Source: Desulfotignum sp. (GTDB taxonomy: Bacteria > Desulfobacterota > Desulfobacteria > Desulfobacterales > Desulfobacteraceae). From it: a stretch of 44,475 nt of DNA. The stretch's first letter is position 1. Each line of letters starts with the position of its first letter. This document shows, in pieces, positions 1 through 44,475 of this stretch. The position numbers were made by a program, and so were the translations under genes. The notes below the pieces were generated by a model. It had not been told where the DNA came from and made no database searches. It was given only the letters and a program-made list of their open reading frames with translations. The stretch lies in the NCBI GenBank assembly GCA_011389555.1, contig JAABUD010000134.1, positions 1-44,475 of the forward strand, in the 5' to 3' direction.

Positions 1-167
1 AACTGTTTCGACAAAATGCCGGCACCATTCTGCTGGAATGCAGTGTGCTGCCTCCCTATGCCCGGGCGGTCCATACGGCCACCGGCCTGCCGGTATTTGA
101 CTACATCACCATGATCAACTATCTGTTCCATGCTCTGGAACCCCGCCGCTACCGCGGATTCATGTGA
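1..167 (+). CDS. Asp/Glu racemase-family protein, C-terminal fragment
   Basis: The reading frame is open from base 3 to a TGA at 165-167; the start lies before the window. The visible 54 residues contain LLECSVLPPYA followed by TGLPVFDYITMINYLFHAL. This matches the C-terminal end of the aspartate/glutamate/hydantoin racemase superfamily, where the Glu-Cys of the LEC motif carries the second catalytic cysteine and the TGxPVFD segment follows. Substrate cannot be told from the fragment. It is convergent with the ferredoxin/AOR operon that ends at 636. Confidence 0.7.
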   Translation, partial: LFRQNAGTILLECSVLPPYARAVHTATGLPVFDYITMINYLFHALEPRRYRGFM

Positions 168-238
168 CCAGGCGATTCATCCCCCCGGTCTTCACATCAC
201 AGCATATTCAAATTGTACTCTTTGGCTTCGACCCGTGA

Positions 239-419
239 GGGGCGGTGCTGGTTGCCCTCACCCGTCTGTCCCGGTTGACAGGGTGTAGGGCATGCTGCAC
301 TAAACGGCAAAAACTGCGGGCAGGTATGTCCTCACACAGTTTGCCGTTCTTAACGCTCCGCATGCCCACACCCTGTAACAACCGTGCCAGAATGGGATTC
401 GAGCAACCAGCACCGCCCC
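239..419. ncRNA. Rod-like nested palindrome, candidate structured RNA or MITE-like element
   Basis: The gap 168-635 has no convincing gene. It holds an extended imperfect inverted repeat. The outer arms 239-255 and 403-419 are a perfect 17-bp match. Bases 272-277 pair with 379-384. The middle arms 278-295 and 360-376 pair over 17 bp with one bulged A at 287. The inner arms 303-316 and 337-348 pair over 12 bp with a 2-nt bulge, leaving a tip of about 20 nt. The result is a rod with small internal loops. On the minus strand a promoter-like TTGGCA followed 16 bp later by TATTTC lies just outside the right arm. The length (about 180 nt) and rod shape recall 6S RNA, but I see no diagnostic motif; a MITE or unknown ncRNA is equally possible. 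It lacks the SRP GGAAG tetraloop and tmRNA or RNase P signatures. Confidence 0.4.
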
Positions 420-560
420 CCACTAGCCGAGGAAATAAAGCTGGCGGCACCCCTGCCAACCGGTTCAATATTATCTTATGATGGCCTTTATATGCGATTA
501 CGTTGGGACTGGACCTTGGGTACAATGGACAGGATATGGCTATCTGGCCGTGTGATAGAA

Positions 561-597
561 AAATCAGGGCCTGGTTTTGGAAGCCAGGCCCTGATTT
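561..597. terminator. Strong bidirectional hairpin terminator
   Basis: A perfect 14-bp stem (561-574 with 584-597) encloses a 9-nt loop. It is flanked by T-rich sequence on the plus side (TTTTGTTTTG) and by A residues on the other. It lies 38 bp past the end of the minus-strand ferredoxin gene, so it can end the AOR operon transcript as well as any plus-strand transcript from the left. Confidence 0.8.
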
Positions 598-635
598 TGT
601 TTTGTCTGATTAAAATGGTTACTTGATGCAGCGCT

Positions 636-1124
636 TTATCCCGTTGCCACCGCCTGTCTCTCAGCAGCTGACTGCCGGGCCGCGCCCCGGCGTTTCTTCT
701 GGGTGCTGACACGGTCCACAGACACAAATTCCAGGGCATTCACTTCGCAGAATCTCACACACTGGGGATCCCCGCCGCACAGGTCGCATTTGAACACCTG
801 GTGGGTGGTGGCATTGTACCCCATGGCACCGAAAGGGCAGATCCCCACACAGGACCGGCACCCGATGCATACCTCGTGATCCACCTGTAAAAACCCGAAA
901 TCCGGATCCCGGGAAATGGCCCGGACCGGGCATACATTCATGCAGGGCGCGTCTTCGCACTGCTTGCAGATTACCGGGATATACACGCCCTCCTGTTCCC
1001 ATTTCACCACCTGTATCCGGCTTTTGGCGGGATTGGACACCCCTTCGTGCATCACCGAACACACCTGTTCGCACAGGCGGCACCCCGTGCATTTATCCGC
1101 GTCAACTGTCAGAAATTTATCCAT
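636..1124 (-). CDS. Polyferredoxin, electron-transfer subunit of the aldehyde oxidoreductase
   Basis: This 162-residue protein has four cysteine groups: CTGCRLCEQVC near the N-terminus, CKQCEDAPCMNVCP, CIGCRSCVGICP, and CDLCGGDPQCVRFC. That is enough for four [4Fe-4S] clusters in the DMSO-reductase-B-like/HycB fold. It follows the AOR gene with a 20-bp gap, so it is most likely the iron-sulfur subunit that passes electrons from the tungsten enzyme, like AorA of the Aromatoleum AOR complex. The C-terminal 25 residues are basic and Ala/Arg-rich. A second ferredoxin of the same design (3643-4137) lies on the divergent transcript. Confidence 0.85.
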   Translation of the reverse strand: MDKFLTVDADKCTGCRLCEQVCSVMHEGVSNPAKSRIQVVKWEQEGVYIPVICKQCEDAPCMNVCPVRAISRDPDFGFLQVDHEVCIGCRSCVGICPFGAMGYNATTHQVFKCDLCGGDPQCVRFCEVNALEFVSVDRVSTQKKRRGAARQSAAERQAVATG

Positions 1125-1144
1125 TGTTATCTCCTCGTATATCT

Positions 1145-3085
1145 CTAGAGCAAACGGGTGGGTTCATTTTCCAGACCCAGTCGCTTCAAGGTTTCAGAAG
1201 TGGGTACGCCGTCCTTGTCCCAGCCGTGATGGTCGTAGAATTCATCGATCATGACATTGAACCTGTCTTTGTCGATTCGTTTTCCGATCACATCCGGGGC
1301 CCCTCTGCGGCAGGGCTCGTCAAAGTACCGGTGGTTCAGGGTATCCCCTTTTTTCGGATCATTGCGGGTCAGGCCTTCCCTGAGGTTGAACAGCCGTTCC
1401 AGGTTGTTGCACCGTTCCGCGGCATCCCAGAGCTCTCTGGGCGTGAATTCCAGACCCGTGTTGTAGTAGATCACCTCGGGCCAGTCCTCGAAATTGGGAA
1501 GCGTGGCGCCTAAAAACACGGTGTGGTATTTGCAGATGCCCAGACAGTCCACGGCCATGTACACGTTTTCCTGCCAGAACACCTGCCAGGGTTTGCCGAT
1601 ATACTCGGTGTGCTCGGAAGACAAGGGGCCGTCATAGGGAACCGGGGAACTGTAAATTTTTCTGAGAACGGGTTCCGGCAGGTGATACAGGTCGATGGCC
1701 GGCCGGGACCGCAGATGATCCGAACCCCGGGAGGCGGTGGCGATGTTGAGCGCCAGGCCCGGCGTGGCCCGTTCATCCGAGTGCAGGTTGTTCATGCCCT
1801 TGACCTGGATCAGGTAATCAAAGGCGTTTTTGCCGATCTTTTCAGCCGCCGGAATCCCGCCGTCCGCCAGGACATTGCCCAGCCATCCCGTGCGGGTGCA
1901 GATGTTGTGCACCATCTGGAGCAACGCCTCATCATTGCCGAACCGCAGATCCAGGCCTTCGGTTTCTTTGCTGGTGAGAATCCCCAGCTCGTAAAGCTCC
2001 ATGGCCCAGGCGATCATGCTGCCGATCTCCAGGTTGTCCACCCCGTACTGGTTCACCAGGTGGTTGCCCGTGAGCACGGTTTCAATGCTCTTGCAGTCGG
2101 GTTCCGCACCAAAGGCTCCCAAAGAGGTGTATTCCGGACCTTCGTCGTATTTTCCCTTGTACAGCCCGGACTGGATCTTGTACTGGGCCCGGCAGTGGAC
2201 CTGGCATCCGAAGCACCCGGTCATGTGGTGCGGCCCCATGGTTTCGGCGGCATAATCGTCAATGGCTTCGGGCTCGATCTCGTCGGCATATTCCATCTGG
2301 TTGTACTGGAAATTCCGGGTCCGCACTCCGCCCCAGCAGTTGGTGGCTCCCCAGATGAACGGGGTTCCCAGTGCTCCCTGGATCTGGTTGACCTTGGCGC
2401 CGGTGATCTGGTCGATGAATTTCTTGTTATGCTCCAGCGCATCCATGGGATGGGCGATCTTGATGTCCATGGTGCCCCTGACCGCCACGGCCTTGAGGTT
2501 TTTGGATCCCATGACACAGCCCAGGCCCGTGCGGCCCCCGGCATTTTTGATACCGGTCATGACACAGGCATAGGTCACCAAATTTTCCCCGGCCTGTCCG
2601 ATGACCATGCTTTTGACTTCTTCATCATCCAGTTCGTCTCTGATGGCCCACTGGGTGTCGGTGCTGTTTTTGCCCCACAGGTGGCCGGCATCCCGGATCT
2701 CGATCTCACCATTGTGAATCCACAGATACACGGGTTTGTCCGCCTTGCCCGTGATGACCAGGTGGTGAAACCCGGCCCAGGCCATTTCCGGGGCAAAAAA
2801 TCCCCCCATGTTGCAGGACCCCAGCAGGCCGGTCAAGGGCGACTTGGCCATGACATGGGTTCTTGCCGTGGCAGATGCACATGTGGCGGTCAACAGCCCG
2901 CCGCTGACGATCAAAGGATTATCCGGTCCCTGGGGATCGCATCCTTCGGGGGCGTGGTTGTAAAGCAGATAGGCGTCCATTCCCCGGCCGCCGATGAATT
3001 TTTTTCTCATTTCCAAAAGGATGGGCTTGATCTCCACATCCCCCGTGGTCAGATTGATATAGGCGATTTTGCGGTCCAATGCCAT
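1145..3085 (-). CDS. aor: Aldehyde ferredoxin oxidoreductase (tungsten/molybdopterin)
   Basis: This 646-residue AOR-family enzyme oxidises aldehydes to acids (or the reverse) with low-potential electrons, using a bis-pterin W or Mo cofactor and one [4Fe-4S] cluster. Visible features are the N-terminal GGRGMDAYLLY pterin-binding segment, the AGGRTGLGCVMGSKNLKAV segment near residue 185, the CFGCQVHC cluster motif near residue 291, and a late cysteine in DCLGICKYH. The ATG at 3085 was chosen because AAGGAGGG sits just upstream; an in-frame start further up (3175) would add 30 residues overlapping the zinc-ribbon gene and lacks family similarity. It sits between zinc-ribbon and ferredoxin genes in one operon. 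Substrate is unknown; aryl or amino-acid-derived aldehydes fit the surroundings. Confidence 0.93.
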   Translation of the reverse strand: MALDRKIAYINLTTGDVEIKPILLEMRKKFIGGRGMDAYLLYNHAPEGCDPQGPDNPLIVSGGLLTATCASATARTHVMAKSPLTGLLGSCNMGGFFAPEMAWAGFHHLVITGKADKPVYLWIHNGEIEIRDAGHLWGKNSTDTQWAIRDELDDEEVKSMVIGQAGENLVTYACVMTGIKNAGGRTGLGCVMGSKNLKAVAVRGTMDIKIAHPMDALEHNKKFIDQITGAKVNQIQGALGTPFIWGATNCWGGVRTRNFQYNQMEYADEIEPEAIDDYAAETMGPHHMTGCFGCQVHCRAQYKIQSGLYKGKYDEGPEYTSLGAFGAEPDCKSIETVLTGNHLVNQYGVDNLEIGSMIAWAMELYELGILTSKETEGLDLRFGNDEALLQMVHNICTRTGWLGNVLADGGIPAAEKIGKNAFDYLIQVKGMNNLHSDERATPGLALNIATASRGSDHLRSRPAIDLYHLPEPVLRKIYSSPVPYDGPLSSEHTEYIGKPWQVFWQENVYMAVDCLGICKYHTVFLGATLPNFEDWPEVIYYNTGLEFTPRELWDAAERCNNLERLFNLREGLTRNDPKKGDTLNHRYFDEPCRRGAPDVIGKRIDKDRFNVMIDEFYDHHGWDKDGVPTSETLKRLGLENEPTRLL

Positions 3086-3104
3086 GTGTTGTTCCCTCCT
3101 TGAT

Positions 3105-3380
3105 CTAGTTGGAATCGCTGTCAGACGTTCCCAGTTTTTTTTCCAGGGTTTCCCGGGCCAGTTTCCGGTTGACATCCCAGACCGGACCCCGGATTCTGGG
3201 CAGTTCCGGTGTCACCCAGAACAGACGATAGGTCATGCCGCAGGTGGGACAGGAGATCTGTTCGCTGCCCGGCGCCGGGGTGATCCGGCCCATGCAGCTG
3301 GGGTTGTGACACCTCACTTTACCAAACGTCCGGGTACTGCGAAGCGATTCAGATGAGGAGACCCTTTCTTTCTCTGCCAT
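3105..3380 (-). CDS. Small zinc-ribbon protein of the AOR operon
   Basis: This 91-residue protein has two Cys pairs (CHNPSC and CPTC) separated by about 16 residues, in the pattern of a zinc ribbon, followed by a charged helical tail. It is the first gene of the operon zinc-ribbon/AOR/ferredoxin, 19 bp before AOR. I cannot assign a function; a role in AOR assembly or regulation is a guess from position. The start ATG at 3380 is preceded by AAGGAG-like sequence. Confidence 0.65.
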   Translation of the reverse strand: MAEKERVSSSESLRSTRTFGKVRCHNPSCMGRITPAPGSEQISCPTCGMTYRLFWVTPELPRIRGPVWDVNRKLARETLEKKLGTSDSDSN

Positions 3381-3453
3381 GTTACACTCCTTATGATAAT
3401 GGGGTTGGAAGCCTTTTGTTCAGCCGCCTGAAAATTCTTTCATACCGCATCCG

Positions 3454-3467
3454 TTCATTATAATGAA
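3454..3467. promoter_or_regulatory. Perfect 14-bp palindrome, candidate operator of the AOR operon
   Basis: TTCATTATAATGAA is a perfect palindrome located 2 bp downstream of the predicted minus-strand -10 box, covering the expected transcription start of the zinc-ribbon/AOR/ferredoxin operon. A dimeric repressor site is the simplest reading. No regulator gene is adjacent, so the binder is unknown. Confidence 0.5.
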
Positions 3468-3469
3468 TT

Positions 3470-3497
3470 TTTATACCAGAGATTCATCAAATGTCAA
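3470..3497 (-). promoter_or_regulatory. Sigma-70-type promoter of the AOR operon
   Basis: On the minus strand TTGACA (3497-3492) is followed after 16 bp by TATAAA (3475-3470). It lies about 90 bp before the zinc-ribbon start and directly before the palindrome at 3454-3467. Confidence 0.6.
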
Positions 3498-3547
3498 CCC
3501 ATTTATTACTAAATATAACCTTATAATTCAATGTGTTTATTTTTAAT

Positions 3548-3574
3548 TTGACATGCCGGGCGATTCAGTATACA
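3548..3574 (+). promoter_or_regulatory. Possible promoter of the ferredoxin/FAD oxidoreductase pair
   Basis: TTGACA (3548-3553) is followed by TATACA (3569-3574) after a short 15-bp spacer, about 70 bp before the ferredoxin start. With the minus-strand promoter at 3470-3497 it makes a divergent control region. The spacer is shorter than ideal. Confidence 0.4.
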
Positions 3575-3642
3575 GGTAGAAACCATAATTTTTGTTCACT
3601 ATGTTGAATTTTAAACCGGAACGGAACCCAAAAAGGACTTAC

Positions 3643-4137
3643 ATGATGAACATGCGGCGAGAACAGCTTGCGATCGATCTTGAAAAATGCACGGGATGCC
3701 GGCGATGCATGATTGCCTGTGCCATGAAGCATCACGGCCGCATCGATCCGGATCTTTCCAGAGTGAACGTCATCGGGTTCGATTCACAGGACCTGAATGT
3801 ACCGGTGATCTGCATGGCCTGTGACACGGCCCCGTGCATCAAGGTGTGTCCCATGAACGCCCGGATCCGCCGGGCCAACGGCACAGTGACCACCAACACC
3901 GATGTCTGCATCGGGTGCCGGGCCTGTGTCTATATCTGCCCGGTGGGAAGCCCCCGGATCGATCCCTGTACCGGTCAGACCATGACCTGTGACATGTGCG
4001 AAGATGAAACCGAGCCCTGGTGCGTGGCAGCCTGCCGCCAGGAAAAAGCGTTGACGATTTGCACACCCGGGGGCACATCTCATCGTGCGGCCCGCAAGGC
4101 TGCCGGCAAAACCAGAAAACTTCACACCCGTGGATAA
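3643..4137 (+). CDS. Polyferredoxin paired with FAD oxidoreductase
   Basis: This 164-residue iron-sulfur protein has four cysteine groups (CTGCRRCMIAC, CMACDTAPCIKVCP, CIGCRACVYICP, CDMCEDETEPWCVAAC), so four [4Fe-4S] clusters are expected. It is a paralogue of the ferredoxin at 636-1124. The ATG at 3643 follows AAAAGGAC at good spacing; an upstream ATG at 3592 has no comparable ribosome site. It precedes the FAD enzyme by 34 bp, suggesting the two form an electron-transfer module, probably serving AOR on the opposite strand. Confidence 0.85.
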   Translation: MMNMRREQLAIDLEKCTGCRRCMIACAMKHHGRIDPDLSRVNVIGFDSQDLNVPVICMACDTAPCIKVCPMNARIRRANGTVTTNTDVCIGCRACVYICPVGSPRIDPCTGQTMTCDMCEDETEPWCVAACRQEKALTICTPGGTSHRAARKAAGKTRKLHTRG

Positions 4138-4171
4138 TGGTAACAACAATGATGGATAAAGGCAGGATGTT

Positions 4172-5431
4172 ATGAAACTTGTGATTATCGGAAACGGTAT
4201 TGCCGGCAACCAGGTGGCGTTCGATGTGCGCCAAAAAGACCCGGGTGCACGGATTGTCATTCTTTCCGCGGAAGATGTACCGGAATATGATCCCTGCTCT
4301 CTTCCCTATTTTCTCGGGGGAGAATGCCTTCGTGCGGATGTTTTCAGAAAAACACCGGACGATTATACCACCCATCGCATCGAACTTTTCTATGACAGCA
4401 AGGTGGTGTCCATTGACCCGGAAGCCGGAATTGTCACCACCCACACCGGGGAACAGATCGGATATGACAAACTGGTGCTGGCCCATGGCGGAGATCTGTT
4501 CATTCCGCCCATTCCCGGCATTGACACCCCGGGCGTGTTTTCATGTAAACAGCTCGGGGAAACGCAGAAACTGGCGGCGCACAAGGGTACCCGTGCTGTG
4601 GTCATCGGTTCCGGGGCCATCGGTATCGAAGCGGCCGAAGCATTGAAACGGAAAGGATATGCGGTCTATATCATCGAGCTGATGGACTGGATTCTGCCTT
4701 CTTTGTTTGATGAACCCACGGCCAGACGTCTGGAAAACGAGCTGACCGGATATGGTATTCAGGTGTTCACCCATGAAAAAGTGCTGGAAATAAAGGGCGC
4801 GGGGCAGGTTATCGCCGTGGTCACGGACCGGCGCACCATAGACTGTGACACCGTGGTGGTGGCCACGGGCGTGGTGCCGGGAACGGCCCTGGCCCAGACT
4901 GCGGGCATCGAGACGGGCCGGGGTATCCAGGTGAACCGGCAGATGCAGACCAGCGTACCTGATATCTATGCCTGCGGTGACTGTGTGGAAACCATCGATG
5001 CCTGCACCGGGGAGACGGCCATGTTCCAGCTCAAGCACAACGCCATCGAGCAGGCCCAGGTCGCAGCAAAACATATCCTTGGAGAACCCACCCGATACCT
5101 GGGGGCCTATGCCTTTGCCCGGGCTCATTTTTTTGACACCCACGCCGCCACCTTCGGCAAAACCCAGCGGGCCACCGACTGTATCCTGGGAGACAAGCGG
5201 ATCATTGAACGAGAAGACGGGAAAAACTATCTGCGGGTGGTGCTGCTGAATCACCAGATCGTGGGGGGGCAGGCCATCGGCAGCTTTGCCGATGAGTTGG
5301 GGCTGCTCATCGGTGCCATGTGGCGGAAAGATGATTTCCTGAAAATTGCCGCAAAAATGAGAACCCTGCCCAGAGGCGGGGCCGTGCATGCCTGGCCCAT
5401 GGTCCGGCTGGGCCGGCTTCTGGGAATGTAG
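4172..5431 (+). CDS. FAD-dependent pyridine nucleotide-disulfide-type oxidoreductase
   Basis: This 419-residue flavoprotein has an N-terminal FAD-binding Rossmann motif (VIIGNGIAGNQVA), a second NAD(P)H-binding motif near residue 145 (VVIGSGAIGIEAAEAL) and the conserved IYACGDC motif before the C-terminal domain. It resembles NADH-dependent rubredoxin/ferredoxin reductases. In the Aromatoleum AorABC complex an FAD subunit (AorC) links AOR to NAD+, and this gene with its ferredoxin is a likely counterpart here. That role is inference from position. It ends 2 bp from the convergent MoaD-like gene. Confidence 0.8.
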   Translation: MKLVIIGNGIAGNQVAFDVRQKDPGARIVILSAEDVPEYDPCSLPYFLGGECLRADVFRKTPDDYTTHRIELFYDSKVVSIDPEAGIVTTHTGEQIGYDKLVLAHGGDLFIPPIPGIDTPGVFSCKQLGETQKLAAHKGTRAVVIGSGAIGIEAAEALKRKGYAVYIIELMDWILPSLFDEPTARRLENELTGYGIQVFTHEKVLEIKGAGQVIAVVTDRRTIDCDTVVVATGVVPGTALAQTAGIETGRGIQVNRQMQTSVPDIYACGDCVETIDACTGETAMFQLKHNAIEQAQVAAKHILGEPTRYLGAYAFARAHFFDTHAATFGKTQRATDCILGDKRIIEREDGKNYLRVVLLNHQIVGGQAIGSFADELGLLIGAMWRKDDFLKIAAKMRTLPRGGAVHAWPMVRLGRLLGM

Positions 5432-5433
5432 CC

Positions 5434-5706
5434 TTATCCCCCGGCCAGAAATGTGATGATCTGGATATCATCGCCGGGGACCACCGGTTTTTCCAGCTCG
5501 CCCGGAAACGCGCTTTCCGCATTCAGATAGATTTCGATATGGCCGTGTAATTTGCCGTTGGGATCAAACAGCTCTTTTTCCATGGCCGGGTACTGCCGGA
5601 TCAGGTCCGCCAGTGCCCGGCCCACGGTATCTCCGTGAACCTCCACGTTTTTCCTGCCGTCTGTATGCTGCCGATGAACCAGATGAATATGAACCATCGC
5701 TGTCAT
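5434..5706 (-). CDS. MoaD/ThiS-family sulfur carrier protein
   Basis: This 90-residue beta-grasp protein ends in ITFLAGG, the Gly-Gly tail that is adenylated and thiocarboxylated in MoaD/ThiS sulfur carriers. The ATG at 5706 follows AAAAGGA with 7-nt spacing; longer frames upstream run into the end of hutH. MoaD supplies sulfur for the pterin dithiolene, and MoaD-like genes often accompany AOR genes, so this carrier probably serves the W-pterin cofactor of the neighbouring AOR. Confidence 0.8.
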   Translation of the reverse strand: MTAMVHIHLVHRQHTDGRKNVEVHGDTVGRALADLIRQYPAMEKELFDPNGKLHGHIEIYLNAESAFPGELEKPVVPGDDIQIITFLAGG

Positions 5707-5770
5707 GTGTGTGTCCTTTTCACGGCACGGATGACCGTGATGTTGTGAGTTTCTTAAAACTTCCATAATA

Positions 5771-7306
5771 TCAATACAGTTTCCCCACAGCCGATTCCAC
5801 AGCCCTGACAATGGCGCCGTCTTCCAGCAGGGTCTTGACCGCGGCAATATCCTTGGACAGCTGCCGGTCCTCTTTCATGTAGTTGACATGCTGTCGGATG
5901 GTGCGGTAGGCGGCCAGGGTCCCGTCTCCGGCCTTGATGTTGGTGAACAGATCAATGGCCTGGGCCCCGCACAGCAGCTCGATGGCAATGACGTTTTCCG
6001 TGTTCAGAACAATGTCCCGGCATTTTCGGGCGGCAAACGCCCCCATGGACACATGATCCTCCTTGTTGGCCGAGGTGGGAATGGAATCCACGGATGCGGG
6101 ATGGGCCAGCCCCTTGTTTTCCGATACCAGGGCCGCGGCCGCATATTGCGCGATCATGTACCCGGAATTCAATCCCCCGTCTTCCACCAGAAACGCGGGC
6201 AGACCGGACAATTGGGGATTGACCAGGCGCTCGATGCGCCGTTCGGAGATATTGGCCAGCTCGGCAATGGCAATGCCTAAAAAATCACAGGCCAGGGCCA
6301 GGGGCTGGCCGTGAAAATTGCCCCCGGACAGAAACTCTTCAGATTCCGGAAAAATCAAGGGATTTTCCGTGGATGCATTCATTTCCACCCGGATGACCCG
6401 GTTTACATGGGAAAACGCGTCCCAGGACGCGCCGTGCACCTGGGGGGAACACCGCAGTGTGTAGGCATCCTGAACCCGTGAGCAGTCCTTGTGCGATGAG
6501 ATGATTCCCGAATTCTGTGTGATTTTGAGCATGTTTTCCGCCGCCATGATCTGGCCGGGATGGGGACGGGCCTGATGGATTCTCGGATCAAACGCAGACC
6601 GGGTGCCCATCAGGGTTTCAAGACTCATGGACGCGGCGATGTCCGCATGTTTGCATAAGTTTAACGCATCATGCAGGGCCAGGCACCCCAGCGCGATCAT
6701 GAACTGGGTGCCGTTGATCAGGGCCAGGCCTTCTCCGGCAGCCAGTTCCAGGGGCTTCAAAGACCTCGCTGCCAGGGCTTTGGCACCAAACATGCGCTGC
6801 CCGCCCACCACGGCTTCTCCCTCACCGATCATCACCAAAGACAGGTGGGCCATGGGCACCAGGTCGCCGCTGGCCCCCACCGACCCTTTTTCCGGAACCA
6901 CCGGCACAATTCCGGAATTGAGCAGGTCTGCCAGCATCTCGATGGTCGCGAGACGCAACCCGGAATTGCCCCGGCAAAAATCGTTGATCCGCAGGGCCAT
7001 CATGGCCCGGACCACATCCTCGGGCATCTCTTTCCCCATCCCGGCTGCATGGGACAATAAAATTTTTTTCTGGAGCCGTTTTGTATCGGCATAAGAGATG
7101 GGAACATCGGACAATGCCCCGAAACCGGTGGTCACCCCGTAGATATGTTCACCATTTTCCACCCAGGTCTCCACCAGGTTCCGGGCCTTGTGAATCCGGT
7201 TTTTGGACCTTTCCGCAATGGCGACCCCCCAACTGTTTCTGGCAATACCCACCAGGTCTTCCAGTTGAAAACGATCCCCGTCCAGAACAATGGTTTTCTC
7301 ATTCAT
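5771..7306 (-). CDS. hutH: Histidine ammonia-lyase
   Basis: This 511-residue enzyme converts L-histidine to urocanate and ammonia, the first step of the Hut pathway. The MIO-forming Ala-Ser-Gly is at 145-147 within GSVGASGDL. The catalytic Tyr56 lies in IYGVTTGFG. His86 in LLSHAAG is the histidine-specific selectivity residue, and KEDHVSMG retains the Glu typical of HAL. Length is normal for the family. The start overlaps the hutC stop by 4 bp (ATGA), so translation is coupled. It differs clearly from the second MIO enzyme of this window (41939-43561), which lacks both histidine-specific residues. Confidence 0.95.
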   Translation of the reverse strand: MNEKTIVLDGDRFQLEDLVGIARNSWGVAIAERSKNRIHKARNLVETWVENGEHIYGVTTGFGALSDVPISYADTKRLQKKILLSHAAGMGKEMPEDVVRAMMALRINDFCRGNSGLRLATIEMLADLLNSGIVPVVPEKGSVGASGDLVPMAHLSLVMIGEGEAVVGGQRMFGAKALAARSLKPLELAAGEGLALINGTQFMIALGCLALHDALNLCKHADIAASMSLETLMGTRSAFDPRIHQARPHPGQIMAAENMLKITQNSGIISSHKDCSRVQDAYTLRCSPQVHGASWDAFSHVNRVIRVEMNASTENPLIFPESEEFLSGGNFHGQPLALACDFLGIAIAELANISERRIERLVNPQLSGLPAFLVEDGGLNSGYMIAQYAAAALVSENKGLAHPASVDSIPTSANKEDHVSMGAFAARKCRDIVLNTENVIAIELLCGAQAIDLFTNIKAGDGTLAAYRTIRQHVNYMKEDRQLSKDIAAVKTLLEDGAIVRAVESAVGKLY

Positions 7307-8031
7307 TCAGATTGCCCCCTGTTGAAGGTTCCTTTCAGTTTATAGCGAAACCCCGGTGAAATCATGGTACTGTAAGTGGCCACCCGATCAAAGGACCAGG
7401 TGCGCCGGGTCAGTCGCAGACAGGGTTCCGCCGCATCGATCTGCAGATATTTGAGCACATGGGCCGGGCATCGCACCGCCTCGATCCCGTGTTCCGCGGC
7501 CTGGACCGGGGCGGTCTCCAGCAGATAATCACTGGGGGTCGTCCGGGTATAATCCTGGGCCAGATACGCCGGGGCCACGGCCGGGTTGATATGCCGTTCG
7601 GAATACTGAACCCCCACTCCCCGGTCCCTGTGCAGCAGAATGGAATGAAACACCTTGTCTCCGGGCACCAGGCCCAATCGGGCGGCAATGTCCATATCTG
7701 CACACTCTTCCACCAGGAGCAGCACCTCACAGGAATGAACCCCGCCCCAGTCTGCAATTTCTCTGGCAATGCTTTTGATTTCCAGTAAGGCCGCATCGGG
7801 TTTCGGACGGGCCACAAACGTGCCCACCCCCTGTATCCGGACAATACGCCCTTCTTCGGTCAACTCCTTGAGGGCCCGGTTGGCGGTCATCCGGGAGGTG
7901 GCAAACGCTTCGGACAATTGCGCTTCCGAAGGTACCCGGTCATCCGGCTTCAGGTGTCCGGCATCCATTTCCCGGATCAGGTGCTGCTTGATCTGTTCAT
8001 ACAACGCCAGAGGGCGTGTCGATGTTCCCAC
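7303..8031 (-). CDS. hutC: GntR/HutC-family histidine utilisation repressor
   Basis: This 242-residue regulator has an N-terminal winged helix of the GntR type (about residues 8-75, with PSEAQLSEAFATSRMTANRAL) and a C-terminal UTRA ligand-binding domain. HutC represses hut genes and is released by urocanate. The start is GTG at 8031, with AAGG 7 nt upstream. It is transcribed before hutH and overlaps it by 4 bp, so repressor and lyase are co-expressed. A matching operator lies in the divergent spacer at 8119-8134. Confidence 0.9.
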   Translation of the reverse strand: MGTSTRPLALYEQIKQHLIREMDAGHLKPDDRVPSEAQLSEAFATSRMTANRALKELTEEGRIVRIQGVGTFVARPKPDAALLEIKSIAREIADWGGVHSCEVLLLVEECADMDIAARLGLVPGDKVFHSILLHRDRGVGVQYSERHINPAVAPAYLAQDYTRTTPSDYLLETAPVQAAEHGIEAVRCPAHVLKYLQIDAAEPCLRLTRRTWSFDRVATYSTMISPGFRYKLKGTFNRGQSE

Positions 8032-8102
8032 AGTGCATCCTTACCTGATTGACAGGTTCGCTTTTCACAATCATTTTCTCTGATCATGAATTCACAAAAA
8101 AC

Positions 8103-8129
8103 TTGACATCTCATCTATACTTGTATAGA
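8103..8129 (+). promoter_or_regulatory. Promoter of hutU
   Basis: TTGACA (8103-8108) and TATAGA (8124-8129) are separated by 15 bp, about 55 bp before hutU. The -10 box lies inside the HutC-like palindrome, which fits repression by occlusion. Confidence 0.55.
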
Positions 8130-8134
8130 CAAGT
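8119..8134. promoter_or_regulatory. HutC-like operator
   Basis: ACTTGTATAGACAAGT has perfect 6-bp arms (ACTTGT/ACAAGT) around ATAG. It matches the TTGTATATACAA-type site known for HutC in other bacteria. It lies between divergent hutC-hutH and hutU-hutI, so one site can control both directions. Confidence 0.75.
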
Positions 8135-8182
8135 ATTAGCCAATCCACCCCGAAATGTCAACACCTTGCGGAGGAAAAAAAA

Positions 8183-9898
8183 ATGACCCCCAAAAACCAA
8201 TTACTGCAGGACCTGAACATCGGGTGCGGCAGGCCCCGGCCCGTGAAAGCCCCCACAGGCAGTCAGCTCCACTGCAAGGGCTGGTACCAGGAAGCGGCCC
8301 TGCGCATGCTGTGCAACAACCTGGACCCGGACAACGGGGAAAATCCGGATGAACTCATTGTGTATGGGGGACTGGGCAAGGCCGCCAGAAACTGGGACTG
8401 TTTCGATGCCATTGTCAGAACCCTGCTGGATCTGGAAAACGATGAAACCCTGCTGGTGCAGTCCGGCAAGCCCGTGGGGGTCCTGACCACCCACACTTCC
8501 GCCCCGAGGGTCCTCATTGCCAACGCCAACATCGTGCCCCACTGGGCCAACTGGGACTATTTCCATGAACTGGACAAAAAAGGCCTGATCATGTACGGCC
8601 AGATGACTGCCGGATCCTGGATCTATATCGGCACCCAGGGCATTTTACAGGGCACCTATGAAACCTTTGCCGCTCTGGGCCAGAAACATTTCAACGCGGA
8701 TCTGACCGGAAAAATCGTGGTCACTGCCGGCCTTGGGGGCATGGGCGGGGCCCAGCCGCTGTCCGTGACCATGGCCAACGGGGTGGCCATCTGTATCGAG
8801 ATCGATCCCTCCCGCATTGCCAAGCGCCTGGAAAAACGCTACCTGGATGTGGAAGCTGACGATCTCGATGCCGCCATTGCCATGGCCCGGCAGGCCGCAG
8901 ACGAGCGAAAACCCTTGTCCATCGGGCTGTGCGCCAATGTGGGAGATGTGCTGCCCGCCATGATAGACAAAGAATTTATTCCGGATGTGATCACGGACCA
9001 GACCAGTGCCCATGACGAGCTCAACGGGTATTTTCCCACGGGCATCTCTTTTGAAGAGGCCCTGAAACTGCGCAAATCCGATCCGGACACGTACAAGGAC
9101 ATGGCATTGGACACCATGGCGGGTCATGTCCGCGCCATTCTTGAAATGAAAGACAACGGTGCCATTGCCTTTGACTACGGCAACAACCTGCGGGCCCAGG
9201 CCATGAAAAAAGGGGTGGACAATGCCATGGACTATCCCGGGTTTGTACCGGCCTATATCCGGGATTTGTTCTGCAGAGGCGAAGGCCCGTTCCGGTGGGC
9301 GGCCCTGTCCGGGGACCCGGAAGACATCAAGGTGACCGATGACGCCCTGATGCAGCTGTTTCCGGAAAAAACCAAAATGATCAACTGGCTGAAAATGGCT
9401 CAGGAAAAAGTCGAACACATGGGTCTTCCCACCCGGATCTGCTGGCTGGGATATGGCGAGCGGGAAAAGGCGGGAAAACTGTTCAATGACCTGGTGCGCA
9501 CAGGAAAAGTCAAGGCACCCATCGTTATCGGCAGAGATCACCTGGACTGCGGATCCGTGGCATCGCCCTTCCGGGAGACCGAAGCCATGAAAGACGGGTC
9601 GGATGCCGTGGCGGACTGGGCCTTGCTCAACTGCATGACCAATGTGGCCTCCGGCGCCACCTGGGTGTCGTTCCATGACGGGGGCGGTGTGGGCATCGGG
9701 TATGCCCTGCATGCGGGCCAGGTCACGGTGGCCGACGGCACGGATGAAGCGGAAAACCGGGTCACCACGGTGCTGCGCAACGATCCGGGCACCGGCATCA
9801 TCCGGCATGCGGATGCCGGGTACAAAACCGCCACTGATGTGGCCAATGATAAAGGGGTCAAACTGCCCATGATCAATATGTATGGTGAGCCATCCTGA
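8183..9898 (+). CDS. hutU: Urocanate hydratase
   Basis: This 571-residue enzyme hydrates urocanate to 4-imidazolone-5-propionate using tightly bound NAD+. The family signature [13 protein letters not shown] for NAD binding is near residue 185, and [10 protein letters not shown] carries the conserved region with the catalytic cysteine. GGAGG lies 7-8 nt before the ATG at 8183. Length and sequence are typical, with no break. It starts the plus-strand half of the hut locus and precedes hutI by 176 bp, a gap filled by a large inverted repeat. Confidence 0.96.
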
Positions 9899-9928
9899 TC
9901 GGGTGGCCGCATCTGTCTGAGGCAGGCC

Positions 9929-10002
9929 GCCCCCGGCGGTGTCCTGTGGCCGGCCCGAGATGGCGACATCTGACGATTCGGCCACAGGACATCGCCGGGG
10001 GC
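9929..10002 (+). repeat. 24-bp inverted repeat between hutU and hutI
   Basis: The arms 9929-9952 and 9979-10002 match over 24 bp with one mismatch (a possible G-U pair in RNA). The 26-nt loop contains a further small hairpin (AGATG and CATCT around GCGA). The GC-rich hairpin has no T-run after it, so it looks less like a terminator than an mRNA-processing or stabilising element, or a REP-like repeat. Confidence 0.8.
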
Positions 10003-10074
10003 TCGCACCTTACTGTTGCAAAACGCTCGAACACCGCTGCACCCATTATTTGAAATCCGGCAAAGGAGTGATCC

Positions 10075-11343
10075 ATGACCACTGTCCCTGACAACATAAA
10101 CCCGTTTCCTGAAACTATCGACCGGTGGTTCACAAACTGCCGGGTGGCCACCATGGCCGACGGTCAATACGGCATTATGGAAAATGCGGCCCTGGCAGTG
10201 TCGGGGGAAAAAATCGCCTGGATCGGGTCCATGGATGCCCTGCCCGATCCCCTCCCCGGCCCGGTCCGGAAGACAGACTGCAAAAACCGGTGGATCCTGC
10301 CCGGGTTTGTGGACTGCCACACCCACCTCATCTGGGCCGGTTCCCGGACAGAAGAGTTTGAAATGCGCCTGGCCGGGGCATCGTATGCCGATATAGCCAC
10401 GGCCGGGGGCGGTATTTTTTCCACGGTCAAAGCCACCCGGGCCGCTGATGAAGATACCCTGTTCGACCTGGCATCCCGGCGCCTGGCCCATTTTCTGGGC
10501 CAGGGCATCACCACGGTGGAAATCAAGTCCGGATACGGCCTGGACCCGGCATCGGAACTGAAAATGCTGGCCGTGGCCGGACGCTTGAAAGAGGCGTTTC
10601 CCCAGCATATCGAGGCCACGTTTTTAGGGGCCCATGCCCTGCCCCCGGAATTTGCCGGCCGCCCGGATGACTATATCCGACAGGTCATGGATGTGATGCT
10701 GCCGGAAGTGAAACATCAGGGCATTGCCACGGCCGTGGATGTGTTTTGTGAAAACATCGCTTTTTCCAGAAACCAGACCCGGCAGGTCTTTGAAAAAGCC
10801 AAAGATCTGGGGTTTGCCCTCAAGCTGCATGCCGAACAGCTGTCCGATTCCAGCGGCACGGCCCTGGCTGCTGAAATGGGGGCCTTGTCCTGCGATCACC
10901 TGGAATATTTGTCTGTGGACGGTGCAAAAAAAATGGCGGATCATGGCACAGTGGCCGTGCTGCTGCCCGGCGCGTTTCACTATCTGAAAGAAACCCGGGT
11001 GCCGCCGGTGGACGCTTTCCGGCAACAAACCATTCCCATGGCCGTGGCAACGGATCTCAATCCCGGGTCCAGCCCGGTGTTCAGCATGCTCCCGGTGCTC
11101 AACATGGCCTGTCTGCTGTTCAAGCTGACCTGTGAACAGGCCCTGGCCGGGGCCACCCTGCACGGGGCCGCGGCCCTGGGTCTGGCAGACCGCAAAGGCA
11201 GCCTGGCACCGGGCAAGGATGCGGATTTTGTGATCTGGGATGTGGACACGCCCGCGGATCTGTGCTATCTCACCGGTATCACACCATTGAAACAGGTGGT
11301 CATCGGGGGGAAAACCGTGTCTCCGGAAAATGAAAGGACTTGA
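10075..11343 (+). CDS. hutI: Imidazolonepropionase
   Basis: This 422-residue amidohydrolase opens the imidazolone ring to N-formimino-L-glutamate, the third Hut step. The metal-binding PGFVDCHTHLIWAG motif is near residue 80, EIKSGYGLD near 145, KLHAEQ near 260, and ATDLNPGSSP near 325. AAAGGAG precedes the ATG at 10075. The enzyme for the last step (formiminoglutamate hydrolysis or formimino transfer) is not in this window. Confidence 0.95.
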   Translation: MTTVPDNINPFPETIDRWFTNCRVATMADGQYGIMENAALAVSGEKIAWIGSMDALPDPLPGPVRKTDCKNRWILPGFVDCHTHLIWAGSRTEEFEMRLAGASYADIATAGGGIFSTVKATRAADEDTLFDLASRRLAHFLGQGITTVEIKSGYGLDPASELKMLAVAGRLKEAFPQHIEATFLGAHALPPEFAGRPDDYIRQVMDVMLPEVKHQGIATAVDVFCENIAFSRNQTRQVFEKAKDLGFALKLHAEQLSDSSGTALAAEMGALSCDHLEYLSVDGAKKMADHGTVAVLLPGAFHYLKETRVPPVDAFRQQTIPMAVATDLNPGSSPVFSMLPVLNMACLLFKLTCEQALAGATLHGAAALGLADRKGSLAPGKDADFVIWDVDTPADLCYLTGITPLKQVVIGGKTVSPENERT

Positions 11344-11386
11344 TTTCCCCCCAAAGACCCCTTTGACACATCGGAGAGGAGCAGAC

Positions 11387-12022
11387 ATGATGATCCACAA
11401 AGATCCTCTGGTGATTGCGGCTCTGGCCTCGGCACTTCTGGGAATTGTTTTTCTTGTGGCAACCCTCCGGTCCCTGAAAAAAAAGAGACCGGTCTCTCCG
11501 GCCCTGCATTTTGTGACCGCCCTGCTCATGATCTGCCTGTTCGCCCTGTTCGGCACCATCAGTATCGCCACCCGGGGATATATCGCTTTGACCACGGAAA
11601 CCCTGGCTGCGACCGTGGAAATCGAACCCATGGAAAAACAGCGGTTCACTGCGCGGTTCCACATGCCCGACGGCGAAAAAAAATCTTTTGTGCTGGCCGG
11701 GGACCAGCTGTATGTGGATGCCCACATACTCAAATGGAAGCCCATGGCCAATTTTCTGGGGCTGCACACCCTGTATGAACTGGACCGGGTTGCCGGCCGT
11801 TACGCCAGACTGGAACAGGAAACCTCCCGGGAACGCACCGTGTATGCCCTGTCCCGGGACAAATCTTTGGACCTGTTCGACCTGCGGCACCGGTTTGCGG
11901 CCCTGGCGTTTCTGGTGGATGCCGAGTATGGCTCCGCCACATTCATCACCGCTGACAAACCCTTGACCCTCAAAATCCTGGTATCCACCACCGGTCTTTT
12001 GATCCGAAAGAAGACGTCATGA
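11387..12022 (+). CDS. Conserved membrane protein with two N-terminal TM helices, coupled to the NRPS
   Basis: This 211-residue protein has two hydrophobic helices (about residues 8-27 and 42-62) separated by a basic loop, then a soluble domain with HILKWKPMANFLGLHTLYELDRVAGRY and VDAEYGSATF. I recall this pattern from a widespread family of unknown function, sometimes labelled 'cation/multidrug efflux pump', although it is far too small for an RND pump. The start ATG at 11387 follows GGAGAGGAG. It begins 43 bp after hutI and its stop overlaps the NRPS start (ATGA), so it is translationally coupled to the NRPS. Function unknown. Confidence 0.75.
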   Translation: MMIHKDPLVIAALASALLGIVFLVATLRSLKKKRPVSPALHFVTALLMICLFALFGTISIATRGYIALTTETLAATVEIEPMEKQRFTARFHMPDGEKKSFVLAGDQLYVDAHILKWKPMANFLGLHTLYELDRVAGRYARLEQETSRERTVYALSRDKSLDLFDLRHRFAALAFLVDAEYGSATFITADKPLTLKILVSTTGLLIRKKTS

Positions 12023-15000
12023 CCGGAAAATTGACCGCAACAGGATCGGTGACAAGTTCATGCCTCCACCCGCAGTTTTGTGCCATTGCCGGGCAGTTTC
12101 CGGAACAGCCTGCCGTGGTACAAGGCGACCGGGCGATTTCTTTCCAGCGACTGGACCGGGAATCCGACTGTCTGGCCATGGCACTGCAGTCCGGTGAAGA
12201 CATGTCCGGCAACACCGTGGCCATTTACATGCCTCCCGGCATCGGGTTTGTGATTGCCGCGCTGGGGATTCTCAAAACCGGGGCAGCCTATGTACCGCTG
12301 GATATCCATGATCCGGCCGAAAGAACCCGGAACATGGTCCACCAGATCCGTCCGGCACAGGTGATCACCCTGCCGGAGCAGGTGGACCGGCTCAGCCCGG
12401 AACTGGAAATTCCCGTAAAAATTTTGAAAACCGGGCAGGTAACACACCCGGAAGGATCGCCGGCACACGGCACCGGATCTATCCATAAAAAAGGGGCGAT
12501 ATCACCGCTGGTTCGGCCCTGTGATCCGGCATCCACCGCCTACATCATTCACACCTCCGGCTCAACCGGGATGCCCAAAGGCATTCCCATCACCCATCAG
12601 GCACTGGTCAACCTGCTGGCCGCGTTTGATCAACTGATGCCCATCGGCCCGAAGGACCGATGTTCCCTGTGGTCAGGCCTGAATTTCGATGTGTCGGTGT
12701 ATGAAATCTGGTCCGCCCTGGTATCCGGCGCCACCCTGTTCATTCCGGATGACCGGGTCCGGTTTGATGCACACGCCTTTTTTCAATGGCTCATTGACCA
12801 CCAGATCACCTCAACCTACATTCCGCCGTTCATGATCGCGGACCTGGCCAGGTCCCCCGTGTTTCCCGAAAGCCTGAAACGGATGCTGACCGGGGTATCT
12901 GCCATTCCGGCCCGATTGCTTCATGAGATCAAGCAGCGGCATCCGGATTTGTGTCTCATCAACGGATACGGCCCGGCCGAAGCCACTGTGTGCGCCACAT
13001 TGTACCCGGTACCGGACATGGTGCCGGAAACCGATATCGCTCCCATCGGCAAACCAGTACCCAACCTTGACATATGGGTACTGGACCCGGACGGACGGCC
13101 CGTTCCTCCGGGGGAAAAAGGGGAAATCTGCATTGCCGGCATCCAGGTGGCTGACCGATATGTAAATGATCCCGGACGCTCGGCCCAAAAGTTCGTCCCC
13201 CCCCCATTTTCCGATCGTTCAGTGAAAAAACCGGGCAACCGAATGTACAAAACCGGGGATTTGGGGATGTGGCTGCCAGACGGCAACCTGATCTTTTCCG
13301 GCCGGGCCGATTTCCAGATCAAATACAAAGGAATCCGCATCGAACCCGGGGAAATCGAGCAGGTGATCACCGCTTTTCCCGGCATCAGCCAGGCAGCGGT
13401 GGTGCTCAAAAAAAATATCGCCGGACATGACCAGCTGACAGCCTATGTCAATGCAGATCCCGACAAAACAAGGCTCATGCGGTTTCTGGCGGAAAAACTG
13501 CCCCGAACCCTGCTGCCGGATGTATTGATTTCCCTGCCGGCCCTGCCCCAGACCTCCCGGGGAAAAATCGACAGGGGTGCACTGATGGCCCGAGACGATC
13601 CCGCCCCCGGTTCAAAAACCCAAGATATCGATTCATCCTCCCCTTTTCTGACAGACCTGCAACAACAGGTGCTTCAAATCTGGGAACAGGTCCTGCAACA
13701 GAAAAATTTGTCTTTGAAAGCCCATTTTCTGCTGCTGGGGGGAGATTCCATTGCCGGGGTCAAACTCGTGTCCCGGATCAACCAGGCGTTCGGCACAACC
13801 CTGGCGCTCGATACGCTGTTCTCCCATCCGGTTCTTGAAGATTTTGCCGACCTTTTATCACAGGCCCTGCCAGGCGGACAGATGCCGGACCCACAGGGGT
13901 CAGACCGACAGGGGACAGACCGACCCCGGACCGACCTGGCAGATCCTTTTGCCCCCCCGCCCTCTTCCGGCCGTGTGGACAAGGATTGTTCCCCGACCCT
14001 GCCCCTTCTGGCGGACCAGTACCTGATCTGGGTCTTTGAAAAACTTCACCCGGGGACATCGGTCTATCATATCCCTCTGGTGTATGGCATCCGGGGACAC
14101 ATAGATCCGGCCCTCCTTGAACAGGCGGTGATGTCCGTGGCCCGGCAGCATCGCGCCCTGAACATGGTGGTTTACATGGCCGGCGATCATCCCTGCCAGA
14201 CGGTGCGAAACACTGAACCGGATTTCATCCATCAGACCCTGCCCGGCCCATTGCCGGAACACACCGGGTCTGACCTGGATCCCGATATCATGGAACCGCT
14301 TCTGAAACAGATCACCCGGCCCTTTGATCTGGAAGCCGGCCCGCTTTTCAGAACCGCTTTGTTCACCGATGACCCGGGCCGGGCCATCGTCTGTTTCGTG
14401 TTTCATCACATCATTTTCGACGGCTGGTCCGCCGGGTTGTTCATCCGGGAAATCAACCGGGTTTATGCCTGTTTGGCCGGCCGTTCCTCTTCCGACCCTG
14501 TCTCGACGATCCCGGCCCGGACCGGGATCGAATTTCCCGAATATGTGGCCCGGCAGCTGGAGACGGATGAACAGAACTGGGAACAGGCCCGCCCGTTTTT
14601 TGAATCCTATCTGACAAACCTGCCGCAAGCCGTCCAGGTCGAACCGGCGGATTTTGCCGCAGCCACGCACCCCATCCACATGGACGCTGACAGCCTCAAA
14701 GACATCAAATCGCTGGCTGCCGCGCATCATACCACACCCTTTGCAATCCTGCTGTTGTGTTTTCAGCTGACCCTGTTTGTTTTCAATGGACAAAAAGACC
14801 CGGTGACCGGCATTGCCCATGCCGGTCGCAATGACATGGACACGGAAGAAACCATCGGTTTTTTCATGAACACCCTGGTGGTCAGACATCACATCCGGAC
14901 CGACCGGTCTTTCAGTGACTTGCTGGCCCGGTTGAAAACCACCCTGAACCGGCTGATGCAGTATCAGCACATTCCTTTTTACCGAATCTCCCGATTCTGT

Positions 15001-18000
15001 CGCAAACAGGGACTAAACACCCCTTGTTTCAACACCCTGTTTCTTATGCAGACCATGGATCTGCCGGCAATGTCCATACCCGGGGCCCGATGCGAACGAC
15101 TGCTGATTCAGCCGCCCGACACCCACATGGATCTCACCCTGGAACTCTATGAACAGGAAAACCAGCTCAACGGATGGTTCAAATACCGCACCGCCGCCTT
15201 TTCCACCCAGGACCTGACAACACTTTCCCGGCAGTTCTCCAAAATAGTCTCCAATGGTTCAAAACAGCCGGATATCCCATTGGCCGAGGTTCTGGATACC
15301 GGCCGATTCACCATTTCACCCATGCAGCATGCCATGCTCATGGAAACGCTGCGGGCCCCCCAGGGCGCCGGCTGTTATGTGGAGCAGGTGGTGTTTGACA
15401 TGCATCGGGAAATCGACCTGGATCGATTTTCCGATGCATGGAAACGAATCATTGACTGCCACAGCACACTTTGCCTGGGCTTTGCCTGGGAAGGACTGGA
15501 CGCGCCCGGGCAATTCTTTGCCCCCCCGCCCGAGTTGACAATCGAATTCAATGACTGGAGCCGGTTTGCCGCGTTTGAAAAAAAAGAATACCTGGACATG
15601 TTTCTCAAGGCGGACCGGCGGCTGGGGTTTTCCCTGGACAAGCCCCCGCTTTTCAGGATTGCCCTGATAAAGACCGGCACCCGGCACTATACCTGTATCT
15701 GGAGTTTTCATCACTGCATTGCCGACGGCAGATCCATGGGGATCATTCTCAGGGATCTGTTCACGGCGTATCAGCATCCCGAAGCCCGGTTGAAAAAATC
15801 CGGATCATTCAAAACCTATATCAACTGGCTGGCCCACCTGTCCGATCAATCGGACAGGGCGTTCTGGACCCGCCAGCTCAAAGGGTTCACGTCTCCGATG
15901 GCGTTTCCTTTCCAGCGAAAGGAAAAAAACCGGCCGGAACCCAGGCGGCAGCAGCATGCCATCCCTTTGACCACCGGCCTTCACCAGATCTGCCTGTCGA
16001 CAGACACCACCCGAAAACTCAAACAGGCCTGCCGGAAACACCAGTTGACCCTGAACACATTTCTGATGGGAACCTGGGCCATTCTGCTCAGCCACTATAC
16101 CGGACGTAAGGATATTCTTTTCGGGGCCACGGTATCGGTACGTCATTTTATTCCGGACAGCCAGGAAAAAACCGGTCTGTATATCAACACCCTGCCGGTC
16201 CGGATTCAGATCGATCCGGAACAGTCCCTGGTGGATCTGGTGTCAGACATCCGGACAAACTGGGCACAGGTCCGCCGGTTCCAGCACATGCCACTGGCAA
16301 AAATTCAGGCATGCAGCCCGCTCCAGGGCAGTCAGCCCCTGTCTGAAATCTATTTCTCCTATGACTACCAGTCTCTGGACGAAGCAATGACCCCGTATAA
16401 ACCCGCCATGGCCTGCAAAGACATCGCTTTGCTGGAACGGACCCCGGCCGGCATTTTTCTCACGGTCCAGGGAACCGATGACTTGCATATCAGCATTGAA
16501 TACGATCAGCGGAAATTTGCCTCAGACACCATTGAACAGATCCTGTTCCATTTTCAAACCTGCCTGAATTCAGCGGCAGACACGCCCGAGGCCCGGCTCA
16601 CCGACCTGCCGGTACTCACCCGAAAAGAACAGGACCGGATCGCGGAAACGCTCAATACCCGGCAGAGATTCACCCGACCCAACAGCTGCATTCATCATCT
16701 GTTTGAAATCCAGGCATCTTTCAACCCGACCGTGACAGCGGTCATTGATCCCCGAAAACAGATCACCTACAGCCAGGTCAACACATCCGCCAACCAGACG
16801 GCCCATTTTCTGTTGTCCCGGGGGGCGGGGCCGGAAAAAAAAGTCCTGGTATTCATGCCCCGGACCGCCGACACCATCTCTTTGCTGCTGGGCATTCTGA
16901 AGTCCGGCTGCTGCTACATCCCCGTGGACGTCACATGTCCGGAAGAACGGCTCCGGCATATTCTCACGGATGCCGAACCCGACTTTATCGCCACCACCGC
17001 AAATTTGTGGAAAAAAATACCTGCAACCCATGCAGTTCCGATTGTCATGGACAGGGATCAGCCGGCGCTGGCCCAGATGCCGGAAACCAACCCGGAAACC
17101 CACGTGGCGCCGGAAAACGCCGCGTACATCATTTATACGTCGGGCTCCACCGGACTTCCCAAGGGGGTGGTCATCGAGCACGCATCCCTGACATCTTTCA
17201 CCAAAGCCGCTGCAGATCTGTATGAGATCCAGCCCGATGACCGGATCCTGCAATTTGCTTCCATCAGTTTTGACGCGTCCGTGGAAGAAATCTTTCCGGC
17301 CCTGTATTCCGGGGCATCTTTGGTCATCAAGCCCCGGGACATGGTCCAGACACCGGCGGAGTTCTTTTCCTATTGCGCCCGGGAGCAGATCACTGTTGTG
17401 GATTTGCCCACCGCTTACTGGCATATGCTCACCGACAGCCTGGAGACCCTGGAAATTCCCGACCGGTTGCGGCTGGTCATCATCGGTGGGGACGCAGCCG
17501 ACCCTGAACGGGTGGAGATGTGGCACCGGAATGCGCCGGATTTTGTCCGGCTGGTCAACACCTACGGCCCCACGGAAACCACTGTGGCCGTCACCTTTGC
17601 CGACCTGGATCAGGATACCGGGGAAACCGGCGAAGTCCCCATCGGCCGTCCGTTTCCCACCGTCAACCTGTGCATCCTCAACCATTTCAATCAGCCGTCT
17701 CCTTTCGGCGTTGCCGGTGAGCTGCATATCGGAGGTCCGCAAACGGCCCGGGGATACCTGAATCGCCCCGCATTGACAAAAGACCGGTTCGTTCCCGTTG
17801 CCTGTGCCGAACAAGACACCCTTTTCTTTAAAACCCGGGACCGGGCCATCCTCACCCCGCCCGGCCGGATCCTGTTCAAAGGACGAATGGACCGGCAGGT
17901 GAAAATCCGGGGATTCCGCGTGGAACCCGGCGAGATCGAAAAAACCGCCACCCTTTATCCCGGGGTGAAAGAATGTGCCGTCACCGTGGAAAAAACAGCC

Positions 18001-19293
18001 CGGGATCATGTCAGAACCATTGCATTCATTGTCCTGACATCCCCCGGGGACCCGAACGCATCCGGACCTGCCGACGTTGATATCTTGCATTTCAAATCCT
18101 GGCTGTGTACCCGACTGCCCGACTATATGTGTCCCTCAGCCATCGCCATAGTCAACGATCTCCCCCGGACCGTTTCAGGAAAAACCGATTACCAGGCCCT
18201 GACCGTGCAGGCCGACCGCGTTGTCCGGCCGTTGTTCGACCCGGATCCATTTTTGTCTGATACCGGGAAAGACCGCACATCGGTTTCTGTATTTGAATCC
18301 GACCCTGGAAAACGGCTGAAATCCATCTGGGAAACCATCCTCGATATGTCGCTCACCGACCCGGGCACCCATTTTTTCGATGCCGGCGGGTCTTCTCTCA
18401 CAGCCATCCGGTTGATCACTGCCATCGAGAAGGAATTCAAACTGTCACTGCCGGTTTTAGCGGTGTTTCGGCATCCGGTATTTTCAGACATGGCCGAATT
18501 GATCCAGGAAAAAAATGCCGACATACAATTGAGCAGCGTCGATCCCATCCAGTCTCAAGGCCATGGCTCCCCCGTGTTTTTTGTTGCCGGCACGGTCGAA
18601 AATATCCCGGCGTTCCGCAACCAGGACCTGGATGGACATCCGTTTTACCGGGTGACGATCTTTGCCCATCGAATGGAAAACAACCGCATCATCCCTCTGG
18701 ACATCTGGGAGATCGCCCGGCAGAATGTCCAGGAAATCATTCGTGTGCAGCCCACCGGGCCGTATATCATCATCGGATTCTGCCGGTATGCAATCGCTGC
18801 TTTTGAAATCGCCACCCAGTTGTCGCGTATGGGCAAACGTGTGGAAAAGCTGGTATTGATCGATGAATTCTGGCAGAAAAAAGGCATGTCTTCGTTTGTC
18901 GGACATCATATCCAGGGGATGCGCCGGTTCGGCATCCGGTACCTGTTGAAAAAAATCATTCCCAAGACCCGGGAAAAAATCAACCGGATTTCCCTGGAAC
19001 TGGATGCCCAGCGCCAGAAACTGTATACTGCCACAGGTCAGTCATTGCCGGAAAATCTGCAAATGCGTCTCATGGAGGACGCTTTCTGGAAAGCCTATGA
19101 AACCTATATCCCCATGCCGTATCACGGGGATGCCGTTATCCTGGATTCGTTGATGTGGGATGAAAAATTCGCCCCTCAGCTTCGCACCCATATTCACGGC
19201 AATATAGAACGAATCCCGGTCAACACCCGTCATCAGGCATGGTTTGAACCGGAACAGATCCGCACGGTAATCCAGAGTCTGAAACAAAAATAG
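12019..19293 (+). CDS. Two-module nonribosomal peptide synthetase, A-T-C-C-A-T-TE
   Basis: This 2424-residue megasynthase has these domains: adenylation 1 (about 15-530; HTSGSTGMPKG near 178), carrier 1 (LGGDS near 575), condensation 1 (HHIIFDG at 796), condensation 2 (HHCIADG at 1231), adenylation 2 (YTSGSTGLPKG near 1706), carrier 2 (GGSSLTA near 2125) and thioesterase (about 2170-2424). Aligned by eye to GrsA, the specificity residues of A1 read D-V-Y-Y-L-G-G-V-C-K and of A2 D-A-E-D-I-G-T-V-A-K. The acidic 239/278 pair in A2 would suit a basic residue such as Lys; A1 is unclear. Both C domains keep HHxxxDG. The TE nucleophile motif is GFCRYA (Cys 2255) in place of GxSxG, with a late His in NTRHQAW. 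No PPTase, MbtH or tailoring gene is adjacent. The product is probably a dipeptide or small derivative. Confidence 0.93.
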   Translation: MTGKLTATGSVTSSCLHPQFCAIAGQFPEQPAVVQGDRAISFQRLDRESDCLAMALQSGEDMSGNTVAIYMPPGIGFVIAALGILKTGAAYVPLDIHDPAERTRNMVHQIRPAQVITLPEQVDRLSPELEIPVKILKTGQVTHPEGSPAHGTGSIHKKGAISPLVRPCDPASTAYIIHTSGSTGMPKGIPITHQALVNLLAAFDQLMPIGPKDRCSLWSGLNFDVSVYEIWSALVSGATLFIPDDRVRFDAHAFFQWLIDHQITSTYIPPFMIADLARSPVFPESLKRMLTGVSAIPARLLHEIKQRHPDLCLINGYGPAEATVCATLYPVPDMVPETDIAPIGKPVPNLDIWVLDPDGRPVPPGEKGEICIAGIQVADRYVNDPGRSAQKFVPPPFSDRSVKKPGNRMYKTGDLGMWLPDGNLIFSGRADFQIKYKGIRIEPGEIEQVITAFPGISQAAVVLKKNIAGHDQLTAYVNADPDKTRLMRFLAEKLPRTLLPDVLISLPALPQTSRGKIDRGALMARDDPAPGSKTQDIDSSSPFLTDLQQQVLQIWEQVLQQKNLSLKAHFLLLGGDSIAGVKLVSRINQAFGTTLALDTLFSHPVLEDFADLLSQALPGGQMPDPQGSDRQGTDRPRTDLADPFAPPPSSGRVDKDCSPTLPLLADQYLIWVFEKLHPGTSVYHIPLVYGIRGHIDPALLEQAVMSVARQHRALNMVVYMAGDHPCQTVRNTEPDFIHQTLPGPLPEHTGSDLDPDIMEPLLKQITRPFDLEAGPLFRTALFTDDPGRAIVCFVFHHIIFDGWSAGLFIREINRVYACLAGRSSSDPVSTIPARTGIEFPEYVARQLETDEQNWEQARPFFESYLTNLPQAVQVEPADFAAATHPIHMDADSLKDIKSLAAAHHTTPFAILLLCFQLTLFVFNGQKDPVTGIAHAGRNDMDTEETIGFFMNTLVVRHHIRTDRSFSDLLARLKTTLNRLMQYQHIPFYRISRFCRKQGLNTPCFNTLFLMQTMDLPAMSIPGARCERLLIQPPDTHMDLTLELYEQENQLNGWFKYRTAAFSTQDLTTLSRQFSKIVSNGSKQPDIPLAEVLDTGRFTISPMQHAMLMETLRAPQGAGCYVEQVVFDMHREIDLDRFSDAWKRIIDCHSTLCLGFAWEGLDAPGQFFAPPPELTIEFNDWSRFAAFEKKEYLDMFLKADRRLGFSLDKPPLFRIALIKTGTRHYTCIWSFHHCIADGRSMGIILRDLFTAYQHPEARLKKSGSFKTYINWLAHLSDQSDRAFWTRQLKGFTSPMAFPFQRKEKNRPEPRRQQHAIPLTTGLHQICLSTDTTRKLKQACRKHQLTLNTFLMGTWAILLSHYTGRKDILFGATVSVRHFIPDSQEKTGLYINTLPVRIQIDPEQSLVDLVSDIRTNWAQVRRFQHMPLAKIQACSPLQGSQPLSEIYFSYDYQSLDEAMTPYKPAMACKDIALLERTPAGIFLTVQGTDDLHISIEYDQRKFASDTIEQILFHFQTCLNSAADTPEARLTDLPVLTRKEQDRIAETLNTRQRFTRPNSCIHHLFEIQASFNPTVTAVIDPRKQITYSQVNTSANQTAHFLLSRGAGPEKKVLVFMPRTADTISLLLGILKSGCCYIPVDVTCPEERLRHILTDAEPDFIATTANLWKKIPATHAVPIVMDRDQPALAQMPETNPETHVAPENAAYIIYTSGSTGLPKGVVIEHASLTSFTKAAADLYEIQPDDRILQFASISFDASVEEIFPALYSGASLVIKPRDMVQTPAEFFSYCAREQITVVDLPTAYWHMLTDSLETLEIPDRLRLVIIGGDAADPERVEMWHRNAPDFVRLVNTYGPTETTVAVTFADLDQDTGETGEVPIGRPFPTVNLCILNHFNQPSPFGVAGELHIGGPQTARGYLNRPALTKDRFVPVACAEQDTLFFKTRDRAILTPPGRILFKGRMDRQVKIRGFRVEPGEIEKTATLYPGVKECAVTVEKTARDHVRTIAFIVLTSPGDPNASGPADVDILHFKSWLCTRLPDYMCPSAIAIVNDLPRTVSGKTDYQALTVQADRVVRPLFDPDPFLSDTGKDRTSVSVFESDPGKRLKSIWETILDMSLTDPGTHFFDAGGSSLTAIRLITAIEKEFKLSLPVLAVFRHPVFSDMAELIQEKNADIQLSSVDPIQSQGHGSPVFFVAGTVENIPAFRNQDLDGHPFYRVTIFAHRMENNRIIPLDIWEIARQNVQEIIRVQPTGPYIIIGFCRYAIAAFEIATQLSRMGKRVEKLVLIDEFWQKKGMSSFVGHHIQGMRRFGIRYLLKKIIPKTREKINRISLELDAQRQKLYTATGQSLPENLQMRLMEDAFWKAYETYIPMPYHGDAVILDSLMWDEKFAPQLRTHIHGNIERIPVNTRHQAWFEPEQIRTVIQSLKQK

Positions 19294-19373
19294 CGTGTTT
19301 TCAGCTTGATTTCTTGCGGGCCCCTTGATAAATTCAAGTGTTGATTTACCAAGGCAAACGGCAAAAGGCGGTT

Positions 19374-20543
19374 ATGTACAAATCATTTTACGGACTTGCG
19401 ACCAGTCCATTCCAGATCAGTACCGACCCCACATTTCTCTGGCTGGGAGAAAAACACCGGGAAGCCATTGCCATGCTCAAATACGGAATCCAGGTGGACG
19501 ATCATACCGGCATGGTACTGCTGACCGGAGATACCGGTACCGGAAAAACCACCCTGATCAACGCATTGTTCAAATCTCTGGATCGAAGCGTGATCCGGGC
19601 TGCCATCAAAAATCCCAGCCTGGACGGCATTGACTTTTTCAATTATATTGCCGCATCGTTCGGCAATGACACCCAATTCTCCGCCAAGAGCCGATTTTTC
19701 ATTGCGTTTGAACAATTTTTGAAAAATGCGGCAGACAAACAAAAAAAAGTGCTGCTGGTCATCGATGAAGCCCAGGTGCTCACCGATCGGCTGCTCAATG
19801 AAATCCGGCTTCTCGCCAATTTTGAGCAGGACGGCCGGAGCCTGATTCATATCTTTCTGGTGGGGCAGCAGGAAGTAAGAGAAAAGCTGACCCGGCCGGC
19901 AAACAAGGCACTGGCCCAGCGGATCTCGTTGAATTACCATATCGAGCCGCTGGTACAAGAAGAAACAAAAGAATACATTCAATACCGGCTTCAGGTGGCC
20001 GGCACCTCCTCTCCTCTTTTTTCTTCGGAAGCGATTCGCCTGGTGCACCGGTATTCCCGGGGACTGCCCCGGCAGATCAATATCCTTTGTGACCATGCCC
20101 TGCTCACCGGTTATGTCAAAAACCTCAAACAGATCTCCGGGGAAGTGATCCATGAATGTGCCCGGGAATTGTCCATTTCACGGTTTCCGGAACCGCACCC
20201 GACCCCGAATGTCCCCCGCGCTCCCGCATCCGGCCAATCGCCGGATCCTGCACCGCCTTCCGACCCTGCACCGGCTTTCGACCCTGCACCGCCGCCCGAT
20301 CCTGCATCCGGTCCTGCATCCGGTCCTGCACCGACACCCGGTCCCGCACCGGCATCCGACGCGGTGCCGCCGTCCGACCCGGTCCAGGCGGCATCCCGGT
20401 CCCTTCCAGACAAAGACACCCGGACCCATCTGACGGAAGATCCCTTTCCGGAACCGGCAAAATCATTCAGCCGGCGTTATCTGATCCTCATAGCACTGGC
20501 CGTCTTTCTGTGTGTGGCCGCCGCCGGTCTGTTTTTCCTTTAA
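19374..20543 (+). CDS. ExeA/GspA-like AAA ATPase with Pro-rich linker and C-terminal TM helix
   Basis: This 389-residue protein begins MYKSFYGLATSPFQISTDPTFLWL, the typical opening of ExeA-family ATPases. It has Walker A (TGDTGTGKTT near residue 48) and Walker B (LLVIDEAQ near 127). Residues about 275-340 are a low-complexity Pro/Asp/Ala/Ser linker, followed by a single C-terminal membrane helix (YLILIALAVFLCVAAAGLFFL). Family members help assemble secretin complexes or work with exopolysaccharide systems, but none is nearby, so the partner is unknown. The ATG at 19374 was chosen because family similarity begins exactly there and AAGGCGG precedes it. Confidence 0.8.
   Translation: MYKSFYGLATSPFQISTDPTFLWLGEKHREAIAMLKYGIQVDDHTGMVLLTGDTGTGKTTLINALFKSLDRSVIRAAIKNPSLDGIDFFNYIAASFGNDTQFSAKSRFFIAFEQFLKNAADKQKKVLLVIDEAQVLTDRLLNEIRLLANFEQDGRSLIHIFLVGQQEVREKLTRPANKALAQRISLNYHIEPLVQEETKEYIQYRLQVAGTSSPLFSSEAIRLVHRYSRGLPRQINILCDHALLTGYVKNLKQISGEVIHECARELSISRFPEPHPTPNVPRAPASGQSPDPAPPSDPAPAFDPAPPPDPASGPASGPAPTPGPAPASDAVPPSDPVQAASRSLPDKDTRTHLTEDPFPEPAKSFSRRYLILIALAVFLCVAAAGLFFL
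20245..20395 (+). repeat. Degenerate DNA repeat encoding a Pro-Asp-Pro-Ala linker
   Basis: Units such as GATCCTGCACCGCC and CCGGTCCTGCATCCG recur in phase and encode PDPAPPSDPAPAFDPAPP-type sequence. It links the ATPase domain to the membrane anchor of the ExeA-like protein. Such repeats can vary in copy number between strains. Confidence 0.7.
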
Positions 20544-20628
20544 GCGCTTGCATCAAGATCCTTGACAATGCTATGATATCGGGTGTTGTACAAATATATA
20601 AGACACTTTCAACTGGAGATATGGCATC

Positions 20629-20820
20629 ATGTGTGAATCCAATGTATATCTAAAAGAAAACGGCGCTGAAACACTGATCATGGAAAATGTGGCCGCCATC
20701 ACCCCGGCCGGGGAAAACCGGTTCATTCTTCGAGGTCTTCTGGGTGAACAGCAGGAGATCGCCGGGATCATCGAAGACATCAACCTGATGGGGCATAAAA
20801 TCACCCTCAAACCGGCCTGA
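20629..20820 (+). CDS. cooT: CooT-family small nickel-binding protein
   Basis: This 63-residue protein begins MCESNVYLKENG, the hallmark of the CooT family, in which Cys2 of a dimer binds Ni(II). The rest is a small beta fold rich in turns (ENVAAITPAGENRFILRGLLGE). CooT was described with CO dehydrogenase maturation in Rhodospirillum, but homologues are common in anaerobes without cooS next to them, as here. The stop overlaps the start of the M23-like gene (TGATG), so the pair is translationally coupled. Confidence 0.8.
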   Translation: MCESNVYLKENGAETLIMENVAAITPAGENRFILRGLLGEQQEIAGIIEDINLMGHKITLKPA

Positions 20821-21371
20821 TGTCTGATTTCACACAATATCTGGCGGCACTGGCATCGGCCAACCGCCTGGGGCATGACATTGAATGGGTGTTTTATCCG
20901 GGAATGCTGCCGGAAAGCCGGCTCAAATGGTGGGGGGACTTTACAACCCGCCCTGCGGCCCACGAAGGCATCGATATCTGTTTTTACCGGACAAGAACCG
21001 GACAGATCCGGCATCTCCCCCCGGGTGCTCCGGTTCCGGCCTGGTCATCGGGAACCGTACTCAATATCTGCGATGATTTTCTGGGCAACACCCTGGTGGT
21101 GGCACCGGAATCTGTTGCATCCGGAGGCACCCGGGTTTTGGAAGTATACTCCCACCTGTCTGTCTGTGAAACGATCAGACCCGGCTCGGGTCTGCAAACC
21201 GGACAGATCATTGCCCGGATCGCCGATACCCATGCCATCGGGTCCGTGCTGTCACCCCACCTTCATCTGTCGTGTATCGAGGTGCCGGCCCACATTCCCT
21301 CAGACGCGCTGAACTGGTCTCTTTTCCCCCGGCGGGAAAAAGTCAATGTCATGAATCCGGTTTTTATGTAA
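20820..21371 (+). CDS. M23/LytM-like metallopeptidase domain protein
   Basis: This 183-residue protein carries LytM-like zinc-site elements: AAHEGID (His and Asp ligands) near residue 44, YSHLS near 107 and SPHLHLS (HxH) near 144. M23 enzymes cleave peptide cross-links in peptidoglycan, but this protein has no obvious signal peptide, so export and substrate are unclear. It is coupled to the cooT-like gene upstream. An activator or degenerate role is possible. Confidence 0.65.
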   Translation: MSDFTQYLAALASANRLGHDIEWVFYPGMLPESRLKWWGDFTTRPAAHEGIDICFYRTRTGQIRHLPPGAPVPAWSSGTVLNICDDFLGNTLVVAPESVASGGTRVLEVYSHLSVCETIRPGSGLQTGQIIARIADTHAIGSVLSPHLHLSCIEVPAHIPSDALNWSLFPRREKVNVMNPVFM

Positions 21372-21478
21372 TGCCGTTTTTTTTCAGAACCAAAAGAAAA
21401 TTTGAAAAAAAAAGCAAATTGAACTATGATCCCCTCAAATTGAATTTTTACTATTGAACCCTCTTTTGGAGACAATCA

Positions 21479-21958
21479 ATGAAAACCATCAAATTATTGA
21501 TTCTGCTGATCATCCTCGGGCTGGCCGGACTTTTGATTTATCAGAACCTCGCTTATTTCACCTCGAAAGAAATGTTGACCCTGAATTTGAAATTCACCGG
21601 CTGGACGGCACCTGAACTGCCCAACTGGGCGTTCTGGGGAATCTGCCTGGGGCTGGGCCTGTTGATCACAGGGATCAAGGGGCTGGCCACTGCATTCGGC
21701 CTGGGCAGAGAAATCAAGAAAAAAGACAGGCAGATCTCGGAACTGACCGCCTTGAACACCGACCTGCAGGCCCGTCTGGATGTATTTCTTCATGATCCAT
21801 ATATCAAAAAAGGGCTGTCCGACACCCGGGAACCGGAACCAGATGTTTCCGCACAAAAAGCAGAGGACGTACAAAAAGCCGATGACGTACAAGAGGTACA
21901 AGAGGCACATGACAAATCAAACGGCCAGGGCCCGGACAACTCAACTTCCAAGGAATAA
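21479..21958 (+). CDS. LapA-domain-like membrane protein with coiled coil
   Basis: This 159-residue protein has two membrane helices (about residues 4-24 and 52-74) followed by a coiled-coil stretch (GREIKKKDRQISELTALNTDLQARL), the layout of LapA/YciS proteins involved in lipopolysaccharide assembly. The hydrophilic tail contains short repeats around DVQ (AEDVQKADDVQEVQEA) encoded by repeated GACGTACAA-like units. GGAGACAATCA precedes the ATG. Family assignment rests on topology and is moderate. Confidence 0.6.
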   Translation: MKTIKLLILLIILGLAGLLIYQNLAYFTSKEMLTLNLKFTGWTAPELPNWAFWGICLGLGLLITGIKGLATAFGLGREIKKKDRQISELTALNTDLQARLDVFLHDPYIKKGLSDTREPEPDVSAQKAEDVQKADDVQEVQEAHDKSNGQGPDNSTSKE

Positions 21959-21977
21959 TACATTTTAGCGCCCATCC

Positions 21978-24644
21978 ATGAGCGAGCCCAGACAAACCCC
22001 CATGATGGCCCAGTATCTGGCCATCAAGGAGCAATACAAGGATGCCATTCTTTTTTACCGGATGGGAGATTTCTATGAAATGTTCCATGAAGATGCCAAA
22101 AAAGCCGCCGCCATCCTTGAAATCGCACTGACATCCAGAAACAAAAACGAGGATGCCCCGGTTCCCATGTGCGGGGTTCCCTATCGGGCCGCTGACACCT
22201 ATATTGCCAGGCTCATCGAGAATGGATGCAAAGTGGCGGTCTGTGACCAGGTGGAAGACGCGGCCGCAGCCAAAGGACTGGTGAAACGGGAGGTGGTCCG
22301 GGTCGTCACGCCGGGTATGATCCTCAACGAAACACTGCTGGATCAGACCACCCACAATTTTCTGATCGCTTTTTCCATGATCCGGGACCGGGCCGCCCTG
22401 GCCTGCCTGGATATTTCCACCGGGACCTTCACCACCTGTGAAGTTTTCAAAAAAGGAAGCGGCATTCCGAATGCCCTCATCGATGAAGCCCTGAAACTGG
22501 ATCCCCGGGAAATCCTGATGCCCGAGCACGTTGAAAAAGATCCGGTGTTTCGTTCTGTTCGTCAGGCACTCACCGGCCGCCAGATCTCATACCTGCCCTC
22601 GTCCATTTTCCGGGAATCGGATGCCAGGGAGCGTCTGACCCGGAAATTCAACACCATCACGCTCAACGGGTTCGGCATCGACCAGATGCCGGCGGCCATC
22701 AGTGCCGCCGGGGCCGTGACCGCGTATGTCCAGGACACCCAGATGCAGGACACCACCCATATTTTTCAAATCTGTCCCTATGATCTGGAAAATTTTTTGA
22801 AACTGGATGAGCGGACATGCCGGAACCTGGAACTGCTGGCCAACCTCCAGACCCGGGATAAAAAAGGATCGCTCATTTCAATTTTGGACAAGACCGCCAC
22901 GGCCATGGGCAGCCGCAAGATCAAAACCTGGCTGCGTCATCCCCTGGTGAACCGGGAGGAAATTGAACTGCGGTGTGAAGCGATCCAGCGGTTGATGGAT
23001 GCCCCCCATCTCCACAAGACACTGATCACCCTTCTCAAATCCGTGTTTGATCTGGAACGTCTGGGCAGCCGGGTGTCCATGGGTCAGGGCAATGCCAGGG
23101 ACCTGCTGGCATTGAAAAACTCGCTGCTCTGTCTGCCGGAATTGTTCACCACCCTGAACCGCCTGGACCATCCACTGCTCAACGGCAGCCGGGTCCATGA
23201 CCTGGCACCGGCACTGGCCCGGCTGGGCCGTCTGGCCGAGCTTATCGACTCGGCCATCCGGGAGGACGCGCCCCATGTCCTCAATGAAGGGGGCCTGATC
23301 AACGATGGCTACAGCCCGGAACTCGACGATCTGGTATCCATTTCCAGAGATGGAAAATCCTGGATTGCCAAAACCCAGGCTGAAGAAAAGGAAAAGACCG
23401 GGCTGTCTTCCTTGAAAATCAAATACAACAAGGTATTCGGGTATTTTATCGAAGTGTCCAAAACACAGGCCCCCCAGGTACCGGACCATTATATTCGAAA
23501 ACAGACCCTGGTGAATGCGGAACGGTTTATCACCGATGAAATGAAAGAAGTGGAATCCCGCATCCTGTCCGCCCAGGACAGACGCAACGCCCTGGAATAC
23601 GACCTGTTCGCTTCTGTGCGCGACCAGGTGGTGGACGATGCCGTGACCATTTTACAAATGGCGGATTTCATTGCCACGGTGGATGTGCTCCAGGGGCTGG
23701 CCCGGACCGCATCGGAAAATGGATATACCCGCCCGGAAATCAATGATCAGGGCCGCATCACCATTACCGACGGCCGCCACCCCGTGGTGGAAAAACTGAT
23801 CATCGGAGAACGGTATGTGCCCAACTCCATTGAGATGGACAATGAACAAAACCAGATCCTGCTGATCACCGGCCCGAACATGGCCGGAAAATCCACGGTG
23901 CTCCGGCAGGTGGCCCTTACCGTGATCATGGCCCAGATGGGCGGATTCGTTCCGGCGCAAAACGCGTCCCTGTGCCTGGTGGACCGGATTTTCACCCGGG
24001 TGGGCGCCCTGGACAATTTAAGTTCCGGCCAGTCCACATTCATGGTGGAAATGGAGGAAACCGCCAACATCGTGAACAATGCCACGCCCCGGTCCCTGGT
24101 GATTCTGGATGAAATCGGCCGGGGAACGTCCACGTATGACGGCATGAGCATTGCCTGGGCCGTGGCCCGGTATCTTCATGATCTGGCCGGGAAAGGCGTC
24201 AAAACCCTGTTTGCCACCCATTATCACGAACTGATCCGGCTGGGGGACACCCATCCCCGGATACAGAACTTTCATATCGCGGTCAAAGAATTCAACGACC
24301 ATATCGTTTTTTTGCGGCACCTGGTAAACGGAGGGACCAACAAAAGCTACGGCATCCAGGTGGCCCGCCTGGCCGGGGTCCCCCAAAAGATTATCGAGGA
24401 TGCCAAACAGATCATGACCGCGATTGAACAAACCGAGGGCGGTCAGATACCGGTGGAACCGATCTTTCAAAAACCGGCCTCCGGAAAACGAAGAAAAAAA
24501 AAACGTGCCGATGGACAGATGGAACTGTTCAGCACCGGGGAAACAAAATTGCTGGATATGCTCAAACAGGTGAATATTTCTGAAATGACCCCGCTGGAGA
24601 GCCTGAATTTTTTGCATGAAATGAAAAAAAAGGCAGGTGTCTGA
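21978..24644 (+). CDS. mutS: DNA mismatch repair protein MutS
   Basis: This 888-residue mismatch-recognition ATPase is full length. The mismatch-binding FYRMGDFYEMF (Phe-x-Glu motif) is near residue 31. Walker A (TGPNMAGKSTVLRQ) is near 633, DEIGRGTSTYDG (Walker B) near 712, and FATHYHEL near 745. The C-terminal end includes the dimerisation helices. It runs straight into the amidase gene with a 3-bp gap. The ribosome site is weak; AAGGA lies 26 bp upstream, and an alternative Met is at residue 9. Confidence 0.97.
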   Translation: MSEPRQTPMMAQYLAIKEQYKDAILFYRMGDFYEMFHEDAKKAAAILEIALTSRNKNEDAPVPMCGVPYRAADTYIARLIENGCKVAVCDQVEDAAAAKGLVKREVVRVVTPGMILNETLLDQTTHNFLIAFSMIRDRAALACLDISTGTFTTCEVFKKGSGIPNALIDEALKLDPREILMPEHVEKDPVFRSVRQALTGRQISYLPSSIFRESDARERLTRKFNTITLNGFGIDQMPAAISAAGAVTAYVQDTQMQDTTHIFQICPYDLENFLKLDERTCRNLELLANLQTRDKKGSLISILDKTATAMGSRKIKTWLRHPLVNREEIELRCEAIQRLMDAPHLHKTLITLLKSVFDLERLGSRVSMGQGNARDLLALKNSLLCLPELFTTLNRLDHPLLNGSRVHDLAPALARLGRLAELIDSAIREDAPHVLNEGGLINDGYSPELDDLVSISRDGKSWIAKTQAEEKEKTGLSSLKIKYNKVFGYFIEVSKTQAPQVPDHYIRKQTLVNAERFITDEMKEVESRILSAQDRRNALEYDLFASVRDQVVDDAVTILQMADFIATVDVLQGLARTASENGYTRPEINDQGRITITDGRHPVVEKLIIGERYVPNSIEMDNEQNQILLITGPNMAGKSTVLRQVALTVIMAQMGGFVPAQNASLCLVDRIFTRVGALDNLSSGQSTFMVEMEETANIVNNATPRSLVILDEIGRGTSTYDGMSIAWAVARYLHDLAGKGVKTLFATHYHELIRLGDTHPRIQNFHIAVKEFNDHIVFLRHLVNGGTNKSYGIQVARLAGVPQKIIEDAKQIMTAIEQTEGGQIPVEPIFQKPASGKRRKKKRADGQMELFSTGETKLLDMLKQVNISEMTPLESLNFLHEMKKKAGV

Positions 24645-24647
24645 CCC

Positions 24648-26462
24648 ATGAGCCTTTGGCAACTGCATACCCAATGCCGGAAAGGGCTGGTGCTTGCGGG
24701 GATCATGATCTGTGTCTTTCTGTTTTGTGCGGGTTTTCTGGAAACCGTCACGGCATCGGTCCCCAGACAGGAATACCTGGCTGCGGATGCTGCGTTCAAA
24801 AAACTGCGCCATTCAGCGGTCAAACGCCAGAAAGTCTCGGAATGGCTGCACTGCATTCATCTTTACGAGGCCATATACAAAACCCATCCCCAGAGCACCT
24901 GGGCCCCGGCCGGCATGTACCGGGCAGCGGAGCTCTACCTGCAACTGTTTACCCTTTCCAATGATACCGTTTTCCGAACCCGGGCCGTTGACCTGCTGGT
25001 GCGAATCCGGAACAAATACCGGTCTTCCGCGTATAATGAACGCGCGGCATCTCAGCTCAAATCGCTTTCAGAAAATCCGGACCCCAAAACCCACCCTCCC
25101 CGGCATATCCGTTCCAAAAAAGCGGAAACCCAAAAAGAACAGTTTTTCGAAATCACACCAGATTCCGGACCGGCAGATTCATCGGATCAGACGGCCCGTT
25201 TTGATCAGCAGACCACCCGGCTTGAGGCCATTTTGCAGGATTCATCCCCGGACACAAAAAAAAATCAGGATGTCCAGAAAAACGCCCCTGTTTCTGACAA
25301 AACCGGACCGGACGCCTATATCACGGATCTGCGGTTCTGGTCCAACCCGGAATACACCCGCATCGTCATCAACGCGGACCAGGACCGGTCATTTTCCCAT
25401 CATCTGCTCAAAAAAGATCCAGACCTGAACATCCAGTTCCAGCGTCTCTACGTGGACATTCCCCGGGCCCTTCTGGGAAAAGGGGTGGCAGAACACACGC
25501 CCATCAATGACGATTTGCTCAAGCAGGCCCGGGCCGGCCAGTATCTGCCCCATACCGTGCGGGTGGTGGTGGATATCAAATCCTTTGAAAATTATAAAAT
25601 ATTTTCCTTGAAAGACCCTTTCCGGATTGTCATCGATGTGTGGGGCAAAGGCAACGGCGCCGCAGATCCGGGCCAGGCATCTCAAACCGCGGCACAAACC
25701 GGCGAGTTATTGAAAAACAGCCCCACGACCACCGACAATCTCAAGTCCTCGGATATTGCCCGGCAGCTGGCTCTGGGCGTACATAAAATCGTGATCGATC
25801 CGGGTCACGGGGGCAGTGATCCCGGGGCACCGGGCTATGCCAAAGGGGTCTGGGAAAAAGAGATTGTGCTGAAACTGGCCCACAACCTGGCGGACAAACT
25901 TCGGGACCGGCTGCACTGTACCGTGATCCTCACCCGGGACAGGGATACAAAATTGACACTGGAAGAACGCACGGCCATTGCCAACACCCAGCGGGCCGAT
26001 CTGTTCATTTCCCTGCACACCAACGCGGCCCGCAATAAAAACCTGGCCGGAATCGAGACCTATCTTTTGAACCTGGCCACGGACGAACAGGCCATTGCCG
26101 TGGCTGCCAGAGAGAATGCCACATCCAAAAAAAATATTTCCGATCTGGAATTTATTTTGAGCGATTTAATGAAACACGCCAAAATCGGTGAATCCACCCG
26201 CCTGGCCAATGATGTTCATCAGTCTCTGGTTCAGGGAATGAAAAAAAAATATTCAAAAATAATTGACCTGGGCGTGAAACAGGCCCCGTTTTATGTGCTT
26301 TTGGGGGCGCGCATGCCTGCCATTCTCGTTGAAACCTCATTCATATCCAACAAACGGGAATGTGAACGGCTGCTGGATCCCGACTACCAGGACGCGCTGT
26401 GTGATGCCATCGCCACGGGGGTCCAGACATATGTGGATGCCACCAATCCCCGGCAATTATGA
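24648..26462 (+). CDS. N-acetylmuramoyl-L-alanine amidase with AMIN domain
   Basis: This 604-residue periplasmic enzyme removes stem peptides from peptidoglycan. Residues 15-37 form a signal or membrane-anchor helix. Residues 40-145 look like an alpha-helical repeat region with a tol-pal/TPR flavour. An AMIN domain spans about 225-330 (ITDLRFWSNPEYTRIVINAD), and Amidase_3 spans about 380-600 with HKIVIDPGHGG (zinc His), SLHTNAA (zinc His) and ILVETSFISN (catalytic Glu). It belongs to the AmiC group that acts in septum splitting. Confidence 0.92.
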   Translation: MSLWQLHTQCRKGLVLAGIMICVFLFCAGFLETVTASVPRQEYLAADAAFKKLRHSAVKRQKVSEWLHCIHLYEAIYKTHPQSTWAPAGMYRAAELYLQLFTLSNDTVFRTRAVDLLVRIRNKYRSSAYNERAASQLKSLSENPDPKTHPPRHIRSKKAETQKEQFFEITPDSGPADSSDQTARFDQQTTRLEAILQDSSPDTKKNQDVQKNAPVSDKTGPDAYITDLRFWSNPEYTRIVINADQDRSFSHHLLKKDPDLNIQFQRLYVDIPRALLGKGVAEHTPINDDLLKQARAGQYLPHTVRVVVDIKSFENYKIFSLKDPFRIVIDVWGKGNGAADPGQASQTAAQTGELLKNSPTTTDNLKSSDIARQLALGVHKIVIDPGHGGSDPGAPGYAKGVWEKEIVLKLAHNLADKLRDRLHCTVILTRDRDTKLTLEERTAIANTQRADLFISLHTNAARNKNLAGIETYLLNLATDEQAIAVAARENATSKKNISDLEFILSDLMKHAKIGESTRLANDVHQSLVQGMKKKYSKIIDLGVKQAPFYVLLGARMPAILVETSFISNKRECERLLDPDYQDALCDAIATGVQTYVDATNPRQL

Positions 26463-26509
26463 CCCATGAACCGAGACACCAACCGTCAGAAAAAAAAGGA
26501 GATACGATC

Positions 26510-27298
26510 ATGTCTTTTGAAACCATTTTATTTACATCAGAAAACCACATCGCCCTGATACAGTTCAACCGCCCCAGGGCGTTGAACGCATTGAACAATC
26601 AACTGTTCGACGAACTGGACCAGGCTCTGGACCAGGTGGCGGCCGACGGGGATCTCCGGGTGCTGGTTCTCACCGGGGCCGGAGAAAAAGCGTTTGTGGC
26701 GGGCGCGGACATTGTGGAACTGAGCCGCATGACCCCGCTCCAGGGCAAAAATTTTTCCAGAAAAGGGCAAAAGGTGTTTTCCAAAATCGAACACCTGCCC
26801 ATCCCGGCCATTGCCGCAGTCAACGGATATGCACTGGGCGGCGGGTCTGAAGCGGCCCTGGCCTGTGATTTCATCTATGCGTCTGAAAAAGCCGTGTTCG
26901 GGTTGCCGGAAATCACCCTGGGCCTGATACCGGGGTTCGGCGGCACCCAGCGCCTGGCGCGCCTGGTGGGAACCAACCGGGCCAGAGAAATGGTGTTTAC
27001 CGGCAAAAACATCACGGCCCAGCAGGCGTATGAATTCGGCATGGTCAACCAGGTCTGTGCGCCGGACCAGCTCATGGACACGGTGATGAAAACCGCCGGG
27101 CTTATCGCCTCCCGGGGCCGGGCATCGTTGCGGGCTGCCAAGGAAGTGATTCTCAACGGCGGCAATGTGGACCTGGAAACCGGGTGCCGGATTGAAAACG
27201 ATGCGTTCGGCCTGACCATGTCCAGTGAGGATGCAACAGAAGGTACCACCGCATTTCTTGAAAAGCGAAAACCTCAATTCAAAGGAACACTTGACTAA
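26510..27298 (+). CDS. Enoyl-CoA hydratase (crotonase)
   Basis: This 262-residue crotonase-fold enzyme hydrates trans-2-enoyl-CoA. Oxyanion-hole segments are [15 protein letters not shown] near residue 58 and [10 protein letters not shown] near 104. The glutamates used for water addition are present in GGSEAAL and [18 protein letters not shown]. The ATG at 26510 is preceded by AAAAAAGGAG; an in-frame ATG at 26459 would overlap the amidase gene. It lies just ahead of paaK and the ACT gene, which suggests a shared role in CoA-thioester metabolism. Confidence 0.92.
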
Positions 27299-27319
27299 CC
27301 CGGCCCTGTTTCGGCCGGG
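27299..27319 (+). promoter_or_regulatory. Intercistronic hairpin before paaK
   Basis: CCCGGCC and GGCCGGG form a perfect 7-bp GC stem with a 7-nt loop, directly after the crotonase stop codon. No T-run follows, so partial termination or mRNA stabilisation is more likely than full termination. Confidence 0.5.
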
Positions 27320-27351
27320 CGGAAAGCATGTTTGCAAAAAAGGAACCCTTC

Positions 27352-28656
27352 ATGCCCATTTTTGATATTGATTTTGAAACCATGCCCAGGGAGGGCCTGG
27401 AAGCGATCCAGTTACGACGGTTACAGACAACCATTGCGCGTGTGTACGCCACGGTGCCGTTTTACAGGCAGCAATTTGACAACGCAAAAATCACTCCCGA
27501 AGACATCCAGTCTCTGGATGACCTGCAAAAAATCCCGTTCACCACCAAACAGGATTTACGGGACAACTATCCCTACGGCATGTTCGCGGTTCCCATGGAA
27601 CAGGTGGTGAGAATTCATGCCTCTTCGGGCACCACGGGCCAGCCCACGGTGGTGGGATATACCCGACGGGATGTGGACACCTGGGCCGATCTCATGGCCC
27701 GAAGCCTGGCTGCGGCCGGTGCCGGGGCCGGAGATATTATCCACAATGCGTTTGGTTATGGGTTGTTCACCGGTGGCCTGGGCGCCCACTATGGGGCGGA
27801 GCGGCTGGGGGCTTCGGTCATTCCGGTTTCCGGTGGGAACACCAGACGTCAGATCACGATTATGAAAGATTTCAAACCCACCATTTTATGCGGTACCCCG
27901 TCCTATATCCTTCACCTGGCGGAAGTGGCCGATGACATGGGGGTAAATTTCAAAAATCTGTTCTTCAAATCCGGAATTTTCGGCGCGGAACCCTGGACGG
28001 AACACATGCGCCAGGAACTGGAATCCAAACTTTATCTCAAGGCCGTGGATATTTATGGACTCAGTGAAATCATCGGACCGGGTGTGTCCATTGAATGCAA
28101 AGAGGAACAAAACGGGCTTCACGTGTTCGAGGATCATTTCATTGTGGAAGTCATCGACCCGGATACCGGTGAAGTCCTGCCCTGTGGAGAATCCGGAGAA
28201 CTGGTATTCACTTCTTTGACCAAAGAAGCGTTTCCCGTGATCCGGTACCGCACCCGGGACATTTCCTCTTTGAACCCGACCCCGTGTTCCTGCGGCCGCA
28301 CCTTTGTCCGCATGACCAAGCCGGCCGGCCGGACCGATGACATGCTGATCATCCGGGGGGTCAATGTGTTTCCGTCCCAGATCGAAAGCGTGCTCATGGA
28401 AAACCAGACGATCCGCCCCCATTACCAGCTGGAAGTGGATCGAAAAGGAAACCTGGATACCCTGACGGTGAATGTGGAAATCAATGAAGGGGTTTTCAGT
28501 GACGACATCAAAAGCCTTCAGGCCATGGAAAACAAGATCGCCATGGACATCAAGGAAACCTTAGGGGTTTCGGCCCGGGTGAGGCTGGTGGAGCCCAAAG
28601 CGATCCAGCGCAGCCAGGGAAAAGCGGTCCGTGTGATTGACAAACGAAATTTATAA
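27352..28656 (+). CDS. paaK: Phenylacetate-CoA ligase (AMP-forming)
   Basis: This 434-residue member of the ANL superfamily forms an acyl-adenylate and then the CoA thioester of phenylacetate or a related aryl acid. [16 protein letters not shown] is the P-loop near residue 88, YGLSE is the A5 motif near 234, YRTRD is near 300, and the C-terminal subdomain carries the [14 protein letters not shown] hinge. [15 protein letters not shown] near the start matches PaaK N-termini. I chose the ATG at 27352 because AAGGA lies 8 nt upstream; one at 27328 is also possible. In anaerobes PaaK often works downstream of aromatic 2-oxoacid oxidation. Confidence 0.93.
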
Positions 28657-28670
28657 CAGAGGAGATCCAC

Positions 28671-29102
28671 ATGCTTGCCGAACAGATATCCATATTCATC
28701 GAAAACAAGGAAGGCCGGCTGGCGGAAGTTACCGCCATTGTAAGGGATGCCGGGGTGAACATCCGGGCGTTGTCTCTGGCGGACACCACCGATTTCGGGG
28801 TGCTGCGTCTCATTGTCAATGACAACGAGGCCGCGGAACAGGCCCTGCGCAAGGAAGGATTCACCGTGGGGAGAACCAAGGTGCTGGCCGTGGAGGTGGC
28901 GGACGAGCCCGGGGGGCTGAACAAGGTGCTGGATCCGCTGTGGATGCAGAACGTCAATGTGGAATATATGTACGCCTTTGCCAATCCCCAGTGCAAAAAC
29001 GCCATCATGGTGTTCCGGTTCGACGACCATGAAAAGGCGCTCCAGATCTTAGGCGAGCATCAGATCAAAGTGATCACCGCCGAAGAGATCTCCAGCCTGT
29101 GA
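28671..29102 (+). CDS. Tandem ACT-domain protein paired with PaaK
   Basis: This 143-residue protein consists of two ACT domains (about 1-68 and 70-140) with EGRLAEVTAIVRDAGVNIRALSLAD in the first and EPGGLNKVLDPLWMQNVNVEYMYAF in the second. ACT domains bind amino acids as regulatory ligands. Pairs of PaaK and such ACT proteins are common in archaea and anaerobic bacteria, often beside indolepyruvate ferredoxin oxidoreductase, so it probably senses an aromatic amino acid. GAGGAGATCC precedes the ATG, 14 bp after paaK. Confidence 0.85.
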   Translation: MLAEQISIFIENKEGRLAEVTAIVRDAGVNIRALSLADTTDFGVLRLIVNDNEAAEQALRKEGFTVGRTKVLAVEVADEPGGLNKVLDPLWMQNVNVEYMYAFANPQCKNAIMVFRFDDHEKALQILGEHQIKVITAEEISSL

Positions 29103-29111
29103 CCGTGTCGC

Positions 29112-30044
29112 TCACAAGAGCGCTTTGTCGTTCATGCTGACTTTTCTCACCAGATCCCGGTAATCGGCCGAAGCCGTGGATCCCGGCGCAAATTCAAAAA
29201 TGGATTGGCCAAACGACGGGGCCTCTGCCAGGATTTCATTGTAGCGGACAGGGGTGCAGATGGTATCGGGATACAATTTTTTCAACTGGCTGTACAGGGT
29301 CTGGGGTCCCTGGATGCGGATATCCAGAAATGTGGGGACAATATATTTGAGTTCAATCTCCCTGCGGTATTTCTGGATAGACGCCAGGCTTTTCAAAAAT
29401 TCGGACAGGCCGTGGAGGGGCATCACCTCCAGGGCCACCGGCACCAGGACCTCGGTGGCATAAAACAGCACGTTGACAATCAACTGGTCCCATCCGGGCG
29501 CCGTGTCAATGATAATAAAGTCATACTGCGTGTCCAGGGGTGACAGGGCTTCGGAAAGAGCCCACTCCGCACCGAAACTTTTCCGGTCAATGATCCGCTT
29601 GACCCCGGCCAGAGATCTTCCCCCGCCCAGAAGCCACAGGTTTTTCCGGGCCTGCAGAATGCATTCTTCCGGTGTCAGCTCCCCGGTGAGCAGTTCCGTC
29701 AGGCCGGCCCCCGGTTTTCGGCCCAGCATGTACGCGGACTGGCCCTGGGTATCGGTATCCACCAGCAGCACCCGGTACCCGGCCAGGGCCAGGCCGCAGC
29801 TCAGGTTCACCGATGTGGTGGTTTTCCCCACCCCGCCCTTGCTCAATGTCACGCATATCTTTCTGGCCCGATGTTCCAAACCGGGTGGGTCCCGCCGGTC
29901 CGACAACGGGTCCTTCATGACCGGGAATCTGTGTTTACATGCCTTGCAGGTGGCCACAAGCTTTTTCCCGGAAGACAGATAAGGGGAGAGGACCTCCGGA
30001 CTGACCTTGTGCTTTCTTGTGCATTTGGGGCAGATGATAATCAC
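29112..30044 (-). CDS. ParA/Soj-like ATPase with N-terminal zinc ribbon
   Basis: This 310-residue protein opens with an MJ0042-type zinc ribbon (CPKC...CKAC, residues 5-38) and then a deviant Walker A (SKGGVGKTTTSVNL near residue 69), a switch I/II region (VDTDTQGQSA) and IIDTAPGWD. It is a ParA/MinD-family ATPase, but no ParB gene follows. It is the last of three genes linked by 4-bp ATGA overlaps (PilZ, unknown, ParA), which suggests a role in positioning a surface or c-di-GMP-controlled structure rather than chromosome partition. That is inference. Confidence 0.85.
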   Translation of the reverse strand: MIIICPKCTRKHKVSPEVLSPYLSSGKKLVATCKACKHRFPVMKDPLSDRRDPPGLEHRARKICVTLSKGGVGKTTTSVNLSCGLALAGYRVLLVDTDTQGQSAYMLGRKPGAGLTELLTGELTPEECILQARKNLWLLGGGRSLAGVKRIIDRKSFGAEWALSEALSPLDTQYDFIIIDTAPGWDQLIVNVLFYATEVLVPVALEVMPLHGLSEFLKSLASIQKYRREIELKYIVPTFLDIRIQGPQTLYSQLKKLYPDTICTPVRYNEILAEAPSFGQSIFEFAPGSTASADYRDLVRKVSMNDKALL

Positions 30045-30355
30045 CTTGAATCCTCCTTTTTCAGCTCTTTGAGAATCGCATCCACGGCAATCCCCACAAT
30101 CTGCTTCATGGAAACCCGCCTGCTTTTCCCCAGCGATACCCGCAGCCTTGTTCTGCCTTTATTCTCCCACACCTGAACAGACACATTGTCCCGGGTCACC
30201 TTCCAGGAATCGGTGTCAGGACCTGAAAAGCTGTCATTTTCTTCATCCATGGAGCCACTGCGGTAGATCAGGCAATCCAGTTCCCGGGTGAGGTCTTTGT
30301 CCTCACCACCCTTTCCGGACAGGATTTTTCCCATAATATCTTTTTTCTGATTCAT
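30041..30355 (-). CDS. Small protein of unknown function between PilZ and ParA
   Basis: This 104-residue hydrophilic protein has an acidic middle (SMDEENDSFSGPDTDSW) and a C-terminal half predicted to be beta strands then a helix (RLRVSLGKSRRVSMKQIVGIAVDAILKEL). I do not recognise the family. The start ATG at 30355 overlaps the PilZ stop and its own stop overlaps the ParA start, both as ATGA. This tight coupling argues that it is a real gene working with its neighbours. Confidence 0.7.
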   Translation of the reverse strand: MNQKKDIMGKILSGKGGEDKDLTRELDCLIYRSGSMDEENDSFSGPDTDSWKVTRDNVSVQVWENKGRTRLRVSLGKSRRVSMKQIVGIAVDAILKELKKEDSR

Positions 30356-30756
30356 TTTTCCTCTTCCGGTGATGCCAGCACTTGCTTTTTCAGCCGGGCC
30401 AGCTCTTGTTCCAGCATCGTTTTCTGTGACTCGGACAGATCGATCCACTGAATACCGAACTGCCACAGACCCGTGTCATGGATGGCGCAATGAACGACTT
30501 TCCCGGTCAGTTCCGTCAACCGGGTATCTTTGACATTCAGCTGGCAGGCATCCAATAAATCTCCGACCGCAAATGCCTGATTGTCTTCGACAAGAATACC
30601 GATCCCTCCCAGACCGATGTCTGACACCGGGCAGGTAATGGATGAAACAATGGCAGAAATGGGTTCTTTCTCACCCACAGGCACCCGAAAGGCTTGGCGG
30701 ACCGGGTTTTCGGACTCTTCGGGTACAGGAAAAAATTCAATGGTTGAATGACTCAT
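30352..30756 (-). CDS. PilZ-domain protein
   Basis: This 134-residue protein has a PilZ fold signature: RQAFRVPVGEKEPI (RxxxR-like, residues 20-35), then DIGLGGIGILVE matching the D/NxSxxG strand, and LTGKVVHCAIHDTGLWQFGIQWIDL at the end of the barrel. PilZ domains bind cyclic di-GMP. The first motif is incomplete by eye, so binding is uncertain. The ATG at 30756 follows GGAGGGGGTT, which decides the start over an upstream in-frame ATG. Confidence 0.78.
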   Translation of the reverse strand: MSHSTIEFFPVPEESENPVRQAFRVPVGEKEPISAIVSSITCPVSDIGLGGIGILVEDNQAFAVGDLLDACQLNVKDTRLTELTGKVVHCAIHDTGLWQFGIQWIDLSESQKTMLEQELARLKKQVLASPEEEK

Positions 30757-30780
30757 AACCCCCTCCATGGACTGAATACA

Positions 30781-30815
30781 AAAGGGTGCAGAACACATCG
30801 TGCCCTGCACCCTTT
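30781..30815 (-). terminator. Terminator of the atp F0 operon
   Basis: AAAGGGTGCAG (30781-30791) and CTGCACCCTTT (30805-30815) form a perfect 11-bp stem with a 13-nt loop, 45 bp past the end of atpE on the minus strand and followed there by TTTTG. It separates atpE from the PilZ gene. Confidence 0.75.
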
Positions 30816-30859
30816 GTCAGCTGTCTTGTTTTGAACGCGCGGTTACGCACGGCTCGACA

Positions 30860-31156
<297 letters not shown>

Positions 31157-31205
31157 TTATAACACAAACAAACGGGCTTCTTCCATTTCCCGTAAAAAAA
31201 CCGTA

Positions 31206-31895
31206 TCAATGCGCTTCTTCAATGGCCCCGGCAATATACATGGTGGACAGAAGAAAGAACACCAGGGCCTGGACCAGGCAGACAAACACGCCCAGGGCCA
31301 TGACCGGCAGCGGTGCCAGAAACATGCCGCCCAGCATGAGCAGAATGATCACCACCAGCTCTTTTCCCATGATATTGCCGAAAAGCCGGTATGTGAGAGA
31401 AAGCACCCGGGCGGTATGAGCAATGAGTTCAATGGGCAGAAACAGCGGGATCAGAAGCGGAACCGGCCCCAGAAAATGCTTGATATATTTGAACCCGTGC
31501 ATCGTGATGCCGATGACATGGCTCCACCCCACGGCAATGAGTGCCAGCGCCAGGGTGGTGTTCACACTGGCTGTGGGCGGATACAGGGCCGGTGCCAGGC
31601 CCATGAGATTGGCCACCAGGATGAACAGAAACAGGGTCAGCAGCAGGGGGTAGGATTTGCGTCCTTCCTCACCGGTGATACTGACCACGAAATCTTCAAG
31701 ACCGGAGATCAGCACTTCAAATACATTCTGAGCGGTATTCGGCACCAGAGAGACACTTTTGCCCGCCAGCCAGCCGAAAACTATCAGAACGATCATTGTG
31801 AGCCACATATATGTCACATGGGGATAATGAGCCGCCCATTCTTCCAAACCAAACAATCCAAACACAGATGTCATGAATAAATATGGGTGTTCCAC
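31206..31895 (-). CDS. atpB: ATP synthase F0 subunit a
   Basis: This 229-residue integral membrane stator subunit forms the ion half-channels. It has several hydrophobic helices and the conserved essential Arg in LTYRLFGNIMGKE near residue 171. The start is GTG at 31895, with AAGGAGG 9 nt upstream in the tail of the preceding gene. It lies between atpI and atpE. Confidence 0.95.
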   Translation of the reverse strand: MEHPYLFMTSVFGLFGLEEWAAHYPHVTYMWLTMIVLIVFGWLAGKSVSLVPNTAQNVFEVLISGLEDFVVSITGEEGRKSYPLLLTLFLFILVANLMGLAPALYPPTASVNTTLALALIAVGWSHVIGITMHGFKYIKHFLGPVPLLIPLFLPIELIAHTARVLSLTYRLFGNIMGKELVVIILLMLGGMFLAPLPVMALGVFVCLVQALVFFLLSTMYIAGAIEEAH

Positions 31896-31896
31896 C

Positions 31897-32301
31897 TTAT
31901 ACCGCCTCCTTAAAAAGTAATCGTGTCACCGCAAACAGTGTTACCAGGAACACGCTTGCAACCACCAATGAAAGCCCCGCCAGAAGTCCCAGCGGATGCA
32001 CCATATGATTTGCTATCAGCACAAAGATCACAACGCCGCTGACGGCAAACCGGATGAAATATTTTACCAGGACCTGCCCCATCAGGGACCGCCCTTTTTG
32101 TGAGACCTGATCGGGACAGATCGTTTGGGTGATGGTCCGCTTGAGCAGATGAAAATTGACGGCAACGATCAATCCACCGGCCATCACACCCAGATAAAAC
32201 GGCATGGAGGTGGTCATCACCGCCACCAGACCGCCCGCCACAAGCAGAAGCCAGTTGAATTTCACTGCACGATCAATCATGTCTGTCACGTTCCCTGTCA
32301 A
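31897..32301 (-). CDS. atpI: ATP synthase subunit I-like protein
   Basis: This 134-residue protein has four hydrophobic segments (about 17-36, 39-52, 81-102 and 106-127), as in AtpI/ATP-synt_I proteins that help assemble the c ring. The TTG at 32301 overlaps the atpZ stop; an ATG 7 codons in (32280) is an alternative start. It precedes atpB with a 1-bp gap. Confidence 0.75.
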   Translation of the reverse strand: MTGNVTDMIDRAVKFNWLLLVAGGLVAVMTTSMPFYLGVMAGGLIVAVNFHLLKRTITQTICPDQVSQKGRSLMGQVLVKYFIRFAVSGVVIFVLIANHMVHPLGLLAGLSLVVASVFLVTLFAVTRLLFKEAV

Positions 32302-32519
32302 AACTTCTTCCCTTTTTTACCGGCCCGGACAATGTTGCTGAATCCGGCGGCAATGCCGAGCAACAGCCCCACAAACATCAGGACCGGGGTTGTCTCAAAT
32401 TTTTTGTCCAGCCAGAGCCCCACTCCCAGGCCGATAAAGATGGACAAGGCCACCGATATTCCCAGACTGGCAAAATATCCCAGTTCCCGGATGGTGTTGC
32501 CGGTTTCCTTATTGGTCAT
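32298..32519 (-). CDS. atpZ: AtpZ/F0F1-ATPase accessory protein
   Basis: This 73-residue protein has two membrane helices and the motif GYFASLGISVALSIFIGLGVGLWLDKKFETTPVLMFVGLLLGIAAGF, which is typical of AtpZ/AtpQ proteins encoded at the front of F0 operons and implicated with AtpI in assembly or Mg2+/Ca2+ handling. The unit is atpZ-atpI-atpB-atpE. Subunits b and the F1 genes are absent, so F1 must be encoded elsewhere. Confidence 0.85.
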   Translation of the reverse strand: MTNKETGNTIRELGYFASLGISVALSIFIGLGVGLWLDKKFETTPVLMFVGLLLGIAAGFSNIVRAGKKGKKF

Positions 32520-32582
32520 CTCTTATCTTCCGCCTTTTGTTCATGGATCTTCTGGCAATCCAAAGATCACTTGTACAGTGTG

Positions 32583-32611
32583 CAAATACCATATGCTTCG
32601 GGTGAAGTCAA
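32583..32611 (-). promoter_or_regulatory. Promoter of the atp F0 operon
   Basis: On the minus strand TTGACT (32611-32606) and TATTTG (32588-32583) are separated by 17 bp, about 65 bp before atpZ and after the end of pgeF. Confidence 0.55.
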
Positions 32612-32644
32612 CGTGAAAAAACCGTTGCAGGTTCATTCTTTTTT

Positions 32645-33436
32645 TCATCCCAGAAGGCCGATGGCACAGGCAAACCGGCCGGTTGTTTTTTCTTTGCGAA
32701 AGGAAAAAAACAGGTCGGGCCGGCACCGGGTGCACAGGTTCATGCCAGAGATGTGATCCAGGATCAATCCTTTTGCCAGCAGCTGGTCCACAGACAGGGC
32801 CCAAAAATCAAACACCGCTTTTTCCGGGTGTTTATACTGCCACAGGTTTTGGGGAATCTCTTGCTTATAATGGATGAATTCCGCGCAGCAGGGCCCCAGA
32901 GACGGGGATATCCCGGCCAGGATCTGCTGTGGATCACACCCGAACCGGCCGATCATGATATCCACACACCGGCCGATGATGTTTGCCACGCTGCCCCGCC
33001 ATCCGGAATGTACATTGGCGATGACATGTTTGTGGGGATCCGCCAGCATCACGCCCTGGCAGTCCGCCACCTGGATCACCAGAGCCAGCCCGGTCTGGTC
33101 GGTCACCACGGCATCCGCTGTCAGAGCCGTTCCCGTCGCGGGGTGACCGGGTGCCCAGAACCGATCCGGGTCGATTGTCTCGTCTCTGGGCAGCACCAGA
33201 ACCTCGCTGCCATGGACCTGGTGTAAAAAAACCGCCCGGGGCATGCGCAACCATGACAGGATCCGATTCCGGTTTTCCGAAACCGCCGCTGGATCATCCC
33301 CGGTGCTGAATCCCACGTTCAGCGAGTCGAACGGCGGCCGGCTCACCCCGCCCCGGCGGAAAAACACCCCATGAACCAGGTGTGGGATGTCAGAAAAACA
33401 GGAGAATGTCATTTTTGGCCCGGCCATTGGTGTCAT
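32645..33436 (-). CDS. pgeF: PgeF/YfiH multicopper-like purine nucleoside phosphorylase
   Basis: This 263-residue protein belongs to the laccase-domain (DUF152/YfiH) family, now known to act on purine nucleosides and to edit peptidoglycan precursors. The metal ligands are visible in HQVHGSEV, VADCQGVML and NVHSGWRGS. The start is uncertain: ATGs at 33436 and 33427 both lie just after GGAAAGGAG. It is convergent with no partner and stands 125 bp before the atp promoter region. Confidence 0.88.
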   Translation of the reverse strand: MTPMAGPKMTFSCFSDIPHLVHGVFFRRGGVSRPPFDSLNVGFSTGDDPAAVSENRNRILSWLRMPRAVFLHQVHGSEVLVLPRDETIDPDRFWAPGHPATGTALTADAVVTDQTGLALVIQVADCQGVMLADPHKHVIANVHSGWRGSVANIIGRCVDIMIGRFGCDPQQILAGISPSLGPCCAEFIHYKQEIPQNLWQYKHPEKAVFDFWALSVDQLLAKGLILDHISGMNLCTRCRPDLFFSFRKEKTTGRFACAIGLLG

Positions 33437-33445
33437 GACTCCTTT

Positions 33446-33493
33446 CCAATGCTGTAATGATCCAATGCTGTAATGATCCAATGCTGTAATGAA
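33446..33493. repeat. Three tandem copies of a 16-bp repeat
   Basis: CCAATGCTGTAATGAT occurs three times head to tail (33446-33461, 33462-33477, 33478-33493, the last ending in A). It lies immediately upstream of pgeF in the spacer to the divergent response regulator gene. Function unknown; it could be a regulator-binding array or slippage product. Confidence 0.9.
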
Positions 33494-33607
33494 TGGATGA
33501 ACCCTCCGTATTGCATGTTTGATATTTTATGCTTACCCTATCGGATGGAAACAGAATCGGCAACCGGATTTTCATCTGTTTTCGATTTTTTGAACCCAGG
33601 TTGTTTA

Positions 33608-33636
33608 TTGACTTTTCAACAAAATGTAAGTAACTA
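33608..33636 (+). promoter_or_regulatory. Promoter of the response regulator gene
   Basis: TTGACT (33608-33613) and TAACTA (33631-33636) have a 17-bp spacer. It lies in the AT-rich gap 33494-33765, which holds no gene that I can see. The start codon is 130 bp downstream, leaving a long 5' leader. Confidence 0.5.
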
Positions 33637-33765
33637 ATTACAAGGAAAGATTGAATTGATACTGGATTTGATTTCATTAAAGAAAATCGGTTTTTTTCAA
33701 AAGATTATACATAAAAAGTTTATTGTAACCATTTTATAGAAAGCACCCAATAAGGAGAAACAATC

Positions 33766-34317
33766 ATGGCCAAATCCTTTTTACAAGGCAAGCATATTCT
33801 GGCAGTGGATGATGAACAGGATATCATAGAAACCATCCAGGAGATTCTGGACACGGCCACCGTGGATTCTGCGACCGATTATGAGACTGCATCGGAAAAA
33901 ATTTACAACACCCGGTATGATCTGGCAATTCTGGACATTATGGGGGTCAACGGTATCAAACTGCTTGAAGAGTGTGTTCAGCGGGATATTCCGGCCATCA
34001 TGCTCACCGCCAATGCCATGAATCCCCGGGCGCTGATAGAATCCATCAAAAAAGGAGCATTGTCCTATCTGTCCAAAGAGCATCTAAGCGATATCGACAC
34101 CCTGATCGAAGAGTTCATGGATGCCAGAAAACAGGGCAGGCCCACCTGGAAGATGTTGTTTGACAAACTCGGTGATCATTTCGATGTACGTTTCGGTGAC
34201 AACTGGAAAGATGAGAACCGGGATTTCTGGGATGAGTTCGAACAGCACTGGACCGTGACCCGAGGCATTCAGGAGCGTCTCCGGCACAACGCCAACATCA
34301 TCGACAAGGGGATATAA
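33766..34317 (+). CDS. Orphan single-domain-type response regulator
   Basis: This 183-residue protein has a receiver domain (residues 8-122) with HILAVDDEQD at the N-terminus, the phospho-acceptor Asp in LAILDIMG, the Thr in IMLTANAM and the Lys in YLSKEH. The C-terminal 60 residues (WKMLFDKLGDHFDVRFGDNWKDENRDFWDEFEQHW) are acidic and aromatic with no DNA-binding motif that I recognise. No histidine kinase is adjacent. The gene is separate from the TRAP operon by a GC hairpin. AAGGAG precedes the ATG. Confidence 0.85.
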   Translation: MAKSFLQGKHILAVDDEQDIIETIQEILDTATVDSATDYETASEKIYNTRYDLAILDIMGVNGIKLLEECVQRDIPAIMLTANAMNPRALIESIKKGALSYLSKEHLSDIDTLIEEFMDARKQGRPTWKMLFDKLGDHFDVRFGDNWKDENRDFWDEFEQHWTVTRGIQERLRHNANIIDKGI

Positions 34318-34347
34318 GCGCCCGCCAACACGATTGCCGGCGGGCGC
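34318..34347. terminator. GC-rich hairpin between convergent response regulator and dctM
   Basis: GCGCCCGCC (34318-34326) and GGCGGGCGC (34339-34347) form a 9-bp perfect stem in the gap between the ends of the two convergent genes. No T-run is present, so its efficiency as a terminator is uncertain. Confidence 0.55.
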
Positions 34348-34357
34348 GCCTCCACGA

Positions 34358-35650
34358 TCAGTTGTATCCGAACATCCGGGGAAGAAACAGCACCACCTGG
34401 GGAAAATACGTCAAAAAGAACAGGACACTGATCTGGATGAGCAGAAACGGCCAGATGGCCCTGGACACATAGATGATATCCCGCTTGGCCAGGGAGCCGG
34501 TGATGAACAGACTCACCCCCATGGGCGGGGTACAGTATCCAATGGCCAGGTTCACGGTCATGATCAGCCCGAAATGCATGGGATCCACACCAAACGGACC
34601 CAACAGCGGCAGAAACACCGGTCCTAAAATCAATGTGGCGGAAATGATATCCATGAACATGCCGATGATCAGCAGCAGGATGTTCATGGCCATCAAAAAC
34701 ACAATGGGCGACTGGATGGAGGCCACCACCACCTCGGCCACCCGGTTGGGAATGTTTTCAAACGTCAGATACCGGCCGAAACAGGTGGCGGACGCCACGA
34801 TCAGCAGCAGGGTAGCCGAGGTGACCGCAGAACTGACCGTCACATCCTTGATATCGTTGAAACTCATGGACCGGTAGATAAAATACTCCACGAAAAGCGC
34901 ATATACCGATGCCACCACGGCAGCCTCATTGGCGGTGAACATCCCGGAGAATATCCCGCCGAAGATGATGACAATAAGCATCAGCGCCCAGAACCCTTCC
35001 TTGAAAATCGCCAGCAGATCTCCCAGTTTCGGGGCGGGCAGCCGTTTGATATCGGTCCGGTTCCGGTATTTGAGCCAGCTGTAGATGCACACACAGAAAA
35101 TAATCAGCATCCCGGGGATGAACCCGGTGATGAACAACCCTTCCAGCGACACATTGCTGATCATGGAATAAAATATCATGCTGATGCTGGGGGGGATGAT
35201 CACGCCCAGGTTCGGGGAGGTGGTCATGAGCCCCAGGGTATATTTTTCATCATACCCGTTTCTCATCAACGCCGGGATCATGAATCCGCCCAGGGCCACC
35301 ACCGTGGCCACCGTGGAACCGGAGATGGCCCCGAACAGCCCGCACCCGATGACTCCGGCCATGCCCAGCCCCCCCGGCAGCCAGCTCACCAGGGCATTGG
35401 CCAGGTTGATCAGTTTTTCCACGGTTTTTCCCTTGCTCATGACATTGCCGCAAAGGATAAAAAACAGCACCACCACCAGAGAAAAATTATCCAGACTCCT
35501 GAAAAGGGTCTGGATCAGCAGTCCCAGGGGCATGTCCAGAAAAAAAATCAACCCGATGGCAGCGGTGAAAAACAGACACAGAAAAACGGGAACATACGTA
35601 AACATGCACCCCAAAAGAACACAAAGAATAATCAGATCACTTGTCTGCAT
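34358..35650 (-). CDS. dctM: TRAP transporter large permease DctM
   Basis: This 430-residue DctM-family protein has about 12 hydrophobic helices. It shows family motifs such as FSLVVVLFFILCGNVMSKG, GCGLFGAISGSTVATVVALGGFMIPALMRNGYD, and TPPMGVSLFITGSLAK in the C-terminal half. It couples substrate movement to a Na+ or H+ gradient. It is the last gene of the operon that starts at 43561, downstream of dctQ by 15 bp. Confidence 0.93.
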   Translation of the reverse strand: MQTSDLIILCVLLGCMFTYVPVFLCLFFTAAIGLIFFLDMPLGLLIQTLFRSLDNFSLVVVLFFILCGNVMSKGKTVEKLINLANALVSWLPGGLGMAGVIGCGLFGAISGSTVATVVALGGFMIPALMRNGYDEKYTLGLMTTSPNLGVIIPPSISMIFYSMISNVSLEGLFITGFIPGMLIIFCVCIYSWLKYRNRTDIKRLPAPKLGDLLAIFKEGFWALMLIVIIFGGIFSGMFTANEAAVVASVYALFVEYFIYRSMSFNDIKDVTVSSAVTSATLLLIVASATCFGRYLTFENIPNRVAEVVVASIQSPIVFLMAMNILLLIIGMFMDIISATLILGPVFLPLLGPFGVDPMHFGLIMTVNLAIGYCTPPMGVSLFITGSLAKRDIIYVSRAIWPFLLIQISVLFFLTYFPQVVLFLPRMFGYN

Positions 35651-35665
35651 GAAAAACGGCCCTTT

Positions 35666-36148
35666 TTATTTTGATGTAAAATCCTGAACCATGACCTGGA
35701 TCGTCCTGAGAAACACCATCAAGCCTGTGACCGGCATGACGGCGTATACAATAACCAGGGGAATTTCCATGATGATGGTTTTCTGGTGGGTCAAAAACTG
35801 GAGATGGGTCATTTTATATCCATAATAGATCATCATTCCGGCAAACACCAGCATCAGGATATTGGTATAAAAGGTCAGGCCTTTTTTCAATTTGGGGAAA
35901 ATCTGGACCACGGCGTCAATCCGGATCATGGCCCGCTGCTTGACGGCCACGCTGGCGCCTATGAACGTGGAATAAATGATCACAATCCGGACCAGTTCTT
36001 CACTCCAGGCAAGGGTGTAATTGAATCCATACCGCAGCACCACATTGAAAAACAATGCGATCAACGCGGTGATGACAATAACGAAAAGAGTCCATTCTTC
36101 AAAATGGCTGGCCGCCTTATCCAGTTTCCTAAGTGTTTTCCCAAGCAT
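35666..36148 (-). CDS. dctQ: TRAP transporter small permease DctQ
   Basis: This 160-residue protein has four membrane helices and the DctQ-like LAWSEELVRIVIIYSTFIGASVAVKQRAMIRID segment, which is conserved in the family. It is followed by dctM. A terminator-like hairpin separates it from dctP upstream. Confidence 0.9.
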   Translation of the reverse strand: MLGKTLRKLDKAASHFEEWTLFVIVITALIALFFNVVLRYGFNYTLAWSEELVRIVIIYSTFIGASVAVKQRAMIRIDAVVQIFPKLKKGLTFYTNILMLVFAGMMIYYGYKMTHLQFLTHQKTIIMEIPLVIVYAVMPVTGLMVFLRTIQVMVQDFTSK

Positions 36149-36183
36149 ATATAATCAACCCCGGGCTCAATGATTGATAAAAG

Positions 36184-36217
36184 AGTCGGGCCTGCTCACA
36201 ACAAACAGACCCGACTT
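36184..36217 (-). terminator. Attenuator-like hairpin between dctP and dctQ
   Basis: On the minus strand AAGTCGGGTCTG pairs with CAGGCCCGACT around an 11-nt loop, followed by CTTTTATC. It lies 17 bp past dctP. Partial termination here would give more binding protein than permease, a common TRAP arrangement. Confidence 0.7.
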
Positions 36218-36233
36218 GTCCACTATCCGAATA

Positions 36234-37310
36234 TTATTCGCGTAAAAAATCCTGCACTTCTTTTAAGAAATTATCCGGTCTGTACGTATCGCCGGGATAC
36301 AGCCGGTTGATTTCTTCGGCATATTTTTCATAGGTTGCCTGGCTCTGATCTTTGAGAATTTCTATCTCCGCCTCCGGCAGCTGGATGAACTCCACCCCCT
36401 CTTCCTGGGCAGCCACTTTGTTTTCTTCTTCCCAGACAGCGGTTCTTTTCCGGTTTTCGGCTGCGACATCGTGTACCGTCTCAATAAAGGTCTGCCGCAA
36501 ATCATCGGGCAGGCTGGCCAGCCATGCCTTGTTGAAAATCCAGATAAACAGCCCCTGGGCATAGTTGATCTCGGTAAAATATTTGGCCACTTCAAATTTC
36601 TTGGTCAGGTAGCACACGGCCAGGGTGTGGTCCAGACCGGTGATGACGCCCTGTTTCAATGCCACCGGCACATCCGGCCAGGGCATGGACACGGGATTGA
36701 ATCCCCAGTTCCGATAAGACAGTTGATTCACTGCCGCTTCCGCCGTCCTGAATTTGATTTTTTTGGCATCTTCAATGGTTCTCACCGGTTCCGTGGTGGC
36801 CCAGCCATAATGGCCATAACCGGTGATATCCAGACCGGTGATACCCTGATGATCCATGGCGTTCATGAAATGGCCGAACAGTTTTTCATTGGAGGTGAAT
36901 TTGTCCAGCTTTTCAAAAGAGTCCACCAGAAACGGCAGGTTCACGATACCGAACCGGGGTCCTAAGTTGGTGGATGCCACTGAAGACACGCCCATACCCT
37001 GGATCGCCCCCATCTGGAGCATGTTCAGCACCTCCACTTCGCCTCCGAGAATGGAAAGGGGCTTGAAATCGATGTAGATCTGACCATTGGTACGCTTCCA
37101 CAGCTCATCCCGCATTTCAAACCCGGCATGTGTCCCCACCAGGGCCGGTGTGGACACATTGGAAACAATGCATTTGTACTTGGCCCCTTTGGGATCGAAA
37201 TCCGGTTTCCATTTGTCCAGAGACGAGGCCGTCGCCATGCCGGAACCGATGGTCATCAAGACAGCTACCGTCAAAACCAGCAGTAAACTTGAAAATGTGC
37301 GAAATTTCAT
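36234..37310 (-). CDS. dctP: TRAP transporter substrate-binding protein DctP
   Basis: This 358-residue periplasmic protein has a signal peptide (residues 1-28, MATASS cleavage region) and the TRAP solute-binding signature GGEVEVLNMLQMGAIQGMGVSS. The Arg in AKKIKFRTAEAAVNQL aligns with the substrate-carboxylate Arg of DctP proteins. It therefore captures a carboxylate, presumably the substrate of the operon (an amino, beta-amino or keto acid). AAGGAACAGACATC precedes the ATG. Confidence 0.93.
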   Translation of the reverse strand: MKFRTFSSLLLVLTVAVLMTIGSGMATASSLDKWKPDFDPKGAKYKCIVSNVSTPALVGTHAGFEMRDELWKRTNGQIYIDFKPLSILGGEVEVLNMLQMGAIQGMGVSSVASTNLGPRFGIVNLPFLVDSFEKLDKFTSNEKLFGHFMNAMDHQGITGLDITGYGHYGWATTEPVRTIEDAKKIKFRTAEAAVNQLSYRNWGFNPVSMPWPDVPVALKQGVITGLDHTLAVCYLTKKFEVAKYFTEINYAQGLFIWIFNKAWLASLPDDLRQTFIETVHDVAAENRKRTAVWEEENKVAAQEEGVEFIQLPEAEIEILKDQSQATYEKYAEEINRLYPGDTYRPDNFLKEVQDFLRE

Positions 37311-37370
37311 GATGTCTGTTCCTTTCCAAAAAAAGTTTAAAAATATAATGTTATCAGAGCAGCGGGCTCT

Positions 37371-37391
37371 TTACCTCCACACTGGTGGTAA
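37371..37391 (-). promoter_or_regulatory. Hairpins in the 98-bp gap between CoA ligase and dctP
   Basis: TTACCTCCA and TGGTGGTAA (37371-37391) form a stem with one mismatch and a 3-nt loop. A second small stem (AGAGC/GCTCT, about 37356-37370) follows on the minus strand. AT-rich sequence then runs to dctP. These may limit readthrough or mark a secondary start for dctP. Confidence 0.35.
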
Positions 37392-37408
37392 CCTGGGTCG
37401 GACGGAAC

Positions 37409-38989
37409 TTATGCCAGTTGTTTAAATGCCTCTTTACGGCCGGTGTATTTCTGCCTGAGCTGGGGTTTCATCAATTTCCCCGTGGGATTCCGGGGCACCT
37501 CATCAAACGTCACTTTTCGGGGTACTTTGTACAGGGACAGCTTGGTTTTGGCAAACGCAATCACCTCGTCTTCGGTCATCTGCCGCCCCTCCTTGAGCTG
37601 GACCACGGCCATCACGATCTCCACCAGCCGGTCGTCCGGATATCCGATACACGCCACATCATCGATGTCCGGATGATCCATGAGCGCATCCTCGATTTCC
37701 ACGGGATAGATATTTTCCCCGCCGCTGGTGATCATGTCTTTCATGCGGTCCACAATATAAAAATAACCGTCTTGGTCTCTTTTTAATAGATCTCCCGTGT
37801 AAAGCCAACCATTTTTTATGGTTTCTTCGGTTTTTTCAGGATTGGAATAATATTCATACATCATGCGGGGGGTTCTGAACACCAGTTCCCCCACTTCCCC
37901 GGCAGGCAGTTCTTCGCCTAAGGGGTCCACGATTTTGGCTTCCACACTGAACGTGGGTTTGCCGATGGACCCGGGCTTGGTCAGGACCGCCTCGGGATAC
38001 AGGTTGAATGTCCCGCCTCCCCCGCCTTCGGTGATACCATATATGTTGGACACTTTGCAGGGCAGTTTTTCCACCAGTTCCTTCATGATGTCAAAAGGCA
38101 CGGGCTGGGCCCCCACCTCCATATATTTCCAGGAGGACAGATCATATTCCGACATCTGAATGGTTCCCTTGCTCATCGCGTTGAGAATGGCAATGGCGAT
38201 GGGCACGACAAACAGCGTATCTGTACAGCCTTCATCTGAAATGGCCTCGATGATCCATTTGGGGTCCTTGAAATCCTTGATAATGGTACCGGCGGCACCC
38301 GTGGCATAGAACGGGGCCCACAGGAACAGGGTCCCGGAATGGTACAGGGGCAGGAAAATCAGGTAATTGTCATCTTTTTGCACAAAATAGGTCATGCCGT
38401 TGCCCACGGCCGTGCTGTTCAAAGAATAATGGGTATGAAGCACGGGTTTGGGCTTGCCCGTGGTGCCGGAGGTGAACATCATGGCCAGTCCGTGGTCCCG
38501 CTCCACCTCCACCATGGCATCCCCGGTATTTTCATAGTTCTTTATGGCCGCATAATCGGTCATGTCCGGCGGCACCTCTGTGCCCACACAGATAAAATGT
38601 TTGATGGTGGTCAACGTGTCTTGAATCGGCTGCACCACGCCCAGAAATTCCGATCCCAGGATGAACACATCCGGATTGCAGACCCCGGCGGCATACTGGA
38701 TATCCGGGCTTTCGAACCGGAAATTCAGCGGTACCACGATCGCGCCCAGGCGAATGATGGCATAATAGGTGACCAGCCACTCCAGGGAATTGTTCTGGAG
38801 ATGCATGACAAAATCCCCTTTTTTCACGCCGAGTTCCTTTGCCAGGTAATTGGCGGTGCGGTTGATTTCATCATTGAATTCCTGCCAGGTGAACGTCCGC
38901 CGGGACCCTTCTCCCGGTGATCTTTCGATCAGGCAAACCTTGTCAGGAATGTGTCTTGCATGGATTGAAGCATAACCTGAATAGTTCAA
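37409..38989 (-). CDS. AMP-forming acyl/aryl-CoA ligase
   Basis: This 526-residue ANL enzyme activates a carboxylic acid to its CoA thioester. MFTSGTTGKPKPVLHTH is the P-loop, YGITEGGGGG the A5 region, YTGDL the A7 motif, and PRNPTGKLMKPQL the C-terminal catalytic Lys region. A TTG start at 38989 is preceded by AAGGAGGGATCA, the best ribosome site; a GTG at 39010 lacks a good one and would add 7 residues. It follows the BKACE gene, so it may activate acetoacetate released by BKACE or the aryl acid of the pathway. Substrate is not defined by sequence. Confidence 0.9.
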   Translation of the reverse strand: MNYSGYASIHARHIPDKVCLIERSPGEGSRRTFTWQEFNDEINRTANYLAKELGVKKGDFVMHLQNNSLEWLVTYYAIIRLGAIVVPLNFRFESPDIQYAAGVCNPDVFILGSEFLGVVQPIQDTLTTIKHFICVGTEVPPDMTDYAAIKNYENTGDAMVEVERDHGLAMMFTSGTTGKPKPVLHTHYSLNSTAVGNGMTYFVQKDDNYLIFLPLYHSGTLFLWAPFYATGAAGTIIKDFKDPKWIIEAISDEGCTDTLFVVPIAIAILNAMSKGTIQMSEYDLSSWKYMEVGAQPVPFDIMKELVEKLPCKVSNIYGITEGGGGGTFNLYPEAVLTKPGSIGKPTFSVEAKIVDPLGEELPAGEVGELVFRTPRMMYEYYSNPEKTEETIKNGWLYTGDLLKRDQDGYFYIVDRMKDMITSGGENIYPVEIEDALMDHPDIDDVACIGYPDDRLVEIVMAVVQLKEGRQMTEDEVIAFAKTKLSLYKVPRKVTFDEVPRNPTGKLMKPQLRQKYTGRKEAFKQLA

Positions 38990-39025
38990 TGATCCCTCCT
39001 TGTATTTCACGTTTTATGTCATCCT

Positions 39026-39958
39026 CTAGAAATTGACTTTGTCCAGCCCCTTGAGCCCCAGAATATCTCTGGCCTCATCGGACGTGGCCGGAGCCAGGCT
39101 CATCTCCTTTGCCACGTTTTTGACCATCTTGACCTGGTCGGCGGATGATTTGGCCATGACCCCTTTGCCCGCGTAAATGGAATCCTCCAGCCCGATCCGG
39201 ACATTCTGGGCCCCCATGGCCATGGCTGTGGACGTGATGGGAATCTGGTACCGTCCCCCGGCTGCCACGGACCAGGTGAAGTTCTCTTCGCCCAGCACCT
39301 CTTTGGCTTCATCATAAATCAGCACCAGGTGTTTGACGGACGGGGTCATCCACCCCACCATGGGACCGAACACGAACTGCAGGTGCACGGGCAGTTTCAC
39401 CAGGTTTTCGTCCATGAGCCATTTCACATAAGACACATGCCCCAGTTCATAGATCTCGAATTCCGGTTTGGTATCGATTTCCAGAAAGGTTTTGGCGTAG
39501 ATCAGGTCGTCGTTGAAGGTGGGCCGGAACGTCACGTTCTTGCACAGTTCCAGATACTCTTTTTCCCAGTCATGTTTGAATTCCTTGAACCGGCTGGCGA
39601 TCTGGAAGATGCCGAAGTTGAAGGGGGCCGGATCAAAGGAACACATTTCCGGTTGCAGTTTTTTGATGGGGATCAGTTTTTCTTCCGTGGTCTGGTTCAT
39701 GCCGCCGCCCGTGGTGGGCAAAAGGATCAAGTTACACCGGGACTTGATTTTGGAATGCACTTCCAGAAACAGGTCCGGGTCGGACACGGGCAGGCCGTTT
39801 TCCGGGTTGCGCACATGAATATGGGCAATGGCGGCCCCGGCCTCCCAGGCCTTGACCGCATCCTCCACGATCTCATCCGGAGTGATGGGCAGGTATTCAC
39901 TCATGGTGGGAATGTGGACCGAGCCTGTGATCGCTGCGGTAATGATCAGTTTATCCAT
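39026..39958 (-). CDS. Beta-keto acid cleavage enzyme (BKACE, DUF849)
   Basis: This 310-residue TIM-barrel enzyme resembles Kce, which takes a beta-keto acid plus acetyl-CoA to acetoacetate plus a new acyl-CoA. Zinc ligands are seen in AAIAHIHVRNPENG (the two His), with a third His likely in the barrel, and the catalytic Glu lies in RIGLEDSIYAGKG. LLPTTGGGMNQTTEEKL matches the CoA-binding loop. AGGAGAAACAAT precedes the ATG. Together with the aminotransferase it gives the operon a beta-amino acid to acyl-CoA plus acetoacetate route. Confidence 0.92.
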   Translation of the reverse strand: MDKLIITAAITGSVHIPTMSEYLPITPDEIVEDAVKAWEAGAAIAHIHVRNPENGLPVSDPDLFLEVHSKIKSRCNLILLPTTGGGMNQTTEEKLIPIKKLQPEMCSFDPAPFNFGIFQIASRFKEFKHDWEKEYLELCKNVTFRPTFNDDLIYAKTFLEIDTKPEFEIYELGHVSYVKWLMDENLVKLPVHLQFVFGPMVGWMTPSVKHLVLIYDEAKEVLGEENFTWSVAAGGRYQIPITSTAMAMGAQNVRIGLEDSIYAGKGVMAKSSADQVKMVKNVAKEMSLAPATSDEARDILGLKGLDKVNF

Positions 39959-39970
39959 ATTGTTTCTCCT

Positions 39971-39998
39971 GTGGGTTGTGGGTTTTGGGTATTGGGTT
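39971..39998. repeat. Four heptamer repeats, GTGGGTT-type
   Basis: GTGGGTT, GTGGGTT, TTGGGTA and TTGGGTT lie head to tail in the gap between the BKACE and Lrp genes; the last unit overlaps the Lrp stop codon by 2 bp. The period of 7 bp matches the longer array at 41867-41915. Confidence 0.85.
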
Positions 39999-40479
39999 AC
40001 ACTCTGTATTCTTCCTCCATGTCGAGCAGAAACGTTTTTTTCACTTTGACGTTATCGATGATAAAAGACGATGTAATGATCTGGATCCCTTCTATCTGGG
40101 TCAATTTTTTGTTCATGAACTCCCCGTAGGTTTTGATGTCCCGGGCCGCCACCTTGAGAATAAAATCATCCGCTCCGGCAATCTGGTAGCATTCGATCAC
40201 CTCGTCCAGGGCCATGAATTTTTCCTTGATCAGGGCCACGGAGGACAGATTGCTCAAATTCAGACCGATTTTCACCATGGCAATGATGGAAAACCCGATT
40301 TTTTCGGGATTCACCACTGCGGTAAAATGGGTGATCACCCCTGCCAGTTCCAGGCGCTTGACCCGTTCCAGGGTGGCAGGGGCGGATATGCCCACGATTT
40401 TTGACAGCTTTGAATTGGTTATCTTCCCATTTTCCTGGAGCGTGTTCAAGATTTTTTTATCGATTCGGTCCAATACCAT
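39997..40479 (-). CDS. Lrp/AsnC-family regulator
   Basis: This 160-residue regulator has an N-terminal helix-turn-helix (DRIDKKILNTLQENGKITNSKLSKIVGISAPATLERVKRLE) and a C-terminal RAM/ligand-binding domain (FSIIAMVKIGLN through FIIDNVKVKK). The ATG at 40479 follows GGAGAAA at 7 nt; an upstream TTG is a weaker start. Lrp proteins bind amino acids and AT-rich palindromes. Being inside the operon it likely auto-controls it, sensing the amino or beta-amino acid. Confidence 0.9.
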   Translation of the reverse strand: MVLDRIDKKILNTLQENGKITNSKLSKIVGISAPATLERVKRLELAGVITHFTAVVNPEKIGFSIIAMVKIGLNLSNLSSVALIKEKFMALDEVIECYQIAGADDFILKVAARDIKTYGEFMNKKLTQIEGIQIITSSFIIDNVKVKKTFLLDMEEEYRV

Positions 40480-40498
40480 TCGGGCTTTCTCCAATCAA

Positions 40499-41836
40499 TT
40501 ATACAAGCAAATGGGTATATTTTTCCTGGATCAAAGGCAACAGTTCCTTCAACGTATCATCCATTTTACCTACGAGCATATCCATTTCATCATCGGTAAT
40601 CTTTGTGGACAGAATGAACAACCCCCGGGGGATATTGAAGATCCGTTTGTTGAGCAGCGACAGGTGCATCAGGGTGTGCAGCTCCTCTTCCGAATCCAGT
40701 ACATCCGCGGCATGAACCGTGGGCCGGTTCACGAAATGAAGATTGAGCAGGGACCCGATCTGGTTGGACTGGATGTTCAACCCGTTGTCGGCAATGCTTG
40801 CCAGCAGCCCTTTCTGGAACCGGTCTCCTTTGGCATTGATCCCGGAGATGGCTTTTTCGTCATATTTAATCATGGTGGCAAACCCGGCCTGCATCACGGT
40901 TTCATACCCGTTGAAGGTTCCCGAATGATACAGCGGTTTTTCCGTGTTTTCATGGCAGTAGATGTTCATGAACTCGGCCTTTCCCCCCAGCACCCCGATG
41001 GGCAGGCCTCCGCCCACCACCTTGCCCACGGTGGTCAGGTCCGGAATCACCTTGTACAGGTTCTGACACCCGCCGATGTTCACCCGGAAGGAAAAGATCT
41101 CGTCAAAGATCAGGAGCACGCCATGGGCCTGAGTCACTTTCCGGATCCGCTGGAGCAGGTCCTCTTCAGGCAGGACCACACCGCCGGCCCCTAGAAACGG
41201 CTCCATGATCACCGCTGCCAGGTCGGACGCGTTTTCCTTCACCGCTTTTTCCGCGGCATCCGGGTCATTGAACGGCACCTCCATCATGTCCGCGGTCATG
41301 CCCGCCGGAATCCCGGCCGTGATCACGTTTTTCTTGGTGGAGGCAGCCACACAGTCATGGGTGCCGTGGAACCCGCCGGTCATCTTCAGGATCTTGTCCT
41401 TTCCGGTGATGGCCCGGGCCGTGCGCAGGGCAAACATGGTGGCCTCCGTGCCGGAGTTGAGAAACCGCACCTTGTCAAACCCCGGCACCCGGTCGCACAG
41501 CAGCTTTGCCAGCTGGTACTGGCTGTCCGTGGGGGTGGAATACTGGGAACCCCGCTCGATGCCCGCCTGCACCGCCGCCACCACATCCGGGTCCCCGTGT
41601 CCGTGCACCAGGGCCCCATAGGCATTGGTGACATCCAGCAGTTCATGGCCCTCATGGGTGTATACATGGGCTCCTTTGCCATAGTCGATGTGAAGGGGCC
41701 AGGGCTTGAAATAACTCAGGCTCCTTGTGGCCCCGCCAGGGATATAGTTGACCAGGCGCTGGTGCCGCTCTCTGGAAGCGGGATAGGTTTCCCGGTACTC
41801 ATCAACGATTTTCGCTGCAACAGGATGCGCTGACAT
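40499..41836 (-). CDS. Class III aminotransferase, beta-amino acid type
   Basis: This 445-residue PLP enzyme is in the glutamate-1-semialdehyde aminomutase-like branch. The PLP lysine is K272 (DLTTVGKVVGGG) and the PLP-ring Asp is D245 (IFDE). Two arginines, R38 in GGATRSLSYF and R404 in NIPRGLFIL, sit where the Variovorax beta-phenylalanine aminotransferase has its substrate-carboxylate arginines. Segments such as VRFLNSGTEA, YHSGTFNGY and IGSLLNLHFV also match that enzyme from memory. So a beta-amino acid plus 2-oxoglutarate to beta-keto acid reaction is favoured; ordinary GSA aminomutase (HemL) is unlikely in this catabolic operon. GGGGGAGGAATT precedes the ATG. Confidence 0.85.
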   Translation of the reverse strand: MSAHPVAAKIVDEYRETYPASRERHQRLVNYIPGGATRSLSYFKPWPLHIDYGKGAHVYTHEGHELLDVTNAYGALVHGHGDPDVVAAVQAGIERGSQYSTPTDSQYQLAKLLCDRVPGFDKVRFLNSGTEATMFALRTARAITGKDKILKMTGGFHGTHDCVAASTKKNVITAGIPAGMTADMMEVPFNDPDAAEKAVKENASDLAAVIMEPFLGAGGVVLPEEDLLQRIRKVTQAHGVLLIFDEIFSFRVNIGGCQNLYKVIPDLTTVGKVVGGGLPIGVLGGKAEFMNIYCHENTEKPLYHSGTFNGYETVMQAGFATMIKYDEKAISGINAKGDRFQKGLLASIADNGLNIQSNQIGSLLNLHFVNRPTVHAADVLDSEEELHTLMHLSLLNKRIFNIPRGLFILSTKITDDEMDMLVGKMDDTLKELLPLIQEKYTHLLV

Positions 41837-41866
41837 AATTCCTCCCCCAGTATGAAAGTGTTACGT

Positions 41867-41915
41867 GTTAAGTTTTAAGTTTTAAGTGTTAAGTTTTAAG
41901 TGTTAAGTGTTAAGT
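41867..41915. repeat. Seven heptamer repeats, KTTAAGT
   Basis: Seven perfect-phase units of GTTAAGT or TTTAAGT run from 41867 to 41915, then decay (TTTAGTGTTACG). They fill the 102-bp gap between the MIO enzyme and the aminotransferase. Function unknown. Confidence 0.92.
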
Positions 41916-41938
41916 TTAGTGTTACGCTAAAAGCCAGC

Positions 41939-43561
41939 TTACTCTTTTTTATGAACAATGAGCAGTTCCCCCAGGGCATCTTCCACTTTTTTGACGAACT
42001 CGCCGGATTCTATTCTGGCTTTGAGTTCTTCCATATCATCGATGTATACTTTGTCCTTGTCCATGTAGCCCAGGGTTTCCCGCACCGCGTCATACATGAT
42101 TTTGCCGGCCGGACTCAGTTTGTCAATGCCCCGCAGGTCGGCTGCCTGGGCCGCGCACAGCAGTTCAAAGGACAGGATATGGTTGGTGTTCTCCACGATT
42201 TTTCGTGCTTTTCTGCCCGCAATCAGGCCGAAACTGACGATATCCTGGAAATCCGCCGTGGAGGTGATGGACTGGATGGAGGCCGGCACGGCCAGGGTCC
42301 GGTTTTCCGCCACCAGCGAGGTGGTCATGAACTGGCCGCCCATCAGTCCCATGCGGACCCCGGTGTCTTCCTTGCAAAGGAACGGCGGCAGCCCCGTGCT
42401 GTTGGAGGGATCCAGGAAACGGTCGATCCGCCGGTCGGACACCACCCCCAGGTTGACCATGGAAATACCCAGGCAGTCCATGACAAAGGAGATGGGCTGG
42501 CCGTGGAAATGGCCGTTATGAATGAATGTATCGAATTCGGTGAAGATCAAGGGATTGTCATTGCTGGAGTTCAGCTCGCGCAGCAGCACCTCGTGGGCAT
42601 GGTTGACCGCCTCTTTGGTGGGGCCCACGAACTGGGGGGTGCACCGGATGGAATAGGCGTCTTCCACGGGAATGTCCGCCACGGAAATGCCTTCATGTTT
42701 CTGAAGCACGGTCTGGAGTTTCAATGACAGTTCCTGCTCATCAATGGCCATATCCGATCCGGTCAACAGTTTGGTGAGATTCATGGCCGTGGCATACTGG
42801 CCGGGATGATATTTCTGCTCATGGACCCGGACATCAAAGGGATTGATCCGGCCCATCAGGGTTTCAATGGCAAACGCCGCAATGATGTCCGAATTTTTCA
42901 AGGTATTGGTGGCCTCGGTGATCACGGTGCAGGCCAGTCCCACCATACCGGAGGTGCCGTTGATCAGCGACAGCCCCTCTTTGGCGTTCAGGTACATCAG
43001 TTCCACCCCGGCCGCATCCATGGCTGCTTTGCCGGGCATGACCTCTCCTTTGTATCTGGCTTTCCATTCGCCAAACCCCACGGCGGCGATGCACCCCAGG
43101 GGCCCTAAGTCCCCGCTGGTACCCAGAGAGCCTTTCCGGGGAACCAGGGGAAACACCTGCTTGTTGATCATGTCCAGGTAAATTTTCAGATTTTTCTCCT
43201 TGATACCCGAATACCCCCGGCACAGAGAGTTGGCCCGGGCGATCATGAAGATGCGCACCAGTTCGTCTTCAAAGGGTTCACCCACCTGGGTGGTGATGCT
43301 TCTCACCAGATTTTTCTGAAAATCGTTGTCCCGCTCCTTGGGCAGCAGATGGTCCACCAGCCCCCCGCAGCTGGTATTCACCCCGTAAATGCAGCGCTCC
43401 TCGTTGGCCCAGGTATCCACCAGCTTGCGGCAGTCCCGGATTTTAGGCCAGTTGTCCTCCTTGACTTCCACCTGCATGGACAGGTCGTGACCTGCCTGCA
43501 TCAGTTCCTCGATGGTCAAGGTGTACCCGTCCAGAATAAGGCGATTGTCTTTGATCGGCAT
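41939..43561 (-). CDS. MIO-dependent aromatic aminomutase/ammonia-lyase, AdmH-like
   Basis: This 540-residue MIO enzyme is unlike hutH in the window. The MIO triad is Thr148-Ser149-Gly150 (GSLGTSGDLGPL), as in Pantoea phenylalanine aminomutase AdmH. Catalytic Tyr59 lies in IYGVNTSCGG, with Asn201 in LINGTSGMVG and Tyr303/Arg306 in DAYSIRCTP. Q439-D440 (DFQDIVSFG) replaces the HAL Glu, and SITT at 88-91 replaces the His-specific SHAA. Many stretches (ELNSSNDNPLI, HNGHFHGQ, LPPFLC, RMGLMGGQFMT) match AdmH as I recall it. It is therefore probably an alpha-to-beta aminomutase or lyase for a non-histidine, likely aromatic, amino acid. GGAGGACGTT precedes the ATG. It is first in the operon. Confidence 0.85.
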   Translation of the reverse strand: MPIKDNRLILDGYTLTIEELMQAGHDLSMQVEVKEDNWPKIRDCRKLVDTWANEERCIYGVNTSCGGLVDHLLPKERDNDFQKNLVRSITTQVGEPFEDELVRIFMIARANSLCRGYSGIKEKNLKIYLDMINKQVFPLVPRKGSLGTSGDLGPLGCIAAVGFGEWKARYKGEVMPGKAAMDAAGVELMYLNAKEGLSLINGTSGMVGLACTVITEATNTLKNSDIIAAFAIETLMGRINPFDVRVHEQKYHPGQYATAMNLTKLLTGSDMAIDEQELSLKLQTVLQKHEGISVADIPVEDAYSIRCTPQFVGPTKEAVNHAHEVLLRELNSSNDNPLIFTEFDTFIHNGHFHGQPISFVMDCLGISMVNLGVVSDRRIDRFLDPSNSTGLPPFLCKEDTGVRMGLMGGQFMTTSLVAENRTLAVPASIQSITSTADFQDIVSFGLIAGRKARKIVENTNHILSFELLCAAQAADLRGIDKLSPAGKIMYDAVRETLGYMDKDKVYIDDMEELKARIESGEFVKKVEDALGELLIVHKKE

Positions 43562-43661
43562 AACGTCCTCCTAAAGAATTATATGGTTGGCTGTGATGGT
43601 TATCTACAGGGAAATGTGTTCAGTACCGGATCCATCCATTTTCAGGCTTTCCCTGATTGAA

Positions 43662-43690
43662 ACCTAACCAGATCCCTGATTCATTGTCAA
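43662..43690 (-). promoter_or_regulatory. Promoter of the beta-amino acid operon
   Basis: On the minus strand TTGACA (43690-43685) and TTAGGT (43667-43662) are separated by 17 bp, about 100 bp before the MIO gene. The -10 is weak, as expected for an activated or regulated promoter. The rest of the gap 43562-43933 is AT-rich and I see no gene in it. Confidence 0.5.
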
Positions 43691-43743
43691 GGAATAATTT
43701 GAATTTTATAAGGAATTTTTTTGACTTAATAATATATTATTCC
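43691..43743. promoter_or_regulatory. AT-rich palindromes upstream of the operon, candidate Lrp site
   Basis: AATAATATATTATT (43728-43741) is a perfect 14-bp palindrome. GGAATAAT (43691-43698) and ATTATTCC (43736-43743) form a wider inverted pair. They lie just upstream of the predicted -35 box, where an Lrp/AsnC protein could activate. The link to the operon's Lrp gene is inference. Confidence 0.4.
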
Positions 43744-43933
43744 AAATCACCTTCATTATTTATTCGTTTTTTAGTTTTTTTATTGTGTATGCCTTATTTT
43801 TATCAAAACACCGCTTCCTTTTACAACATGACTCGAATGGATGGGCCTTTCCTGATCTTTACCTTGAATTTATAAAAAAAATAACGTAAGGAATATTGAC
43901 AAAGCCTTTCACCGCAGATAAGGAGAATGACAC

Positions 43934-44475
43934 ATGATGTCAGCGCGCTTGATGTTCACCGCGATACTTGCCTTAACCGGTTTGTTTTTTCAGTCAGGAT
44001 GCTCAACCTTCACTTCCGGGAAGGAGGAAAGCAACCGAATCGTACAACGGGAAACCCACGCCTTTCATCAGAGCGCTGCTGCTGCGCACCCGACTCCCGC
44101 GGCCCCGGCCCAGGGACCCATGCGCCAGGCTTCAGCATCCCCCTATCCGTCAACCGCTTCACCGGCAGCCGGCCAGAATGTGAGCGCCACAGCAGAGCGG
44201 TTTGCCACGTCCTACAACCAGGCCATGCAGGACAAGGAAGAGTTGAGCATGGCAGCAGCCGCCAATGACCTGGTTCGATCCCAGCAGCTCATCCGGTCCT
44301 ACAACCGAAACATGAACAATTCAAAAGACAGTTTCCAGCTGCTGCAGGAAATTGCCGAAAACCAGGGCACCGGAGACATCACCCTGTTTTTTCCGGTCAA
44401 CTCTGCCGAGATTCCGGAAAATTCCTTTCAGTACAACCGGCTGATCCGGTACCTGGATTCACTGGAAAGAAACAA
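43934..44475 (+). CDS. OmpA-family lipoprotein, N-terminal part
   Basis: The frame is open from ATG 43934 to the window end (180 codons visible). The N-terminus is a lipoprotein signal (MFTAILALTGLFFQSGCSTF) with the lipobox Cys at residue 23. A Pro/Ala/Ser-rich stretch follows (about 45-85), then a helical region rich in Gln/Asn. At the cut edge DITLFFPVNSAEIP looks like the start of an OmpA/peptidoglycan-binding domain. AAGGAGA lies 7 nt before the ATG. The distal half is outside the window. Confidence 0.75.
   Translation, partial: MMSARLMFTAILALTGLFFQSGCSTFTSGKEESNRIVQRETHAFHQSAAAAHPTPAAPAQGPMRQASASPYPSTASPAAGQNVSATAERFATSYNQAMQDKEELSMAAAANDLVRSQQLIRSYNRNMNNSKDSFQLLQEIAENQGTGDITLFFPVNSAEIPENSFQYNRLIRYLDSLERN

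Follow-up and report, generated by a model that had tools for sequence, protein, structure and literature searches.

What does an MIO-type enzyme resembling the aminomutase AdmH do in a catabolic-looking operon of a Desulfotignum species? The question is raised by the window, by which we mean the whole 44,475-nucleotide stretch that was analysed (contig JAABUD010000134.1). Eight open reading frames run along its minus strand from 43561 to 34358 with intergenic gaps of 4 to 102 bases, and the Pfam scores of all eight proteins are far above the gathering cut-offs:

41939..43561, minus strand: AdmH-like MIO enzyme, 540 aa (Lyase_aromatic PF00221, 518.5 bits)
40499..41836, minus strand: class III aminotransferase, 445 aa (Aminotran_3 PF00202, 178.6 bits)
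39997..40494, minus strand: Lrp/AsnC-family regulator, 165 aa (AsnC_trans_reg PF01037, 61.8 bits, plus an HTH match)
39026..39958, minus strand: BKACE, 310 aa (PF05853, 284.6 bits)
37409..39010, minus strand: AMP-forming acyl-CoA ligase, 533 aa (AMP-binding PF00501, 259 bits)
36234..37310, minus strand: TRAP substrate-binding protein DctP (PF03480, 176.9 bits)
35666..36148, minus strand: TRAP small permease DctQ (PF04290, 90.9 bits)
34358..35650, minus strand: TRAP large permease DctM (PF06808, 364.5 bits)

ORF coordinates and Pfam matches bear out the gene set, strand, order and place given in an earlier note on this DNA. Pfam and NCBIfam named no pad genes among the eight, and the operon holds no radical-SAM or B12 lysine aminomutase; its aminomutase candidate is of the MIO type. 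The window also encodes a PaaK-like phenylacetate-CoA ligase and a second MIO enzyme (5771-7306), a HutH that scores 690.4 bits against the hutH equivalog (cut-off 539.15).

A candidate route from phenylalanine to benzoyl-CoA

We consider it probable that the operon serves growth on L-phenylalanine via beta-phenylalanine and benzoylacetate, ending in benzoyl-CoA and acetoacetate. The catalytic steps, their stereochemistry, the direction of flux and the substrates of the ligase and the Lrp regulator are inferred. The MIO enzyme would form (S)-beta-phenylalanine by shifting the amino group from C2 to C3, and the aminotransferase would hand this group to 2-oxoglutarate, giving benzoylacetate (3-oxo-3-phenylpropanoate). 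BKACE would then exchange a C2 unit with acetyl-CoA. Benzoyl-CoA would enter the anaerobic benzoyl-CoA pathway, and acetoacetate would yield two acetyl-CoA, probably through an AtoAD-type CoA-transferase and a thiolase encoded outside the operon. DctPQM would take up phenylalanine or phenyl acids akin to it, the ligase would activate an aryl acid that is either imported or leaked by the MIO enzyme as cinnamate, and the Lrp regulator probably senses the substrate amino acid.

The closest solved structure to the MIO enzyme is AdmH, the (S)-beta-phenylalanine-forming aminomutase of Pantoea (3unv, 463.5 bits; runner-up, 351.8), and the top NCBIfam model is TIGR04475, whose 800-bit equivalog cut-off the enzyme misses (659.8 bits), so we do not assign it to that equivalog. 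A 32-row tree places it with AdmH, away from HutH-like rows, with branch support of 100/100; the earlier description as "AdmH-like" is therefore right. The two share fold family, clade and pocket residues, but are only 44% identical. The MIO triad is T148-S149-G150 and the catalytic tyrosine Y59; the triad of AdmH presumably likewise starts with T, the PDB row having the cyclised residue as X. I89 stands where His/Tyr enzymes have His; together with F411, F438 and Q439 it gives a non-polar selector and a Phe pocket in place of His/Glu. AdmH residues L104, V108, L216, Y320, R323, M424, F428, F455 and Q456, which we take to line the pocket, correspond to L, I, L, Y, R, M, F, F and Q in the window enzyme. 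Both the window's HutH and SgTAM instead carry H at 108, accompanied by E at 456 in HutH and by Y at 428 in SgTAM. A histidine ammonia-lyase identity was rejected, as the enzyme reaches 463.1 of the 539.15 bits for hutH and carries I and Q in place of the selector His and Glu. We propose that it is an L-phenylalanine 2,3-aminomutase, lyase and mutase being indistinguishable by sequence.

For the aminotransferase, StoTA (6k8h) ranks first among solved structures, two glutamate-1-semialdehyde aminomutases (GSAMs) come next and the beta-transaminases 6iz9, 2yku and 4ao9 occupy ranks four to six; identity to StoTA, 6iz9 and a GSAM is alike, at approximately 35%. These ranks make the suggested "beta-amino-acid-type" assignment plausible. 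Both arginines of 6iz9 (that of the P pocket and a second one, which we take to contact the carboxylate) and the PLP lysine align in the window protein, and the two arginines also align in the aminotransferases of loci L071, L074, L076 and L081 and of genome G411. Both are missing at these places in the GSAM 3bs8, and StoTA, in which R36 is the P-pocket arginine (PMC10589169), also lacks the second. We propose a beta-phenylalanine:2-oxoglutarate aminotransferase.

All of the BKACE15 residues H49, H51, E171 (the catalytic base), R254 (the catalytic Arg) and E258 are kept in the window BKACE, the HxH motif and a Glu presumably being the Zn ligands. The protein does not reach the Kce equivalog NF052387 (211.8 of 382 bits). 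Benzoylacetate is a listed BKACE substrate, with a benzoylacetate-active subgroup in Table 7, in the parts of PMC4922564 cited here, and we propose that this BKACE converts benzoylacetate and acetyl-CoA to benzoyl-CoA and acetoacetate. The solved relatives of the ligase are led by the fatty-acyl ligase FadD13 (262 bits), the best of the others including a feruloyl-CoA synthetase (238 bits) and 4-coumarate ligases; among the best 25 of 109 NCBIfam families none scored above its own cut-off. It is probably an aryl-acid:CoA ligase, so that of the two roles offered before, aryl acid is favoured and acetoacetate is not.

Uptake genes and relatives in other sulfate reducers

The window's DctP, DctQ, DctM and ligase are 78%, 73%, 86% and 72% identical to those of G161, taken as Desulfococcus multivorans, where the ligase gene adjoins the TRAP genes. 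G903, taken as Desulfobacula toluolica Tol2, carries the whole operon, and its DctM, DctQ and DctP are 90.2, 75.2 and 79.7% identical to those of G161. According to passages of PMC5109826, the D. multivorans TRAP system is formed on phenylacetate/phenylpyruvate and shares 74-90% identity with one of Tol2 described as "supposedly phenylalanine/phenylacetate importing". The sole MIO match in D. multivorans is 38% identical, and an AdmH-like gene was not found there; the shared TRAP and ligase proteins thus speak for a phenyl substrate rather than for the route proposed here.

The same passages cite a postulated role of IorAB on phenylpyruvate in Tol2, state that padB and padEFGHI are missing in D. 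multivorans and not required in Tol2, and call the step from phenylglyoxylate to benzoyl-CoA unclear. They also report elevated levels of the acetoacetate CoA-transferase AtoAD in D. toluolica on phenylalanine and on phenylacetate, and that D. multivorans has no atoAD (PMC5109826). If the beta-phenylalanine route is general, the rise of AtoAD on phenylalanine would be explained by its consuming BKACE-made acetoacetate, and the joint lack of an AdmH-like MIO gene and of atoAD in D. multivorans is in line with this. The claim that benzoyl-CoA is reached "without phenylpyruvate" is not warranted, since the PaaK-like ligase is encoded in the window and a phenylacetate route may coexist.

Conservation and genomic association with benzoyl-CoA genes

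A search with the MIO protein alone, in a collection of one genome per species, found 44 loci. All 41 loci with room have an aminotransferase gene downstream of the MIO gene (the same one in 38, another in 3), the remaining 3 ending at a contig edge. BKACE is present in 34 of 38 loci with room, and among related loci with space for it, 32 of 38 have the Lrp regulator. As the trio of MIO enzyme, aminotransferase and BKACE comes up at 34 loci of this one-genome-per-species collection, the operon order is not due to chance, and the gene set proposed earlier is indeed conserved together. Among the family genomes tested, the aminotransferase (E up to 1e-100) was detected in 21/23 MIO-positive and 0/13 MIO-negative ones; in the two exceptions, G402 and G406, the MIO gene is cut by a contig end.

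The four loci without BKACE (L071, L074, L076 and L081) carry the labels Halieaceae, Proteobacteria or Gammaproteobacteria. L076 and L081 combine the MIO gene with an AMP ligase, a thiolase and an aminotransferase of different lineage (33% identical to that of the window, 37-40% to StoTA and 6iz9), and their ligase and thiolase could replace BKACE on the beta-keto acid. More tentatively, with the chances slightly below even, the beta-phenylalanine route may be general and may have arisen at least twice around a single MIO clade: sulfate reducers would use BKACE, gammaproteobacteria the ligase, the thiolase and the other aminotransferase. When gammaproteobacterial carriers were sought more widely, besides G449 itself, AdmH-like genes were found in none of 41 genomes of its order and in one of 369 of its class, G450 (with the MIO fragment L081) falling below the threshold. 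BoxB was tried as an aerobic benzoyl-CoA marker in the carriers lacking BKACE; it occurs in 2/4 of these genomes, yet also in 12/41 of one carrier's order, and therefore does not discriminate.

The benzoyl-CoA marker BamA was detected in 36/43 MIO-positive compared to 6/43 MIO-negative family genomes; the 86 genomes, which are not independent, divide into 36 with both, 7 with MIO only, 6 with BamA only and 37 with neither. By genus, BamA is found in 9/9 with MIO and 0/5 others, and within genus g253 in 2/2 MIO-positive versus 0/17 MIO-negative genomes. The seven MIO-positive genomes without BamA at the threshold include the nominally complete G881 (96%), G880 (94%) and G429 (100%, 7% contaminated, 1270 contigs). 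In G411 (L084/L085, contig shared with L075), genes for MIO, EamA, aminotransferase and BKACE follow BamA and a TIGR03201 match by approximately 3.8 kb on the same strand. BamA covers model positions 2-302 of 360 and reaches 475.4 bits against a cut-off of 464.45; for TIGR03201 the score is 482 bits against 338.65. Such physical linkage was seen at 1 of 44 loci within the flanks covered. Together with the pocket residues and the TRAP and ligase identities, these data support the phenylalanine/benzoyl-CoA reading at the level of sequence.

Alternative readings and known systems

A rather unlikely reading makes the MIO enzyme a phenylalanine ammonia-lyase, with the ligase activating its cinnamate for beta-oxidation and the aminotransferase and BKACE serving another beta-amino acid. 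MIO enzymes are often lyases and the ligase has feruloyl- and 4-coumarate-activating relatives; however, L075/L084 retains the MIO enzyme, the aminotransferase and BKACE although the 7 kb downstream contain no similar ligase gene, L076 and L081 have no hydratase or dehydrogenase gene between MIO and aminotransferase genes, and an aminotransferase follows the MIO gene at every locus with room. The same chemistry on tyrosine, giving 4-hydroxybenzoyl-CoA, or on another aromatic amino acid is unlikely. Aromatic MIO enzymes do differ in substrate, and HcrA-like matches of 862-876 bits occur in 7/23 MIO-positive genomes tested, but none of the 23 attains the 994.55 cut-off of TIGR03194, and in G418 nothing matches at E 1e-60. 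The pocket also lacks the His of Tyr/His enzymes and the Glu of HutH, which, with the BamA distribution, favours phenylalanine over tyrosine among the two substrates named earlier.

Much less likely is a function in degrading imported aromatic beta-amino acids, in which the MIO enzyme would work in the opposite direction and form the alpha-amino acid to supply nitrogen or protein synthesis. MIO aminomutases are reversible and the operon has a dedicated uptake system, but passages of PMC5109826 connect close relatives of its TRAP proteins with phenylalanine, phenylacetate and phenylpyruvate. Moreover, a beta-amino acid would need the aminotransferase and BKACE alone, whereas the first gene of the operon is that of the MIO enzyme. 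A natural-product cluster like that for andrimid is highly improbable: AdmH, the nearest characterised enzyme, is biosynthetic, but the eight genes include no NRPS or PKS, comprise BKACE, CoA ligase and TRAP uptake, and have relatives linked to ring-degradation genes on one contig.

To our knowledge, phenylalanine catabolism via beta-phenylalanine has not been described so far. No aminomutase route to benzoyl-CoA was found in the literature searched, largely by title and with Wohlbrand et al. 2013 on Tol2 outside its scope; title matches concerned plant and natural-product biosynthesis, beta-valine, and Fusobacterium nucleatum (aminomutase plus BKACE), and titles on Desulfotignum and phenylalanine held nothing on the route. 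Excerpts of PMC11887813, PMC4046663 and PMC13416013 do not describe it. If true, the proposal would add a new degradation route for a protein amino acid, extend the roles of MIO aminomutases to primary catabolism and suggest, in testable form, how Desulfobacula and Desulfotignum species convert phenylalanine to benzoyl-CoA. As the MIO gene is present in 43/86 family genomes searched, the route may matter in marine sediments.

The closest known logic is, as the earlier note held, lysine fermentation, in which an aminomutase and a beta-keto acid likewise precede Kce, which with acetyl-CoA yields acyl-CoA and acetoacetate. Lysine fermentation uses radical-SAM and B12 aminomutases, and a dehydrogenase in place of a transaminase, whereas the operon has an MIO enzyme, a transaminase, a predicted aromatic substrate and an acyl-CoA that would feed ring reduction. 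The anaerobic acetophenone pathway employs a benzoylacetate-CoA ligase and a thiolase, the fate of benzoylacetate proposed for L076/L081, but obtains benzoylacetate by carboxylation of acetophenone. In Paraburkholderia, (S)-beta-phenylalanine is likewise transaminated to 3-oxo-3-phenylpropanoate; however, the beta-amino acid is supplied externally, the keto acid decarboxylates spontaneously to acetophenone, and the sections cited report no aminomutase or BKACE step for the (S) form (PMC6150868). The Pad pathway of denitrifiers has the same start and end, phenylalanine and benzoyl-CoA, but, as outlined in parts of PMC9765128 and PMC5109826, proceeds through phenylpyruvate, phenylacetyl-CoA, alpha-oxidation to phenylglyoxylate and decarboxylation.

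Operon organization and candidate enzymes

The gene order, strand and location described in the earlier note were confirmed: eight minus-strand genes span positions 43561 to 34358, separated by gaps of 4 to 102 bases, and Pfam and NCBIfam matches bore out the family proposed for each.

First gene (43561 side), minus strand: MIO enzyme, 540 aa
Second gene, minus strand: class III aminotransferase, 445 aa
Third gene, minus strand: Lrp/AsnC regulator, 165 aa
Fourth gene, minus strand: BKACE, 310 aa
Fifth gene, minus strand: AMP-forming CoA ligase, 533 aa
Sixth to eighth genes, ending at 34358, minus strand: DctP, DctQ and DctM, 358, 160 and 430 aa

The host assembly comprises 317 contigs (completeness, 93.66%; contamination, 5.48%), and the MIO gene is 94 to 97% identical to those of Desulfotignum records and one Desulfobacteraceae record. 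In the intergenic stretch preceding it (43562-43933), a TTGACA box was recognized by eye, and GGAGG precedes the ATG.

The solved structure closest to the MIO enzyme was AdmH (3unv; 463.5 bits; runner-up, 351.8). In a 32-row tree, the enzyme grouped with AdmH, apart from HutH-like rows, with branch support of 100/100; SgTAM and the genome's third MIO gene were on long branches, and their own placement is unsure. AdmH residues L104, V108, L216, Y320, R323, M424, F428, F455 and Q456 (numbered by chain count), which we take to line the pocket, correspond to L, I, L, Y, R, M, F, F and Q. Position 108 is His in SgTAM and in the HutH of the window, and HutH has Glu at 456. As the pocket of the candidate aminomutase lacks His at 108 and Glu at 456, its residues favor phenylalanine over tyrosine or histidine as the substrate. 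Histidine degradation is separately accounted for, since the window has its own genuine hutH (690.4 bits; cutoff, 539.15) with an adjoining hutC repressor gene, the two together occupying 5771-8031. The MIO enzyme scored below the NCBIfam equivalog cutoff of TIGR04475 (659.8 versus 800 bits), and sequence alone does not decide between a mutase and a lyase.

The third MIO gene of the assembly (L089:8872-10503, contig 253) is 35% identical to AdmH, has His at the selector position and sits in a dense run of same-strand open reading frames (ORFs). At L098:7881-11591, in a 1.7-Mb genome, an AdmH-like MIO gene (65% identity to AdmH) has a TauD-family dioxygenase gene on one side and a class I/II aminotransferase gene on the other, and is possibly biosynthetic.

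The structures nearest to the aminotransferase were StoTA (6k8h), two GSAMs and the beta-transaminases 6iz9, 2yku and 4ao9, with approximately 35% identity to StoTA, 6iz9 and GSAM 3bs8 alike. StoTA, the protein of structure 6k8h, has been tested on beta-phenylalanine, and its R36 was suggested to bind the substrate carboxylate (PMC10589169). In our alignment, the window aminotransferase has Arg at both the R36 position and the second 6iz9 site (PRG); GSAM 3bs8 lacks both, and StoTA lacks the second. The BKACE keeps residues matching E171, R254, H49, H51 and E258 of BKACE15, in which E171 was tested by replacement and is the catalytic base (PMC11961710). Benzoylacetate is listed as a substrate in a published BKACE grouping (PMC4922564).

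Conservation and association with benzoyl-CoA genes

Scanning genome contigs with the MIO protein as the sole query yielded 44 loci. The MIO gene was followed by the same aminotransferase in 38, by an aminotransferase of another lineage in 3 (L074, L076 and L081) and by a contig edge in 3. Where the contig left room, BKACE was present in 34/38 loci, Lrp in 32/38, the ligase in 29/33 and DctP in 22/29; some loci without the operon-type TRAP have another DctM-like gene close by (about 28 to 30% identity). Of the family genomes tested for the aminotransferase, 23 were MIO-positive and 13 MIO-negative; it was found in 21 of the former and none of the latter, and in both MIO-positive exceptions the MIO gene itself was truncated by the contig.

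No BKACE match was found in the available stretches around L071 (labeled Halieaceae), L074 (labeled Proteobacteria), and L076 and L081 (both labeled Gammaproteobacteria). L076 and L081 contain MIO (66 to 67%), AMP ligase, thiolase and aminotransferase genes, the last approximately 33% identical to that of the window, with the two arginines kept in both lineages. A ligase and thiolase in place of BKACE would make sense were the intermediate a beta-keto acid. At L071, a weakly PaaK-like ligase (197 bits; cutoff, 700) follows Lrp; binning of the metagenome-assembled genome may be in error.

In a census of the 86 family genomes (MIO at E values up to 1e-150; BamA [TIGR03200], the marker of the anaerobic benzoyl-CoA pathway, at up to 1e-60, fragments counted), MIO was present in 43 and BamA in 42: both in 36, MIO only in 7, BamA only in 6 and neither in 37. 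The Fisher test (P = 6e-11) assumes independent genomes, although those of the census are not independent. By genus, BamA occurred in 9/9 MIO-bearing and 0/5 other genera, and within genus g253 in 2/2 MIO-positive versus 0/17 MIO-negative genomes. In the window's genome, the BamA match lies at the end of a contig and is fragmentary, covering model positions 123 to 360 (349.9 bits, under the cutoff). In one BamA-only genome (G400), the MIO gene is probably simply unassembled, as one of its contigs begins partway through the operon, at the ligase's end. Nominally complete MIO-positive genomes without BamA include G881, G880 and G429, which count against strict dependence.

In G411 (L084/L085, same contig as L075), the strand that encodes BamA carries, approximately 3.8 kb after it, the genes for MIO, an EamA transporter, the aminotransferase and BKACE, the interval holding a DctM-like gene and two ORFs. 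On BamA's other side is 6-hydroxycyclohexene-carbonyl-CoA dehydrogenase (TIGR03201; 482 bits; cutoff, 338.65). Neither BamA nor this dehydrogenase was present in the flanks of the other loci among the 44.

Links to phenylalanine and phenylacetate

The genome taken as Desulfobacula toluolica Tol2 (G903) contains the complete operon, at about 2,119,446-2,129,186. Between its TRAP and the one at 2.784 to 2.787 Mbp in the genome taken as D. multivorans (G161), identity is 90.2% (M), 75.2% (Q) and 79.7% (P). These values fit the published range of 74 to 90% between a D. multivorans TRAP formed on phenylacetate and phenylpyruvate and a Tol2 TRAP supposed to import phenylalanine or phenylacetate (PMC5109826), which makes DctM9Q9P9 the very probable identity of the TRAP in the operon. 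In G161, two histidine kinases, the TRAP, two ligases, a dehydratase component, its activase and a reductase follow in order, from which the ligase adjoining the TRAP is probably FadD4. It is 72% identical to the window ligase, and this resemblance favors an aryl acid rather than acetoacetate as the substrate of the operon's ligase. Tol2 showed raised AtoAD with phenylalanine and with phenylacetate, and the protein was suggested to act on phenylglyoxylate (PMC5109826). Consumption of BKACE-made acetoacetate by AtoAD would, at a guess, be the simpler account.

Next to IorAB-like genes, the published phenylacetate/phenylpyruvate cluster of G161 (L108:6057-12244) encodes an HGD-D 2-hydroxyacyl-CoA dehydratase component, the corresponding activase and an ApbA-type reductase. 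A route from phenyllactyl-CoA to cinnamoyl-CoA could account for the failure to find a phenylglyoxylate-converting enzyme. At 26459-29102 of the window, an enoyl-CoA hydratase gene is followed by a PaaK-like phenylacetate-CoA ligase (633.4 bits; cutoff, 646.3) and then by a small protein, ACT-domain-like by eye, that matched no NCBIfam model at an E value of 1e-20.

Proposed beta-phenylalanine route

We infer every catalytic step of the route. The MIO enzyme would convert phenylalanine to beta-phenylalanine without redox change, the aminotransferase would transaminate this to benzoylacetate, and BKACE would form benzoyl-CoA and acetoacetate from benzoylacetate and acetyl-CoA. With acetoacetate yielding two acetyl-CoA, phenylalanine would give benzoyl-CoA and acetyl-CoA overall. 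Benzoylacetate is lost to acetophenone in Paraburkholderia cultures (PMC6150868); its direct hand-over to BKACE would limit such loss. This interpretation is well supported by the genomic evidence, its chemistry being unproved. No recognizable description of the route was found in the single open-access library searched. The Pad route, the known anaerobic phenylalanine pathway of denitrifiers, loses two carbons, whereas the proposed route would retain them.
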